Below are positions 1 through 64,000 of a stretch of DNA of 64,000 nucleotides, piece by piece. The position numbers and the translations under genes were made by a program. The notes below the pieces were generated by a model. It saw only the letters and a program-made list of their open reading frames with translations, did no database searches and was not told where the DNA came from. Location of the stretch: the NCBI RefSeq assembly GCF_004114375.1, contig NZ_CP034692.1, positions 3,224,001 to 3,288,000 on the forward strand, written 5' to 3'. Source of the stretch: Halorubrum sp. BOL3-1. GTDB lineage: Archaea > Halobacteriota > Halobacteria > Halobacteriales > Haloferacaceae. Each line of letters starts with the position of its first letter. Position 1 is the stretch's first letter.

Positions 1-169
1 CTACAGAAGTTTCGCGGTCTCTCGAAGCCCGGACTGGAGTAGTCCGTCCGAACCTACGGGTTCGTACGGACGCTAAACCTTGCTGGAGTACCATTGAGCG
101 GGCTTATTGACTGCTTCGCGGTCAACGTGTTTCGCTGATTTTTGTAAGAGCCCTCATAAAAAGGCCGGG

Positions 170-573
170 TTAGCTTTTGACAGCGGGAGCCGAGGTCTCG
201 GACTGCTCGTATTTGTTTTTGAATTCCTGAATAAGTTGGCCCATCATAGCATACCGGTCGTTGAGCATCCGCTACATCTCGTCGGTGATATTCGACGGGT
301 CAGTCGGCGAGTAGACGTGGTAGTAGCCACCTTGGTCGTAATTGGTCTGCTCTTTCTCGATGAGCCCCATCTGGAGCAGGCGCTGGACGGTTCGGTACGC
401 AGTCGAGCGCTCTCGATCCACACGCTCGGCAAGTTGATCAACGGTCAGCGGTTCTTCTGCCTCAACGAGCGCCTGGAAGGACTCTCTGTCGAGGTCGTTG
501 AGCCCGTGGAAGCATTCCAGCAGCCCCTCACTCCCCATTCTTGACGAAGCTGTTCAGCCATCGAATCTGGCAT
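170..573 (-). pseudogene. Winged-HTH regulator, frameshifted and with an internal amber codon
   Basis: This is a decayed paralogue of the intact winged-helix regulator at 55150-55557. From the ATG at 573 the frame gives MPDSMAEQLRQE and then goes out of register. One base is missing at about 539-545 compared with the intact copy, after which GLLECFHG and the DRERSTAYRTVQRLLQ recognition-helix region follow. At 272-274 a CAG codon of the intact copy has become TAG; beyond it the frame still reads RMLND...LIQEF to a stop at 170-172. A shorter protein starting at the ATG at 538 (88 aa) would keep the HTH but lose the C-terminal helix. The total of 404 nt fits 405 minus one base. Confidence 0.8.
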
Positions 574-614
574 TGTAATCAAGACTGTGTAGGTCCGTCG
601 TTGTTAAAATATTT

Positions 615-631
615 TTGTACGGGTTGTACAA
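615..631. promoter_or_regulatory. Inverted repeat upstream of the decayed HTH regulator
   Basis: TTGTAC-GGGTT-GTACAA is a perfect 6-bp inverted repeat about 42 bases upstream of the regulator start. It sits where the intact paralogue has TTGTGTA-GAA-TACACAA (55596-55612). A role as an autoregulatory operator is inferred. Confidence 0.5.
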
Positions 632-693
632 TTTTGTGGTGGACCGCGTGAGCGTGAAAGAACAGCACAAAGGCAGCTATCCGGCTAGAATAA

Positions 694-1761
694 TCAGTCT
701 GCGGCTGTAGCCGTCTGGCGACGCGTCTTGCGGAGCGAAGTGATCGTCGTGTAGAGGATCGCGAAGGCGACGACGACTGCCGCCCCGATGACGAGTACTA
801 GCCCGATAAGTTCGAGCGTCGGGTTACCGATGTAGGACCCGATTTCGCCGATACCTACCGCAATGGCACCAATTACGAGCATCCCACCGAAGTAGATTTT
901 GATACCGTCAGCGTCGACAACGGCGGTCGCAGCTGATCCGATACGCGCGCCAAGTGCGCTCCCGAACAGTAGTGGAGCGACGATACCAAGGTCTACACCG
1001 CCACCCTGTCCATAGAGGTAACTCCCGAGACCACCGGAGAAGACGATCTCGAAGAGGTCAGTACCGACAGCGACGGGCACCGGAACGCCAATGGCATAAA
1101 TCATCGCCGGCATCCGAATAAAGCCGCCACCGACACCAAGGAAGCCCGACAAAATGCCGGTTGAGAAGGCAACAGCGGTAATAACCCACACGGAAACGCG
1201 GACATCGCCACGGAGTGTTACCATCGGCGGGATTCGAATGGTCCGTTGGACCTTTTTGGCAATTTCGGGAACTTCATACTCGGTGAGATCCTGGTCGGTC
1301 GCTTCGTGGTCAACACCACTCCCACCATCACCGTTTAACGCATCACGGGTCACCATTGCGCCGACACCGCCGAGCAGTACGACGTACGAGACACTGATGA
1401 TACCGCCAGCGAGCCCTAGTGACTCGAGGTAATAGACGCTGGCGCGACCGACTTCGATGCCGATTGTGGTCCCGGTGATCATGATCGCGCCAAGCTTGTA
1501 GTCGACCTGCCCGAGGTCGTGGTGTTTGAGGGTCGCGATGACTGCTGTCCCGAAGACGAACGCCATCCCACTACCGACTGCGACAGGCGCTGGATAGTCC
1601 AGCATAAGCAAGGCAGGGGTGACAAGGAACGACCCGCCCATGCCGAAGAATCCGAACAGGACGCCGACGACGAGTCCGAATCCAACGAACAGCGCCAACA
1701 TCTCGGGACTCGTCCCCAAGACCCCGCCCCCGTCCAGAAGGCTACTGAGCACTCGCATCAC
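694..1761 (-). CDS. Sulfite exporter TauE/SafE family protein (module A)
   Basis: A polytopic membrane protein of 355 aa with two homologous halves, as usual for TauE/SafE anion exporters. The first half has the glycine-rich FGFFGMGGSFLVTP stretch (about residues 36-50) and the second the matching SGFLGVGGGFIRMP stretch. A charged loop of about 50 residues (150-200) separates them. The closest relative in the window is 53521-54558. The gene overlaps the preceding small membrane gene by 20 bp, so the two are probably co-translated. In the setting of rhodanese and persulfide-oxidising genes, sulfite or another organosulfur anion is the likely substrate; the substrate itself is inferred. Confidence 0.85.
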   Translation of the reverse strand: MMRVLSSLLDGGGVLGTSPEMLALFVGFGLVVGVLFGFFGMGGSFLVTPALLMLDYPAPVAVGSGMAFVFGTAVIATLKHHDLGQVDYKLGAIMITGTTIGIEVGRASVYYLESLGLAGGIISVSYVVLLGGVGAMVTRDALNGDGGSGVDHEATDQDLTEYEVPEIAKKVQRTIRIPPMVTLRGDVRVSVWVITAVAFSTGILSGFLGVGGGFIRMPAMIYAIGVPVPVAVGTDLFEIVFSGGLGSYLYGQGGGVDLGIVAPLLFGSALGARIGSAATAVVDADGIKIYFGGMLVIGAIAVGIGEIGSYIGNPTLELIGLVLVIGAAVVVAFAILYTTITSLRKTRRQTATAAD

Positions 1762-1906
1762 CTTCGACTAGGAATTTCATGAGATAGGGCCCGAAGAGCC
1801 GTTCGAGACCACCGTAGCCAACGTACAGTACGATCGCTTCCAGTAGAATTGTCCCGATGAGCAAGGCTGTCTCCGGGTCCCACGTAGGTATCTCTAGTCC
1901 AGCCAT
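1742..1906 (-). CDS. Small single-span membrane protein paired with TauE
   Basis: A 54-aa protein with one hydrophobic segment (ETALLIGTILLEAIVLYVGYG) followed by a short, partly charged tail. I start it at the ATG at 1906 (MAGLEIPTWD) because the homologue at 54559-54717 begins at the equivalent place and GGCAGG lies just upstream; an in-frame start at 1963 would add 19 residues. In both modules it directly precedes a TauE/SafE gene, which suggests an accessory or stabilising subunit. I do not recognise a characterised family. Confidence 0.7.
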   Translation of the reverse strand: MAGLEIPTWDPETALLIGTILLEAIVLYVGYGGLERLFGPYLMKFLVEGDASAQ

Positions 1907-2005
1907 CGATCCTGCCTCTGACTTTCGAATTCGGTAATTTGCTGTTGGCACATTTCTGCTCAATACCCTCTAGCTGCTTCGTGCCTATAACGGTTTTGGG
2001 ATTAA

Positions 2006-2017
2006 TACACAATACTA
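2006..2017 (-). promoter_or_regulatory. TAGTATTGTGTA motif upstream of the TauE operon A
   Basis: On the minus strand the site reads TATAGTATTGTGTATTAA, about 100 bases before the start at 1906. Sequence around it is conserved in front of the module B operon (54826-54837), including CCCAAAA and GTTATA downstream. The conservation suggests a shared promoter and operator. Confidence 0.6.
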
Positions 2018-2166
2018 TATTCCGGTAACCTCAGGTGGAGTACCGATAACTTACAATGAATATATGAAGCTCCGTCACCTCCAAAACGAAACGGCGTACG
2101 TCCCGAGAGTAGACTGATACCCAGATCCCCAAAACTGTGTTGTCCTTGCCGCGTGAAGGTGTCGAC

Positions 2167-3012
2167 ATGAGGGCCCTGTGCGCGACTGATCTTTCGGCTG
2201 CGAGTGAGGCTGCGATAGAGAACGAAACCTGTCTCGAGTGCCTAGGCCGTATTGGCGTCGACACGATCCATCTCGTGACAGTCGTCCCGGCGAACGTCCA
2301 CTCCGGAATGCCCGGCGTGAATTTTAAGCAGCGACGCCGACAAGGAATGAACCAATATCGCCAGGTAATCGAAGCGGCAGGGTTCGACGTCGAGACGCAC
2401 GTCGTCCGCGGAACTCCGTATCGACGAATCAATGGCATCGCTGAAACCGTACACGCCAATCTATCTGTCGTCGGATCACGTGGGCAGAGCCCGTTGGAGA
2501 ACCGCGTTATCGGTTCGACCGCACGCAACCTCGCGCGGACAACTGTCGTGCCGTTATTGGTCAATCGCGTCGAGCGGGCAACGGACGACCCCGATGTCCT
2601 CCGAGAACATCTCTTTCAGCGAATTCTCTTCGCGACGGACTTTTCGGAGAACGCCGACCGAGCGTTCGACGCCTTCTCATACCTCCGTCACGCGACCGAG
2701 GAAGCAACACTCGTTCACGTTCGGTCGCCAAAAGACGAGGGCGTCGACGCCGGTGTCACTCCACGAGAACAGTTGGCCGATCACGCGAGTACGCTCGAAA
2801 ACTGGGATATCGATACACGGATCGAGGTTCGACAAGGAGACCCAGCTAATGAAATACTTTCCGTCGAAGCGGAGGTAACGCCGTCGACAATCCTCGTCGG
2901 GTCAAAGGGGCGAAGCCGCATTCGCCGACTCCTGTTGGGTAGTGTCTCTGAAGATGTCGTCGCACAGGCGACGGGGAACGTCTTTCTCGTCCCGCCTCCC
3001 CGAGCGGTCTAA
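2167..3012 (+). CDS. Universal stress protein, two UspA domains
   Basis: About 281 aa with two tandem UspA domains. The first begins at LCATDLS and the second at ILFATDFSENADRAF. Each ends with the nucleotide-binding-type glycine motif (VVGSRGQSPLENRVIGS and LVGSKGRSRIRRLLLGS). I chose the ATG at 2167; an upstream non-ATG start at 2137 would add ten residues. The closest relative here is 55645-56508, also next to a TauE operon, so stress protein plus sulfite exporter is a repeated neighbourhood. The physiological ligand is unknown. Confidence 0.85.
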   Translation: MRALCATDLSAASEAAIENETCLECLGRIGVDTIHLVTVVPANVHSGMPGVNFKQRRRQGMNQYRQVIEAAGFDVETHVVRGTPYRRINGIAETVHANLSVVGSRGQSPLENRVIGSTARNLARTTVVPLLVNRVERATDDPDVLREHLFQRILFATDFSENADRAFDAFSYLRHATEEATLVHVRSPKDEGVDAGVTPREQLADHASTLENWDIDTRIEVRQGDPANEILSVEAEVTPSTILVGSKGRSRIRRLLLGSVSEDVVAQATGNVFLVPPPRAV

Positions 3013-3105
3013 GCGATTAGACTGACGGCAGTACAACAATCACGCGGTAGTCAGATGCTGACAGCGCGGCCGCAGGTGGAAGCCGAAAAACGAGCCCCGC
3101 AGAAC

Positions 3106-4395
3106 TCAGTCTTCCGCAGTGACATCTCCAGAACCTGACGTCGCAGGCGCAGGAGCCTCGTGAGTCCCGAACTCGGGGTGCGTTTCTTCCATCCAGAGGT
3201 ATACGACCGTGCCAGAGACGAACATCAGGCCTGCGGTCACGTAGAATGCGGCTTCGGCGTTCAGGAACTCCATTGACAGCCCGATCACGATGGCACCGAC
3301 ACCGTATCCGGAGTCACGCCACATCCGATAGACACCCATCCCCTCCGAGCGCCACGTCGGGTGGGCCGCGTCGCTAGGCACGGTCATCAGGTTCGGATAC
3401 AACAGCGCCATCCCGATCCCGGAGACCGCCGCCAGCACGGCCCACGCGAGGTAGCCCTCGACAAGCACCATTCCGAGGACACCACCACCAGCGAGGAACA
3501 TCCCCCAGATCACAGGCGGGCGGCGCCCGATACGGTCGGCGAGCCCGCCGGTCGCAATCTGACCGAAGTACATCGCGCTGTGAATCCCAACGACGAGACC
3601 GACGGCGTCGATGGGCAGCCCTTGGCTGATCAGGTACAGCGGGACAGCGATCCAGAACAGCGTGTCGACGAAGTTCTCGATATGGCCGGCCTGGGCCGCG
3701 GCAAACAGTGTTCTGTCGCCGTAGGTCGCGCGCTTCAGGACCTCGACAAACGGAAGGTTCGCGTCGTGGTGGTCGTCGTCGCCCTCGGCCTCCGCGTACT
3801 GGACAGTCTCCTTGATCAGGAAAATCGAGATCAAGAACGCCAGCACAACGACGACCGCGAGGAAGTAGAACGGCTCCGGACGGAGGCCCGTCCGCGCGGC
3901 GATAACGCCGGTAATCCACGCCCCGGCGGCGACGCCCGTGTAGCCGAACGCCTCGTCGATACCGACCGCAAGCCCACGCTGGTCGGGGCTCGCGAGGTCG
4001 ATCTTCGCGTTGATGGCCATACTCCAGGTCAGCGCCTGATTGATGCCGAGTAGGACGTTTCCGGCGGTAATCCAGCCCCAGCTGGGCGCAAAGATGAGGA
4101 TTACCGGGAGGGGGAGTGCCGTTGCCCACCCGAGGATGAGCACCGGCTTGCGGCCGTACGCTTCGCCCCACTTCCCGGCGTAGAGGTTGAGTAGGGCCTT
4201 CACGAATCCGAAGGAGACGACGAACGAGCCGATGACCAGGAACGAATCGACGGCGAGCACGTCCTCGCCCAGCACCGGCACAACGGCACGTTCAGACCCG
4301 ATGGTCAGTCCGGTCGCGAACACCAAGAGGACGTGTAGCGAGAACTGTCCGAAGTGTTCGCGGATTCCCTGTTTGAGCTCAGTTGTTCCAGTCAT
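3106..4395 (-). CDS. Major facilitator superfamily transporter
   Basis: 429 aa, about 12 hydrophobic segments, with the MFS loop 2-3 signature (NLYAGKWGEAYGRKPVLILG) and its second-half echo (GGLADRIGRRPPVIWG). The N- and C-terminal tails are hydrophilic. It starts 3 bp after the stop of the rhodanese-MBL gene (4399-5520), so the two form an operon and the carrier may move a sulfur oxyanion or organic sulfur compound. The substrate cannot be read from the sequence. Confidence 0.85.
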   Translation of the reverse strand: MTGTTELKQGIREHFGQFSLHVLLVFATGLTIGSERAVVPVLGEDVLAVDSFLVIGSFVVSFGFVKALLNLYAGKWGEAYGRKPVLILGWATALPLPVILIFAPSWGWITAGNVLLGINQALTWSMAINAKIDLASPDQRGLAVGIDEAFGYTGVAAGAWITGVIAARTGLRPEPFYFLAVVVVLAFLISIFLIKETVQYAEAEGDDDHHDANLPFVEVLKRATYGDRTLFAAAQAGHIENFVDTLFWIAVPLYLISQGLPIDAVGLVVGIHSAMYFGQIATGGLADRIGRRPPVIWGMFLAGGGVLGMVLVEGYLAWAVLAAVSGIGMALLYPNLMTVPSDAAHPTWRSEGMGVYRMWRDSGYGVGAIVIGLSMEFLNAEAAFYVTAGLMFVSGTVVYLWMEETHPEFGTHEAPAPATSGSGDVTAED

Positions 4396-4398
4396 TCG

Positions 4399-5520
4399 TT
4401 ATTCGGCGGCGCAGTTGTTCGGACCCAGTTCGAGGTCGGCCAGTTCGTCGGCGGGGACTGACTCCTGCCCGACGTTCGCGCGTTTGACTCGCTCGAAGTT
4501 CGGCGGATGATCTGGGATGTCGGAAGCGAGCGTCTCGACGAACTCCTCGCGGTCGCGTCGAAGATCGTCGTTTCGTGCGTTGACCTCCCCGAGTGTCGCT
4601 GTTACCGGCGGATTTGGAGAGCCGGGATCGTGTGCCGGGAGGACGAGAACATCGTCCGGAGAGTCGAGCAGTCGGTGGAGACTCTCGTAGAGCGTAGCGG
4701 CGTTGTCCTCGACGTCAGACTCTTCGATACCAGCTTCGACGCCGAGTTCGACCCGACCCACGCTTTCGTGGAACAGCGTGTCGCCGGTGAGGAGTGCTTC
4801 GCCAGCAACGTCGAAGGAGACGCTCCCCGCACTGTGTCCCGGCGTGTGAATGACCTCGACGTCCAGTTGACCGACCGTCACACGTTGGCTGTCCTTGATT
4901 GGTGTCGCATCGAGTGCGAGCGCGTCCTCGGAATGGAGGTAGTAGGAGACGTCGTGTCGTTCAGCGAGTTCTACAGCGCCCGAGACGTGGTCTGCGTGGG
5001 CGTGTGTGTCGAAAACGCCGACCAGGTCGGCGTCGAACTCGTCGAGTATCGACTCATACTCATCGATGTACTGCGACGGATCGAAGACGGCAGCGTCCCC
5101 ATCCGAAACGAGGACGTGCGACAGACAGCCCTTCCCCGGCCGGGCGACTTGAACGAGCGTGCCGTCAATATCAACCGGAACGGACGCGTTCCGGTGAACA
5201 CGGCTCCAGCCGCTCATTCCGTCCGCAAGCGTCACCGCATCGTATCCCAAATCTCGGAGGACGTTCGTCGCGGTCTGGGAGACGACTCCCGCAGCACAGA
5301 CAGTAACGACCTGGTTGTCATTGGGGAGCCTTGAGAGGAACTCCTTCGCCTGCTCGGGGTCGTCTGTCAATTCGTCGTAGACGTCGACGTTTCGACTGCC
5401 CGGAATGTGCCACTCCTCAAACTCCTCGCGGTGGCGGATATCGAGAACCAACGGGGCCTCGTCACCATCGTACAGCTGTTCGCTTAGTTCGTCCGGCGAT
5501 AGTTCCTGCATCGGTAGCAT
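4399..5520 (-). CDS. Rhodanese-MBL fusion, persulfide dioxygenase-like
   Basis: 373 aa. The N-terminal rhodanese domain (about 5-110) has its presumed catalytic cysteine at C75 in VCAAGVVSQT. The C-terminal metallo-beta-lactamase domain (about 120-320) has the THAHADH metal motif (H173, H175, D177, H178), HTPGH and TGDTLF. It ends in ELGPNNCAAE, with a cysteine shared with the fusions at 8656-9849 and 59198-60391. Proteins of this type oxidise glutathione- or protein-bound persulfide to sulfite. The order here (rhodanese first) is the reverse of CstB-like bacterial fusions. It is co-oriented with the MFS gene behind it. Confidence 0.82.
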   Translation of the reverse strand: MLPMQELSPDELSEQLYDGDEAPLVLDIRHREEFEEWHIPGSRNVDVYDELTDDPEQAKEFLSRLPNDNQVVTVCAAGVVSQTATNVLRDLGYDAVTLADGMSGWSRVHRNASVPVDIDGTLVQVARPGKGCLSHVLVSDGDAAVFDPSQYIDEYESILDEFDADLVGVFDTHAHADHVSGAVELAERHDVSYYLHSEDALALDATPIKDSQRVTVGQLDVEVIHTPGHSAGSVSFDVAGEALLTGDTLFHESVGRVELGVEAGIEESDVEDNAATLYESLHRLLDSPDDVLVLPAHDPGSPNPPVTATLGEVNARNDDLRRDREEFVETLASDIPDHPPNFERVKRANVGQESVPADELADLELGPNNCAAE

Positions 5521-5600
5521 AGAGTAGGAAGGACATCCGCTTACGACTACTGCCGGACATGACCGGTAGTGTTAATATTAATTGGCTCAATCATATCTCC

Positions 5601-6335
5601 ATGGGTCTGTACGAGGCGTCAATCCGTGTCAAACATGAGTGTCCGTACCGGCAGATCTCGGAACGGTATCCGGATTTGACGATCCGCGAATGGCCGCTTA
5701 GCGACTGCCAAGTCCTCGAGATTACCACCGAAACAACACCGACTGACGACCTCTTCGAAGAAATTAATCAGATCGGAACAGTATTACACGAATCTGAAGA
5801 CGCCGAAGGGTATCACGTCGTCACACAGTCCTGTCTCTGCTCACTCGAGCAGTCCATCATCGACCGCTTCGAGGAACACAACTGCCTGTACCAGTCGCCG
5901 ACGATCTACCGCCAAGGCTGGGAGCACTATACCGTCGTCGCGTTCGATGCCGAGGACATCCGAGATTTGCTTGGGGACCTTCGGTCAGACCGAGAGATCG
6001 AACTGCTCTCGAAGACATCGATTTCGGAGACCCAGATTCCCCACAGTATGCTGGCTCCGGCGAGTCAGCTGTTCGACGACATTACCGACCGTCAGTTAGC
6101 GGCGCTCCAGCTGGCGCTGGAAAGCGGTTACTACGAACAGCCGCGAAAAACCTCACTACGAGAACTGGCCGATCAGACAGCAGTCGCTCGTTCAACGTAC
6201 GAGGAACACCTTCGAAAGGCAGAGAACAAACTCCTCACGAACACAGGCCAATTCCTTCGACTCGTCACCGCGACCTCGACAGCAGACCCATTACAGGTCG
6301 GTGACCAGCAGGACCTCGAACAGGCGGCAGACTGA
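5601..6335 (+). CDS. Bacterio-opsin activator-type HTH_10 regulator
   Basis: About 244 aa. The C-terminus (LTDRQ-like DITDRQLAALQLALESGYYEQPRKTSLRELADQ...) is the HTH_10 domain typical of haloarchaeal Bat-like regulators; the N-terminal 150 residues form a cysteine- and histidine-containing sensor region (HECPY, SCLCSLEQ, HNCLY). I start at the ATG at 5601 (MGLYEASIRVKHECPY); the frame is open further upstream. It is divergent from the rhodanese-MBL/MFS operon, which makes it a candidate local regulator. The cysteines could sense reactive sulfur; that is inference. Confidence 0.8.
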   Translation: MGLYEASIRVKHECPYRQISERYPDLTIREWPLSDCQVLEITTETTPTDDLFEEINQIGTVLHESEDAEGYHVVTQSCLCSLEQSIIDRFEEHNCLYQSPTIYRQGWEHYTVVAFDAEDIRDLLGDLRSDREIELLSKTSISETQIPHSMLAPASQLFDDITDRQLAALQLALESGYYEQPRKTSLRELADQTAVARSTYEEHLRKAENKLLTNTGQFLRLVTATSTADPLQVGDQQDLEQAAD

Positions 6336-6441
6336 TTACTGACAGCGTTGACGGAGTTTGTCGCTCCATGACGACCGACTCAGGTCGATGCGGGGGTTTG
6401 GTTCTCACGGAGGAGTTCCCGAATACACCACCTGAAACGGG

Positions 6442-7617
6442 CTACATGACCATAGCGCCCGCCGCGTATGCGAGAACGAACGAGAGTACGAACGAACCCG
6501 CCCACGCTCCGAGTGTCATGCCTATTTTCCGGGCGTCGACGGCGTTCCACCCGCCGACTGCCGCGCCACTCCCGATGATCGCGCTGACGACGATCTCGTT
6601 GAACGAGACGGGAACCCCTAGCAGGACGGCCAGCTGTGCGATCAGGAACGACGGGACGAGCGCGGAGATGGCGCGTCGCGGCCCCAGCGACGAGTAGTCC
6701 TGCGCGAGCGACTTGATCATCCGGGGAGCCCCCATCCACGAACCCGCGAGCATCCCCAAGCCACCGCCGACCAGTACTGCAACCATCGACACCGTCTCGA
6801 CATCCTTGAGGAGTGGAATCAGGGGCCCGACTGCGAGTCCGACCTGGCTACCGCCAGCGGAGAACGCCACGAGCGAGCCGAGCGCGAGCAGCACGCGCTG
6901 TAGCCCTCCATGTTGGTCCCGACCGACGTCCCACCAGACGACGGCAGCGACACCCACGGCGACACCACCAGTCACGACGAACCCCGACGCACGGCCGTCG
7001 ACTGCCAGTATCTGCTGTCCGACTTCTCGAAGGGTTCCCGCGGAGGTTTCCCCACCGAGAAAACCGAACTCGATGTTCACGAGAACAGCGCTGACCAGCC
7101 CGACGAGGACGGGGATACTGTACCGTTCAGGGACGTCAGGCCGCGGGAGGAGGCTCGCGATTGCGTACGCGATCCCGCCACCCACGAACGGCGTCAACAC
7201 CCAGACGGCGGCGATCTGCTGATACTTCGACCAGACCGGCGTCCCACCGAGGGCGAGGCCGACACCGATGACGGCGCCGGTCACGGTGAACGCGGTCGCG
7301 ATCGGATACCCGGTGACGATGCCGACCGCCATCAGGCCGGCACCCAACACCAGCACGAGGATGACCCCAGCGACGGGCATGCTCATCCCACCGACGAGTC
7401 CACTTCCAACGGCTTCCGAGACGTTCCCGCCCTGCGTGACGGCGCCGACGAACCCGAAAACCCCGACCAGGAGCGCGGCTCGCATCGTCCCGATAGCGTT
7501 CGCTCCGACAGCAGGAGCGAACGGAGTGGCACCGCTCGATCCGGCGCCGATGACCCACGCCATGAACAGACTGGCGAGCGCTGTAGCCACAAAGAGGGCG
7601 AAGAGAACGGGGTCCAT
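6442..7617 (-). CDS. PiT-family inorganic anion transporter
   Basis: 391 aa, about ten hydrophobic segments. It shows the PiT-type repeat near the N-terminus (ANAIGT) and the C-terminal counterpart (SFNEIVVSAIIGSGAAVGG). The start is the ATG at 7617 (MDPVLFALFVATALASLFMA), confirmed by the remnant in module B that begins at the equivalent codon. Lying directly before two YeeE/YedE genes, it may be a sulfate rather than phosphate carrier, as in CysP-type members of the family. The module B copy is reduced to 21 codons (57968-58033). Confidence 0.8.
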   Translation of the reverse strand: MDPVLFALFVATALASLFMAWVIGAGSSGATPFAPAVGANAIGTMRAALLVGVFGFVGAVTQGGNVSEAVGSGLVGGMSMPVAGVILVLVLGAGLMAVGIVTGYPIATAFTVTGAVIGVGLALGGTPVWSKYQQIAAVWVLTPFVGGGIAYAIASLLPRPDVPERYSIPVLVGLVSAVLVNIEFGFLGGETSAGTLREVGQQILAVDGRASGFVVTGGVAVGVAAVVWWDVGRDQHGGLQRVLLALGSLVAFSAGGSQVGLAVGPLIPLLKDVETVSMVAVLVGGGLGMLAGSWMGAPRMIKSLAQDYSSLGPRRAISALVPSFLIAQLAVLLGVPVSFNEIVVSAIIGSGAAVGGWNAVDARKIGMTLGAWAGSFVLSFVLAYAAGAMVM

Positions 7618-7631
7618 GAAAGAAAGTAAAG

Positions 7632-8090
7632 TTAGTCGGCGCCCGCCGGGACGGTGTCGCCGGTCCGGCTGCGGCTGCGCCAGTAGCCCTGAGCGTACGC
7701 GCCGACGAACATCCCGCCGAGCGCCCACAGGATCGTGATGTTCCCGACGCCGAGGCTCGCGTACGCAGCCCCGGGACAGATGCCGGAGAGCCCCCAACCG
7801 ACGCCGAAGACGGCGCCGCCGGCGAGGACGTTCCGGTCGAACGGCTTCAGCCGCCGCTCGTAGGGGTTGCCGGTGAGCGGCGCGGCGTCTCGAATCCGGG
7901 GGAGTAGCGCGAACGCCACCCCGGAGACGATGGCGGCGCCGAACATCACGAACGGCAGGCCGAGGTCGTCGAACTTGAGGAAGTTCAGCACGACCTCCGG
8001 ACGCGCCATGTGGCTGAACCCGAGCCCGAACCCGAAGACCAGCCCGCCGACGAAGATCAGCGGTTTGAACAGGGGATGTCTATCCGCCAT
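7632..8090 (-). CDS. YeeE/YedE-family membrane protein, second half (module A)
   Basis: 152 aa, about four to five membrane segments. GFSHMARPEVVLNFL and GWGLSGICPGAAYASLG are typical of the C-terminal half of YeeE/YedE thiosulfate transporters, with a conserved cysteine in GICPGA. The start is the ATG at 8090, which overlaps the TAA of the upstream YeeE gene by one base (TAATG). The two genes together therefore correspond to the two halves of a single-chain bacterial YeeE. Confidence 0.85.
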   Translation of the reverse strand: MADRHPLFKPLIFVGGLVFGFGLGFSHMARPEVVLNFLKFDDLGLPFVMFGAAIVSGVAFALLPRIRDAAPLTGNPYERRLKPFDRNVLAGGAVFGVGWGLSGICPGAAYASLGVGNITILWALGGMFVGAYAQGYWRSRSRTGDTVPAGAD

Positions 8091-8647
8091 TACGGGCTCA
8101 CCCCTAATGCGGCGACGACCTGTGCCGTCCCGATCGCGACCGTCAGGAACGTCAGCACGCCCACGAGTGAGGTCTTCGACGCCGAGCCGACGCCACAGAC
8201 GCCGTGGCCGGACGTACAGCCCTTGCCGACCCTGGTCCCGATGCCGACGAGGATCCCGCCGAGGAACAGCCGCCACGGCTGGACGTCAGTCGTCCAGAGC
8301 GTGACGCCGGCGACCTCGTACAACTGTCCTGTGGTCCCGGGCTCGTACAGAGAGGTCGTGACCACGCCGGACTGGACCGTCGCGGCGAAGGCCAGTCCGC
8401 CGAGGATGATGCCGGCGGTAAACACGAGCCGCCAGTCCCGCGAGGCGACGTACTGCCGGAACCGCGACTGGCCGGACACGTACGAGAGCGTCGACTCCAG
8501 GAACGTACTCGCCCCGGCGGGGATGCCCGTCCCGACGTAGATCAGGACGGTGCCGAGTCCGACGAGTAGCCCACCGACGGCGTATCGGCTGATCCCGTTG
8601 GGGAACAGCTCGGCGACGAGTTGGAGCGGGACTGGATCAATTACCAT
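8090..8647 (-). CDS. YeeE/YedE-family membrane protein, first half (module A)
   Basis: 185 aa, about five membrane segments. The family signature GKGCTSGHGVCGV carries two cysteines of the type used for thiosulfate passage in YeeE. The N-terminal half has a long extracytoplasmic loop (about 90-125). It lies 8 bp downstream of the rhodanese-MBL gene and overlaps the second half-gene. The split pair probably forms one sulfur-compound importer. Confidence 0.85.
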   Translation of the reverse strand: MVIDPVPLQLVAELFPNGISRYAVGGLLVGLGTVLIYVGTGIPAGASTFLESTLSYVSGQSRFRQYVASRDWRLVFTAGIILGGLAFAATVQSGVVTTSLYEPGTTGQLYEVAGVTLWTTDVQPWRLFLGGILVGIGTRVGKGCTSGHGVCGVGSASKTSLVGVLTFLTVAIGTAQVVAALGVSP

Positions 8648-8655
8648 TGGCGTCG

Positions 8656-9849
8656 TCAGTCACCCGCGAGCGACTCTTGACTCGCCGCGCAGTTGTTGGG
8701 GCCGAGTTCGAGCGTGAACGCTTCCTCGTCGTCGACGGTGTTCTGCCCGAGGTTCGTCGCGATAATGTCCTCGTAGTTGGCCGGCCGCGGAGGCATGTCC
8801 GAGAGGATCAGGTCGACGAACTCGTCCTCGTCCATCGTGAGCGCGTCCATCTCCGCGACGAGGTCACCGACGGGTGCGGTGTAGGTGCCGTCATCGGCGG
8901 GCTCGGCGGCGTCGCTGAAGTGTGCGCCCCCAACCAGGGTGTCGTCGGGCAACGCCAGGACGCGCTCTCGGAGCGACTCGTAGAGCATGCGCGCGGCGTC
9001 GGGCGCGCCCTCGTCGCCCTCCTCGAGGTCGGGGCGGGCGACGCTCTCGACGAACAGTCCGTCGCCGGTCGCGAGCAGACTCCCGTCGACGAGGTAGGAG
9101 GTCATCCCCGTGGTGTGGCCGGGCGTGTGAACGGTCTCGATGGTGGCGTCGCCGATCTGGAAGGTGTCGCCGTCAGCGGCGTTCGCCAGGTCGTCGGCGT
9201 ACGTGACGCCGCGGTCGACGGCCGCGTTCGGGATGACGCCCTCGACGCCCGCGTCGTCGAGATCACGCACGCCGGAGATGTGGTCGGCGTGGACGTGGGT
9301 GTCCAGCGCGTACTTCAGGTCGACACCGAGGTCGTCGGCGTCGGCGAGGTAGCGGTCGGTGAACGCCCGCAGCGGGTCGATGATCGCGGCCTCACCGTCG
9401 TCGTAGAGGAAGTAGCCGAGACAGCCGGAAGAGGGACGCTGGTACTGGAGGAGCGTGCCGGCGCCGTCGTAGTCGGTGACTTCGACGGTTTCGTAGATGC
9501 TCGCCCAGCCGTTCATGCCGTCTTCGAGGTGGTCGACCTCGTAGTCGCGCTCGACGAGCGTGCCCGCGACGTACTCGCTGGCGCCGCCCTTCGCGCACAG
9601 GACGGTCACCTCGCGGTCGTCGGGAATACGGTCGAGAACGTCGTCGTCGATCTCGTCGTCGAGGAACTCGAAGTAGGGGACGTTGATCGACGTGACGTTT
9701 TCACCGTCGATGCGCCACTCCTCGTAGTCGGACTCCATCCGCGTGTCGAGAAGCGTGATATCCTCGTCCGTGTCGATACGCTCTTTCAGCTTGTCCGCTG
9801 CGATCGTTTCGACTTCAACATCCGGCGTCGGGAACTCTTCGGCGTCCAT
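8656..9849 (-). CDS. Rhodanese-MBL fusion, persulfide dioxygenase-like (module A)
   Basis: 397 aa from the ATG at 9849, chosen because GGAGGTG lies 6 nt upstream and because the module B copy then has the same length. The rhodanese domain (about 15-120) has C85 in VLCAKGGASEYV. The MBL domain (about 130-350) has H185, H187, D189 and H190 in THVHADH, HTPGH (241-245) and TGDG. C387 lies in the terminal GPNNCAA motif. It is expected to convert persulfide sulfur to sulfite. From residue 43 to the end the gene is identical at DNA level to 59198-60391 over about 1.05 kb, while the N-terminal 40 codons differ. Confidence 0.87.
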   Translation of the reverse strand: MDAEEFPTPDVEVETIAADKLKERIDTDEDITLLDTRMESDYEEWRIDGENVTSINVPYFEFLDDEIDDDVLDRIPDDREVTVLCAKGGASEYVAGTLVERDYEVDHLEDGMNGWASIYETVEVTDYDGAGTLLQYQRPSSGCLGYFLYDDGEAAIIDPLRAFTDRYLADADDLGVDLKYALDTHVHADHISGVRDLDDAGVEGVIPNAAVDRGVTYADDLANAADGDTFQIGDATIETVHTPGHTTGMTSYLVDGSLLATGDGLFVESVARPDLEEGDEGAPDAARMLYESLRERVLALPDDTLVGGAHFSDAAEPADDGTYTAPVGDLVAEMDALTMDEDEFVDLILSDMPPRPANYEDIIATNLGQNTVDDEEAFTLELGPNNCAASQESLAGD

Positions 9850-9855
9850 GTTGTA

Positions 9856-9862
9856 CACCTCC
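9856..9862 (-). promoter_or_regulatory. Strong Shine-Dalgarno sequence
   Basis: GGAGGTG on the minus strand, six bases before the ATG at 9849. It matches the archaeal anti-SD and decides for this start over the upstream ATG at 9879. Confidence 0.75.
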
Positions 9863-9909
9863 ATGTACCGGTCGGCCATACAAAAGGGTTTGTATAGTAA
9901 TCTAGTTTA

Positions 9910-9921
9910 TACACAATACTA
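9910..9921 (-). promoter_or_regulatory. TAGTATTGTGTA motif between rhodanese-MBL and TusA
   Basis: The minus strand reads GATAGTATTGTGTATAAAC, about 60 bases upstream of the rhodanese-MBL start. This is the same core as at 2006 and 54826. TTTGTATAG and TTTATA-like stretches close by could serve as TATA elements. Confidence 0.6.
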
Positions 9922-10051
9922 TCTACAGCGTTGAGAGCAGATAATACACTTAGCAGATACAGAGAGCGTCTTATACAATCCTGCCAGTTACCCATCCAGA
10001 ATATACTTTCATAGTAATTCCATAAAACAACATTCTTTTAACCTTGGCAAC

Positions 10052-10063
10052 GGTATTGTGTAG
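10052..10063 (+). promoter_or_regulatory. Motif and promoter upstream of tusA (module A)
   Basis: GGTATTGTGTAG lies about 35 bases upstream of the TusA start and 16 bases after TTTTAA (TATA-like). The same arrangement, TTTTAA then ATATTGTG then GTAGCTCCAATACAG-like sequence, precedes the module B tusA. Confidence 0.6.
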
Positions 10064-10097
10064 TAGCTCCAATACAGATTGACGGGGCAGATAACCA

Positions 10098-10343
10098 ATG
10101 AGTGTTAAATACGATATCGCGGAGACCCTCGACGTGAAAGGTGCATCGTGCCCAATGCCTGTGGTGAAGACGAAAGGCGCAATCGACGACCTCGCTGTTG
10201 GGGATATCTTCGAGGTGTTAGCCACCGATCCGGGAAGTATGAGCGACATCGATGGGTGGGCCTCCGGGACGACAGGCGTCGAGATCGTCGATCAGGAGGA
10301 AGGCGACGACGTGTACAAACACTACGTGCGCAAGACAGAGTGA
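10098..10343 (+). CDS. TusA-family sulfur carrier protein (module A)
   Basis: 81 aa, the full length of the family. It has the characteristic GASCPMPVVKTK motif; C18 is the persulfide-carrying cysteine. TusA proteins pass sulfane sulfur between sulfurtransferases and oxidising enzymes. It heads a TusA-DsrE-DsrE2 operon divergent from rhodanese-MBL and YeeE. The protein is close to the 60638-60883 copy, but the DNA differs at many third positions, in contrast to the identical flanking genes. Confidence 0.9.
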   Translation: MSVKYDIAETLDVKGASCPMPVVKTKGAIDDLAVGDIFEVLATDPGSMSDIDGWASGTTGVEIVDQEEGDDVYKHYVRKTE

Positions 10344-10349
10344 TTACCG

Positions 10350-10733
10350 ATGGAAAAGATAGGAATTATCGTCAGTGACGACGATCCGAAAAATCTCGCG
10401 ATGGCCGTAAACCTCGGCCACACTGCCTTCGCATCTGACACGGAGGTGTTAATCTACTTCACCTTCGACGGTCTTACACACCTCCTCAAGGGGGACAAAG
10501 ACCTCTCGTCGATCCGACCGCTCCTTGACGAGGGAATGCCGAACCCGTACGATCTGCTCAACGCACTCGTGACCGACGGCGGCGAGGCCGTGACGACCGT
10601 CGCCTGTACGACGACACTCGACATGCTCCAGTGGGAGCAGGACGCAATCGACGACGACGTGACGGACACGTTCGCCGGGGCGGCGACATTCCTCGAGGCA
10701 TCTGAGGACGCCGACCAGGTGTTCACCTTTTGA
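10350..10733 (+). CDS. DsrE-family protein
   Basis: 127 aa with the alpha/beta start MEKIGIIVSDDDPKNLAMAVNLG and a single conserved-type cysteine at C86 (VACTTT), in the place where DsrE-like proteins carry persulfide. It starts 6 bp after TusA, and its stop is followed within 2 bp by the DsrE2 start, so the three are co-transcribed. It is the one gene of the operon missing from module B. Confidence 0.82.
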   Translation: MEKIGIIVSDDDPKNLAMAVNLGHTAFASDTEVLIYFTFDGLTHLLKGDKDLSSIRPLLDEGMPNPYDLLNALVTDGGEAVTTVACTTTLDMLQWEQDAIDDDVTDTFAGAATFLEASEDADQVFTF

Positions 10734-10735
10734 GC

Positions 10736-11308
10736 ATGAGTGTCGATACTCCCGATGGGTCGGCGGACAGCGCACCCTCGCGCGCTGAGCTTGCTGCCCG
10801 CGTCGACGGACTCGAGGACGCGCTCGCCGACGCCACCGGCGAGGACGACTCCAAGAAGATGAGCATCATCGCGACGAAGGGGACGCTCGACATGGCGTAC
10901 CCGCCGCTCATCCTCGCCAGCACCGCCGCCGCGTTCGGCTACGAGGTGACCGTCTTCCACACGTTCTGGGGGCTGGAGATCCTCCACGAGGAGCGCTCGA
11001 AGAACCTCAAGCTGAGCTCCGTTGGCAATCCCAACATGCCGGTCCCGAACGCGGTCGCGGCGCTCCCGGGCATGGACCGCGTGACGACGAAGATGATGGA
11101 GCGGAAAATCGACGACAACGACACCGCGAGTGTCGAGGAACTGCTCGAGACGAGCCTCGACATGGGCGTGGAGTTCCAAGCCTGTCAGATGACCATCGAC
11201 CTGATGGACTACGACGAGGACGACTTCTACGACGGCGTTACGACCGGCGTCGGCGCTGCGACCGCCCTCCAGGACATGGCAGACGCCGACATCCAGCTGC
11301 TGGTTTGA
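10736..11308 (+). CDS. DsrE2-like membrane-associated sulfur transfer protein (module A)
   Basis: 190 aa. An acidic N-terminal helix (about 15-40) precedes a DsrE/DsrF/DrsH-type domain that begins KKMSIIATKGTLDMAYPPLILA. The hydrophobic segment at about 53-67 and C150 in FQACQMTIDLM are DsrE2 hallmarks. I use the ATG at 10736 rather than the TTG two codons earlier. Bases 10810-11169 are identical to 60960-61319. DsrE2 is typically found beside TusA and rhodanese and moves sulfane sulfur. Confidence 0.87.
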   Translation: MSVDTPDGSADSAPSRAELAARVDGLEDALADATGEDDSKKMSIIATKGTLDMAYPPLILASTAAAFGYEVTVFHTFWGLEILHEERSKNLKLSSVGNPNMPVPNAVAALPGMDRVTTKMMERKIDDNDTASVEELLETSLDMGVEFQACQMTIDLMDYDEDDFYDGVTTGVGAATALQDMADADIQLLV

Positions 11309-11394
11309 CCCACTTCGACGGTTGAACCGTCGGACGGCCAAACGGATGTTCCGTAAGCCTTGGATGGCAGACCGACGCAAAACAACGAGGTACC

Positions 11395-11545
11395 TCCGGA
11401 TCTGTCTGGGATAGGAGGAACAGGGACGTGGCACTCCTACCGGCACGTCGGGTCGGAAACGCGAAGAGACCAACGAACTGCCCGTTGGGGCGGGAAGCTC
11501 ACGAGTGAACTCGTGGAAGGATATCACTGCTACGGCGAGGTTCGG
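11395..11545 (+). mobile_element. Possible right-end/guide-RNA remnant of an IS200/IS605 (TnpB) element
   Basis: There is no protein gene between 11309 and 11721. GGTACCTCCGGAT..., GGGGCGGGAAGCT and the hairpin CACGAG-TGAA-CTCGTG, followed by GAAGGATATCACT, resemble the structured 3' end of haloarchaeal tnpB elements (omega-RNA plus right end). No tnpB coding sequence remains. The call rests on pattern memory, not alignment. Confidence 0.35.
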
Positions 11546-11721
11546 CTCCGGTACACGGACCGACTAACGCGAGTCGCATGACCCAACCGCAGACAGTTAC
11601 GTGTATCTCAGCACACCGAGGGATTCATCGGAACGTTGGAAATAGTGAAATGTATTTCAGTTTCTTTCTAGAAAATAGAAACTTTAGATGGTTATATTAA
11701 CGGCCGAGACAAGACGTAATT

Positions 11722-12672
11722 GTGAGCGTTCCCGAACAGTCCGAAGACGGACGAGCAAACCGCCGCGCCGTCCTCGCGGCGCTGGGCGGCGTCACGAGCG
11801 TTGGGAGCCTCGCCGGTTGTACCCGCAACGCTACTGATTCGGTCGACGTCCTGTCGGCCGGAAGCCTCGCCACAACTTTCGAAGATCATGTCGGACCGGC
11901 GTTCGAAAAGGAGACCGGAATTGCCCTCCACGGTGAATATTACGGGGCAAACGCGGTGATGCGGATGGTCGAAGACCGGACAAAACACCCTGACGTGATC
12001 GTGAGTGCCGACGCGACACTACTTCGTGACCGACTGTACGGCGAGTTCACGGACTGGGATGTCACCTTCGCATCGAACAGCCTCGGGATCGGGTACAACG
12101 CGAATACTGAATTCGGACGGCGTCTCGACGGAGGAGAACCGTGGTACGACCTCGCGCTGGAAACGGACGAGGGTGACCTCGCGATCAGTGACCCGAATCT
12201 CGATCCGCTCGGCTATCGTGCGGTACAGGCGTTCGAGCTGGCCAAAGCGGAGCACGGACTCGATAGCTTCCGGGACCGGCTGCTCCAGACGGTCTACGAA
12301 GAGCCAGAAGAACCACAACTGCTGGCGGGTGTCGAAAGCGGGTCCCGAGCGGGGGCCGTCATCTATCGGAACATGGCTGTCGATCACGAGTTGCCGTTTT
12401 TCGAGTTCCCTGATGAATACAATTTCGCCGATCCCGAGCTGGCAGACCACTACGCGACTGTGACCTACACGACCGACGAGGGGTACACTGTAGAAGGACG
12501 GCCGATACTGTATAACGCGACGGTCAACAACGAAGCAACTACACCGGATGCCGGCTGCCGACTCGTCCAGTTTCTCATCGACAATCCGAACGTCCTCGTC
12601 GACGCGGGATTGACGGTCGGGGACAAGGTCCCTCGCCCGGCCGGGAACGTTCCGAACGAGATGGAACTGTGA
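11722..12672 (+). CDS. wtpA: Tungstate/molybdate ABC transporter, substrate-binding lipoprotein
   Basis: 316 aa with a GTG start. The N-terminus has a twin-arginine-like region (ANRRAVLAALGG) and a lipobox (SLAGCTRN), so it is an exported, lipid-anchored protein. The mature part has WtpA/ModA-type motifs: LSAGSL near its start, then ADATLL, and SDPNLDPLGYRA in the middle. It overlaps the permease gene by 4 bp. The metal oxoanion specificity is inferred from family resemblance; tungstate or molybdate would supply molybdo- or tungstoenzymes. Confidence 0.8.
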   Translation: MSVPEQSEDGRANRRAVLAALGGVTSVGSLAGCTRNATDSVDVLSAGSLATTFEDHVGPAFEKETGIALHGEYYGANAVMRMVEDRTKHPDVIVSADATLLRDRLYGEFTDWDVTFASNSLGIGYNANTEFGRRLDGGEPWYDLALETDEGDLAISDPNLDPLGYRAVQAFELAKAEHGLDSFRDRLLQTVYEEPEEPQLLAGVESGSRAGAVIYRNMAVDHELPFFEFPDEYNFADPELADHYATVTYTTDEGYTVEGRPILYNATVNNEATTPDAGCRLVQFLIDNPNVLVDAGLTVGDKVPRPAGNVPNEMEL

Positions 12673-13487
12673 GCCTCGCCGACGCGGTTTCGGCTGACCA
12701 GTCGAAGCGAACTAACGAGTTGCGTGTCCTCGCACTTCTCGGCGGGCTGATCCTCGCGTATTTCGCACTCCCGTTCCTCGCGTTCCTCTCCCGTACCGGA
12801 GTGGCCAACGTCGTCGCTGGGCTCTCGTCACCGCAGGCACAGCGAGCGATTCGCAACTCGCTGATCACCGCACCGATCTCGACGGCGATCGCGACCGTAC
12901 TGGGCGTCCCCCTCGCCTACGTGCTCGCTCGGAGATCGTTTCCCGGACAGCGGCTCGCCGAGACGCTGGTAATCCTCCCGCTCGTCATCCCTCCGGTAGT
13001 CGGTGGGGCGATGATCCTCACGGCTGTCGGGCGTTTCACGCCGATCGGTTCCGCCGCTGCCGCCCTCGGGATCCAGCTCACCAACAGCCTAATCGGGGTC
13101 GTGCTCGCGCAGACGTTCGTCGCCGCACCGTTCGTCACCATCACCGCGCGAGCGGGGTTCGCGGCGATCGACGAGCGGCTGGAACAGGCGTCACGTTCGC
13201 TTGGCTATGGACCGCTCGCGACGTTCTGGAACGTCTCGCTGCCACTGGCTCGTGACGCGATCCTCGCCGGGGTCATCCTGACGTTCACCCGGGCAATCGG
13301 CGAATTCGGCGCAACGATGATGGTCGCCTACAACCCGCGGACGATGCCGACTCGGATCTGGGTGGATTTCATCACCGGCGGAATCGACGCGATCGTCCCG
13401 CTCGCACTCGCCTTACTCGGTCTCGCGCTGCTGGTACTGGTTGGCGTCCAGCGTCTCGCCGGCGTTCCGACGGTGATCGGCCGATGA
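12669..13487 (+). CDS. wtpB: Tungstate/molybdate ABC transporter, permease
   Basis: 272 aa with a GTG start in the 4-bp overlap with the binding protein. It has about six hydrophobic segments and the permease EAA-type loop (ASRSLGYGPLATFWNVSLPLARDAI shape, with the conserved glycine). The C-terminus overlaps the ATPase start by 4 bp, giving a tightly coupled three-gene operon. Confidence 0.82.
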   Translation: MSLADAVSADQSKRTNELRVLALLGGLILAYFALPFLAFLSRTGVANVVAGLSSPQAQRAIRNSLITAPISTAIATVLGVPLAYVLARRSFPGQRLAETLVILPLVIPPVVGGAMILTAVGRFTPIGSAAAALGIQLTNSLIGVVLAQTFVAAPFVTITARAGFAAIDERLEQASRSLGYGPLATFWNVSLPLARDAILAGVILTFTRAIGEFGATMMVAYNPRTMPTRIWVDFITGGIDAIVPLALALLGLALLVLVGVQRLAGVPTVIGR

Positions 13488-14536
13488 CGCTCGAACTCGA
13501 CGGACTCACACACAGATACGAGGATGAGTCGGCCGTGCGCGAGGTCTCGTTCGCGATGGAGTCCGGCGAGCTGGTCGGGCTGCTCGGCCCGAGTGGGTGC
13601 GGCAAGACCACGCTCGTCCAAGCGGTCGCCGGCCACCTTCGCCCGACTGCCGGTCGCGTCCTGTTGCGCGGCGACGACGTCACCGATTTGCCGCCGGAGC
13701 AACGGCACGTCAGCGTCGTGTTCCAACGGCCAACGCTGTATCCCCACATGAGCGTCAGCGAAAACGTCGCCTATGGGCTGGCCGCGGACGGGATGGACCG
13801 GGAGAAACGCGAGGCGCGCACGCGGGAGTACCTCGATCTGGTCGATCTTGCCGACCAGAGCGACTCACACCCGTCGGAACTGAGTGGCGGACAAAAACGG
13901 CGGGTGGAACTCGCCCGTGCGCTGGCACCACAGCCGGACGTGTTGCTGCTCGACGAGCCACTGTCTGGACTCGACCCGACACTCCGCGAGCGCCTACGAG
14001 ATGAGATCGCTCGCGTTCAACGGGAGACGGACGTCACGACACTGTTTGTGACACACGACCAGGAAGACGCGATGGCACTTTCGGACCGACTGGTCGTGAT
14101 GAACGAGGGGACTGTCGCCGGTATCGGTCGGCCTCGACAGCTGTACGAAGCCCCGCCGACGCCGTTCGTAGCGTCGTTTCTCGGCCGGTCAAATGCGCTT
14201 CGGGCGATGCTAACGAGTCGAGACCCACTAACGGTGAACCTCGCGGGCAAGAGCTTAATTCTCGACGGAACAGACGTCGACTGTCCGGAAGGGGGCGACA
14301 TACTCTGCCACGTTCGTCCGGAAGACCTCTCGTTACACTCCGTCGACACAGACGAGTCGGAGGTGTCGCTACCGGGAACGGTGTCGCGAGTCGTGGACCT
14401 CGGACGGCGATATGACGTGACCGTCCGGACGCAGACTGGTGAGGAGCTCTTGGTGGAAGTGACCGCCCAGCCACCAGACCTCGACAGCGATGTCGTTGTC
14501 TCGCTTCCCGTGGAATACATCACCGTTTTCGACTGA
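13484..14536 (+). CDS. wtpC: Tungstate/molybdate ABC transporter, ATP-binding protein
   Basis: 350 aa. Walker A GPSGCGKTT is at 35-43; the signature LSGGQKRRVELARAL is near 130, followed by Walker B LLLDEPLSGLD and the H-loop FVTHDQEDAMALSD. The C-terminal 110 residues form a TOBE/MOP-like regulatory domain, as in ModC and WtpC. It is the last gene of the transporter operon. Confidence 0.83.
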   Translation: MTLELDGLTHRYEDESAVREVSFAMESGELVGLLGPSGCGKTTLVQAVAGHLRPTAGRVLLRGDDVTDLPPEQRHVSVVFQRPTLYPHMSVSENVAYGLAADGMDREKREARTREYLDLVDLADQSDSHPSELSGGQKRRVELARALAPQPDVLLLDEPLSGLDPTLRERLRDEIARVQRETDVTTLFVTHDQEDAMALSDRLVVMNEGTVAGIGRPRQLYEAPPTPFVASFLGRSNALRAMLTSRDPLTVNLAGKSLILDGTDVDCPEGGDILCHVRPEDLSLHSVDTDESEVSLPGTVSRVVDLGRRYDVTVRTQTGEELLVEVTAQPPDLDSDVVVSLPVEYITVFD

Positions 14537-14709
14537 GTGCGCGGAGTTCTCACAGCCAGACCGATTTCGGCCACCACGGAGTGGTTCGTGAGCCTCTCGA
14601 GTCGAGTGATCGAGGCGCGTGGACGGGTCAGCCGTAGGAGATCTCAAAACACCTCGAAGCCGACGACCGCGTCGGTATCGGCGCGGTCGTCGCGCTGAAC
14701 GCGAGTTCG

Positions 14710-15829
14710 CTACTCCCACTCCGCATCGAGCGTGTCGGCCAACTTGTCAATCTCGGGTGTCGTGTTGACGGCGTGAACGGAGGCCCTGACCGCGACGGGG
14801 TCCGGGAGCGCACGTACCACCACCCCCGCCTTCCGCAGGCGCTCGACGGTCGCTTCCGGGTCGTCGACACCGATGGTCACGAGTCCTGTCTCAGGGGATG
14901 GTGGGCTTAGCAACCGGTCATGCTGGATCGACTCGGCGAGTTGGTCGGTGAGCCGATCGATACGGGCCTCGACGACGTCGACACCAACCTCCTCAGCGAC
15001 ATCGATCGCTTCGGCTAAGGCGACGTGCGGAGCGGGATTCGCCGAGCCGACCTCAAAACGGCGGGCGCCGACAGCGTACTCGAAGGGGTCGGCGGTCGGC
15101 GTCTCGACGCTCCGATACCCCGCGGTTCTAGGCGCGAGCGCCTCAGCGGTGTAGCGGTTGACGTAGAGGAAGCCACCGTCCCACAGTCGCATGAGCCACT
15201 TGTGGCCCGCGGCCGCGACGCCGTCCGCTCCCCACGCCGAGACGTCTATCGGAAGCTGCCCCGGCACCTGTACGGCGTCAACAAGCGCGAGCGCCCCGGC
15301 CTCGTGTGCGATATCCACGAGCTCGGCAAACAGGTAACCGGGTGCCGTGGGTCCACGTCACTGCGCTGAAACACGCCAGTCGGGCGTCTTGGACGGCCTC
15401 CGTGAACGCCTCTACGTCGATGTGGCCAGCCTCAGTTTCGACAACTCGAACTTCAACGCCCTCTCGTTCCAAGCGCTGCCACGGAAGCGTCCCTGCTGGG
15501 TGTTCGAGATCTGTCCGCACGACCACGTCACCGGGCTGCCAGTCGATCGCATTTGCGACCGCGTTGATTCCTGCCGTCGTGCTCTCGGTGAGGGCAGTCT
15601 CGTCGGTATCCGCACCGATAAAGTCGGCGACACGTTCCCGTGTACTGTCGTACGCGTCGAAGGCCACATCGTAGTGGTCTATCCCGGCGTCCACGCCGTA
15701 TTCGTGAGCCTGTATGAACTCATTAGCGGCTTCGACGACGTACCGCGGGCTTGGCCCGTGAGCGCCGAAGTTCAGGTAGATGCCTTCGTTGAGTGCGGGC
15801 GTGTCGGCCCGGAGTTCCAGCGGAGTCAT
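14710..15829 (-). pseudogene. Class V aminotransferase (cysteine desulfurase-like), one frameshift
   Basis: The N-terminal part (15829 down to about 15330) begins MTPLELRADTPALNEGIYLNFG and reaches CFSAVTWTHGTRLPV. The C-terminal part resumes as AELVDIAHEAGALALVDAVQ and contains the PLP-lysine region AAAGHKWLMRLWDGGF. An extra base in the A run at 15328-15330 (minus-strand GTTTGCC instead of GTTGCC) shifts the frame. Both halves are otherwise well conserved, so the loss is recent or a sequencing error. The intact product would be about 370 aa. Confidence 0.8.
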
Positions 15830-16302
15830 TTGTGCCTCCCGACGGACCGATGTCGTCCACTTCGGTTACAGCTCGAAGTAATCCAACGTTCGCTCACATT
15901 TCCAGTCTGCTCCGTCGATCTGTTTTCACCTTCGGAGAGTCTCTCAGTATTGATTCGTTCGGTCGAGACTACACTGTCCGTCGCTGTCGTTCGCGTTATG
16001 CCAGTCATCTCGGTTTGAATCTCTATCGGCACGTTCACGACCGATTGCCCCAGCCACCGTGAGCAGGTATCCGAGTCCGTACTGGACATCGCGGTCGCGT
16101 AGTCCACGGACCAGCCCAACCGTGCCAACCCGCTCAGGCGCGTCGCGTTCTGCTTCACCGAGACTCTTCAGTAATGTCTCAACGCCTTCACGGGTGTCGT
16201 CGTCTGCGGCCGTCTGCGCGACCTCACCAAGCGCGGCACCGGTACCTGCCAGCGAGGTGACCATCTCGTCGTCAAGCGCGGCTGTCGCCAGTGATCCAAC
16301 CT

Positions 16303-16649
16303 CAGTACCTCACAAAGCTAGTTCGCTGATATTACGGTGATTTCGGGAATATTTACTGTAATTGAGATCAATGAGGAGCTATGCCGCCAGAAGGATACCA
16401 GACGATTACGATTTCTGACGAGGTGTTTCAGCAGATTCTCGCTGTGATGACTGAGTATGAATGTGACAGTGTAGCCGACGCGGTCGGCACCGCGTCGGCG
16501 ATCGCACTCAGCCGAGATGAAGCTGAACTGGCGCAGATTTTAGCTGACCAACTTGCTGAATAACCACGTCAAATCGCAGGACAGCAGCGGCTACCGTATG
16601 AAACGGATAAATTACGGTAGTATCACTCAAAGTACTTTGTGAGGTACTG
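16303..16649. mobile_element. 347-bp MITE-like element with 5-bp target duplication
   Basis: The ends are CAGTACCTCACAAAG and its exact inverse CTTTGTGAGGTACTG; weaker symmetry continues to about 41 bp. It is flanked on both sides by AACCT (16298-16302 and 16650-16654). It interrupts the DUF1641 pseudogene and carries one 60-aa frame but no transposase. A partial end (CAGTACCTCACAGAAC) also occurs near 31903. Confidence 0.85.
16381..16563 (+). CDS. Small ribbon-helix-helix-like protein inside the 347-bp element
   Basis: A 60-aa frame starting with ATG at the very beginning of MPPEGYQTITISDEVFQQIL. A short beta strand (TITIS) is followed by two predicted helices, the shape of a ribbon-helix-helix or antitoxin-like DNA-binding protein, and the protein is acidic. 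It is the only open frame of the element. It may be a passenger or a transposition-control protein; the function is unknown. Confidence 0.5.
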   Translation: MPPEGYQTITISDEVFQQILAVMTEYECDSVADAVGTASAIALSRDEAELAQILADQLAE

Positions 16650-16965
16650 AACCTCCGCGATTTCGACCAGTTCATCGAGGGCTCCACTTCGCTGGAGCAC
16701 GAGCAGCTTCTCAACCGCTTCCCGCAGGTCATCGCCGTTCTCCCGGCTGTCTCGGCTAGCGACACCGTTTCATCGGTCGCGAGTCCGTCCGCAGACTCTG
16801 CGAGTGTCGACCCTGTCGACGAGAGTTCCCGCACCATTTTGTCGTCGAGTGCGCTCTCACCCGGTGCGAGTACGTCCAGTAGCTCGTTGACAGCGTCGAG
16901 ACGCTGTACAAATTCGGCGACTACTTCGGGGTTCCGCTCGATGATCGCCTCGAGGTCGTCCGACT

Positions 16966-17631
16966 CGGCGTTGAAGAAGGTCTCAACATCGATGTCACGC
17001 ACTTCCATGCGCGGTGCCGCCCACTCAGCGATGTGCGGATGCCCGTGGACCCGCTGGATAGGGTATGTATAGGTGATGTCGATCGCATCGCGGAGCCCAC
17101 GCTTGCGGAACCAGTCGTCGGCCATGAACACGAACTCCAGCGGCGCGGCGGGACACATGTTGGGCGTTCCAACCACACTGAGGACGAGATGCCCCTCTGT
17201 CATTGAGAGCAGGTCCTCGCGGAGCGCTAGCGCACCTGATTCAGGTAGCAGTCGTGAGCACCGGCCGAGAGTCCCGGAATCTCCTCGTCAGCTAATGCCG
17301 AGCCCGTCGCGACGACGAGGTAGTCGTATTCGAGTGCGTCGCTGTCGGCGAGTGTCAGCAACTTAGTGTCGGTATCGATCGCGGTTACCCTGTCGATGGC
17401 GAGGTTTATTCGGTCGTCGACGAGATCACGGAGGGGGCGTCTACCGTCTTCGGATTATCGCTGTCCGAAGGGAACATACGGCCAGACGGGCTTGTACACG
17501 TGGTCAGGATCGTCGTTGATCAGTGTCACTTCGGCGTCACCAGTGTCGATCTCAGTCTCGAGTCGCCCCGCGAGGTTGTTTGCGAGTACCGCTCCACCGG
17601 TGCCGCCACCGAGTATCGCAATATGTGTCAT
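16966..17631 (-). pseudogene. SQR-type flavoprotein remnant
   Basis: From the ATG at 17631 the frame reads MTHIAILGGGTGGAVLANNL, a dinucleotide-binding start like that of the intact gene at 42021-43166. A codon of the intact gene is TAA here (17455-17457), one base is missing near 17241-17246, and the frame then continues through MTEGHLVLSVVGTPNMCPAAPLEF to VETFFNAE. There the C-terminal 150 or so residues are deleted, and the reading runs directly into DUF1641. It is a non-functional copy. Confidence 0.85.
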
Positions 17632-17872
17632 CCGGCAACCTCCACGTAGAACCCGTACTCATCGCCTTCCTCGTCCACGGCGATCAGTTCGTTGTCTGTT
17701 TCGTCGACCCACTCGGGGACGTCGGTTAGCGACTGGTCATTGTCACTCAACAGCAGGACGATGTCGCCTACATCCGCCGTCCGGACCCGCCCGATGAGGT
17801 CATTAGCGGTCCGGGGCATGCGGCCCCGCGCGAGTCGATGGTATCCGTCGGTTCGATATCGAGTTCAGTCAT
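17628..17872 (-). pseudogene. TusA-family protein, one-base deletion
   Basis: The ATG at 17872 opens MTELDIEPTDTIDSRGAACPGPLM, with the cysteine motif of the intact TusA at 41768-42028. One base is missing directly after PLM; the correct frame then resumes as DLIGRVRTADVGDIVLLLSDN to the stop at 17628, overlapping the SQR remnant start by 4 bp, as in the intact operon. Confidence 0.82.
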
Positions 17873-17904
17873 GTGTACACATGGAGGTTTGTCGCGGATC
17901 ACCA

Positions 17905-17917
17905 TAGTATTGTACTA
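17905..17917 (-). promoter_or_regulatory. TAGTATTGTACTA motif upstream of the decayed tusA
   Basis: A perfect 5-bp inverted repeat around TTG (TAGTA-TTG-TACTA), 33 bases upstream of the pseudogene start. It is the most symmetric member of the motif set. Confidence 0.55.
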
Positions 17918-17997
17918 AAATCCCAATTACAAAGAAAACTGTATGAGTGCTTGTCCCCGCCCACGGAAGGTGTGAAATTCACAGTATCCTAGCGGCA

Positions 17998-18446
17998 TCA
18001 CACCAACCCAATATAGCGGTACCGGCTGTTCTCGCTGAGACCCCCGGCGTTCAGTTCTTGAGAGCCCGAATCACGCCCGTCGTACGTCGCTACGAAGTCG
18101 CCGATGAGTTGGTCCATCTTCGTGTACCAGTGATTAAGTGTCCGGTACATGTGATAGCTGACCTCTCCCGTGTTCACCACCGAGTAGACGTGGTAGTAGC
18201 CGCCTTCGTGGTAGTTTCTCTGCTCCTGCTCTACGAATCCAGTCATGAACAATCGTTGGACCGACCGATACACTGTCGACCGGTCGTACTCGACTGCTTC
18301 CGCGAGCTCGTCGACGGTGAGTGGCTTGCCCGATGATTTGAGCACCCTGAGACACGACCTGTCTAGTTCGTGTGCTCGTAGAAGCAAGTGAGCAGTTCCT
18401 CACAGTTCATATTTTGTGTGAGCTGTTCACAAACCGACTCGGACAT
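17998..18446 (-). pseudogene. Winged-HTH regulator, second decayed paralogue
   Basis: The ATG at 18446 opens MSESVCEQLTQNMNCEELLTCFYEH, matching the intact regulator. One base is missing just after this (23 instead of 24 bases before LDRSCLRVL). The rest, DELAEAVEYDRSTVYRSVQRLFMTGF and EGGYYHVYS, is intact to 17998. A TTG at 18387 could start a 129-aa protein that keeps the winged helix. Confidence 0.75.
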
Positions 18447-18729
18447 ACTGAAACAAACTATAGGGTGAACTGACTTAGTTATTGTGCGTATATAGAAAAA
18501 TATTGATGGCAGTTATAGCACGTCATAACTGGTCTGACGGCGAGATATGGTCTTCTATTTTGCTGTATTTTTGGAGTATAAACGCCTATAAACGGTTAAA
18601 ATAGCCGGAATTAGTTACTAATCCAGATGCGATAAGCGGCTGTACAACCCAGCACCGGTATGAATTGTTCGTGTGTGTATAGCACATTATACACAAAATT
18701 ATTTACTGTTACCGTCCCTTAGGTATACT

Positions 18730-19434
18730 ATGAGCCCGGGACTCGCAGTGATAGATGCGTCAATCGGCGACACTCCAGCGGAGTCAAACCTTCGTCGAGA
18801 TCTCGACGCGAACCTCAACGTCTACAAGCTCAGCAACGGTGAATTTCCGCCGTCGGTGTCCGCAGCGGACTGGCAGTTCGACGGCGTGATCATCAGTGGC
18901 TCACAGATGTCAGTGTATGATGACCGCGACTGGATTCACGAGGCGACAGAATGGGTTCGTCGGGTTCACCGATCTGACGTCCCGGTCTTAGGGATCTGCT
19001 GGGGGCACCAGTTCCTCGCACAAGCCTTAGGCGGCCGTGTCGTCGATATGGGTGAGTATGAACTGGGATACAAACAGATCAGCCGCATGGGCGATGACCC
19101 ACTTCTTGAGGGGCTTCCGAAGCAGTTCACGAGCTTTGAGACGCACTCAGACAGAGTTGTAGAACTGCCTGTTGGCGCAGCGACACTCGCCCGCAACGAC
19201 TATGGGGTACAGGCCTTCCGTGTGGGAGCCACGTACGGCGTACAGTTCCACCCGGAGTACGACCGCGACACCGCAGTCTGGGTAACGGAAGGCAAGGACC
19301 TGCCTGATGAGCGTATCCGCTCCGTAGTTAACGGGATCACTGACGAAGCGGTTGTGGCTGCGGAGGCAAGCAAACAAATCTTCGATAACTTCGGACGCCT
19401 TGCTGAAACCCACCAGCCCGTGCGGCGGGCCTGA
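18730..19434 (+). CDS. Class I glutamine amidotransferase-like protein
   Basis: 234 aa from the ATG at 18730. It contains the amidotransferase nucleophile C90 in GICWGHQFLAQ and the His/Glu pair H174 and E176 in VQFHPEYD, so the catalytic triad is complete. It resembles the stand-alone glutamine-hydrolysing domain of GMP synthase but lacks a partner synthase here. AT-rich sequence with ATACACAAAATTAT precedes the start. The acceptor reaction is unknown. Confidence 0.82.
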   Translation: MSPGLAVIDASIGDTPAESNLRRDLDANLNVYKLSNGEFPPSVSAADWQFDGVIISGSQMSVYDDRDWIHEATEWVRRVHRSDVPVLGICWGHQFLAQALGGRVVDMGEYELGYKQISRMGDDPLLEGLPKQFTSFETHSDRVVELPVGAATLARNDYGVQAFRVGATYGVQFHPEYDRDTAVWVTEGKDLPDERIRSVVNGITDEAVVAAEASKQIFDNFGRLAETHQPVRRA

Positions 19435-19439
19435 CCGTA

Positions 19440-19490
19440 TTCACAGAGGCACGAGGTGGAAGCCCCCGACTTCAGTCGTGGGTTACTGAC
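19440..19490 (+). mobile_element. Hairpin typical of a TnpB-element right end
   Basis: GGAAGCCCCCGAC-TTCA-GTCGTGGG forms a stem with one mismatch and is followed by TTACTGAC. This matches the terminal hairpin found after many haloarchaeal tnpB genes. No transposase coding sequence is next to it. Confidence 0.4.
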
Positions 19491-19534
19491 TTCCAGAAAG
19501 GCCCACGCACCGAGAGAATATCGGGTTGGAGAGT

Positions 19535-19942
19535 TCAGGCGTACTGTTCGATTGCCGAACGCAGCTTGTCTTTCTGTTTGACACCCACCATCTGTTCTAC
19601 CTGCTCTCCATCAGCGAAGAGGAACATTGTCGGGACGCCTTGGACACGGTACCGCTGTGCCAGCTGCTGGAGCTGATCGATATCAACTTTGGCTACGGTG
19701 GCCTCAGTCTCGGCGGCCAGTTCCTCAACGACCGGTTCGAGCATCTTACACGGACCGCACCAGTCCGCATAAAAGTCGACGAGGACGGCACCACCTTCTG
19801 TAACGAGTTTGTCGAGATGCTCACCGCTCTCGACGTGGACGGGTTCGCTGGGATTGTCCGCTGCTTCGGTAGCGCCGCCATCTGTCGCTTTCTTTTGTAG
19901 TTCCTCAAGCTTCTCCCGTCGGATCTCGTTTCGATCGCTCAT
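19535..19942 (-). CDS. Thioredoxin
   Basis: 135 aa from the ATG at 19942. A charged 45-residue N-terminal extension precedes a thioredoxin fold with VDFYADWCGPCKMLEP (C62 and C65 active site) and the cis-proline region VQGVPTMFLF. It is divergent from a thioredoxin reductase-like gene at 20230, and the intervening AT-rich promoter contains TTGTATAGTATATACACAA. It probably acts in thiol or persulfide reduction. Confidence 0.88.
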   Translation of the reverse strand: MSDRNEIRREKLEELQKKATDGGATEAADNPSEPVHVESGEHLDKLVTEGGAVLVDFYADWCGPCKMLEPVVEELAAETEATVAKVDIDQLQQLAQRYRVQGVPTMFLFADGEQVEQMVGVKQKDKLRSAIEQYA

Positions 19943-20213
19943 CGCATCGTTTTTTGTGCTAGGGATAGATAATAGTTGTGTATATACTATACAATATAAG
20001 CTGTGAGAACGCACCTGTAAATACTCAATGAGCACTATGTTGGCAGTGGTCAGCCGCAACATAGTCCCTGAGACTATCTGCTAATGAGACGTCTAAAGCG
20101 ATATAAGCGTTATTAAAATCACTCAAACCGGTTTCAATGTTACGGTATTAGCGGCTAAAGTCCCCTCATTAATTAGGTTCTGTACCGTCGGAACACGTAA
20201 TTTAATATAGTAT

Positions 20214-20227
20214 ATATTGTACAATAT
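20214..20227. promoter_or_regulatory. Palindrome ATATTGTACAATAT at the reductase start
   Basis: A perfect 14-bp palindrome ending two bases before the ATG at 20230, preceded by TATAGTATAT. Related sequence TATTGTATAGTATATACACAA lies in front of the divergent thioredoxin gene (19977-19996). Protein bound here would cover the initiation region of a leaderless transcript. Confidence 0.5.
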
Positions 20228-20229
20228 AA

Positions 20230-21149
20230 ATGTAAGGTATTGCGATTATCGGTGGCGGACCGACTGGGTTGAACGCGGCTATCTATACGGCCCGGGCAGA
20301 CAAACGAACCCCCGTGTTCGACGATGGTGGCGGAACGACCCGTGACGTAGACACGACGGAGAACGTCTACGAATTCCCGGAGGGCGTCACCGGCCCAGGG
20401 CTAGTTAATCTTGGGCAAGAGCACGCTCGGAAATACGGCGCTGAAATCGTCGATGAGGAGGTCGTCCGGATTGAACCTGATGACGAGCAGTATTACATCG
20501 AAACGACGATCGACGAGTACACCGTCGATGGAGTGATCATCGCCACGGGAGCAGATTATGAACGACCGGCTATCGGTGATGTAGAGTCCTACGAAGGTCG
20601 TGGCGTTTCTTATTGTATCGAGTGTGATGCGTATTTTCACCGTGACAGACCAGTCGCCGTCGTTGAGAATGACAACTATGCCGCGACGGAGGCGTTGATC
20701 TTACTCGACTACACTGATGATATCCGCGTACTCACTAGTGGATCACCGTTCGAAGCTGACGACGATCTCCGAGAACGTGTCACGGAGGCAAATATTCCTG
20801 TGATCACTGATCGGCTTGACCAACTCGTTGGTGGAGAGGGCCTTGAGGCGGTGATTACGCGAGCAGGGGAGAGAATTTCTGTCGATGGACTGTTCGTCGC
20901 ATTAGGTACTGCCGGTGGGACCGACCGCGCGGAGATGCTGGACCCCCTGTTGATGGCGACGGCATCGTCACTGATCTCAACCAGTCGACGCCGATGGACC
21001 GGGTGTACGCTGCGGGCGATGTCACCGGTGATCACCAGCAGATTGCGACTTCTGTCGGCGAGGGTGCCCGCGCGGCGATTAACCTGCTCGAAGAGCTCCG
21101 CGGGGCGGACTATATCGACTACAAGAAACTGGATTCACACCCGGTCTAA
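20230..21149 (+). pseudogene. Thioredoxin reductase-like flavoprotein, stop at codon 2 and frameshift
   Basis: The first ATG (20230) is followed directly by TAA, then GIAIIGGGPTGLNAAIYTARA, the FAD-binding start. CIECD (a CxxCD redox motif) and the NAD region follow. Near 20943-20951 one base is missing; the other frame then continues DGDGIVTDLNQSTPMDRVYAAGDVTGDHQQIATSVGEGARAAINL and ends at 21149. Initiation at a later codon could rescue the N-terminus but not the frameshift. The length of 920 nt equals 921 minus one. Confidence 0.8.
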
Positions 21150-21164
21150 TCGGCCCATCTGCGG

Positions 21165-21497
21165 ACAAATCGATTGTCTCTCTCGCCTCTGGAGGATGAC
21201 TGTAATAGCCGAAACCCGCTCGACGTCGATGTCGATCTACTTGCGACGCGCCTGGTCCTACATGTTGACCGCCACGACGTGCTCGAACTCGCGCTCGACG
21301 AGTTCGAGCACCACGTTGAGCCCGCGCTCAAACCGTGTCGCGTCGACCACCCCGACGACGAGCGCGTCCGCGTAGCTGACGGTCGTTCCGGGGCATTTCG
21401 ACTCGACCGCGGTTGCGTCCGTGAGGCGGCTGAACAGGACGCTTTTGTCGACGTTCGGATGCCCAACGAGAAGCGCCTCCGATGGACCGACCGTCAC
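21165..21497 (-). pseudogene. FeoB GTPase fragment
   Basis: It starts with GTG in a GTGA overlap with feoA. It reads EALLVGHPNVDKSVLFSRL (the P-loop GHPNVGKS with Gly to Asp), then a PGTTVSYADA switch region, lacks the DTPG segment, and continues VVDATRFERGLNVVLELVE and VVAVNM. In-frame stops follow (NM-stop-DQARRK-stop-IDID). The whole membrane part is absent. It is a dead remnant of the ferrous iron transporter. Confidence 0.8.
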
Positions 21498-21778
21498 TCG
21501 GTCGAGAGTTCGATGCTGCGCGCGCACCGTCGACTGATCGACGTCACCGACCGGTCGACCACGACGACCAGCGGTCCGCAGAACGGCTGCTTCGACCGGA
21601 CTTCGAGCTCGCGTCTCGGCCGGATACCCATCGCCAACGTACTGTCGTGAACGCGCTCGTCGACTCGCTCGATGGTGCCGGTCTGTCCGCGTTCAACTGC
21701 CGCTGCGTGCGTGGGTTCGACGGTCGGTTCGTCGCTGGTCCGCCGCGGATCAGCCGCAGCGATCAACTTGGTGAACAT
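21494..21778 (-). CDS. FeoA-domain protein
   Basis: 94 aa. GQTGTIERVD, MGIRPRRELEVRSKQPFCGPLVVVVD and SISRRCARSIEL follow the SH3-like FeoA pattern. It probably once supported FeoB, which is now a fragment downstream. The gene itself has no visible lesion, but its role without FeoB is doubtful. It is divergent from the DtxR-type regulator. Confidence 0.65.
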   Translation of the reverse strand: MFTKLIAAADPRRTSDEPTVEPTHAAAVERGQTGTIERVDERVHDSTLAMGIRPRRELEVRSKQPFCGPLVVVVDRSVTSISRRCARSIELSTE

Positions 21779-21979
21779 CGGTGTGTTCTCCTTTCCACAC
21801 GTTTTTTATCAGTCTAAAAATTTATGGCCCTCTTCCCACGTCCGAGTACCGCAGTGACACGGGGCCACATACCGGAAAATACGCTTTGAGTCTGAGCGAT
21901 TAAAGTACTGATATGTCAAACTGCCCGCGCGAACGCACGGCGACGAAAGGGCAGTCGCTTCTCGGGACCAGACGGAGAG

Positions 21980-22534
21980 ATGTCGATGACCGAAGGCGAC
22001 GTTCCGGTCACACCGAGCCGCGGGCGGTACCTCTGCGGTATCCTCTACGAGGCGCTTGGGTCGTCCGAGCCCGTCCAGACCGGTGCCTTGGCGACGCGGC
22101 TCGCGGTCAGCCACGCAAGCGTGACTGAGGCGGTTGCGGAGTTCGACGATCGCGGTCTGGTTGCTTACGAGCCGTACCGTGGCGCAGAGCTGACCGCGCG
22201 GGGAGAGGCTGCCGCTCGGCGGCTCTTCTGGCTGCGGTGTGCGGTCAAGCGGTTCTTCGAACTGATGCTCGGAATGCCGCTGGAGACTGACCGAGCCTAC
22301 CAGATCGGCTTCTCGCTGCCGACGACGATCCAGACGATCAGCGAGTACGTTGATCAGCCGCGTGATGAGCGGTGTGAAGCCACCAGCCAAGAGAAATATG
22401 ACCTAGCTGTGCCGACCGGTCCCCCGAACCTGAACTCGATCAGTTTCGCTGCCCCCTCGTTGTTCTGGCGATTAGACAGCGTTGACGGCCTTGACATTCC
22501 AAATAGTGTCTTAGTTGGGAATACGTTAAGGTAG
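21980..22534 (+). CDS. DtxR-type metal-dependent regulator, C-terminus replaced
   Basis: The first 145 residues look like a haloarchaeal DtxR/IdeR-type repressor: RYLCGILYEAL, an HTH (TRLAVSHASVTEAVAEFDDRGLVAYEPYRG), a dimerisation region and the tail CEATSQEKYDLAV. After that the frame runs about 38 residues into sequence homologous to the 3' end of the membrane gene at 27809-28156, so the natural end was probably lost by a rearrangement. It is divergent from feoA and likely controlled iron uptake. Confidence 0.65.
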   Translation: MSMTEGDVPVTPSRGRYLCGILYEALGSSEPVQTGALATRLAVSHASVTEAVAEFDDRGLVAYEPYRGAELTARGEAAARRLFWLRCAVKRFFELMLGMPLETDRAYQIGFSLPTTIQTISEYVDQPRDERCEATSQEKYDLAVPTGPPNLNSISFAAPSLFWRLDSVDGLDIPNSVLVGNTLR

Positions 22535-22690
22535 CCGCCGCTGGACACGTAGCAAGCGGTCGTACTCTCGTATATAACGATCATCCGTTGACAAGACCCT
22601 AGTCTGTGAGTCCGCCAGCCGGATCGTGAAAAATGACGATTGAATTCTTCTGAAAAGAGATCTAGTTTTAATTGAATTCTAGTAGTTAAG
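22470..22690 (+). repeat. Dispersed repeat, copy 1
   Basis: About 220 bp, imperfectly repeated at 28125-28345. It starts within GGCGATTAGACAGCG (the 3' end of a membrane gene in the other copy) and includes GGTAGCCGCCGCTGGACA and GAGTCCGCCAGCCG. Apart from the end of the preceding reading frame it has no coding content. Confidence 0.7.
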
Positions 22691-22742
22691 ACAGCGGACA
22701 GCGCTATCGTCTGAGTATCAAGATAGCGCTGATAGTTCAATT

Positions 22743-23744
22743 TCAAATTTTGTATCTATCGGCCTCGATCGGACCGCTAAACACGCCGTAGAGGAACTTG
22801 AAGTACCACAGTACAAGAAGAAGCGCGGGGAATCCGAGGATCGTCACGAGATTTAGCGCGAGTGGCGAGACAACTGCCTCTCGGACCGTCAACCCGGTTG
22901 GCGAATAAATAGTCGGATACAGTAAGAGCGCGACCAACAGGCTCAACAGCGCAGGAAGCGCGAGCGCGCTCACCAGCCAGGCACGATACTCGCCGCGCAG
23001 GGCAAGAACACTCCCACCTCCCCCCACAATGACTGACAAGATGAGGATTACACCTCCCGGAAGCGAGAGAACCGTCTCGGCAGCACCTCCAGCATCAGTT
23101 ACGACGACAGTCGTTAGCAGAGCGACAACCCCGATCAAGTACGCCAGCGTCGCGATGACTCCGTACTTGCGCAGGTCGAGAGCTAACTGTGGCCCGGTTT
23201 TAGCCGTCAGAAAGGCCGCCCCGGTGACGACCGAGACGGCGACGAGGCCGACGCCGGTCAGCAGCGCTGGTAGGGACAGCGTCGGCACGTCGAATATCCA
23301 CCGGCCGGCGAGAGTACCGAATAGCAGCGGCGCGAGGAAGCTCCCCCCGACAAAGGAGTAATCCCAGTACTGCTTCCACCGCTTGTCGTCGCGTTGCTCG
23401 CGCATTTCCGGACCGAGCCCTCGGAAGATCAGCGCGATCACGAAGCCGATCGCGAGGAGGTAATGGTCAGCCAACACTCGGGAGTACACCCGGGGGAACG
23501 CCGCGAGCAGCATCGTTCCGAAGGCGACAACCCACACCTCGTTCGCGTCCCAAACTGGACCGAACGCCGTCAAGAGGGTCTCCTTCTCGTGTTCGTCGTC
23601 ACGAGTCGCGTACAGCATCCCGATTCCGAAGTCGAACCCGTCGAGGGTGATGTACATCGCCAGCGCGAACATGACGACACCGAACCAGATCTCGGGGAGC
23701 GCGTCGACGAGATACGCGTCGACAAGCAACAACGGCTCAGTCAT
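22743..23744 (-). CDS. cydB: Cytochrome bd ubiquinol oxidase subunit II
   Basis: 333 aa, about eight to nine membrane segments. It has the family start LPEIWFGVVMFALAMYITLDGFDFGIGML and the conserved GPVWDANEVW. The ATG at 23744 lies within the end of cydA (TGATGACTGA). It partners CydA in the quinol oxidase, which reduces oxygen at high affinity and is relatively sulfide-tolerant. Confidence 0.88.
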   Translation of the reverse strand: MTEPLLLVDAYLVDALPEIWFGVVMFALAMYITLDGFDFGIGMLYATRDDEHEKETLLTAFGPVWDANEVWVVAFGTMLLAAFPRVYSRVLADHYLLAIGFVIALIFRGLGPEMREQRDDKRWKQYWDYSFVGGSFLAPLLFGTLAGRWIFDVPTLSLPALLTGVGLVAVSVVTGAAFLTAKTGPQLALDLRKYGVIATLAYLIGVVALLTTVVVTDAGGAAETVLSLPGGVILILSVIVGGGGSVLALRGEYRAWLVSALALPALLSLLVALLLYPTIYSPTGLTVREAVVSPLALNLVTILGFPALLLVLWYFKFLYGVFSGPIEADRYKI

Positions 23745-25184
23745 CACTGATCACCTTCGGAACAGGCCCATACCAGCGATCGTCATCTGACACCCTGACA
23801 CCGAGTTCGCGGAGTTCGTCTCTGACCAGCCACCGCAGCACGTAGAGGGCCACCGAGATCAATCCAATATAGATGACGATGAACCCCACGAGCGTCAGAG
23901 TCGCTTCCGTTCCGGTGAGTGTCGAGGAGACAGCTTCACTGGTTCTGAGTTCGCCCTGGATAACCCATGGTTGACGACCGATCTCGGTGACGTACCACCC
24001 CGTGAGCAGCGCCGCATAGCCGAGCGGCGACGCGGCGATGATCGTCTTCAGGAACCGGTCGCTCTCCGAGAGGCGTCCGTTGTAGATGAGATATCCGCCC
24101 CACAATGACAGCCCGATAAATAGGAATCCAAGCCCGACCATGAACCGGAACGACCAGAACACCATCGCTACGGGCGGGTTCTCCTCGTACTCGTTTAATC
24201 CGAGCACCTCGGCGTCGAAGTCACCCCCGCTAGCGAGGAACGACCCGACGCCCGGGAGACTCACAGTAAAGAGGTTATCCGCTTTCGGGTCGGTGATTGC
24301 GTCGATGCTCTTCGGGAATGCGAGCAGGTGTAAGTCCGCCGTGGCGGTCTCGTAGTGAGCTTCCATGGCCGCGAACTTCTGCGGCTGTGTGTCCGCGACG
24401 TGACGGCCATACGCGTCACCATGGACGGCCTGTAGGGGGCGGTGACGAGCAGGATGATAACTGCGAGTTTCAACGCAGTATTCCATGCGGCAGCGTCGCG
24501 CTTCTTCCAGACGATGTACGCCGAGACGCCGGCGACCAGTAGGGCGACAGAGATCACCGACGCGTTGACCATGTGTACATACATCCAAGGCATCCGCGGC
24601 GTAAAGAACGCGGCAACCGGGTCGGTTAGCTTCGCAACCTCCATCCCGTTACGCATAATCATCTCGAAGCCCTGCGGAGTCTGCATCCAAGCGTTGACGA
24701 TCAGGATCCAGAAGGCAGACAGCCAAGCTCCGACTCCAACCAGTACCGACGAGAGGATGTAGGTCCGATCACTGACGCGTTCCCGGCCGAACAGCAACAC
24801 TCCGAGGAAGACAGCCTCAAGGAAGAACGCCATCTTCGCTTCAAATGCGAGCGGCCCGCCGATCAGCTCTCCAGCTACCTCGGCAAACTGTGGGAAGTTC
24901 GTCCCGAACTGGAAGCTCATCGGGATGCCGGTGACCGTCCCCATGACGAAGCCGGTGGCAAACACCTTCACCCAGAATGACTGTAGCCGTGCGAACCGCT
25001 CGGCGTCGGTCCGGACGTCTTTCCACGTGAAGTAGATAATGAACGGCGCGAGCCCGACCGAGAGGGCGGCGAAAATGATGTGAACGCTGATCGTCCAGCC
25101 GAACTGCGCACGGCTCGCGAGCTCCGGTGAGAGCTGGAGCACCCACCCCTGAATCAAGGCGTTGAGTAGCACCATCGAGAACAT
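23737..25184 (-). pseudogene. cydA: Cytochrome bd ubiquinol oxidase subunit I, one frameshift
   Basis: The N-terminal part from the ATG at 25184 has FGWTISVHIIFAALSVG with the haem-ligand-type histidine and runs to AVIILLVTAP. The C-terminal part continues LQAVHGDAYGRHVADTQPQKFAAME, then the Q-loop motif GRQPWVIQGELRTSEAVS, and ends at 23737. One base is missing from the G run at 24435-24439 (a run of five where six restores the frame). Apart from this the gene is complete at about 480 codons. A homopolymer sequencing error is a real alternative to true inactivation. Confidence 0.85.
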
Positions 25185-25370
25185 ATCTCTACTTACTCAC
25201 GGATCAAAAAGAGAAGTCGTACAATTCTTATTTTAGAGAACCGTACTACAATAGTTTATATCCGCTGAGCCGTAGTTACCGTAGTCAATACGAGGCAGTT
25301 ACGGGCGTACTGAGACAATCTCACTATATTCTCTGATATCCTCGATTTGAGGGCATCTAAGCTCCCGTAC

Positions 25371-25615
25371 AGCTCATTGAGCAGTCTCGCCGCCTAACTG
25401 ACCAAGACTGGGGGAGCACGCGGGCGAGCCTGTCAGGGGCGGATTCGCCCGCTGAGCTCACGTCATCTTACATTGTTCTCAGATCGAAGACGGGCACAAT
25501 TATCGTAAAACGCCGGATCTGCTGAAGTACACGGCCGAAGTTTGTGACGGTCTCGACGTAGATTGGGACGATTTCTCAGATCACGCGACGACCTACGAGT
25601 TGGCAGCCGGAAGCG
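25371..25615 (+). mobile_element. IS5-type transposase N-terminal fragment
   Basis: The frame HAGEPVRGGFAR-stop-AHVILHC and IEDGHNYRKTPDLLKYTAEVCDGLDVDWDDFSDHATTYEL lines up with residues 21-90 or so of the transposase at 46262-47086. It contains a Trp to stop change and a frameshift near its start. Only the N-terminal part remains, and neither terminus of the element is visible. The stretch between here and cydA (25185-25370) holds no gene. Confidence 0.7.
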
Positions 25616-25790
25616 GAGTGGGTTAGGTCAGCTGTGACTTCAGCTTCTTCTAATCGGTATAATCTGCTCCACGGAACGCTTCAAGCAGATTGATCGCGGC
25701 CCGAGCACCCTCCACAACGGAAGTGGCAATTCGCTGGTGACCACCGGTGAAACCCCACCGTGTCACGGCACCAATTAATATTTTTGATTA

Positions 25791-25802
25791 AGCACAATAC
25801 TA
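25791..25802 (-). promoter_or_regulatory. TAGTATTGTGCT motif upstream of the small membrane gene
   Basis: The site reads AGCACAATACTA on the plus strand, within sequence (CCGTGTCACGGCACCA...TATTTTT) that also precedes the homologous gene at 56743. It is about 190 bases from the coding start. Confidence 0.5.
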
Positions 25803-25987
25803 CTGCGATAAATATAAATACTAACCTATATCCGACAGATACGATAGTACTCTCGCGTCTCAGCGAGAGGCATTTAGTACCGTTTTGTTGGCGGCGACGA
25901 GGAGCGGACGACTGAAGAAGACGGATATTACGGTATTGAACGGTAATAATTATTGTTATCACCGGTCAGATCGAACTGTCATACGTA

Positions 25988-26418
25988 ATGAGCTGTCAAA
26001 AACGGCGTGTACTCGGTGCCGCCTTCGTGCTGGTACAAGGAGTAGTAACCGCAATTTTCCCCCAACTAAGCGTCAAGCTAGCAAAGAAGATGATCGGAAA
26101 GAACTTCGATAGCGCTTTTGACCTCGAAGCGACCCCGGCGTACGTCCGCCAGATCCGTGCCATCGGTGTTGGTATGGTCGCTGCTGGCGGTACACTCTTC
26201 TCTTGGATGCTCTGTTGAATAGCGGTGTTAGTTGAGGTGGTCGAGATCTGATTTGGCTTGTTGGCGGCTGAATCTAGTGGTTTCAAGATCAATATCGTCT
26301 CACCGTGGCTTAGAGACCGCTATTCAACACAGCACTCTTGGAGAGCCCTCGAGAGACGGAGTCCGACTCGTCTGAGAGCGGTGTGCCGGATGAGGGGTCC
26401 GCCGAAAGCGCGACGTAA
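25988..26418 (+). pseudogene. Small membrane protein, interrupted by a MITE and a frameshift
   Basis: It starts MSCQKRRVLGAAFVLVQGVVTAIFPQ, nearly the same as the intact gene at 56743-57039. After GVGMVAAGGT one base is missing, and at 26208 a 127-bp element is inserted. Beyond it the original frame (RETESDSSESGVPDEGSAESAT) can still be read to TAA at 26418. Function unknown; see the intact copy. Confidence 0.82.
26208..26334. mobile_element. 127-bp MITE with 8-bp target duplication
   Basis: The left end TGCTCTGTTGAATAGCGGT and the right end (inverse TGCTGTGTTGAATAGCGGT) form 19-bp inverted repeats with one mismatch. They are flanked by CTCTTGGA at 26200-26207 and 26335-26342. The first 15 bases equal the left end of the full IS at 46233, so that element's transposase probably moved it. 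Confidence 0.88.
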
Positions 26419-26700
26419 TCTCCGCGGCGAGACCGACAGCAGGTTACACCGAATTTGGAGGCCTTCTACCGACACGCATCTTCTGGTCGGCTCTGTCATC
26501 CACTCGCTAGGGGGTCGATTTTCGTTTCTGTACTCGAACGCCTCCTGAGGAGTAACAGTCCCGTTTATCCCCCTGGTTTTTATACGGGAATCACAAGATG
26601 GTTCGTCCACAGATGTCTCGACCTCTCCGCCGAGCAGTAGGTATCGACTCCCGCCGCTAACCGATTGCGCCTGTCGATCTTCCTACGGCTGGCCCGGGAC
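26419..26700. other. Degenerate non-coding stretch homologous to 57040-57300
   Basis: It continues the homology of the small membrane gene downstream in both copies (GACACGCATCTTCTG, CACAAGA.GGTTCGTCC, CTCTCCGCCGAGC). No frame survives in both copies, so it is probably shared ancestral sequence without a present gene. I see nothing coding from 26700 to 26994. Confidence 0.5.
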
Positions 26701-26994
26701 GGGCATAACCGTGTGCGCCTCGGTGGACTAGCCGAGTCTCCGGCCTCGCCGAGTGCGCAACTACCGATTGCCCGCTGAGAAGAGCCCCGCCGAACAGTGA
26801 AGTTTAGTCGTTGCTCGGTGCGGCCCTTGTAGTAGTGTCCGAGATTTTGCCTACGCATACGCCCTAATCCGCCTCCAAATCGACCCCTCTCTACCCCATT
26901 TCTACATGGTTCTTTGTAGGCTCAACCAGTAGAAGCTACAATACGCCTCGACGACCACCCGAAGCGTGAAGATGCGAAGCGTGTCTGGCTCAAC

Positions 26995-37556: not shown

Positions 37557-37709
37557 CCGCTGTACACAAACAGAGCAGAAGTCGTGAATCTCGCCACCAC
37601 TGAACCAGGAGAGTCGGGACAGTTCATGGACGACAACACCAACTTCGCCGCCGGCGGCCGTCTCGCGGAGTCGACGGTGCTCTGTGCCACCCTCGTCGTG
37701 AGTCGCCAC
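37557..37709 (-). pseudogene. Serine recombinase fragment
   Basis: HDEGGTEHRRLRETAAGGEVGVVVHELSRLSWFSGGEIHDF matches residues 47-90 or so of the resolvase at 47687-48484. Neither the N-terminal catalytic serine nor the DNA-binding part is present. Bases 37523-37867 otherwise hold nothing. Confidence 0.72.
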
Positions 37710-37867
37710 GATAGGTAGTTGACCCTGGCGGGCTTATGACAGTGCGTACGACAATTAAAAGCCGTCATTCAAACTCACCGACTTGAAACGGATGTACCGT
37801 ATTTGCTGTATCCAAGAACGAATTGTACACACAGCCGATGCGACCGCTATAGAATCACAACGTTGCT

Positions 37868-38446
37868 CTACCCCAAGTCGAACATGTATCGGACAGTTGC
37901 GCCACAGCCGTGAGCGATCACCAACACCGGTAACAGAATAGCCGAAAATCCAACTATGGCCGGAAGCAGATCGGGGACGGAGCTCACAGCGAGTGCTGCA
38001 ACGATGGCTGAAAACACGCTAATTAAGAATGTGCCCGCCAGCATCGTTTCTACAGTCCGAACTACCGTGTACGTGGTAGATATGACGTCGTGGCCGTCGT
38101 TGAACGACAACCCGTACCGTCGGAACTCCACACGGGCGTGAACAAGTAACACCACTGACAAACCACCGAGAGTCACAAATCCGAGGGCAGCGATGACAGT
38201 TCCGACACTGAGGATCGACGTTTCGCCCTCCAGTGCGGTGAAGAGCCCAAATACAACGAGCGGAATGGACAATGTTCCGACACCGATCGCGATGACTGCG
38301 AGAGCCGTCTCAACGTAGAGACCGTTCGCGGCCACCCACGCACTGAGTCGCTCCGGGTTTGATCTCGACGCAGACGCTGACTTCGGTGAGTCAGTTGAGG
38401 TGGTTTGCTCCTGATTCTTCGGCTCTTTGGGGGAGTCCACCGACAC
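37868..38446 (-). CDS. Polytopic membrane protein of unknown function
   Basis: 192 aa. A polar, Ser/Thr/Glu-rich N-terminus of about 35 residues precedes four hydrophobic segments (LAVIAIGVGTLSIPLVVFGL, VGTVIAALGFVTLGGLSVVLL, MLAGTFLISVFSAIVAALAV, LLPAIVGFSAILLPVLVIAHG). I do not recognise the family. Confidence 0.6.
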   Translation of the reverse strand: MSVDSPKEPKNQEQTTSTDSPKSASASRSNPERLSAWVAANGLYVETALAVIAIGVGTLSIPLVVFGLFTALEGETSILSVGTVIAALGFVTLGGLSVVLLVHARVEFRRYGLSFNDGHDVISTTYTVVRTVETMLAGTFLISVFSAIVAALAVSSVPDLLPAIVGFSAILLPVLVIAHGCGATVRYMFDLG

Positions 38447-38579
38447 GTCTGCTGGTGAACCAGATGGAATAAATCTCTTGTCTGCTGTCTCACAGGGAGC
38501 AACATTGATTACGTGTTTCAGCAGTGTTCATGTGTCGGCCTCACTCAGTTCGTGCGACGGGTACGCTAAACTTCTGCGC

Positions 38580-39305
38580 TCATCCCGATACATTGTAACA
38601 TAGGAGTTTCTCGAACCAGTCCTCCGGCGAGTTGAGCTTCAGTGTAAGGAAGCCGAGATACTTCTGGAGGTGATGTTTCGAGATACCTCTGAACTTCGCC
38701 AGCCACTGGCAAAGGAAGCTGTGGCGGTTCTCACAGGTGTTTGTGTGAGCGTCGCCGATGACATAGGTATCGGAGTGGGTGACGGCCAGATGGCCGTCCA
38801 CCCACTCTTTCTCTTCGATATCCTCGTAGATTGAGTACCCGTCAGTACAGAGGATAACGCTTCCATCACTGTACTCAGCGATGTTTTCGTCGGTATCTTC
38901 CAGATTCTCACAAACGAGAAATAGAACTCGTCCGTCGCTCCGGCGGACGACTGTCAAGACTGGTGGTTTATATCCCTCGAAGTCTCCGCGCCTTTTTTTG
39001 AGTCCCCGCTCGCGCGGACTCTCATCTTCCTTTTCGATTCCCTTCTCACCAGCAGTCACGTCGACCTCGTCTGCTTCACACACCTCGGAAAGTTCAGATT
39101 CGTCGATGTTTCCGCTCGTTTCTTGGGCTTCGTGGACAAAATTAAGGACGGATTCATAATCACGGTCAAGACCACGAGCGATCTGAGCGGTCAGCTCAGA
39201 TCGCATCTCCTTGACGGTGTAGGACATCTCTTCGAGGAGATCGCGTTGCTCGTCCGTAAGCTCAAGACGAGTGATTGCCGTCCGACGCACGTAGTCGTCT
39301 GCCAC
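38580..39305 (-). mobile_element. Chimeric transposase: TnpB start joined to IS1595-type transposase
   Basis: 241 codons without a stop. Residues 1-30 or so (DDYVRRTAITRLELTDEQRDLLEE) look like the start of a haloarchaeal TnpB. From about residue 31 (SYTVKEMRSELTAQIARG...SVLNFVHEAQET) the frame is an IS1595-type transposase with VCEADEVDVTAGEKG, PPVLTVVRR, CTDGYSIYED and DAHTNTCENRHSFLCQWLAKFRGISKHHLQKYL, including DDE-type residues. The N-terminal zinc-binding part of IS1595 is missing. It is probably an in-frame fusion of two IS remnants; activity is unlikely. Confidence 0.65.
39178..39204. repeat. Perfect 11-bp inverted repeat at the chimera junction
   Basis: GCGATCTGAGC-GGTCA-GCTCAGATCGC, inside the coding frame of the chimeric transposase, just after the point where the TnpB-like sequence ends. 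Confidence 0.75.
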
Positions 39306-39500
39306 AGATTCAATGTTATCATGTGGCTACTCAGAGACACGTGCTTGGAACCTATACGAACGCGCTCCTCTCCTCCCTACTCACTCGCGTTGCTCGTTCC
39401 TTGAGGAAGGGGACTCCACGCTACCGTATCAGTTGAACCGAACCTCTCGACGGACCGCGACGTGAACCGGCCAGCGATAACTCCAGCCGTCCACACGGAG

Positions 39501-40421
39501 TCAATCGCCGACTTCGATCGGGACGCCGATCATATTTCCCCACTCGGTCCAGGATCCGTCGTAGTTCCGCACGTGTTCGTATCCGAGCAGTTCTTCGAGG
39601 ACGAACCACGTGACTGACGAGCGCTCGCCGATCCGACAGTACACGATCATGTCGTCTTCGGGGTCGATCCCGTGCGACTCGTACACGTCCTTGAGATCGT
39701 CGGGCGATTTGAATCGGCCGTCGGGGCGGACGTTCTCGGCCCAGAAAACGTTCGTCGCTCCGGGAATATGGCCGCCGCGCATCGCTCCCTCGTTCATGCC
39801 GGGCGGCTTCGTGACGTCGCCGCGGAACTCCTCGGGCAAGCGTACGTCGATGAACACCGTGTCGGTGTCGAGTGCGTCCCGTACGTCCTCGCGATAGGCT
39901 CGAACCTCCGGCTCGGCCGGCGGATCAAGCGTGCCGCCGTACTCCACGGTGGGCAGATCGACCGGGTCAGTCGTGGTCGGATAGTCATAGTCCATCCAGT
40001 ACTCGCGGCCGCCGTCCATGATTCGAACGTCGAGGTGGCCGTAGTAGGTGAGTTGCCAGTAAAGCTGTGCTGCGAACCAGTTCGAGTTGTCACCGTAGAC
40101 GACGACAGTCGTCTCCTCGGTGATCCCGCGCGAACCGAGGAACGACACCATCTCATCGGGGCCGAGGATGTCATGTGAGTCCGCCGACCGGAGGTCCGTC
40201 TGCCAGTCAACGTGGGCGGCGCCCGGCACATGGCCCGTGTCGTAGAACGCGGTATTCACGTCGACTTCGAGCAGCCGGATGTCAGGATCTGCGGCGGCAA
40301 ACTGGTCGAGTCGTGCGTTAACCCAGTCGGGGCTGACTAGCACGTCTGTTGGGTACTGCGTTTCTGTCGATACATCGGCCCGTGTCCGCTTACCGTCATT
40401 TGGTGGATTCTCGGCCGTCAT
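39501..40421 (-). CDS. Thiosulfate/3-mercaptopyruvate sulfurtransferase, two rhodanese domains
   Basis: 306 aa. The first rhodanese domain (about 28-150) is catalytically silent, with aspartate D111 at the cysteine position (YGDNSNW). The second (about 170-300) has C262 in YCRIGERSS, the active loop. The signature GHVPGAAHVDW lies at 63-73. The start is taken at the ATG at 40421. It transfers sulfane sulfur from thiosulfate or mercaptopyruvate to an acceptor. It is followed closely upstream by an HTH regulator gene in the same direction (5 bp), probably an operon. Confidence 0.87.
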   Translation of the reverse strand: MTAENPPNDGKRTRADVSTETQYPTDVLVSPDWVNARLDQFAAADPDIRLLEVDVNTAFYDTGHVPGAAHVDWQTDLRSADSHDILGPDEMVSFLGSRGITEETTVVVYGDNSNWFAAQLYWQLTYYGHLDVRIMDGGREYWMDYDYPTTTDPVDLPTVEYGGTLDPPAEPEVRAYREDVRDALDTDTVFIDVRLPEEFRGDVTKPPGMNEGAMRGGHIPGATNVFWAENVRPDGRFKSPDDLKDVYESHGIDPEDDMIVYCRIGERSSVTWFVLEELLGYEHVRNYDGSWTEWGNMIGVPIEVGD

Positions 40422-40426
40422 AGTTG

Positions 40427-41137
40427 CTACTCTGCGAATCGTTTTGCCAGTTCTGCGGTTGCTCGTCGGAGCCGATACGATACGGTCGAACGGGGTAACT
40501 CGAGCTCGTCAGCGAGTTCGTCCAGCGTCACTTCCCGCGGCGTCTCGAAGTAGCCGCGCTCGACGGCCACGTTCAATATCTCACGCTGTTCTACACGGAT
40601 GTCCGCTCGTGAGAGGAGTTCACTTTCCCAGTAGTCGACCTCCGTCAGGTGTTCGAATGAGAACGACAGCCCCTCACCGAGCTTCGCGGACAGCGTATCG
40701 TACAGGAGCCCGATCTTCGAATCGTCCTGTACCAACACGCGCCACCGAACCCTGTCGTCGATTCGAGTCTGCTCAAAAAGTACACCGCCGTCAATGTACT
40801 TCGCCGCGATATTCGGGACGGATTCACAGTAGTCCGCATCGGAGATGTACGTGTACGCGACTCTCCGCCGTTGCTCTTCGGTTAACAGACTCGTCGTTCG
40901 GGTCGAATTACACGCCCGAGCGCTGAGTGATTCCCGATCGACGGACTCGTCCAAGAGCAGTTCGTCGACGGCCGCGAGGTCGGTCGGATCGCCTGTCACC
41001 GACTCGAGCGTCCACAGCTCCGCAGGGTCGAGACACGAGTAGATCGCCTCCGATCGGAGGGACTCGTGATCGATAAACAGGTCGACGTACTCGTCGGCGC
41101 CGGTGTCGTACGTTATCTCGAAAGTGAAGTCGTACAT
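40427..41137 (-). CDS. HTH_10 regulator upstream of the sulfurtransferase
   Basis: 236 aa. The C-terminal HTH_10 domain reads QREILNVAVERGYFETPREVTLDELADELELPRSTVSYRLRRA. The N-terminal part has cysteines in YSCLDPAELW, ARACNSTR and DYCESVP, possible sensor residues. It is 5 bp before the sulfurtransferase and divergent from the small gene at 41292, so it probably regulates its own operon. Paralogues with the same C-terminal domain are at 5601 and 63349. Confidence 0.82.
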   Translation of the reverse strand: MYDFTFEITYDTGADEYVDLFIDHESLRSEAIYSCLDPAELWTLESVTGDPTDLAAVDELLLDESVDRESLSARACNSTRTTSLLTEEQRRRVAYTYISDADYCESVPNIAAKYIDGGVLFEQTRIDDRVRWRVLVQDDSKIGLLYDTLSAKLGEGLSFSFEHLTEVDYWESELLSRADIRVEQREILNVAVERGYFETPREVTLDELADELELPRSTVSYRLRRATAELAKRFAE

Positions 41138-41291
41138 TGAGTAGTGAACTCGTTTGGTAGGGGCGGCCTCAGTTCGGGGGGGTTGCGATATTGATTACGG
41201 AGCGGGCACGCTGAGTCGCGTGTCGGTGTCTGGTCCGGTTGGCTCTCGACAACATGTTTGATATGCGTTCGACGTACTTACATCGTCTTGT

Positions 41292-41531
41292 ATGGGACTC
41301 TCACGTTCACCTCCGGAGATACGGAGTGCGTTTCGAAGCCATCTGCTGGTCCCGGCATTCATCGCACTCTTCGTCGGGATCGGCGGGATCGCCTTCGGAC
41401 TCACCCACGACGACATCGTCACCGCGCTGGGGGTGCTGCTATTCCTCCCGAGCGCGGTGCTGTTGTTTGGTATCGTCGCCAAGCGCCACGGAGTCAAGCC
41501 GTTTGCGCCGTCGAGTAACCGGGCGAACTGA
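41292..41531 (+). CDS. Small two-span membrane protein
   Basis: 79 aa. Two hydrophobic segments (LLVPAFIALFVGIGGIAFGL and IVTALGVLLFLPSAVLLFGIVA) lie between basic ends. It starts with ATG shortly after an AT-poor region and lies between the HTH regulator and the TusA operon. Family unknown. Confidence 0.6.
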   Translation: MGLSRSPPEIRSAFRSHLLVPAFIALFVGIGGIAFGLTHDDIVTALGVLLFLPSAVLLFGIVAKRHGVKPFAPSSNRAN

Positions 41532-41715
41532 CCTCCGCCAGTCCGCTGTTCCGCCGACTTCAGTCTGTTTCGTCCACGAGCGCTAAGCGTGCGTTTTCAT
41601 CCGACGGCGAACGCTAGAATGCGGCAGATGCTTTGTCGACTCCGCCGATCACAACGCACCTCGGATCCGGGCGACGACGAGTCTGTCGACCCCAGTTGCC
41701 CGACGCAGACTCCAA

Positions 41716-41749
41716 AGTTGTTGTGCGACAACTGAATGTATATATATAT
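41716..41749 (+). promoter_or_regulatory. Inverted repeat and TATA box of the TusA-SQR operon
   Basis: AGTTGT-TGTGCG-ACAACT is a perfect 6-bp inverted repeat (41716-41733), followed by TATATATATAT (41739-41749). The ATG at 41768 lies about 25 bases downstream of the TATA element, as expected for a leaderless transcript. The repeat is next to the position expected for BRE, where a bound protein would block initiation. Confidence 0.65.
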
Positions 41750-41767
41750 CGTTCAGGAAGGTCTACT

Positions 41768-42028
41768 ATGGGGAAAGACCAAATGAGCGACACAGAACTT
41801 AACGCCGATGTAACGGTAAACGCGGTCGGATCATCGTGTCCCGGTCCAATGATGGATCTGATCGGCAAGGCGAAAGACGTCGATCCGGGAACTGTGATTC
41901 GGCTACAGAGTGCGAACGAAGGAACGGAACCAGACGTCTCGGAGTGGGCCGAGCAGTCCGGAAACAAACTGATCGAGGTAACCGACCGCGACGACCACTG
42001 GGACCTGTACGTACGGATCAATGACTGA
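41768..42028 (+). CDS. TusA-family sulfur carrier heading the SQR operon
   Basis: 86 aa from the ATG at 41768 (an ATG at 41783 would give 81 aa). C24 lies in GSSCPGPMMDLIG. It differs clearly from the TusA of modules A and B (CPGP instead of CPMP) and matches the decayed copy at 17628-17872. It overlaps the SQR start by 8 bp. It probably takes up or delivers the sulfur handled by the SQR-like flavoproteins. Confidence 0.88.
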   Translation: MGKDQMSDTELNADVTVNAVGSSCPGPMMDLIGKAKDVDPGTVIRLQSANEGTEPDVSEWAEQSGNKLIEVTDRDDHWDLYVRIND

Positions 42029-43166
42029 ACGAATCGTCATCGTCGGCGGCGGGACGGCCGGGTCTGTCTTAGCGAACAACCTCGCCGATGAGGTCGCTAC
42101 GGAGATCGATGCGGGCGACGTTGAGGTCGTCCTCGTCAACGACCGTGAGGAGCACGTCTACAAGCCGACGTGGCTGTACGTTCCCTTCGGGGAGAAGACC
42201 CCCGAAGACGCGAAGCGACCGCTTAATGACCTGATCAACGGACACGTCGATCTAGTGATAGATCGGGTCAGCGCCGTCAACACCGACGCTGAGACGGTGT
42301 CGTTCGACGGGAGCCGGGACGACCTCGCGTACGACCACCTCGTGCTCGCGATGGGCGCACAGGTGACACCGGAGGAGACGCCGGGGCTGGCCGAGGGCGG
42401 TCACCACTTCTACGGGCCCGAGGCGACTGCGGAGCTTCGCGAGGAGCTCGCGGAGTTCACTGGGGGCCATCTCGTGATGTCCGTCATCGGTGTACCGCAC
42501 ATGTGTCCGGTCGCACCGCTTGAGTTCCCGCTCATAGCCGATACGTGGCTGCGCGAGCGGGGCCTGCGCGAGAACGTCGACATCACGTATACCTACCCGA
42601 TCAACCGCGCTCACGGGATCGAGTCCGTGGCTGAGTGGGTCGGGCCACTGATGGAAGAACGGGACATCACCGTGGAGACGTTCTTCAACCCCGAGCGGGT
42701 CGACCCCGACGACCAGGTCGTCCACACGGTAGAGGGCCGGGAACTGGCGTACGACCTCCTAGTGTCGATCCCACCGCACGACGGGAGCGACATCGTCCGG
42801 GAAGCCGGTCTCGGTGAGGACGGCTGGGTCGACGTCGACCCAGCGACGCTTGAGGCGACCAACGCCGAGAACGTGTACGCCCTCGGTGACATCGCAGACC
42901 TACCGACGAGCAAGGCCGGTAGCGCGGCCCACTACGCGGCCACGTCGCTGGCCAGCCGGTTGGCGAGCGTCGTCCGTGGCCAACGTCCCACCACCGAGTA
43001 CGACGGGAAGACCGTCTGCTTTATCGAGAGCGGCGAGGACGAGGCGACGTACATCGCCTTCGACTACGAGGAGGAGCCGACGCCGAAGCCGCCCTCCAAG
43101 CTCATCCACTGGTCGAAGCTGGGGTACAATCAGTCGTACTGGCTGACCGCCCGAGGGGTGTTGTGA
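42021..43166 (+). CDS. SQR-type FAD-dependent oxidoreductase 1
   Basis: 381 aa. There is an FAD-binding VIVGGGTAGSVLANNL at the N-terminus and a second FAD motif YALGDIADLP (286-295). Cysteines C162 (PHMCPVAP) and C333 (KTVCFIESG) are placed like the redox pair of sulfide:quinone oxidoreductases. The C-terminus (SKLIHWSKLGYNQSYWL) is amphipathic, suiting membrane contact. It is expected to oxidise sulfide or a persulfide and reduce quinone. It is the second gene of the operon. Confidence 0.85.
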   Translation: MTERIVIVGGGTAGSVLANNLADEVATEIDAGDVEVVLVNDREEHVYKPTWLYVPFGEKTPEDAKRPLNDLINGHVDLVIDRVSAVNTDAETVSFDGSRDDLAYDHLVLAMGAQVTPEETPGLAEGGHHFYGPEATAELREELAEFTGGHLVMSVIGVPHMCPVAPLEFPLIADTWLRERGLRENVDITYTYPINRAHGIESVAEWVGPLMEERDITVETFFNPERVDPDDQVVHTVEGRELAYDLLVSIPPHDGSDIVREAGLGEDGWVDVDPATLEATNAENVYALGDIADLPTSKAGSAAHYAATSLASRLASVVRGQRPTTEYDGKTVCFIESGEDEATYIAFDYEEEPTPKPPSKLIHWSKLGYNQSYWLTARGVL

Positions 43167-43831
43167 TGGGCGCAAGCGACGACGAAGCGGGCGAGAACGC
43201 AAACGTCAATCCGGAGGGGCTCCCGCCGGAGGTCCGCGAGGCAATCGCAGATAATCCCGAGACCGTCGCCACACTGCTGGAGCAGTCGGGTCAGCTGTCG
43301 GCGATGCTCGACGCGCTCGCGCTTGTCGAGGACGGCCTCGACGACGATATGGTCGAGTCACTTACGAGTGACGCGACAACGCTCGGTCTGGCCGCGACGG
43401 AGCTCGCCGACCAGGGGACGGTTGAACTCGGTTCGGCTGTCGGTGAGAACGGCGACGAACTCGCCGCAGCCGTCCAGCGGATCGCAGCACTCCAGCGGAC
43501 CGGTACCCTTGACCGCCTCACAGAGATCGCCGATGCGGTCGCGCTCCTGACTGACGCAATGGACGACGAGATGGTGGAAACCGTCGCTTCGACCGGTACC
43601 TCTCTTGGTGAGTTCGCCGATACGGCCACCGAAGACGAGGTGAGCCACGGTCTCGTCCGCATGCTGGACGGTGTCGGTGAGGCCGGCGCCGGTGAAGCCG
43701 ATCCGGTCGGACCGATTGGTCTGATCAGCGCCCTCCGTGATCCCGAGGTCAAGGCAGGGATGGGATATCTCGTCGCAGTTGCCCGTGGGATCGGCGCTGC
43801 GGGCCCGGGAGTGAACGAACTGAACGACTAA
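43163..43831 (+). CDS. DUF1641 protein 1
   Basis: 222 aa, acidic, nearly all helical, with two similar blocks (LVEDGLDDDMVESLTSDATTLG and LTDAMDDEMVETVASTGTSLG) and the DUF1641-type end GPIGLISALRDPEVKAGMGYLVAVARGIG. It overlaps the SQR stop by 4 bp. DUF1641 proteins accompany SQR-like and formate-dehydrogenase-type flavoproteins, so it is probably a structural or regulatory subunit of the complex. Function unproven. Confidence 0.8.
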   Translation: MMGASDDEAGENANVNPEGLPPEVREAIADNPETVATLLEQSGQLSAMLDALALVEDGLDDDMVESLTSDATTLGLAATELADQGTVELGSAVGENGDELAAAVQRIAALQRTGTLDRLTEIADAVALLTDAMDDEMVETVASTGTSLGEFADTATEDEVSHGLVRMLDGVGEAGAGEADPVGPIGLISALRDPEVKAGMGYLVAVARGIGAAGPGVNELND

Positions 43832-43853
43832 TGACTGCCACACTACACTCACT

Positions 43854-45029
43854 ATGACAGCGACACGACCAACCGTCCTCATTCTCGGTAGTGGTGCCGC
43901 GGGGACGATGACAGCAAACGCGCTCCGTCGGCGCATCGACGCCGACGTGACCGTGATCGACAAGAGCCGGACGCACAGCTATCAGCCCGCCTACTACCTG
44001 ATCCCGTTCGGGTACATGGACCTCGACGAGCATCAGCGCGACACGCGCGAGTTGCTCCACAACGACGTCGAGTTCGTTCAAGACGAGGTCGTCGGGGTCG
44101 ACCCAGACGAGCAGACCGTCTCCGGTGAGAACGGCACCTACGAGTACGACATCCTCATCTCCGCGGTGGGGAACAATCTCCGTCCGGACGCGGTCCCGGG
44201 GATGCTCGAGGGGTGGAACCAGACGGACTCCGTGTATCCGTTCTATCATGTCTCCGCGGCGCGAGCGATGGGCGATGCAGTCGACGAGTTCGACAGCGGG
44301 CGCTTCCTCGTGACGGTCCCGGACACGCCGATCAAGTGCGGCGGCGCGCCGCTGAAACTCACGATGCTGATGGAGGAGTACCTCCGTAAGCGCGGTGTCC
44401 GCGAGGACGCCGAGGTCGTAATGACAAAGCCCGGGTCGGAAGTGTTCGGCACGGGGCCGAAGGCCCCGTATCAAGAGCAGATCGAAGAGATCTGGGACGA
44501 CCGTGACATCACGTTCGTGCCCGATTTCACCGTTTCCGAGGTCGACTACGAGAATCAGACGGTACACTCAGAGGAGGGTGATGCCTTGGAGTACGACCTG
44601 TACGCGCCAGTTCCCCCGCAGTACGGACACGAGTTTGTCGTCAAGAACTCGCCGTTGACCGACGGCGGCGAGTACGTCTCCGTCAATGACAACACGCTCC
44701 AACACGAGACGTATCCGAACGTGTTCGCGCTCGGCGACAACGCGGACGTGCCGACCTCGCGAACCGCCTCGGCCGCGCGCAAACAGTCACACGTCGTCGT
44801 GGACAACGTCGAGCGATATCTTGCAGATCGGTCGCTCGCACCCGACTACGACGGATACACTGCCTGTCCGATTCTCGTCGAGAAGGGGAAGGCGATGATC
44901 GCGGAGTTCGATTACGAGAGTCCTATTTCCGCGCCGGTCGTGAGTCGGCTCAACTGGATCCTCGACATCAACGTGATTCCCTCGCTGTACTGGAACGTCT
45001 GGATGCGCGGATACGATCCGGTTCCCTGA
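43854..45029 (+). CDS. SQR-type FAD-dependent oxidoreductase 2
   Basis: 391 aa. FAD motif LILGSGAAGTMTANAL; second FAD motif FALGDNADVP (291-300). Redox cysteines C162 (IKCGGAPLK) and C338 (YTACPILVEKG) agree with classic SQR, more clearly than in SQR 1. The C-terminal part (WILDINVIPSLYWNVWM) suits an interfacial membrane anchor. It starts 22 bp after DUF1641. Confidence 0.87.
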   Translation: MTATRPTVLILGSGAAGTMTANALRRRIDADVTVIDKSRTHSYQPAYYLIPFGYMDLDEHQRDTRELLHNDVEFVQDEVVGVDPDEQTVSGENGTYEYDILISAVGNNLRPDAVPGMLEGWNQTDSVYPFYHVSAARAMGDAVDEFDSGRFLVTVPDTPIKCGGAPLKLTMLMEEYLRKRGVREDAEVVMTKPGSEVFGTGPKAPYQEQIEEIWDDRDITFVPDFTVSEVDYENQTVHSEEGDALEYDLYAPVPPQYGHEFVVKNSPLTDGGEYVSVNDNTLQHETYPNVFALGDNADVPTSRTASAARKQSHVVVDNVERYLADRSLAPDYDGYTACPILVEKGKAMIAEFDYESPISAPVVSRLNWILDINVIPSLYWNVWMRGYDPVP

Positions 45030-45033
45030 ATCC

Positions 45034-45960
45034 ATGAGTGAGACATCACCCGACGTGGACGCGTTCGCGGCCGGCACCGACGCCGATATTGACGAGTTAG
45101 CCGCCCGCGTCGACGCACAGGCCGACGACCTGATCGCGCTGTTGGATTTGCTCACCGTCGTGCGCGGCCTGAGCGACGATCTCGTGCCGGAACTGCGGAC
45201 GGCCGCAGCGGAGAACCGTGAGTCGCTGGCCGACCTGCGGACCTCCCTCGAGAACGAGGAGACGAGAAAGCTGGTTGAGCAGGTAGGCGATAACGCCGAT
45301 TCGCTGGCTGACCTACTCGATCTGCTGGTCGTCGCACAGGACCTCTCGGCGGAACTCGTTCCCGAATTGCGTACCATCGCCGCCGAGAACCGCGGGGAGA
45401 TCGCGCGGCTCCGCATGGCGTTTGAGCACGAGGAAACGCTGACCCTGTTGCGCCAAATCGGCCATAACACCGACACGTTCCTTGACCTGCTGTCGACGCT
45501 TGAAGTCGCGAGCGACGCGCTTGCGGATGTTGCTCCCGAAGACGAGGCGGCCGCTTCAGCTGCGCGCGAAGACGTTCGCCGGCTTGCTACGGCGTTCGAC
45601 CGTACAGAGTCCGTCGACACGCTCGTCGCTCTCGGTGAGAACATGGAGACAGTCCGCGGGCTACTTGCGCTCGTGGAGGGTTTCGGCGACGCTGCCGACC
45701 GCGGCACCGAGGAGTACTATCAGCTCGGCGCACAGTTGGGACAGGCCGCTGACCTAGCTGAACAAGCGAGCGACCCTCAGATCGTCGAGACGCTCGATGC
45801 CGGTGCAAGCGCTTTTACCGACAAGACGACCGATCGACGGGTCGGTCTGTTCGGGCTGATATCGGCTCTGCGAAACGACGACGTCCAGCGGACGTTCGGC
45901 ACGCTCGTCGAAGCGGCTGAGCGTGTCGGCCAAACGCGGGACTCCAGCCGTTCAGAGTAA
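45034..45960 (+). CDS. DUF1641 protein 2, expanded
   Basis: 308 aa, acidic and helical, with three copies of a helical unit (LDLLTVVRGLSDDLVPELRTAAAENRESL, LDLLVVAQDLSAELVPELRTIAAENRGEI, LDLLSTLEVASDALADVAPE) before the DUF1641-like end GLFGLISALRNDDVQRTFGTLVEAAERVG. It starts 4 bp after SQR 2. The repeat number is larger than in the first DUF1641 gene. Probable partner of SQR 2. Confidence 0.78.
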   Translation: MSETSPDVDAFAAGTDADIDELAARVDAQADDLIALLDLLTVVRGLSDDLVPELRTAAAENRESLADLRTSLENEETRKLVEQVGDNADSLADLLDLLVVAQDLSAELVPELRTIAAENRGEIARLRMAFEHEETLTLLRQIGHNTDTFLDLLSTLEVASDALADVAPEDEAAASAAREDVRRLATAFDRTESVDTLVALGENMETVRGLLALVEGFGDAADRGTEEYYQLGAQLGQAADLAEQASDPQIVETLDAGASAFTDKTTDRRVGLFGLISALRNDDVQRTFGTLVEAAERVGQTRDSSRSE

Positions 45961-46003
45961 CAACTGTGGAGCTCTTGTGGCGGATATTATTGGTGGAGAG
46001 CTG

Positions 46004-46136
46004 TCTTGCGATTTTACGAAATTCTATTCTGTTGAATCACCCTTCCAGAACGGACGTGACTCCGGCTGAATCGTGTTTTCTCGAAACCGACCGGAGCTGA
46101 TGAACTCTCACCAACGATCCTCTACCAAGAGCGAAC
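46004..46136 (-). repeat. Dispersed repeat, inverted partial copy
   Basis: It matches bases 28345-28470 in reverse orientation (TCTCACCAACGATC, CCAGAACGGAC, CGATTTTAC). It lies between the SQR operon and the composite transposon. Confidence 0.6.
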
Positions 46137-46232
46137 TATTTTGTTCCAGTTTTGGAGCGTGTCATACAATAGTTTTCAACCAGAATATATTTTGGATTGT
46201 TAACTGAATAGAGACATAGATACGGAATTTTC

Positions 46233-47161
46233 TGCTCTGTTGAATAGACGTTGAGTCACGGTTACAGCGACTCACACAGTGGTTCTATGTTGCTGATGGC
46301 GAACATCAGGACAATTTCACGGAACTGTCGATACCAGCTCAGCGCTCGCACGGCATCGCCGAGCGAGCGCTTCGTTGTCGAGTAGGATGTTTCGGCCATC
46401 CACCGCTGAGCGTAGCCGTTTGCTCGGTTGAGCGCGTTGTTCGCAGCTGCTTTCGCTGACGAACCACGGTAGTGGACGAGGTACTCAACGTCATGTGCGG
46501 CGATTTCGTACTCGGTATGCCAGTCTTGGAAGCCGTTATCGGCGGCGACGGACTGCAGGTCGTCCGCGTTTCGGCGGACGACCTGCGGTCCGGTCTTTGT
46601 ATCATGCTTCCACCGTGCTGCGATGTGAACATCGAGAACAGCAAGTGATTCCACATCAGTCAATGTCGTCGCTTTGAGCGTCTGTATTGTTCGTCCTGCC
46701 CGCTGGCGGAAGTACGATGACGCACGTCGGCGGTCGAAAAACGTGCTGTCGAGCGCAGCGTGGCCAGACTGCGGGTGCTGCTGCGCGGAAACGCGCAGCA
46801 GCGCCCGCCACACCCACATTTTCAGCCGATCAAACGACTTGTAGATCGTCGTATGATCGGGGAGATCGTCCTGATCTAAGTTGAGCGCATCACGAACCTC
46901 GGCCATGTACTTCAGCCGATTCGGCGTTTCACGGTAGCTGCGCTCGTCTTCGACCCGAAAACAGTGTAAAACGACGTGAACCCAGCGGGCGAACCCGCCG
47001 CTGGCGGGCTCGCCCGCGTGCTTCCCTAACGCTTGTTTAGCTAGGTCACGACACTGCTCAATGAAGTCGAGGATGTCGATCTCCATGGTAGGTTCGATTT
47101 TCTCGGCTTCACCCTTCTAAACCGGTGATATCGGCTAATAAGATCGCTCTTCAACAGAGCA
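46233..47161 (-). mobile_element. IS5-type insertion sequence, left copy
   Basis: 929 bp with terminal inverted repeats TGCTCTGTTGAA / TTCAACAGAGCA. It contains a single transposase gene. I find no base difference from the right copy, so the duplication is very recent or maintained by conversion. Confidence 0.88.
46262..47086 (-). CDS. IS5-family transposase
   Basis: 274 aa. It begins MEIDILDFIEQCRDLAKQALGKH and has the DDE residues in ALDSTFFDRRRASSYF, then VAADNGFQDW, and the C-terminal AETSYSTTKRSLGDAVRA with the Y-(2)-R-(3)-E-(6)-K-like order of the family. It is complete, so the element is probably active. Confidence 0.87.
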   Translation of the reverse strand: MEIDILDFIEQCRDLAKQALGKHAGEPASGGFARWVHVVLHCFRVEDERSYRETPNRLKYMAEVRDALNLDQDDLPDHTTIYKSFDRLKMWVWRALLRVSAQQHPQSGHAALDSTFFDRRRASSYFRQRAGRTIQTLKATTLTDVESLAVLDVHIAARWKHDTKTGPQVVRRNADDLQSVAADNGFQDWHTEYEIAAHDVEYLVHYRGSSAKAAANNALNRANGYAQRWMAETSYSTTKRSLGDAVRALSWYRQFREIVLMFAISNIEPLCESL

Positions 47162-47241
47162 GCAATGAGAACAACTCCTGGGATGAAATTACCCAGCAAA
47201 TCAAAGACAGAAAGATCACCAAATATTCTTCCGATAGGCAT
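47162..47241 (-). pseudogene. N-terminus of a membrane protein cut by the IS
   Basis: MPIGRIFGDLSVFDLLGNFIPGVVLIAAL starts at the ATG at 47241 and is truncated at the IS edge. A FDLLG..IPG start is seen in several bacterial multi-span proteins. The remainder of the 47162-47686 interval shows no supportable gene. Confidence 0.4.
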
Positions 47242-47686
47242 ACCATAATGTTTGTATTGATTTGTAAAAATCTGATCTAATGTCTTTCTTTTAACACTTA
47301 GTACAGATTGCCGGTTTTTCTTGACGTTGAGGCTCGTGGCCGGATACCGGCAGAAGTTAGGCAGCCGGTAATTGGGTATGCCCACCGACATTTTGCTGCG
47401 GTCGCGCGCTGCGTCGCCGAGCTACGCCCGGGTGCTAGAGGGACCTTCGGTCCCGCCGCACGCGCTCTCTGGCAGAATCTCGACCATCACAAAAACCTAC
47501 GGCTTGTATTGACCGGTTCAGCTACTCCGATCCGAATATGTTCAGCTGCAAGACTCGCGCGTTGTATCTTGCGCGGCGATCCAAACACTGTCTGAAGCTG
47601 ATAGTGGTTCCAGAAGTCAGGGTGTCTCAATATTCTGTGCCGCTCTACTAGCCAATCATCGAATAAGTCACTACTACCGACTGTGT
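47242..47686. other. Gap inside the transposon, nothing identified
   Basis: A run of GC-rich (47390-47480) and AT-rich sequence without a recognisable frame. The segment 47430-47460 (GAGGGACCTTCGGTCCCG) includes a short inverted repeat, GGGACC-TTC-GGTCCC. Confidence 0.4.
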
Positions 47687-48484
47687 TCAGTCGAAGTTCT
47701 CAACCTTCTGTTCGAGCCGTTTGAGTCGCTTATTGAGGTCCCCGGCAGGTTCGGCGTTGGGCTCACTCAGCGGGCGGATGTCCTCGAGGGCGGCGTCAAC
47801 ACGGTCGTCGTCGGCCTCGCCGTGCAGATATAGCCCTGGGCGGTCGTTATACAGCTCGCGGAGTGTACTCGCAGCGACACCCACGTCGTCGGCGACCTCG
47901 GCGAGTGATTCGCCGGCGGCGACTCGTTCCATGCCGGCGCGGACTCGGAGATACTCCTCGGGGTCAACCCGGAGATGCCCGTCAACGACCTCAAACCCGG
48001 TCGGTGGCCGGCCGGTCCATTTGCCGGCCGCTTGAGCAGCGTCGATCCCCGACTGTATCCGACGAACCTTCTGTGTCTGTTCGATCCGAGCAAGGTCACC
48101 CATGAGCCCGGCAATCATTTGGGTAACCGCCTGATCGACCATACTGTCGTCGACATCAAGATCGAGGCCGACCTCAAGATCACGGACGCTCGTCCCGTGT
48201 TCAAGAGCGTGTTGGAGGAAGTTGTGGATCTCGCCACCACCGAGCCGGGAGAGTCGAGAGAGTTCATGAACAATGACGACATCAAGTTCCCCGTCGGTGA
48301 TCGCTTCGCGAAGCCGGCGATACTCAGCGCCACCCTCGTCGCCAGTCCCCGAGATGATGTCGGCGAACCGCTCGACACTTGCGTCAGGATACTCCTCGGC
48401 GACAAACTCCTTGAGCTCACGGATCTGTCGATCGTGATCTTGTCTGTCGGTTGAGACGCGGACGTATAACGCGACGCGAGTCAC
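47687..48484 (-). CDS. Serine recombinase (resolvase/invertase type)
   Basis: 265 aa. The catalytic domain begins ALYVRVSTDRQDHDRQI (catalytic S11) and contains HELSRLSRLGGGEIHNFL. A long helix with AGLMGDLARIEQTQKVRRIQSG and a helix-turn-helix region (ESLAEVADDVGVAASTLREL) follow, then a charged coiled tail (LNKRLKRLEQKVENF). It is complete. It might resolve cointegrates of the composite transposon. A fragment of a relative lies at 37557. Confidence 0.86.
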   Translation of the reverse strand: MTRVALYVRVSTDRQDHDRQIRELKEFVAEEYPDASVERFADIISGTGDEGGAEYRRLREAITDGELDVVIVHELSRLSRLGGGEIHNFLQHALEHGTSVRDLEVGLDLDVDDSMVDQAVTQMIAGLMGDLARIEQTQKVRRIQSGIDAAQAAGKWTGRPPTGFEVVDGHLRVDPEEYLRVRAGMERVAAGESLAEVADDVGVAASTLRELYNDRPGLYLHGEADDDRVDAALEDIRPLSEPNAEPAGDLNKRLKRLEQKVENFD

Positions 48485-48793
48485 ACTTTCCGCTTTTGCC
48501 CGGTTGAGTATATAAAATATACCCTCTTTTCGCGGTTGTCTATTACCACTACCTTTTCGACGTATTATGAGAGCTTAGTCAGGTTGTGTAAATTAAAACA
48601 TAATGAGAGATATTACGCTCAATTGATTGCTCTTGTGCCGAGGATTGTCAACGAGAGTCCGCTATGTCTGTTCACTTTTGGGAAAACGACTCAGCTAGGA
48701 CTAGTCTATCCTAAAATTACAATTCGGACTTCAAAATTGTAAGATAGCTTGCTACCAGCAGTCTATACGTAGGAACAAAAATTAAAATATATA

Positions 48794-50839
48794 CTATCCC
48801 ACGGTCCCATCATCCGGATCCCCGTCCACGCTGACACCATCAGGTGAATAGTTGAGCTCATTATCGTTATCAGATATTTCTACACCATCTACGAAAAATG
48901 TTCGAGAACCTTGATCAAATTCGGCTGTAGCAACGCCTGACGCATCTATTCTTGATTCTTGTTCGGTACTATCATCAATTCTAATATCACCAGATGCATC
49001 TAAATTAACTTTGCCAACCGCGTCAATTTGAATACCTGATGCCCTTACACCACTCTCTTCAGCATCCAATGTCACGCCATTGTTGTTAGTTGTTATATCA
49101 GTGTTCCTTGCGCTGATCTCGCCGGCTGTGAATGTCACACCATTGTTGTTGGTTGTTATATCAGCGTTCCTCACGCTGATTTCGTCGGCTGTGATTTTTA
49201 GCTTTCCAGTGCGGGTGATTGTAGCATCATCTAGGGTTGCTCTTGTGGATTTTTTCAGCGTTGTAGAACCTTCTGAGTCAATGCTAGCTCCTGTAATATC
49301 AATTGGCCCAGCATTCTTTGTATTGAATGTCACACCATTGTTGTTGGTTGTTATATCAGCGTTCCTCACGCTGATTTCGTCGGCTGTGACTTTTAGCTTT
49401 CCAGTGCGGGTGATTGTAGCATCATCCAGGGTTGCTCTTGTAGATTTTTTCAGCGTTGTAGAACCTTCTGAGTCAATGCTAGCTCCTGTAATATCAATTG
49501 GCCCAGCATTCTTTGTATTGAATGTCACACCATTGTTATTGGTTGTTATATCAGTGTTCCTTGCGCTGATCTCATCGGCTGTGACTTTTAGCTTTCCAGT
49601 GCGGGTGATTGTAGCATCATCCAGGGTTGCTCTTGTAGATTTTTTCAGCGTTGTAGAACCTTCTGAGTCAATGCTAGCTCCTGTAATATCAATTGGCCCA
49701 GCATTCTTTGTATTGAATGTCACACCATTGTTGTTGGTTGTATAGTCAACTCTAGACGTGATCTTATCGGCTGTGATCGATATTTTCCCATTAGATATTT
49801 CCCCACCTCCTACATCCGATGGGATTACAAGATTAACATTCTCATCAAATTTATATAACTCACTCTCTTTATATGTCGGATCACCCTCCTCGTATTCTAA
49901 GTCATCATTAGGATCTGCATATGCGAAAGGACCGTCTGGGACACCTCCTACTGAGTCATCACTGTCATCTTTCTCCGTCCCTCCGTTGCCACCAACACGT
50001 ACAGCATCGTTCTGAGTCGGATCCTCAGGTGCTTTTTGTACGCCAACCGTATTCACTGTCAGGTTGCTGGCGGTTGTCTCAAGCGTCAGGTTGTATACAT
50101 TATCGTCATCTGGATCGCTAACACTGTACTTATTATTCGGAATATCAGTTTCATTCCAGTACTCGCTGTTGTTCAACCGTGTCGGGACAGTAACATTGAG
50201 GTCACCTTCTGGAATTTCACCACTGACATCCTCAGCTGGGCGAAGTTCAAGAGTAACTTGGTCGGTTCCACTTCGGCGAAATTCGTTCTGGAGAGCCGTG
50301 ATTTGTACCTCACCGTCATCAAAGAGAGTCTGGTCTTCAATCACTGCGATTCTACCCCCCTTGTCACGAGCATCGAGGTAAAGCACGGATGCGTCATACC
50401 ACGTCGGAGAACGATCAAGCTCATTGTATCCCGGCTGATACTCGATAAATCGTGTTGGAATCGTTACGGTCCCTTCAGATGTGCCACTTTTGTTCGAGAT
50501 AGTGATCGGATATGGATCGGTTGTTCGTATGGTTCCAGCTGGTGAAGGTGGATTTATTGTGAATGTGCGGGGCGAATACGCAGTGCCCAGCTGAACCGTC
50601 TGATACTGTGGCTGGTCGATGCTGCCAGCTTGTAGAATGCCTGCTCTAAGCTCAACAAGGTCGTTACGAACCTCTCCAGAGTGTTGGAACTCAGCCTCCG
50701 TATTCTGTTGTGGAACGACCTCCACCTGATACAGTGAGAGCGCAAGAATCAGAAACCCAAATAGAATAACAACCCCGATGACTGACGAAACAGCACGATT
50801 GTCGTCTATCGCTGATGTGCCAATGGGGTAGTCGCTCAT
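48794..50839 (-). CDS. Pilin-like exported protein with long tandem repeats
   Basis: 681 aa from the ATG at 50839. DNRAVSSVIGVVILFGFLILALSLYQ (residues 13-38) is an archaeal pilin-type N-terminal helix. About 330 residues of beta-rich, acidic sequence follow, then at least three copies of a 65-residue unit with alternating hydrophobic residues (DITGASIDSEGSTTLKKSTRATLDDATITRTGKLKVTADEI shape), as in a beta-helix. It is low in GC. The start overlaps the HExxH membrane gene by 4 bp. Probably a surface or adhesion protein anchored by the N-terminal helix. Confidence 0.7.
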   Translation of the reverse strand: MSDYPIGTSAIDDNRAVSSVIGVVILFGFLILALSLYQVEVVPQQNTEAEFQHSGEVRNDLVELRAGILQAGSIDQPQYQTVQLGTAYSPRTFTINPPSPAGTIRTTDPYPITISNKSGTSEGTVTIPTRFIEYQPGYNELDRSPTWYDASVLYLDARDKGGRIAVIEDQTLFDDGEVQITALQNEFRRSGTDQVTLELRPAEDVSGEIPEGDLNVTVPTRLNNSEYWNETDIPNNKYSVSDPDDDNVYNLTLETTASNLTVNTVGVQKAPEDPTQNDAVRVGGNGGTEKDDSDDSVGGVPDGPFAYADPNDDLEYEEGDPTYKESELYKFDENVNLVIPSDVGGGEISNGKISITADKITSRVDYTTNNNGVTFNTKNAGPIDITGASIDSEGSTTLKKSTRATLDDATITRTGKLKVTADEISARNTDITTNNNGVTFNTKNAGPIDITGASIDSEGSTTLKKSTRATLDDATITRTGKLKVTADEISVRNADITTNNNGVTFNTKNAGPIDITGASIDSEGSTTLKKSTRATLDDATITRTGKLKITADEISVRNADITTNNNGVTFTAGEISARNTDITTNNNGVTLDAEESGVRASGIQIDAVGKVNLDASGDIRIDDSTEQESRIDASGVATAEFDQGSRTFFVDGVEISDNDNELNYSPDGVSVDGDPDDGTVG
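49072..49790 (-). repeat. 195-bp tandem repeats
   Basis: The marker AATGTCACAC recurs at 49131, 49326, 49521 and 49716, an exact 195-bp period, with only a few base differences between units. A shorter 59-bp unit lies on the left and a partial one on the right. The period is a multiple of three and preserves the frame of the 48794-50839 gene. Confidence 0.9.
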
Positions 50840-51237
50840 TGTGGATTCACCTGAACACTCTGTGTATCTTCTGCCGATGGCCAAATGGCTAGTCGAATAT
50901 CTGCTGGGCTCGGGGCGATATACAGGAACCAGTACGCAGTCACAAGGTGATGAATGTAGTATGGGTCAGCGGTTTTAATCTGTTGCCAAATACCGGTTTG
51001 AATAGCGATGGCAGCAGCCACGCCGCCGACAAATAGAGGGGCAAGTGCAATCATCCGAAGTGTGGCTTTTGCCGGTAGTCTCTCAAAATCAAGACGGAGT
51101 CGGAGCGGGACCCATGAGGTATGTTCAATCGAAAGCGGGCAGGCAATCCGGGCGACTGCTAGGTGGGTTAGCTCATGGAGTCCTATCGCAAGAACCGGGA
51201 AACCGACAGCGAGAAAGATTGCTTGAACTCCAGCCAT
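50836..51237 (-). CDS. Membrane HExxH protein, M50-like
   Basis: 133 aa. HELTH (H21 to H25) lies in the first hydrophobic segment (GFPVLAIGLHELTHLAVARIA), as in membrane-embedded zinc proteases. A second hydrophobic region (LRMIALAPLFVGGVAAAIA) and a third near YWFLYIAPSPADIRLAIWPS follow; the last has a P-x-D-like pair as in the second metal site of small M50 relatives. It is translationally coupled to the repeat protein. A role in processing or releasing that protein is inferred. Confidence 0.65.
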   Translation of the reverse strand: MAGVQAIFLAVGFPVLAIGLHELTHLAVARIACPLSIEHTSWVPLRLRLDFERLPAKATLRMIALAPLFVGGVAAAIAIQTGIWQQIKTADPYYIHHLVTAYWFLYIAPSPADIRLAIWPSAEDTQSVQVNPQ

Positions 51238-51396
51238 ACTGGGTTACTATTTGCTAAGCATTTAAATCTGGTATTCAAATTTGACATCCATGATAATCGG
51301 CTACAGTGCCACGTATCGGGCTTGCGGCCCCTATCTCGAACGCTGATCCTCTCACCCTGCGGAGTCGTCCTCGGTGAGGTAGAGCATCATCTTATC

Positions 51397-52325
51397 TGCT
51401 CTGTTGAATAGACGTTGAGTCACGGTTACAGCGACTCACACAGTGGTTCTATGTTGCTGATGGCGAACATCAGGACAATTTCACGGAACTGTCGATACCA
51501 GCTCAGCGCTCGCACGGCATCGCCGAGCGAGCGCTTCGTTGTCGAGTAGGATGTTTCGGCCATCCACCGCTGAGCGTAGCCGTTTGCTCGGTTGAGCGCG
51601 TTGTTCGCAGCTGCTTTCGCTGACGAACCACGGTAGTGGACGAGGTACTCAACGTCATGTGCGGCGATTTCGTACTCGGTATGCCAGTCTTGGAAGCCGT
51701 TATCGGCGGCGACGGACTGCAGGTCGTCCGCGTTTCGGCGGACGACCTGCGGTCCGGTCTTTGTATCATGCTTCCACCGTGCTGCGATGTGAACATCGAG
51801 AACAGCAAGTGATTCCACATCAGTCAATGTCGTCGCTTTGAGCGTCTGTATTGTTCGTCCTGCCCGCTGGCGGAAGTACGATGACGCACGTCGGCGGTCG
51901 AAAAACGTGCTGTCGAGCGCAGCGTGGCCAGACTGCGGGTGCTGCTGCGCGGAAACGCGCAGCAGCGCCCGCCACACCCACATTTTCAGCCGATCAAACG
52001 ACTTGTAGATCGTCGTATGATCGGGGAGATCGTCCTGATCTAAGTTGAGCGCATCACGAACCTCGGCCATGTACTTCAGCCGATTCGGCGTTTCACGGTA
52101 GCTGCGCTCGTCTTCGACCCGAAAACAGTGTAAAACGACGTGAACCCAGCGGGCGAACCCGCCGCTGGCGGGCTCGCCCGCGTGCTTCCCTAACGCTTGT
52201 TTAGCTAGGTCACGACACTGCTCAATGAAGTCGAGGATGTCGATCTCCATGGTAGGTTCGATTTTCTCGGCTTCACCCTTCTAAACCGGTGATATCGGCT
52301 AATAAGATCGCTCTTCAACAGAGCA
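51397..52325 (-). mobile_element. IS5-type insertion sequence, right copy
   Basis: The same 929 bp as the left copy, in the same orientation, with terminal repeats TGCTCTGTTGAA / TTCAACAGAGCA. Confidence 0.88.
51426..52250 (-). CDS. IS5-family transposase, right copy
   Basis: The 274-aa product is identical to that of the left copy at 46262-47086. Both copies are complete and could mobilise the composite unit and the 127-bp MITE. Confidence 0.87.
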   Translation of the reverse strand: MEIDILDFIEQCRDLAKQALGKHAGEPASGGFARWVHVVLHCFRVEDERSYRETPNRLKYMAEVRDALNLDQDDLPDHTTIYKSFDRLKMWVWRALLRVSAQQHPQSGHAALDSTFFDRRRASSYFRQRAGRTIQTLKATTLTDVESLAVLDVHIAARWKHDTKTGPQVVRRNADDLQSVAADNGFQDWHTEYEIAAHDVEYLVHYRGSSAKAAANNALNRANGYAQRWMAETSYSTTKRSLGDAVRALSWYRQFREIVLMFAISNIEPLCESL

Positions 52326-52333
52326 GAATTTTC

Positions 52334-53060
52334 TTGACTCAAGTGTGAGATGAAGCAGTCAAAACCACTGCGTAGAAGGTGTGAGACGCATTCGATCACA
52401 CGCTGTCTGTTGTGATCTACTAGATTCCTTCTATAGGCCGTCTCTTGGTCGTGTCTAGCAGTTTCATGAGTCCAGATGCGCTCCATGATCGACCGTGCGC
52501 CGTCAGTGGTGAGCGGTTTCGGCGCGTCGAGGTCGTGTTCGGCGGCGACGATCAGGTCGTGAGCACCCGCCCGGACGCGTTCGATTTCATCATCGTCGAG
52601 GCCGGCGTCAGAGAGCCCCGTAGAGACGTGCGAGGCAAGCGACGGCCGGTGGAGAGTCGTAAACACCGGCCACGACTCCGGTACATCCAGTACCTCCGCG
52701 TATCGCTTCAGCGGCGTGATGACGGGCTCGGGGAGCGAGGCCTCCTTCCACTCGCGGCTCTTCCGGAATACGGTGACGCTGCTGTCCGTGAACGACACGT
52801 CACGCCAGCGGATCCCGTTGCGACCTCACGGTCCTCTTTCGGCGCCGAAAAGCATTCTGAGCCGCGCAGGCCCGTATAGGTGACGACGTACACGAGCGCC
52901 TGCTCGCGACATCGGCGGTACGACTTGAACTGGGCCTGCTGTTTGGCCTGCCACAGCTCACTCTCAGGATCACCGCGATCTGTGTGGAAAACTTCGATCG
53001 CACCGAGTTCGTCGAACGCTTCCGAGACGCGACGGTCAACGAACTGCGTGATCAGGTTGC
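52334..53060 (-). pseudogene. Phage-type integrase remnant
   Basis: FVDRRVSEAFDELGAIEVFHTDRGDPESELWQAKQQAQFKSYRRCREQALVYVVTYTGLRGSE is followed, after a frame change, by GIRWRDVSFTDSSVTVFRKSREWKEASLPEPVITPLKRYAEVLDVP, the typical haloarchaeal tyrosine recombinase core. The C-terminal tyrosine region cannot be recognised. The composite transposon lies at its 3' end. Confidence 0.65.
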
Positions 53061-53097
53061 GGTGGATCGGTTACCACGCCTGCTGGTCACCTAGACA

Positions 53098-53280
53098 TCA
53101 CCCGTCGTTTTCGAGAAGTGGGTCTTCGGCGTCCAGCGCGCTGACGGCGTGTTCGGTGACAGTGTTCTTGCCGACGCCCGGCAGCCCGCAGACGACAAGC
53201 GGCGGGTCTATGCTCTTTGCCGCCCCAGTCTTCGAGAGGGACTCCCCGCTCACGGTGATCGAATAAGGACTTCCTATCAA
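53098..53280 (-). pseudogene. P-loop kinase-like fragment
   Basis: 60 codons with PPLVVCGLPGVGKNTVTEHAVSAL, a Walker A motif in which the final Thr/Ser neighbour is Asn (GKNT). It stops soon afterwards. It resembles the start of small haloarchaeal AAA/kinase proteins, with the rest absent. Confidence 0.45.
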
Positions 53281-53310
53281 CTCGACGAGGTGAGAACGTG
53301 ATTTAAGTGG

Positions 53311-53510
53311 CTGTGTTGAATCGCTGTGAGGCGTAGATATTCACTGTTTAAGCAAGTCCTTGATGTTGTGGACCATACACATCGAGACGATTTGGTGGAA
53401 CTCACGAAGCTACGACCGCGCTCGCATGGCAAAGCCGAGAGAGCGCTTTATCACCGAGTTCACGGTTTCGGTCACGGCCTCAGATCGTTCCAGCGATCCG
53501 CTCGGCCGTC
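53311..53510 (-). mobile_element. IS5-type transposase 3' fragment
   Basis: On the minus strand, SVIKRSLGFAMRARS and FHQIVSMCMVHNIKDLL correspond to the C-terminal KRSLGDAVRALSWYRQFREIVLMFAISNIE region, with an end GGCTGTGTTGAATCGC. It is a different subgroup from the intact IS and is degenerate. Confidence 0.6.
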
Positions 53511-53520
53511 AGCCCGCCGC

Positions 53521-54558
53521 TTATGTCGAGACGCTGCGGGTACGACGTACCGCCAGTGTGCCGTGGTACAGGATCATCAGACAGACGAACAACGCAGATC
53601 CGATCAGGAGCACGAAACTGAGCTGATCGAGTATCGGTATCGAGAGCCACTCAGCGACCTCGCCTAGCCCGACCGCCAGGCTGGCGACGAGCAGCATGAT
53701 CCCGAAGTAGATAGTCACGTCATCCTCATCCACGTACGCAGTCGCACTCGATCCGATCCGCGCGCCGAGCGCGCTGCCGACGAGGAGCGCAGTGACAATC
53801 CCAAGATCGATCACGCCCGCACGCCCGTAGGTGAACGCACCGACGGCACCCGATAGTAGACCACCGAAGAGACTCGTTCCGACCGCGGCTGCTAACGACG
53901 TACCGATCACGTAGTAGATCGCGGGCATCCGAACGAACCCCCCACCGACACCTAAGAACCCGGATACTAACCCGACTCCCCCGCCGACTCCGGATATCGT
54001 CCATAACGACGCCTTGCTCCCGTCCGCGAGAGTCATCATTGGTGGGATGTCGTATGACTTGATCTTTTGTGCGACTTCAGGCACCTCGTCGTCGTCACCG
54101 TCGGTAGGCTCATCACCCGTAGTACCGGCGTCTTGGCCGTTGTCCAGCGCACTCCGCGTAAACAACACCCCAATCGCGGCCAGCAGAAGGACGTACGCGA
54201 CACCGACGACAACGTTCGCGATCCCGAGAACCTCAAGCCCGAACACGAGCCGGCTCCCGAGTTCGATACCGGCGGCAATGCCGACGAACATCAACGCACC
54301 GAGCTTGTAATCCACTTGCCCGGCGTCGTGATGTTTCATCGTCGCAATAACGGCCGTCCCGAAGACGAACGTCATTGAGCTACCGATCGCAACTGGAGCC
54401 GGGTAGCCGAGTATCAGCAGCGTAGGCGTGACGAGGAACGATCCCCCCATCCCGAAAAAACCGAAGAATACGCCAACCATGAAGCCGAACGCGACGAACA
54501 GAGCGAGAAGCTCCCCGCTGAGGCCCAACAGCTCGAAGCCGGGAATCATCTCAAACAA
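53521..54558 (-). CDS. Sulfite exporter TauE/SafE family protein (module B)
   Basis: 345 aa. The first-half signature FGFFGMGGSFLVTP and the second-half SGFLGVGGGFVRMP are both conserved, with the same polytopic pattern and a shorter acidic central loop (QDAGTTGDEPTDGDDDE) than the module A copy. It is directly preceded by the small membrane partner. The function is as proposed for 694-1761. Confidence 0.85.
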   Translation of the reverse strand: MFEMIPGFELLGLSGELLALFVAFGFMVGVFFGFFGMGGSFLVTPTLLILGYPAPVAIGSSMTFVFGTAVIATMKHHDAGQVDYKLGALMFVGIAAGIELGSRLVFGLEVLGIANVVVGVAYVLLLAAIGVLFTRSALDNGQDAGTTGDEPTDGDDDEVPEVAQKIKSYDIPPMMTLADGSKASLWTISGVGGGVGLVSGFLGVGGGFVRMPAIYYVIGTSLAAAVGTSLFGGLLSGAVGAFTYGRAGVIDLGIVTALLVGSALGARIGSSATAYVDEDDVTIYFGIMLLVASLAVGLGEVAEWLSIPILDQLSFVLLIGSALFVCLMILYHGTLAVRRTRSVST

Positions 54559-54717
54559 CTACGTCTCCGCGAGACGGTCGAGGACGATGGCTCCAACGGC
54601 GTCCTCGAGGGTGCCGTAGCCGACGTAGAGAAGGACTGCTTCGAGGAGCACTATCGCTATCACTGCGAGCGCTTGGAGTGACGGCGGGGAGCCAACGAGA
54701 ATCTCTGTTCCCGTCAT
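54559..54717 (-). CDS. Small single-span membrane protein paired with TauE (module B)
   Basis: 52 aa from the ATG at 54717. LQALAVIAIVLLEAVLLYVGYGTLEDAVG matches the hydrophobic core LLEA.VLYVGYG of the module A copy. The stop directly abuts the TauE gene. Its conservation in two diverged modules argues for a real gene. Confidence 0.72.
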   Translation of the reverse strand: MTGTEILVGSPPSLQALAVIAIVLLEAVLLYVGYGTLEDAVGAIVLDRLAET

Positions 54718-54825
54718 CCGATACCACCGTGGCCGTGTTCGCGGGTTCCGACATGAAGTGCGCGATTGATCTCGGCCATGTAGTTGGACGTAGCCGGTAT
54801 GCCGATATAACATTTTTGGGTTAAC

Positions 54826-54837
54826 TACACAATACTA
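54826..54837 (-). promoter_or_regulatory. TAGTATTGTGTA motif upstream of the TauE operon B
   Basis: The minus strand reads TATAGTATTGTGTAGTTAACCC. The same CCCAAAA...GTTATA follows as in module A, about 110 bases before the start. The interval up to 55149 holds no gene. Confidence 0.62.
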
Positions 54838-55149
54838 TATTCGTGTGGTGAACGAGGCACGATAGAGAACTTGAAAATAAGTTATGAAAATATACAGTTG
54901 CTCCCTGTTAACAACTATCTTTGTCGTCGCTGTCGGATACCTTTGAGCCCTCCTCCGTATCGATAACAGAGTGAGCTGCTTGTCGTGGTCAGAACGGTGA
55001 AAAACTGGATAGAACAACCGCTATGCCGGGTGATTATTACGAAGTATACACAAATAGATAGTTAGAATGAGCGCGGGAGGGTTGGTGGGTGATCGCCCAC
55101 CCCTTACCGTCGGACATACAGCACACGCAGATGTACTGTGATACCGCTC

Positions 55150-55557
55150 TCAGTTCGACGTCGTATTGGGTTCAGACGGGTCGGTATCGTTATACTTGTC
55201 CTCAAACTCCTGAATTAATTGTCCCACCTTCGCATACCAATCGTTCAGCATCCGCTGCATCTCGTCGACGACTTGCTCCGGATCGGTCGGCTGGTACACG
55301 TGATAGTAACCGCCTTGGTCGTAGTTGACCTGTTCTTTGCTGATCAGTCCAGACTGGAGGAGCCGCTGGACAGCGCGATACGCTGTGGATCGCTCGCGGT
55401 TGGTCGCTTCTCCGATTTCGTCTATCGTAAGTGGCTCCTCGCTCTCGACGAGTACCTCGAAGCACGTCCGATCCAACGGTTTGTGACCATGGAAACACTC
55501 CAGTAACCCTTCACACTCCATGTCGCTTCGAAGCTGTTTGGATACTGAATCTGGCAT
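55150..55557 (-). CDS. Winged-HTH regulator, intact copy
   Basis: 135 aa from the ATG at 55557. The winged helix (about 30-85) reads LTIDEIGEATNRERSTAYRAVQRLLQSGLISKEQ, followed by a wing YDQGGYYHVYQPTD and a C-terminal coiled helix (MQRMLNDWYAKVGQLIQEFEDKY) for dimerisation, resembling TrmB-type small regulators. Two cysteines, C18 (MECEGLL) and C24 (LLECFHG), may sense thiols or persulfide. It is the only complete one of three paralogues in the window and lies next to module B. Confidence 0.82.
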   Translation of the reverse strand: MPDSVSKQLRSDMECEGLLECFHGHKPLDRTCFEVLVESEEPLTIDEIGEATNRERSTAYRAVQRLLQSGLISKEQVNYDQGGYYHVYQPTDPEQVVDEMQRMLNDWYAKVGQLIQEFEDKYNDTDPSEPNTTSN

Positions 55558-55595
55558 GCTACTAGTTGATAGTACGGGCAACCGTCGTAAAGTTC

Positions 55596-55612
55596 TTGTG
55601 TAGAATACACAA
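55596..55612. promoter_or_regulatory. Perfect inverted repeat upstream of the winged-HTH gene
   Basis: TTGTGTA-GAA-TACACAA, a 7-bp perfect inverted repeat 39 bases before the start. The half site TTGTGTA equals the core of the motif found upstream of the sulfur genes, so it is the best candidate operator. Confidence 0.65.
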
Positions 55613-55644
55613 TCTTACCCAAGCAAGCGATGTATGATCTGATA

Positions 55645-56508
55645 TCATGCTGACCGTTGCTGCGGAATTAAAAAGACGTTCTCACTCGCCTTGGCAACGA
55701 CATCCTCTGAGACGTTCTCGATGAGAAGCCGCCGCAGGCGACTCCGCCCGCGCGAGCCGAGGAGAATCGTGCTCGGTTCGTGTTCACGCTCGGCTCGTAG
55801 AATCTCTTTGGTCGAGTCTCCGCGTCGAATGTCGGTCTTCGCGTCTAACTCCCACTCTCCGAGTCGCTCAACGAGCGGCTGTATACGTGACTCAACCTCG
55901 GCGTGGTCACCGGTGTCGTCTTTCGGGGAGCGAACGTGTACCAACCTAACCCCTTCGGTCGCGTGGCGGAGATACTCGAACGTATTGAGGGCGCGCTCCG
56001 CGTTCTCCAACAAATCCGTCGCGAACAGGATCCGCTTGAACAGATGCCGGCGTACCGTCCCCGGTGTGTCGGTACCACGCTCGATGCGGTCGACGAGCAG
56101 CGGGACCACCGCCGTTCGAGCGAGATTCCGTGCCGTGGATCCGATCACCCTGTTCTCGAGTGGACTCTCGCCTCGTGATCCGATAAGGATCAGGTCCGTA
56201 CCGACTGTGCCGGCGATTCCGTTTATTCGACGGTGTGGCGTTCCTCGAACGATGTGCATCTCAGCGCCGAAACCGGCGTCCTCTATCTGTGACCGATAGC
56301 GATGTAGCGCGCGCTTGCGTCGCTTTTCGAAGTTGATTCCGGGCATCCCCGAGTGAACACTCGAAGGAACGACCGTCACCAAGTGGATCTGCTCGACACC
56401 GATTTGACTGAGACAGCGCAGCCCAGTCTCCTCCGACTCAATCATAGTCTGGCTCGCCGTCGAGAGATCCGTCGCCAACACTGCCGACTTCGCGGTTATC
56501 GATGACAC
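55645..56508 (-). CDS. Universal stress protein, two UspA domains
   Basis: 287 aa with a GTG start. Domain 1 (AVLATDLSTASQTMIE) and domain 2 (RILFATDLLENAERAL) each end in the glycine motif (IGSRGESPLENRVIGS; LGSRGRSRLRRLLIENVS). Its position next to the TauE/regulator cluster repeats that of the module A gene at 2167-3012. Confidence 0.84.
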   Translation of the reverse strand: MSSITAKSAVLATDLSTASQTMIESEETGLRCLSQIGVEQIHLVTVVPSSVHSGMPGINFEKRRKRALHRYRSQIEDAGFGAEMHIVRGTPHRRINGIAGTVGTDLILIGSRGESPLENRVIGSTARNLARTAVVPLLVDRIERGTDTPGTVRRHLFKRILFATDLLENAERALNTFEYLRHATEGVRLVHVRSPKDDTGDHAEVESRIQPLVERLGEWELDAKTDIRRGDSTKEILRAEREHEPSTILLGSRGRSRLRRLLIENVSEDVVAKASENVFLIPQQRSA

Positions 56509-56546
56509 CTCGCCGTGTCACGGCACCAGTTGATATTTTTTTACTA

Positions 56547-56558
56547 CTCACAATACTA
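56547..56558 (-). promoter_or_regulatory. TAGTATTGTGAG motif between UspA and the small membrane gene
   Basis: The minus strand reads CGATAGTATTGTGAGTAG, about 40 bases before the UspA start. CCGTGTCACGGCACC, a partial palindrome beside it, is shared with 25757-25771. Confidence 0.5.
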
Positions 56559-56742
56559 TCGCGGCGAAAATAAATCCCAGCCATGTCTCCGACAGATACG
56601 ACAGCGTCCCACTGATCGGTGAGGGGCATCTGGTACGGTTTGTCAGCAGCGGCGAGGAACGGATGACCAAAGGGCCCGAACATCTCGGTATTGAAAGATA
56701 GTAACAATACTTATACCTGAATAGATCGTACGATGATACATA

Positions 56743-57039
56743 ATGAGCTGTGAAAAACGGCGTGTATTCGGTGCCGCCTTCGTGCTGTTGCAAGGGGTCG
56801 TAACCGCGGTTTTCCCCCAACTAAGCGTCAAGCTGGCAAAAAAGATGATCGGGAAGAACTTTGATAATGCCTCTGACCTCGAAGCAAACCCGGCGTACAT
56901 CCGTCAGCTCCGTGCGGTCGGTGTCGGTATGGTCGCTGCTGGTGGTACGACTCTCCTCTTAGAAAGACCCCAAGAGACGGAGTCCGGCTCGCCCGAGAAC
57001 GGTGCGTCGGATGAGGGTTCCACCGAGAGCGCGACGTAA
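56743..57039 (+). CDS. Small membrane protein of unknown function
   Basis: 98 aa. A basic start (MSCEKRRVFG) precedes one long hydrophobic segment (AAFVLLQGVVTAVFPQ), a basic amphipathic stretch (KLAKKMIGKNFDNASDLE), a second hydrophobic segment (LRAVGVGMVAAGGTTLLL) and an acidic Ser/Glu-rich tail. The copy at 25988 is broken. The family is unknown to me; conservation between copies supports it as a gene. Confidence 0.7.
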   Translation: MSCEKRRVFGAAFVLLQGVVTAVFPQLSVKLAKKMIGKNFDNASDLEANPAYIRQLRAVGVGMVAAGGTTLLLERPQETESGSPENGASDEGSTESAT

Positions 57040-57367
57040 TCTCTCCGACGAGACCGACGGCGGGTCACGCTGGATTCGGAGGTCTTCCGCCGACACGCAT
57101 CTTCTGACCGTGTGGGTCATCAACTCCGCGTAGGAGTCCAATCCGAGTTCCTCTATCCGAACACTTCTCCGGAGACGACGCCTCCGTTCGTGACCCCAGT
57201 ATCGCGCCCGAGAGTCACAAGACAGTTCGTCCGCAGGTGTGTCGCTCTCTCCGCCGAGCGGGGGGTATCGACTCCTGTTTCCAGCCGATTGCGTTTATTA
57301 GGATTTATTGAAACCCTCAGTTAGTGACAAGTTCTAACGGGCGTGCTGACTACAGAGGACGCACCTA
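57040..57367. other. Non-coding stretch homologous to 26419-26700
   Basis: It continues the shared sequence behind the small membrane gene (GACACGCATCTTCTG, TCTCCGCCGAGC). No gene could be supported. Confidence 0.5.
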
Positions 57368-57859
57368 TCAAAGAAACCGTTCGTCGGCTTCTTTTGAGTG
57401 AATCGTTGACTCCGAGGCGGTGAGCCACCCGGTGTCCACGTCGGATGGAACGTCGAATTCGGGAACAAATGGCTTGATGTCCAGCAACGGTGTCTGATTG
57501 ACGACATCGATATCGTTGACGGTTACCGTTTCATCTGTGACAGATTCAATCTCGACGACAGAGAGGCCGATTGGATTCGGACGTTGCGTGGCTCGCGTCG
57601 CAAAGACTCCCCGCTACTTGTCATCGAGGAACGGTTCAACCTCCAGCGGAGCAGCGTCGTCAGACGCATGAAAATGATACAGTAAGAGACAATACGTGAA
57701 TCCGTCGAGATCCTGTAATCCATCTGCGTACGCTTCCTTGAGTTCGACAGTCCTCTCTACGGCAACATCTCCAACCGGTTGGGTCGGTATTCCGTCCGGT
57801 GATTGGAAACCTGTTCGGATTACTCCGATCGCCTCATAGCTGAGTTGATCTTCGGACAC
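57368..57859 (-). pseudogene. trmO: TrmO (TsaA-like) tRNA methyltransferase with an internal amber codon
   Basis: The frame from the ATG at 57859 reads YEAIGVIRTGFQSPDGIPTQP, the TrmO start, and LDGFTYCLLLYHFH. At 57614-57616 it has TAG (LDDK-stop-RGVFATR), then continues as ATRATQRPNPIGLSVVEIE, the SAM-binding signature, to the stop at 57368. Apart from this codon the gene is full length (163 codons). TrmO methylates t6A37 in tRNA; another copy must exist elsewhere if the function is needed. Confidence 0.8.
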
Positions 57860-57967
57860 ACCGGTAATTCAGGCTTCGAGTGACACATCAATTCGCGACC
57901 GATACACGCGTTGTATCTCGCACGGCCATCAACTGCTGAGGATTTCGACAGAGCCGCTTATTCTTTT

Positions 57968-58033
57968 TCAGCACGCCATGAACAGGCTGGCGAGCGCCGC
58001 GGCGAGCAAGAGGGTGGTGAAAGCGAGGTCCAT
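57968..58033 (-). pseudogene. PiT transporter remnant, first 21 codons
   Basis: MDLAFTTLLLAAALASLFMAC-stop matches the first 21 residues of the module A PiT protein (MDPVLFALFVATALASLFMA). After this the gene is deleted. It lies at the same place, in front of the YeeE gene, as in module A. Confidence 0.8.
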
Positions 58034-58048
58034 CTGACGTGGGAGACG

Positions 58049-58510
58049 TCAGTCGGCGCTCGCCGGCGCGGCGTCGCGGGTCTGACTCCGGCTGCGCCAG
58101 TAGCCCTGGGCGTACGCGCCGACGAACATCCCGCCGAGCGCCCACAGGATCGTGATGTTCCCGACGCCGAGGCTGGCGTACGCCGCGCCTGGACATATAC
58201 CGGAGAGCCCCCAACCGACGCCGAAGACGGCGCCGCCGGCGAGGACGTTCCGGTCGAACGGCTTCAGCCGCCGCTCGTACGAGGCCCCTGTGAGGGGCGC
58301 GGCGTCACGAATTCTGGGAAGTAGCGCGAAGGCGACCCCAGAGACGATCGCCGCCCCGAACATGACGAACGGGAGGCCGAGGTCCTCGAACAGGAGGAAG
58401 TTCACCACGACTTCTGGTCGCGCCATGTGGCTGAACCCGAGCCCGAACCCGAATATCAGGCCGCCGACGAACACCAGCGGCTTGAAGAGGGGATGACGGT
58501 CTTCACTCAC
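58049..58510 (-). CDS. YeeE/YedE-family membrane protein, second half (module B)
   Basis: 153 aa from a GTG at 58510. The same signature sequences as the module A copy are present (GFSHMARPEVVVNFL, GICPGAAYASLG), and the protein differs from it at only a few positions. Here the gene no longer overlaps the upstream YeeE gene but is separated by 121 bp, and it starts with GTG instead of ATG. Confidence 0.85.
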   Translation of the reverse strand: MSEDRHPLFKPLVFVGGLIFGFGLGFSHMARPEVVVNFLLFEDLGLPFVMFGAAIVSGVAFALLPRIRDAAPLTGASYERRLKPFDRNVLAGGAVFGVGWGLSGICPGAAYASLGVGNITILWALGGMFVGAYAQGYWRSRSQTRDAAPASAD

Positions 58511-58631
58511 GCGTCGCTTCCTCCGGTCGCTCTCGTCCGGGCGCTTCGAGACGCTCGCTGCTCACGGCTCACGTCCGTCCGCCGTTCGCCTTTCGAAGCG
58601 CTCACTCCGTTCGCATCTCGCGTCTCGCACA
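58511..58631. repeat. 121-bp GC-rich insertion between the YeeE genes
   Basis: In module A the two genes overlap in TAATG; here TAATG is still present at the upstream stop, but the downstream gene has been pushed away by sequence rich in GAACGGAGTGAGCGC and CGGCTCACG-like words. Such words are frequent in haloarchaeal extragenic repeats. No gene is present. Confidence 0.6.
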
Positions 58632-59189
58632 TTATGGGCTCACCCCCAGCGCGGCGACGACCTGTGCTGTTCCGATGGCTACCGCTAGGAATGTCGCGAC
58701 GCCGACCAACGACGTCTTCGACGCCGATCCGACGCCGCAGACGCCGTGGCCGGACGTACAGCCCTTGCCGACCCTGGTCCCGATGCCGACGAGGATGCCG
58801 CCGAGGAACAGCCGCCACGGCTGGACGTCGGTCGTCCACAGCGTCACGCCCGCGACTTCGTAGAGCTGACCGGTCGTCCCGGGCTCGTACAGCGAGGTCG
58901 TGACCACGCCGGACTGGACCGTCGCGGCGAACGCGAGCGCGCCCAAGATGATCCCGGCCGTGAACACGACCCGCCAGTCCCGCGAGCCGACGTACTGCTG
59001 AAACCGCGGCTGGTCGGAGGCGTACGAGAGCGTCGACTCGAGGAACGTGCTCGCCCCCGCCGGGATACCCGTGCCGACGTAGATGACGACGGTCCCGAGC
59101 CCGACGAGCAGACCGCCGACGGCGTACCGGCTGATCCCGTTCGGGAACAGCTCGGCGACCGCCTGAAGCAGCACGAGTGAAGTCGCCAT
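58632..59189 (-). CDS. YeeE/YedE-family membrane protein, first half (module B)
   Basis: 185 aa with GKGCTSGHGVCGV, about five membrane segments. It is very similar to the module A protein (8090-8647), but the DNA is visibly diverged, in contrast to the neighbouring rhodanese-MBL gene. It starts 8 bp after the rhodanese-MBL stop, as in module A. Confidence 0.85.
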   Translation of the reverse strand: MATSLVLLQAVAELFPNGISRYAVGGLLVGLGTVVIYVGTGIPAGASTFLESTLSYASDQPRFQQYVGSRDWRVVFTAGIILGALAFAATVQSGVVTTSLYEPGTTGQLYEVAGVTLWTTDVQPWRLFLGGILVGIGTRVGKGCTSGHGVCGVGSASKTSLVGVATFLAVAIGTAQVVAALGVSP

Positions 59190-59197
59190 CGGGGTCG

Positions 59198-60391
59198 TCA
59201 GTCACCCGCGAGCGACTCTTGACTCGCCGCGCAGTTGTTGGGGCCGAGTTCGAGCGTGAACGCTTCCTCGTCGTCGACGGTGTTCTGCCCGAGGTTCGTC
59301 GCGATAATGTCCTCGTAGTTGGCCGGCCGCGGAGGCATGTCCGAGAGGATCAGGTCGACGAACTCGTCCTCGTCCATCGTGAGCGCGTCCATCTCCGCGA
59401 CGAGGTCACCGACGGGTGCGGTGTAGGTGCCGTCATCGGCGGGCTCGGCGGCGTCGCTGAAGTGTGCGCCCCCAACCAGGGTGTCGTCGGGCAACGCCAG
59501 GACGCGCTCTCGGAGCGACTCGTAGAGCATGCGCGCGGCGTCGGGCGCGCCCTCGTCGCCCTCCTCGAGGTCGGGGCGGGCGACGCTCTCGACGAACAGT
59601 CCGTCGCCGGTCGCGAGCAGACTCCCGTCGACGAGGTAGGAGGTCATCCCCGTGGTGTGGCCGGGCGTGTGAACGGTCTCGATGGTGGCGTCGCCGATCT
59701 GGAAGGTGTCGCCGTCAGCGGCGTTCGCCAGGTCGTCGGCGTACGTGACGCCGCGGTCGACGGCCGCGTTCGGGATGACGCCCTCGACGCCCGCGTCGTC
59801 GAGATCACGCACGCCGGAGATGTGGTCGGCGTGGACGTGGGTGTCCAGCGCGTACTTCAGGTCGACACCGAGGTCGTCGGCGTCGGCGAGGTAGCGGTCG
59901 GTGAACGCCCGCAGCGGGTCGATGATCGCGGCCTCACCGTCGTCGTAGAGGAAGTAGCCGAGACAGCCGGAAGAGGGACGCTGGTACTGGAGGAGCGTGC
60001 CGGCGCCGTCGTAGTCGGTGACTTCGACGGTTTCGTAGATGCTCGCCCAGCCGTTCATGCCGTCTTCGAGGTGGTCGACCTCGTAGTCGCGCTCGACGAG
60101 CGTGCCCGCGACGTACTCGCTGGCGCCGCCCTTCGCGCACAGGACGGTCACCTCGCGGTCGTCGGGAATACGGTCGAGAACGTCGTCGTCGATCTCGTCG
60201 TCGAGGAACTCGAAGTAGGGGACGTTGATCGACGTGACGTTCTCGCCGTCGATACGCCACTCCTCGTAGTCGGAACCCATCCGCGTGTCGAGGAGCGTCA
60301 CGTCGTCACCGGCGTCGATGCGGTCCTTCAGCGTCTCCGGCTCGACCGACGCCACGGCGACGTCGGGAGTCGGGAAGTCGTCAGCGTTCAT
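59198..60391 (-). CDS. Rhodanese-MBL fusion, persulfide dioxygenase-like (module B)
   Basis: 397 aa from the ATG at 60391 (MNADDFPTPD), the same length as the module A copy. C85, THVHADH (H185, H187, D189, H190) and C387 in GPNNCAA are all conserved. Bases 59194-60241 show no difference from 8652-9699, while the first 40 or so codons and the upstream YeeE genes differ. The function is as for module A: oxidation of persulfide to sulfite. Confidence 0.87.
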   Translation of the reverse strand: MNADDFPTPDVAVASVEPETLKDRIDAGDDVTLLDTRMGSDYEEWRIDGENVTSINVPYFEFLDDEIDDDVLDRIPDDREVTVLCAKGGASEYVAGTLVERDYEVDHLEDGMNGWASIYETVEVTDYDGAGTLLQYQRPSSGCLGYFLYDDGEAAIIDPLRAFTDRYLADADDLGVDLKYALDTHVHADHISGVRDLDDAGVEGVIPNAAVDRGVTYADDLANAADGDTFQIGDATIETVHTPGHTTGMTSYLVDGSLLATGDGLFVESVARPDLEEGDEGAPDAARMLYESLRERVLALPDDTLVGGAHFSDAAEPADDGTYTAPVGDLVAEMDALTMDEDEFVDLILSDMPPRPANYEDIIATNLGQNTVDDEEAFTLELGPNNCAASQESLAGD

Positions 60392-60451
60392 ATCGGACAA
60401 CAACACCTACCGGCCTGACGCACAAAAGTATTTTCATAGTATTTCCTTTAC

Positions 60452-60463
60452 TAAGCAATACTA
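60452..60463 (-). promoter_or_regulatory. TAGTATTGCTTA motif upstream of rhodanese-MBL (module B)
   Basis: The minus strand reads CAGTAGTATTGCTTAGTAAAG, about 60 bases before the start, the same distance as in module A. Confidence 0.52.
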
Positions 60464-60590
60464 CTGTGGCTGAAGAAGCGCTTCATAGTGAAGAATCCCA
60501 AAATAAAGATTTATTCGGGTCTGTAAGAGAACCCGGTCTGAGAGTGGTTTGTAATAAACACAATGACCGACAATCTTTTAATCTAGCACC

Positions 60591-60602
60591 GAATATTGTG
60601 CG
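60591..60602 (+). promoter_or_regulatory. Motif and promoter upstream of tusA (module B)
   Basis: GAATATTGTGCG lies 36 bases before the TusA start; TTTTAA is at 60577-60582 and TTAGCTCCAATACAG follows. The arrangement is conserved with 10035-10080. Confidence 0.55.
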
Positions 60603-60637
60603 TTAGCTCCAATACAGACCACCGGAGCAGATAACCA

Positions 60638-60883
60638 ATGAGTGCCGAATACGACATCGCGGAGACGCTCGACGTGAAAGGCGCATCGTGCCCCATGCCC
60701 GTTGTGAAGACGAAGGGAGCCACCGACGACCTCGCGGCCGGCGACGTCCTCGAAGTGGTGGCGACCGATTCCGGTAGCATGAGCGACCTCGACGGATGGG
60801 CGGCCGGCACCGCCAGCGTCGAGCTCCTCGATCAAGAGGCCGGAGACGACGTGTACAAACACTACGTGCGCAAGACGGAGTGA
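60638..60883 (+). CDS. TusA-family sulfur carrier protein (module B)
   Basis: 81 aa with GASCPMPVVKTKG, the carrier cysteine C18. It directly precedes DsrE2 (2 bp); the DsrE gene found between them in module A is missing. Many synonymous differences from 10098-10343 show that this part of the module was not homogenised. Confidence 0.9.
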   Translation: MSAEYDIAETLDVKGASCPMPVVKTKGATDDLAAGDVLEVVATDSGSMSDLDGWAAGTASVELLDQEAGDDVYKHYVRKTE

Positions 60884-60885
60884 CG

Positions 60886-61458
60886 ATGAGCACGGACACA
60901 CCCGACGCGTCGGCCGACGACGCGCCCTCGCGTGCGGAGCTTGCTGCCCGCGTCGACGAACTCGAGGACGCGCTCGCCGACGCCACCGGCGAGGACGACT
61001 CCAAGAAGATGAGCATCATCGCGACGAAGGGGACGCTCGACATGGCGTACCCGCCGCTCATCCTCGCCAGCACCGCCGCCGCGTTCGGCTACGAGGTGAC
61101 CGTCTTCCACACGTTCTGGGGGCTGGAGATCCTCCACGAGGAGCGCTCGAAGAACCTCAAGCTGAGCTCCGTTGGCAATCCCAACATGCCGGTCCCGAAC
61201 GCGGTCGCGGCGCTCCCGGGCATGGACCGCGTGACGACGAAGATGATGGAGCGGAAAATCGACGACAACGACACCGCGAGTGTCGAGGAACTGCTCGAGA
61301 CGAGCCTCGACATGGGCGTAGAGTTCCAAGCCTGCCAGATGACTATCGACCTGATGGACTACGACGAGGACGACTTCTACGACGGCGTTACGACCGGCGT
61401 CGGCGCTGCGACCGCCCTCCAAGACATGGTAGACGCCGACATCCAGCTCCTCGTCTGA
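60886..61458 (+). CDS. DsrE2-like sulfur transfer protein (module B)
   Basis: 190 aa from the ATG at 60886, the same length as the module A protein, with C150 in FQACQMTIDLM. The N-terminal 20 residues differ, and bases 60960-61319 are identical to 10810-11169. It is the last gene of module B. Confidence 0.87.
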   Translation: MSTDTPDASADDAPSRAELAARVDELEDALADATGEDDSKKMSIIATKGTLDMAYPPLILASTAAAFGYEVTVFHTFWGLEILHEERSKNLKLSSVGNPNMPVPNAVAALPGMDRVTTKMMERKIDDNDTASVEELLETSLDMGVEFQACQMTIDLMDYDEDDFYDGVTTGVGAATALQDMVDADIQLLV

Positions 61459-61461
61459 TCG

Positions 61462-61710
61462 TGGAAGGAGTTCTCAAAACGCTCCGGCTCTGAGATCATC
61501 GAGGTCAAGCGAGGCCGTGTTCCCCGGCCGGATGGTCAACATACCGACCGGCCAGTGGAGAATCCTCGTACGCTTGCGAGCGATATCCGAATGACCGAGG
61601 CCGGGATCGGCGGCGGAAAGTACGGTGCCGGCACGCTTGAATTCGGAGTTCCGCCGGAGCGAGCCTCTCACACCCAGCGACGCATCAGCGACCCCGGAGA
61701 GGCGAGTTGA
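61462..61710 (+). pseudogene. C-terminal remnant of an unidentified gene
   Basis: An open frame of 82 codons without a start: SGSEIIEVKRGRVPRPDGQ ... MTEAGIGGGKYGAGTLEFGVPPERASHTQRRISDPGEAS-stop. It looks like the end of a protein gene cut on its left. No family recognised. Confidence 0.4.
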
Positions 61711-63003
61711 CTACGGCCAGAGCCCACGCGTCTCGTGAGCCTCGGCAATCCGAGAGAGAGCAACGACGTACGCCGCGTCACGCCACGTCACGTCCCGTGC
61801 TTCGAACTCCTCGCGGACGTCCCGCCAGGCGGCCAACATCTCTGTCTCGAGTTCGTCGTTGACGCGCTCCAGCGACCACGACCGACGGTTGATGTCTTGG
61901 AGCCACTCGAAGTAGCTCACCGTCACACCGCCGGCGTTCGCCAGAATGTCCGGAATTACCGGGATATCTCGCTCAGCAAATATCTCGCTTGCTACGGTCG
62001 TCGTCGGGCCGTTCGCACCCTCGACGATCATGTTTGCCGCGATGTCGTCGGCGTTGTCCGTCGTCAGGACGTTCCCGATAGCCGCCGGAACGAGGACGTT
62101 GACATCGAGTTCCAGCAGTTCCTCGTTCGTGATCGCCTCGGGCGCGTCCTGGCGCGTGACCGCCTCTGGTTCCTCATCGTGGGACGGAATCGCGTGCGTG
62201 TCGAGTCCCTCCGGGTCGTAGATCCCGCCGTTGACGTCGCTTACAGCGACAACTGTCGCACCCCAGTCGTCGAGCAGGCGCGCCGCATTTGCGGCGACGC
62301 TACCGTACCCCTGTACGGCAACAGTTGTCTCCTCGACGTCCTGCTCGTAGTACTTGATAGTCTCGCGGGCGACAATCGCAACGCTTCGGCCGGGCGCTTC
62401 CTCTCGACCTTCGCTCCCACCGACGATCGGAGGCTTTCCGGTGACGACACCGGGGATGGTTTCTCCCTCCTGCATCGAGTAGGCGTCCATCAGCCACGCC
62501 ATCGTCTGCGGGTCCGTCCCCATATCGGGCGCGGGGATATCCTTTGTGGGGCCGATGACTGCCCGAATCTCGTCGGTGAACCGCCGAGTGAGTTGCTCTT
62601 TCTCGTCGTCGGTCAACTCTTTGGGATTCACCGCGATACCGCCCTTTGCTCCCCCGAACGGGAGGTCCATCACGGCGCACTTCCAGGTCATCCACATGCC
62701 GAGCCCGACGCACTCCTCGCGCGTGACCCCAGGGTGGTAGCGGAGTCCCCCCTTGTGCGGGCCGCGGACGCTGTCGTGTTGGGCCCGGTACCCCGTGTAG
62801 ACCTCGACGTCGCCGTTCTCTCGTTCGATTGGGACGGTGACTTCGTGGACCTTCTTGGGGTGTTTGAGGCGTTCGACGACGTTCTGGTCGATGTCGAGGT
62901 GGTCGGCGGCGTGCTGGAGCTGGCGGCGCGCGGTCTCCAGGGCGGACTCCTCCTCGGTCGGTTCCTCCTGCGGCTCGTCTGGTGTCGTTGTTGTCGAAGC
63001 CAT
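61711..63003 (-). CDS. gdhA: Glutamate dehydrogenase family (Glu/Leu/Phe/Val)
   Basis: 430 aa. Substrate-binding lysines lie in [13 protein letters not shown] and [19 protein letters not shown], and the catalytic region in [19 protein letters not shown]. The Rossmann motif [14 protein letters not shown] and EGANGPTT follow. The acidic N-terminus ([16 protein letters not shown]) is a haloadaptation. It is directly upstream of nothing metabolic here and may be unrelated to the sulfur module. Confidence 0.9.
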
Positions 63004-63005
63004 CG

Positions 63006-63149
63006 CTATTCGATCGGTGTCCGTCGGTTCCGCATCTCGCCACCACAGTCAGGGCACGAGCCGGGGTTGTCCTCTGTAAGGATGATGTTTCCACATTCGA
63101 AACACTCGTATGGCGATTCCTCGTCTGGGGTTTGATCGGCATCTCTCAT
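63006..63149 (-). CDS. Zinc-ribbon (rubrerythrin-like) small protein
   Basis: 47 aa from the ATG at 63149. [26 protein letters not shown] has two CxxC pairs of a rubredoxin/zinc-ribbon knuckle. The stop is 2 bp before the dehydrogenase start, so they are co-transcribed. An earlier in-frame start (63194) is possible. Small haloarchaeal proteins of this type often lie beside metabolic genes; role unknown. Confidence 0.72.
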
Positions 63150-63348
63150 TGCTGATTGCGAGTCCCAGCACTGTTGGCCGGGGACTCTACCCACTCATAA
63201 TGAGAATATAAGGGAGTATTCAGTAGTTGAACATTGAGCCTCAATTATGGAGAGACGTTTATCATACAACCGGCCGAACTATTTCGGTACGGATGAACTA
63301 CTCGCGGGTTATTTGATTCCCGACAGATATCCGGATACGTCGGGGTCG

Positions 63349-64000
63349 TCAGTCGGCATGTTGTGCGGCCATCGGCGTGCGGTCGTCGACGAGCGCCGTG
63401 AACAATTTTCGCTGTGAGGTTCTGATGTGCTGGTAGAACGCTTGCGGCGAGATATCCAGCGAGTTCGCAACGGCCTTTCCGTCGGCCCTACGCGGTGATT
63501 CGAAGAACCCACTGTAGTACGCCGTCTCGAGGACTTCCAGTTGTCTGTCCGTCAGACGGTCGAGAACGGACGCGTAGAACCCGTGTTCGGAGGCCTGTTC
63601 ACGGGTCTGCTTCGACACCAGATCGGTATCGTCGAACCGGTCAACGAGGAGTTGGGTGACGTGCCGGACGTCGCCGCTCGCCGGTAGATCGACAACTAGC
63701 GTCGTGTCCGTCGCCGTGGCTGTCGCACTCCGAAGGACGGCCCCGTGATCAGCCAACTCCGTCGCAAGGAACGGGTCCGACAGCCGGAGTCGTAAGACAC
63801 CGCCAGTATCGCCGCCGCGAATCCGCTGGACGTCCTCAACAACCGTGAGGCCATCTGTTGCGTCGACGACGGTATCGAGTGGCGCGTCACCCACGGTGAC
63901 GAACACGTAGTTCCCGGTGGCGGTCTGCTGGACGCCGCCATCGTAGGTCAACGCGCAGTCAGCCGCCGCGGCTAGTTGCGTGAGCACGAACGACGGGTCG
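63349..64000 (-). CDS. HTH_10 regulator, N-terminus beyond the window
   Basis: The C-terminal HTH_10 domain reads LTDRQLEVLETAYYSGFFESPRRADGKAVANSLDISPQAFYQHIRTSQRKL. Upstream is a sensor-like region with repeats of beta strands (about 1-150 of the visible part). The frame is open at the window edge, so the real start and any PAS/GAF domain lie outside. Bat-type family, as at 5601 and 40427. Confidence 0.8.
   Translation of the reverse strand, partial: DPSFVLTQLAAAADCALTYDGGVQQTATGNYVFVTVGDAPLDTVVDATDGLTVVEDVQRIRGGDTGGVLRLRLSDPFLATELADHGAVLRSATATATDTTLVVDLPASGDVRHVTQLLVDRFDDTDLVSKQTREQASEHGFYASVLDRLTDRQLEVLETAYYSGFFESPRRADGKAVANSLDISPQAFYQHIRTSQRKLFTALVDDRTPMAAQHAD

Follow-up and report, generated by a model that had tools for sequence, protein, structure and literature searches.

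Five genes on the forward strand of Halorubrum sp. BOL3-1 form a compact operon in the window (the whole stretch of 64,000 nucleotides that was analysed), encoding a TusA-type sulfur carrier and two flavoproteins of the sulfide:quinone oxidoreductase (SQR) family, each followed by a DUF1641 protein (Table 1). The gene set, order and tight spacing originally predicted agree with the open reading frame coordinates and Pfam matches: all genes overlap or lie less than 25 bp apart, with an 8-bp overlap between TusA and SQR1, a DUF1641-1 start that overlaps the SQR1 stop, a 22-bp gap ahead of SQR2, and 4 bp between SQR2 and DUF1641-2. TusA matched PF01206 with 52 bits (cut-off, 28.6) and carries the CPxP-type cysteine motif as CPGP, both SQRs matched Pyr_redox_2 above its cut-off, and both DUF1641 proteins exceeded the curated PF07849 cut-off of 21. 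The TusA start was placed by start conservation in relatives, and the TTG of the listed open reading frame is disfavoured; an alternative in-frame ATG at 41768 would give a protein of 86 aa. The true start of DUF1641-1 is probably the ATG, rather than the GTG at 43163 of the listed frame.

Table 1. Features of the SQR-DUF1641 operon and its upstream region, with positions in the window.
Feature	Position	Strand	Basis
Two-domain rhodanese, conserved neighbour	39501..40421	-	PF00581; same surroundings in relatives
HTH-10 regulator, HVO_2928 type	40427..41137	-	PF24281, PF04967
18-bp palindrome AGTTGTTGTGCGACAACT, candidate operator	41716..41733	.	consensus AGTTGTCG-TG-CGACAACT
TusA-type sulfur carrier, CPGP motif, 81 aa	41783..42028	+	PF01206 E 5e-14; start set by relatives
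SQR1, SQR-family flavoprotein, TusA-linked archaeal lineage, Cys162/Cys333	42021..43166	+	human SQOR E 1e-42; tree
DUF1641-1, SQR1 partner, without 58-residue repeat	43166..43831	+	PF07849 45 bits; repeat test
SQR2, type II-like sulfide:quinone oxidoreductase, Cys162/Cys338	43854..45029	+	human SQOR E 8e-59
DUF1641-2, SQR2 partner, 58-residue tandem helical repeats, C-terminal DUF1641 motif	45034..45960	+	PF07849 32 bits

Both flavoproteins had been predicted to hold a cysteine pair in SQR-like positions, and this was confirmed: each pair aligns with both cysteines of human SQOR and is invariant across 22 SQR1 and 24 SQR2 homologues. Judged by sequence, SQR1 and SQR2 are members of two old lineages, separated by a deep split in the tree. 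Residues near the cysteines are fixed within each lineage and differ between them (SQR2/SQR1: K161/M161, K168/E168, F198/H198, K310/Y305, Y335/K330 and P339/F334). SQR2 resembles human SQOR and bacterial type II SQRs in fold, FAD motifs and cysteine pair, and shares with type II enzymes the PIKCxGAPxK and YxxCP surroundings as well as the proximity of rhodanese and persulfide dioxygenase genes. The two-dinucleotide-binding flavoprotein fold of a 90%-identical orthologue of SQR2 matches that of human SQOR (TM 0.9), and SQR-type chemistry is supported for SQR2. Unlike bacterial type II SQRs, SQR2 has a DUF1641 gene directly downstream (DUF1641 adjoined none of 60 bacterial type II-like SQR loci), and its C-terminus stops 5 residues past the RG motif, whereas the bacterial homologues are usually longer-tailed. 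SQR1, assigned by sequence only and with human SQOR as its best match, lacks the type II active-site surroundings (PIKCxGAPxK, CP) and was therefore not filed as type II. The best NCBIfam match of both SQRs was the type III selenoprotein model NF049943, at 335 and 315 bits, below its cut-off of 525. The notion that these SQRs have lost their entire C-terminal membrane anchor, with DUF1641 as a substitute, is only partly true, as SQR2 retains most of the segment. The C-terminal segment of SQR1 is shorter, and we keep the substitution idea as a weak hint.

The expanded helical repeats proposed for the second DUF1641 protein proved to be real and have a period of 58 residues (autocorrelation 0.74; as strong in 0 of 300 shuffles), with units beginning at residues 30, 88, 146 and 204. 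This repeat was found in all 22 SQR2-partner DUF1641 proteins and in none of the 21 SQR1 partners, and recurs in the DUF1641 of a distant archaeal SQR2-like pair. In each haloarchaeal operon checked, SQR1 is followed by the DUF1641-1 type and SQR2 by the DUF1641-2 type. These lineage-specific types, with the YjlC-YjlD complex as a precedent, support the two flavoprotein-DUF1641 pairs put forward earlier. Structural comparison was less informative: a PDB search with DUF1641-1 alone gave no meaningful match, and the AlphaFold2 model of DUF1641-2 alone (pLDDT 42) was too poor for fold comparison. The modelling check proposed for SQR2 and DUF1641-2 was run on a stand-in for the complex, a joined chain read through a stop codon in Halobellus rarus (L094). 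The SQR part was modelled well, but no confident interface was obtained (pTM 0.60; pLDDT about 38 in the DUF1641 part). Because the DUF1641 part was poorly modelled, this result does not refute an interface.

SQR-family genes occur in over half of the haloarchaeal genomes sampled, and an SQR of these lineages lies at most 3 kb away from 141 of the 150 haloarchaeal DUF1641 matches listed; SQR-DUF1641 adjacency also reaches non-haloarchaeal members of the phylum. More than a hundred SQR-DUF1641 pairs were thereby located, one of them on plasmid pHH400 of Haloarcula hispanica (HAH_RS17630-17620). The five-gene order is intact in seven genomes, namely that of the window and six other haloarchaea (loci L039, L041, L043, L079, L181 and L182), two of which carry the operon on plasmids. 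TusA-SQR1-DUF1641-1 without the SQR2 module is the usual arrangement, many haloarchaea having the SQR1 module only. SQR2-DUF1641-2 stands alone at L059 and L094 and is accompanied by TusA only at L060/L080. Since the pairs also occur separately, we regard them as modules and not as parts of one obligatory complex. Solo SQR2 copies, with no DUF1641 adjoining, were seen at L061 and L062. A sulfur-carrier link, suggested earlier for both pairs, is supported for SQR1, to which TusA is linked in nearly all loci mapped. This association is specific to SQR1; in place of TusA, most SQR2 modules are accompanied by a rhodanese and a persulfide dioxygenase, and many neighbour rhodanese, persulfide dioxygenase, peroxiredoxin and CydAB genes.

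Characterized DUF1641 proteins suggest, by analogy, that the family links soluble dehydrogenases to the quinone pool. Like the SQR pairs, the ForCE formate dehydrogenase of Bacillus subtilis joins a soluble dehydrogenase to a dedicated DUF1641 protein (ForE) and has menaquinone as acceptor; menaquinone binding and quinone reduction both require ForE (PMC8808070), which is found in a complex with ForC (PMC13397495). The catalytic partner there is a molybdenum enzyme, however, in contrast to the SQR flavoprotein here, and DUF1641-2 is longer than ForE and carries the 58-residue repeats; its profile match to ForE1 (E 0.014) is weak and limited to the C-terminal 55 residues. YjlC, also of Bacillus, is a DUF1641 protein (PMC12020853) that adjoins, and has been modelled with, a flavoprotein from the same superfamily as SQR, the NDH-2 YjlD (a crosslinking model, according to the title of PDB entry 9a63). 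YjlD oxidises NADH rather than sulfide, and this pair is without TusA. The HucM stalk of the Huc hydrogenase, an amphipathic helical partner that supplies a soluble enzyme with menaquinone (PMC10017518), offers a functional analogy only; no sequence match between HucM and DUF1641-2 was found.

We therefore consider it fairly probable, following the ForE and YjlC precedents, that a single promoter drives two separable sulfide:quinone oxidoreductase modules in this operon, each SQR with a ForE/YjlC-like DUF1641 partner. We infer SQR-DUF1641 binding and the quinone role of DUF1641, along with the acceptors and the direction in which sulfur moves. Each SQR would oxidise sulfide at its FAD via the cysteine pair and pass electrons to menaquinone, and the DUF1641 helper probably connects its SQR to this membrane electron carrier; it may keep at the membrane a flavoprotein that would otherwise be soluble, form its quinone site, or both. 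Sulfane sulfur from SQR1 would be handed to TusA, and that from the type II-like SQR2 to sulfide or a small thiol. A rhodanese and an MBL-rhodanese persulfide dioxygenase could then produce sulfite for export by TauE/SafE, and terminal oxidases, in many relatives especially cytochrome bd, would reoxidise the quinol.

Whether the operon serves sulfide detoxification and not energy gain appears evenly balanced. Detoxification is the usual context of type II SQRs, haloarchaea are mostly heterotrophs, and neighbouring genes for persulfide dioxygenase, rhodanese and TauE are in keeping with such a role; electrons would nonetheless still reach the respiratory chain, and detoxification is compatible with the two-module explanation. 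It is somewhat unlikely that the substrates are split, with SQR2 oxidising free sulfide and SQR1, not a true SQR, passing electrons to quinone from TusA-bound sulfur or from a persulfide that is either organic or carried on a protein. The SQR1-TusA linkage, the lineage-specific cysteine surroundings and the deep separation in the tree all point this way, but SQR1 keeps both catalytic cysteines and, given the many haloarchaea with SQR1 only, can act without SQR2. We think it unlikely that SQR1 is a TusA-coupled sulfane-sulfur oxidoreductase and SQR2 a sulfide oxidase, each docked to the membrane by its own DUF1641 protein, with the repeat DUF1641 as a helical scaffold or conduit carrying menaquinone to a soluble flavoprotein and the family as an adaptor that generally couples unrelated dehydrogenases to quinone. 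A role of DUF1641 as a transient assembly or stability factor (for instance in FAD insertion or folding), and not as a subunit, is quite improbable: ForC activity with an artificial acceptor does drop about 50-fold without ForE, a structural role in the known case, yet ForE is retained when the complex is purified and is required for quinone binding (PMC8808070), and YjlC and YjlD stand together in the crosslinking-based model titled as such in PDB 9a63. The single stable complex of all five proteins that was first proposed is very unlikely despite the tight order preserved in seven genomes, since each module occurs without the other.

SQR genes are reported to be very abundant in a salt-flat metagenome, haloarchaeal MAGs included, yet to be not typical of haloarchaea (PMC9765009). 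The uncharacterized archaeal SQRs of hypersaline metagenomes, comprising haloarchaeal MAG SQRs and archaeal SQR clusters (PMC9765009, PMC13384644), are among the close known counterparts. The term DUF1641 is absent from both papers, and the available text describes neither a TusA link nor a two-module operon for these SQRs. Haloarchaeal SQR-family genes gain a partner and a sulfur carrier, as well as a candidate operator, and the role of a family named for its "unknown function" can be tested in strains that are tractable. Should DUF1641 prove to be an adaptor that generally links soluble dehydrogenases to quinone, a single assay would account for several families of enzymes.

Of the promoter elements noted earlier, the inverted repeat ahead of the operon is real and conserved. 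With 0-3 mismatches, the palindrome precedes the first gene at 9 related loci, against a chance expectation of 0.06 per 64 kb with up to 3 mismatches allowed. Elsewhere in the genome there were only 3-mismatch matches, not above the reversed control, and no regulon emerged. The strong TATA box fared less well: the TATATATAT run is present but is not conserved among relatives. The HTH-10 gene, a candidate regulator of the five-gene operon, adjoins or neighbours the operon at L039, L041, L043, L059, L060 and L079.

The gene order TusA-SQR-DUF1641-SQR-DUF1641 of the original prediction was borne out together with its tight spacing, as neighboring genes overlap or stand at most 22 bp apart and each family was confirmed with Pfam. 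Every part of the operon falls in an already known family, and together they represent a widespread, little-examined archaeal SQR-DUF1641 partnership, with two lineages and one combined operon. The host is a haloarchaeon, and at least 31 other sampled genomes with a homologue of SQR1 (the TusA-linked flavoprotein) belong to the same genus; Halorubrum kocurii (L079) carries a complete operon copy, with proteins 83%–93% identical to those of the window.

Features of the window and of compared loci (L-numbers)
Feature	Position	Strand	Remark
TusA	41783-42028		First operon gene; Pfam family over cut-off
SQR1	42021-43166		Second operon gene; Pfam family over cut-off
DUF1641-1	43166-43831		Third operon gene; Pfam family over cut-off
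SQR2	43854-45029		Fourth operon gene; Pfam family over cut-off
DUF1641-2	45034-45960		Fifth operon gene; Pfam family over cut-off
Sulfur block, two copies	8656-11308; 59198-61458		Metallo-beta-lactamase-rhodanese, TusA, DsrE2; proteins 81%–96% identical; additional DsrE in 8656-11308
Degraded TusA-SQR1-DUF1641	15990-17875	minus	Second copy; frameshifts, one in-frame stop, SQR C-terminal half lost
Inverted ends of insert	16302-16343/16609-16650		42 nt each; insert of about 350 bp in degraded copy
cydAB	22743-25133	minus	cydA broken across two reading frames near 24435; cydB intact
Transposase genes	46262-47086; 51426-52250		Equal length, same N-terminus, same orientation
Repetitive protein	48794-50884	minus	696 aa; several near-identical repeats (TNNNGVTFNTKNAGPIDITGASIDSEGS...)
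L061 SQR2	17046-18221		Solo, no adjacent DUF1641
L062 SQR2	14165-15340		Solo, no adjacent DUF1641
L074 DUF1641-2 homologue	2706-3761		352 aa
L170 SQR2-like-DUF1641 pair and neighbors	3506-7772		Followed by NarI/DsrM-like membrane protein and DsrK/HdrD-type CCG/4Fe-4S protein

Among 292 haloarchaeal genomes, at least 170 encode DUF1641 and at least 159 an SQR1- or SQR2-like protein (E ≤ 1e-40), and 141 of the 150 haloarchaeal DUF1641 matches listed have an SQR1/SQR2-like gene within 3 kb. Surroundings were inspected for five of the nine remaining matches: those of L175 and L180 adjoin a more divergent SQR1, that of L179 has an SQR1 remnant alongside, one is the degraded copy of the window itself, and no SQR was found alongside DUF1641 in L174. 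TusA-SQR1-DUF1641 is the commonest form of the module. Fewer genomes (29/292) have the SQR2 form, usually arranged as rhodanese-SQR2-DUF1641, often with peroxiredoxin and cytochrome bd genes downstream and a metallo-beta-lactamase-rhodanese-type persulfide dioxygenase alongside. The window shares its five-gene form, in which both modules are joined, with six further genomes: L039, L041, L043, H. kocurii, and two that have it on a plasmid, Halobaculum halobium and Halobellus limi (L181 and L182). The modules can be separated: L059 and Halobellus rarus (L094) have SQR2-DUF1641-2 alone, and L060/L080 have it with only TusA.

The two predicted flavoprotein-DUF1641 pairs recur throughout the mapped haloarchaeal loci. 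The DUF1641-1 type directly follows every intact SQR1 mapped where downstream sequence was covered, and the DUF1641-2 type follows every SQR2 except the solo copies of L061 and L062 and the divergent L097. As the L061 and L062 genomes also carry an SQR2-DUF1641 pair about 10–13 kb away, they offer a natural test of whether one DUF1641 can serve two SQRs. The expanded helical repeats proposed for DUF1641-2 proved to be a 58-residue period, found in all 22 DUF1641-2-type proteins, each exceeding the maximum of all shuffles, and in 0 of 21 DUF1641-1-type proteins, many of which have a weak 74-residue period. The same 58-residue period occurs in the DUF1641 partner of the distant SQR2-like protein of L170, from another family of the phylum, although this partner is just 23% identical to the window's (the SQR2-like protein, 37%). 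Repeat type thus tracks SQR lineage across great distance, the trace that a specific SQR-DUF1641 partnership would leave. In the L074 homologue, the 58-residue units are very alike (autocorrelation 2.25), which suggests a recent expansion.

For both flavoproteins the best solved relative is human SQOR (E 1e-42 for SQR1, 8e-59 for SQR2), and the predicted model of Halobellus rarus SQR2, 90% identical to the window's, has a TM-score of 0.9 to it. The cysteine pair noted at SQR-like positions aligns in both with the catalytic cysteines of SQOR and is invariant across all homologues examined, and from family membership we infer SQR chemistry for both. In a maximum-likelihood tree, whose deepest forks may reflect long-branch joining, SQR2 forms one clade (support 100/100), and SQR1 groups in another with TusA-linked SQRs from L165 and L168 (100/99). 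SQR2 shares K161, K168, F198, R309, K310, Y335, and P339 with bacterial type II enzymes, versus the equally invariant M161, E168, H198, H304, Y305, K330, and F334 of SQR1, residues that sit near the cysteines and also elsewhere in the protein. Given these distinct invariant residues, it is plausible that SQR1 and SQR2 differ in acceptor or substrate.

A role for DUF1641 in coupling SQR to quinone would rest on analogy with good precedents. Haloarchaea use menaquinone. In Bacillus, the formate dehydrogenase ForC needs the DUF1641 protein ForE to bind menaquinone and reduce quinone (PMC8808070), and the solved ForCE structure has lipids at the interface (PMC13397495; PDB 8rqz). YjlC is another DUF1641 protein (PMC12020853), which, by its entry title, a crosslinking model contains together with the NDH-2 flavoprotein YjlD (PDB 9a63). 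A Huc-type hydrogenase operon includes a DUF1641 gene (PMC12976888), and in Ignicoccus a DUF1641 protein and a flavoprotein with neighboring gene numbers go up together (PMC3149612). No transmembrane-like stretch was found in any SQR or DUF1641 protein of the window, which would fit a soluble SQR flavoprotein docked by its DUF1641 partner. Structure prediction of a joined SQR2-DUF1641-2 chain gave no confident interface, and DUF1641-2 was poorly modeled both there and by itself.

The inverted repeat reported before the operon is real, being one copy of an 18-bp palindrome, AGTTGTCG-TG-CGACAACT, which precedes the first gene, with 0–3 mismatches, in L039, L041, L043, L059, L060/L080, L079, L094, L181, and L182 (0.06 matches expected by chance per 64 kb at this stringency) and is retained ahead of SQR2 where TusA-SQR1-DUF1641-1 is missing. 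The TATATATAT run, read as a strong TATA box in the original prediction, is not conserved in related loci. An HTH-10 regulator gene adjoins or is near the operon in most palindrome-bearing loci, and its product is the natural candidate to bind the palindrome.

Outside haloarchaea, TusA-SQR1-DUF1641 and other SQR-DUF1641 pairs were found within the phylum (L161–L165, L168, L170–L172), and none of 60 bacterial SQR2 homologues had a DUF1641 gene within the stretch searched, which extended at most 7 kb to either side. The L170 neighborhood may provide a further connection with a membrane complex linked to quinone or thiol. A 2Fe-2S/FAD oxidoreductase adjoins the DUF1641 gene in place of SQR in L169 and L167, with a CCG/ferredoxin protein also beside it in L169, which suggests that DUF1641 has further partners.

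Elsewhere in the window, the SQR1 segments of the degraded copy are nearer to resident copies of related genomes (61%–82%) than to the operon's SQR1 (54%–62%), as if the intact operon had replaced it. The cydAB genes adjoin the SQR operon in L039 and L041, but not in the window or H. kocurii. Just downstream of the operon, the two transposase genes flank a recombinase and the repetitive protein.
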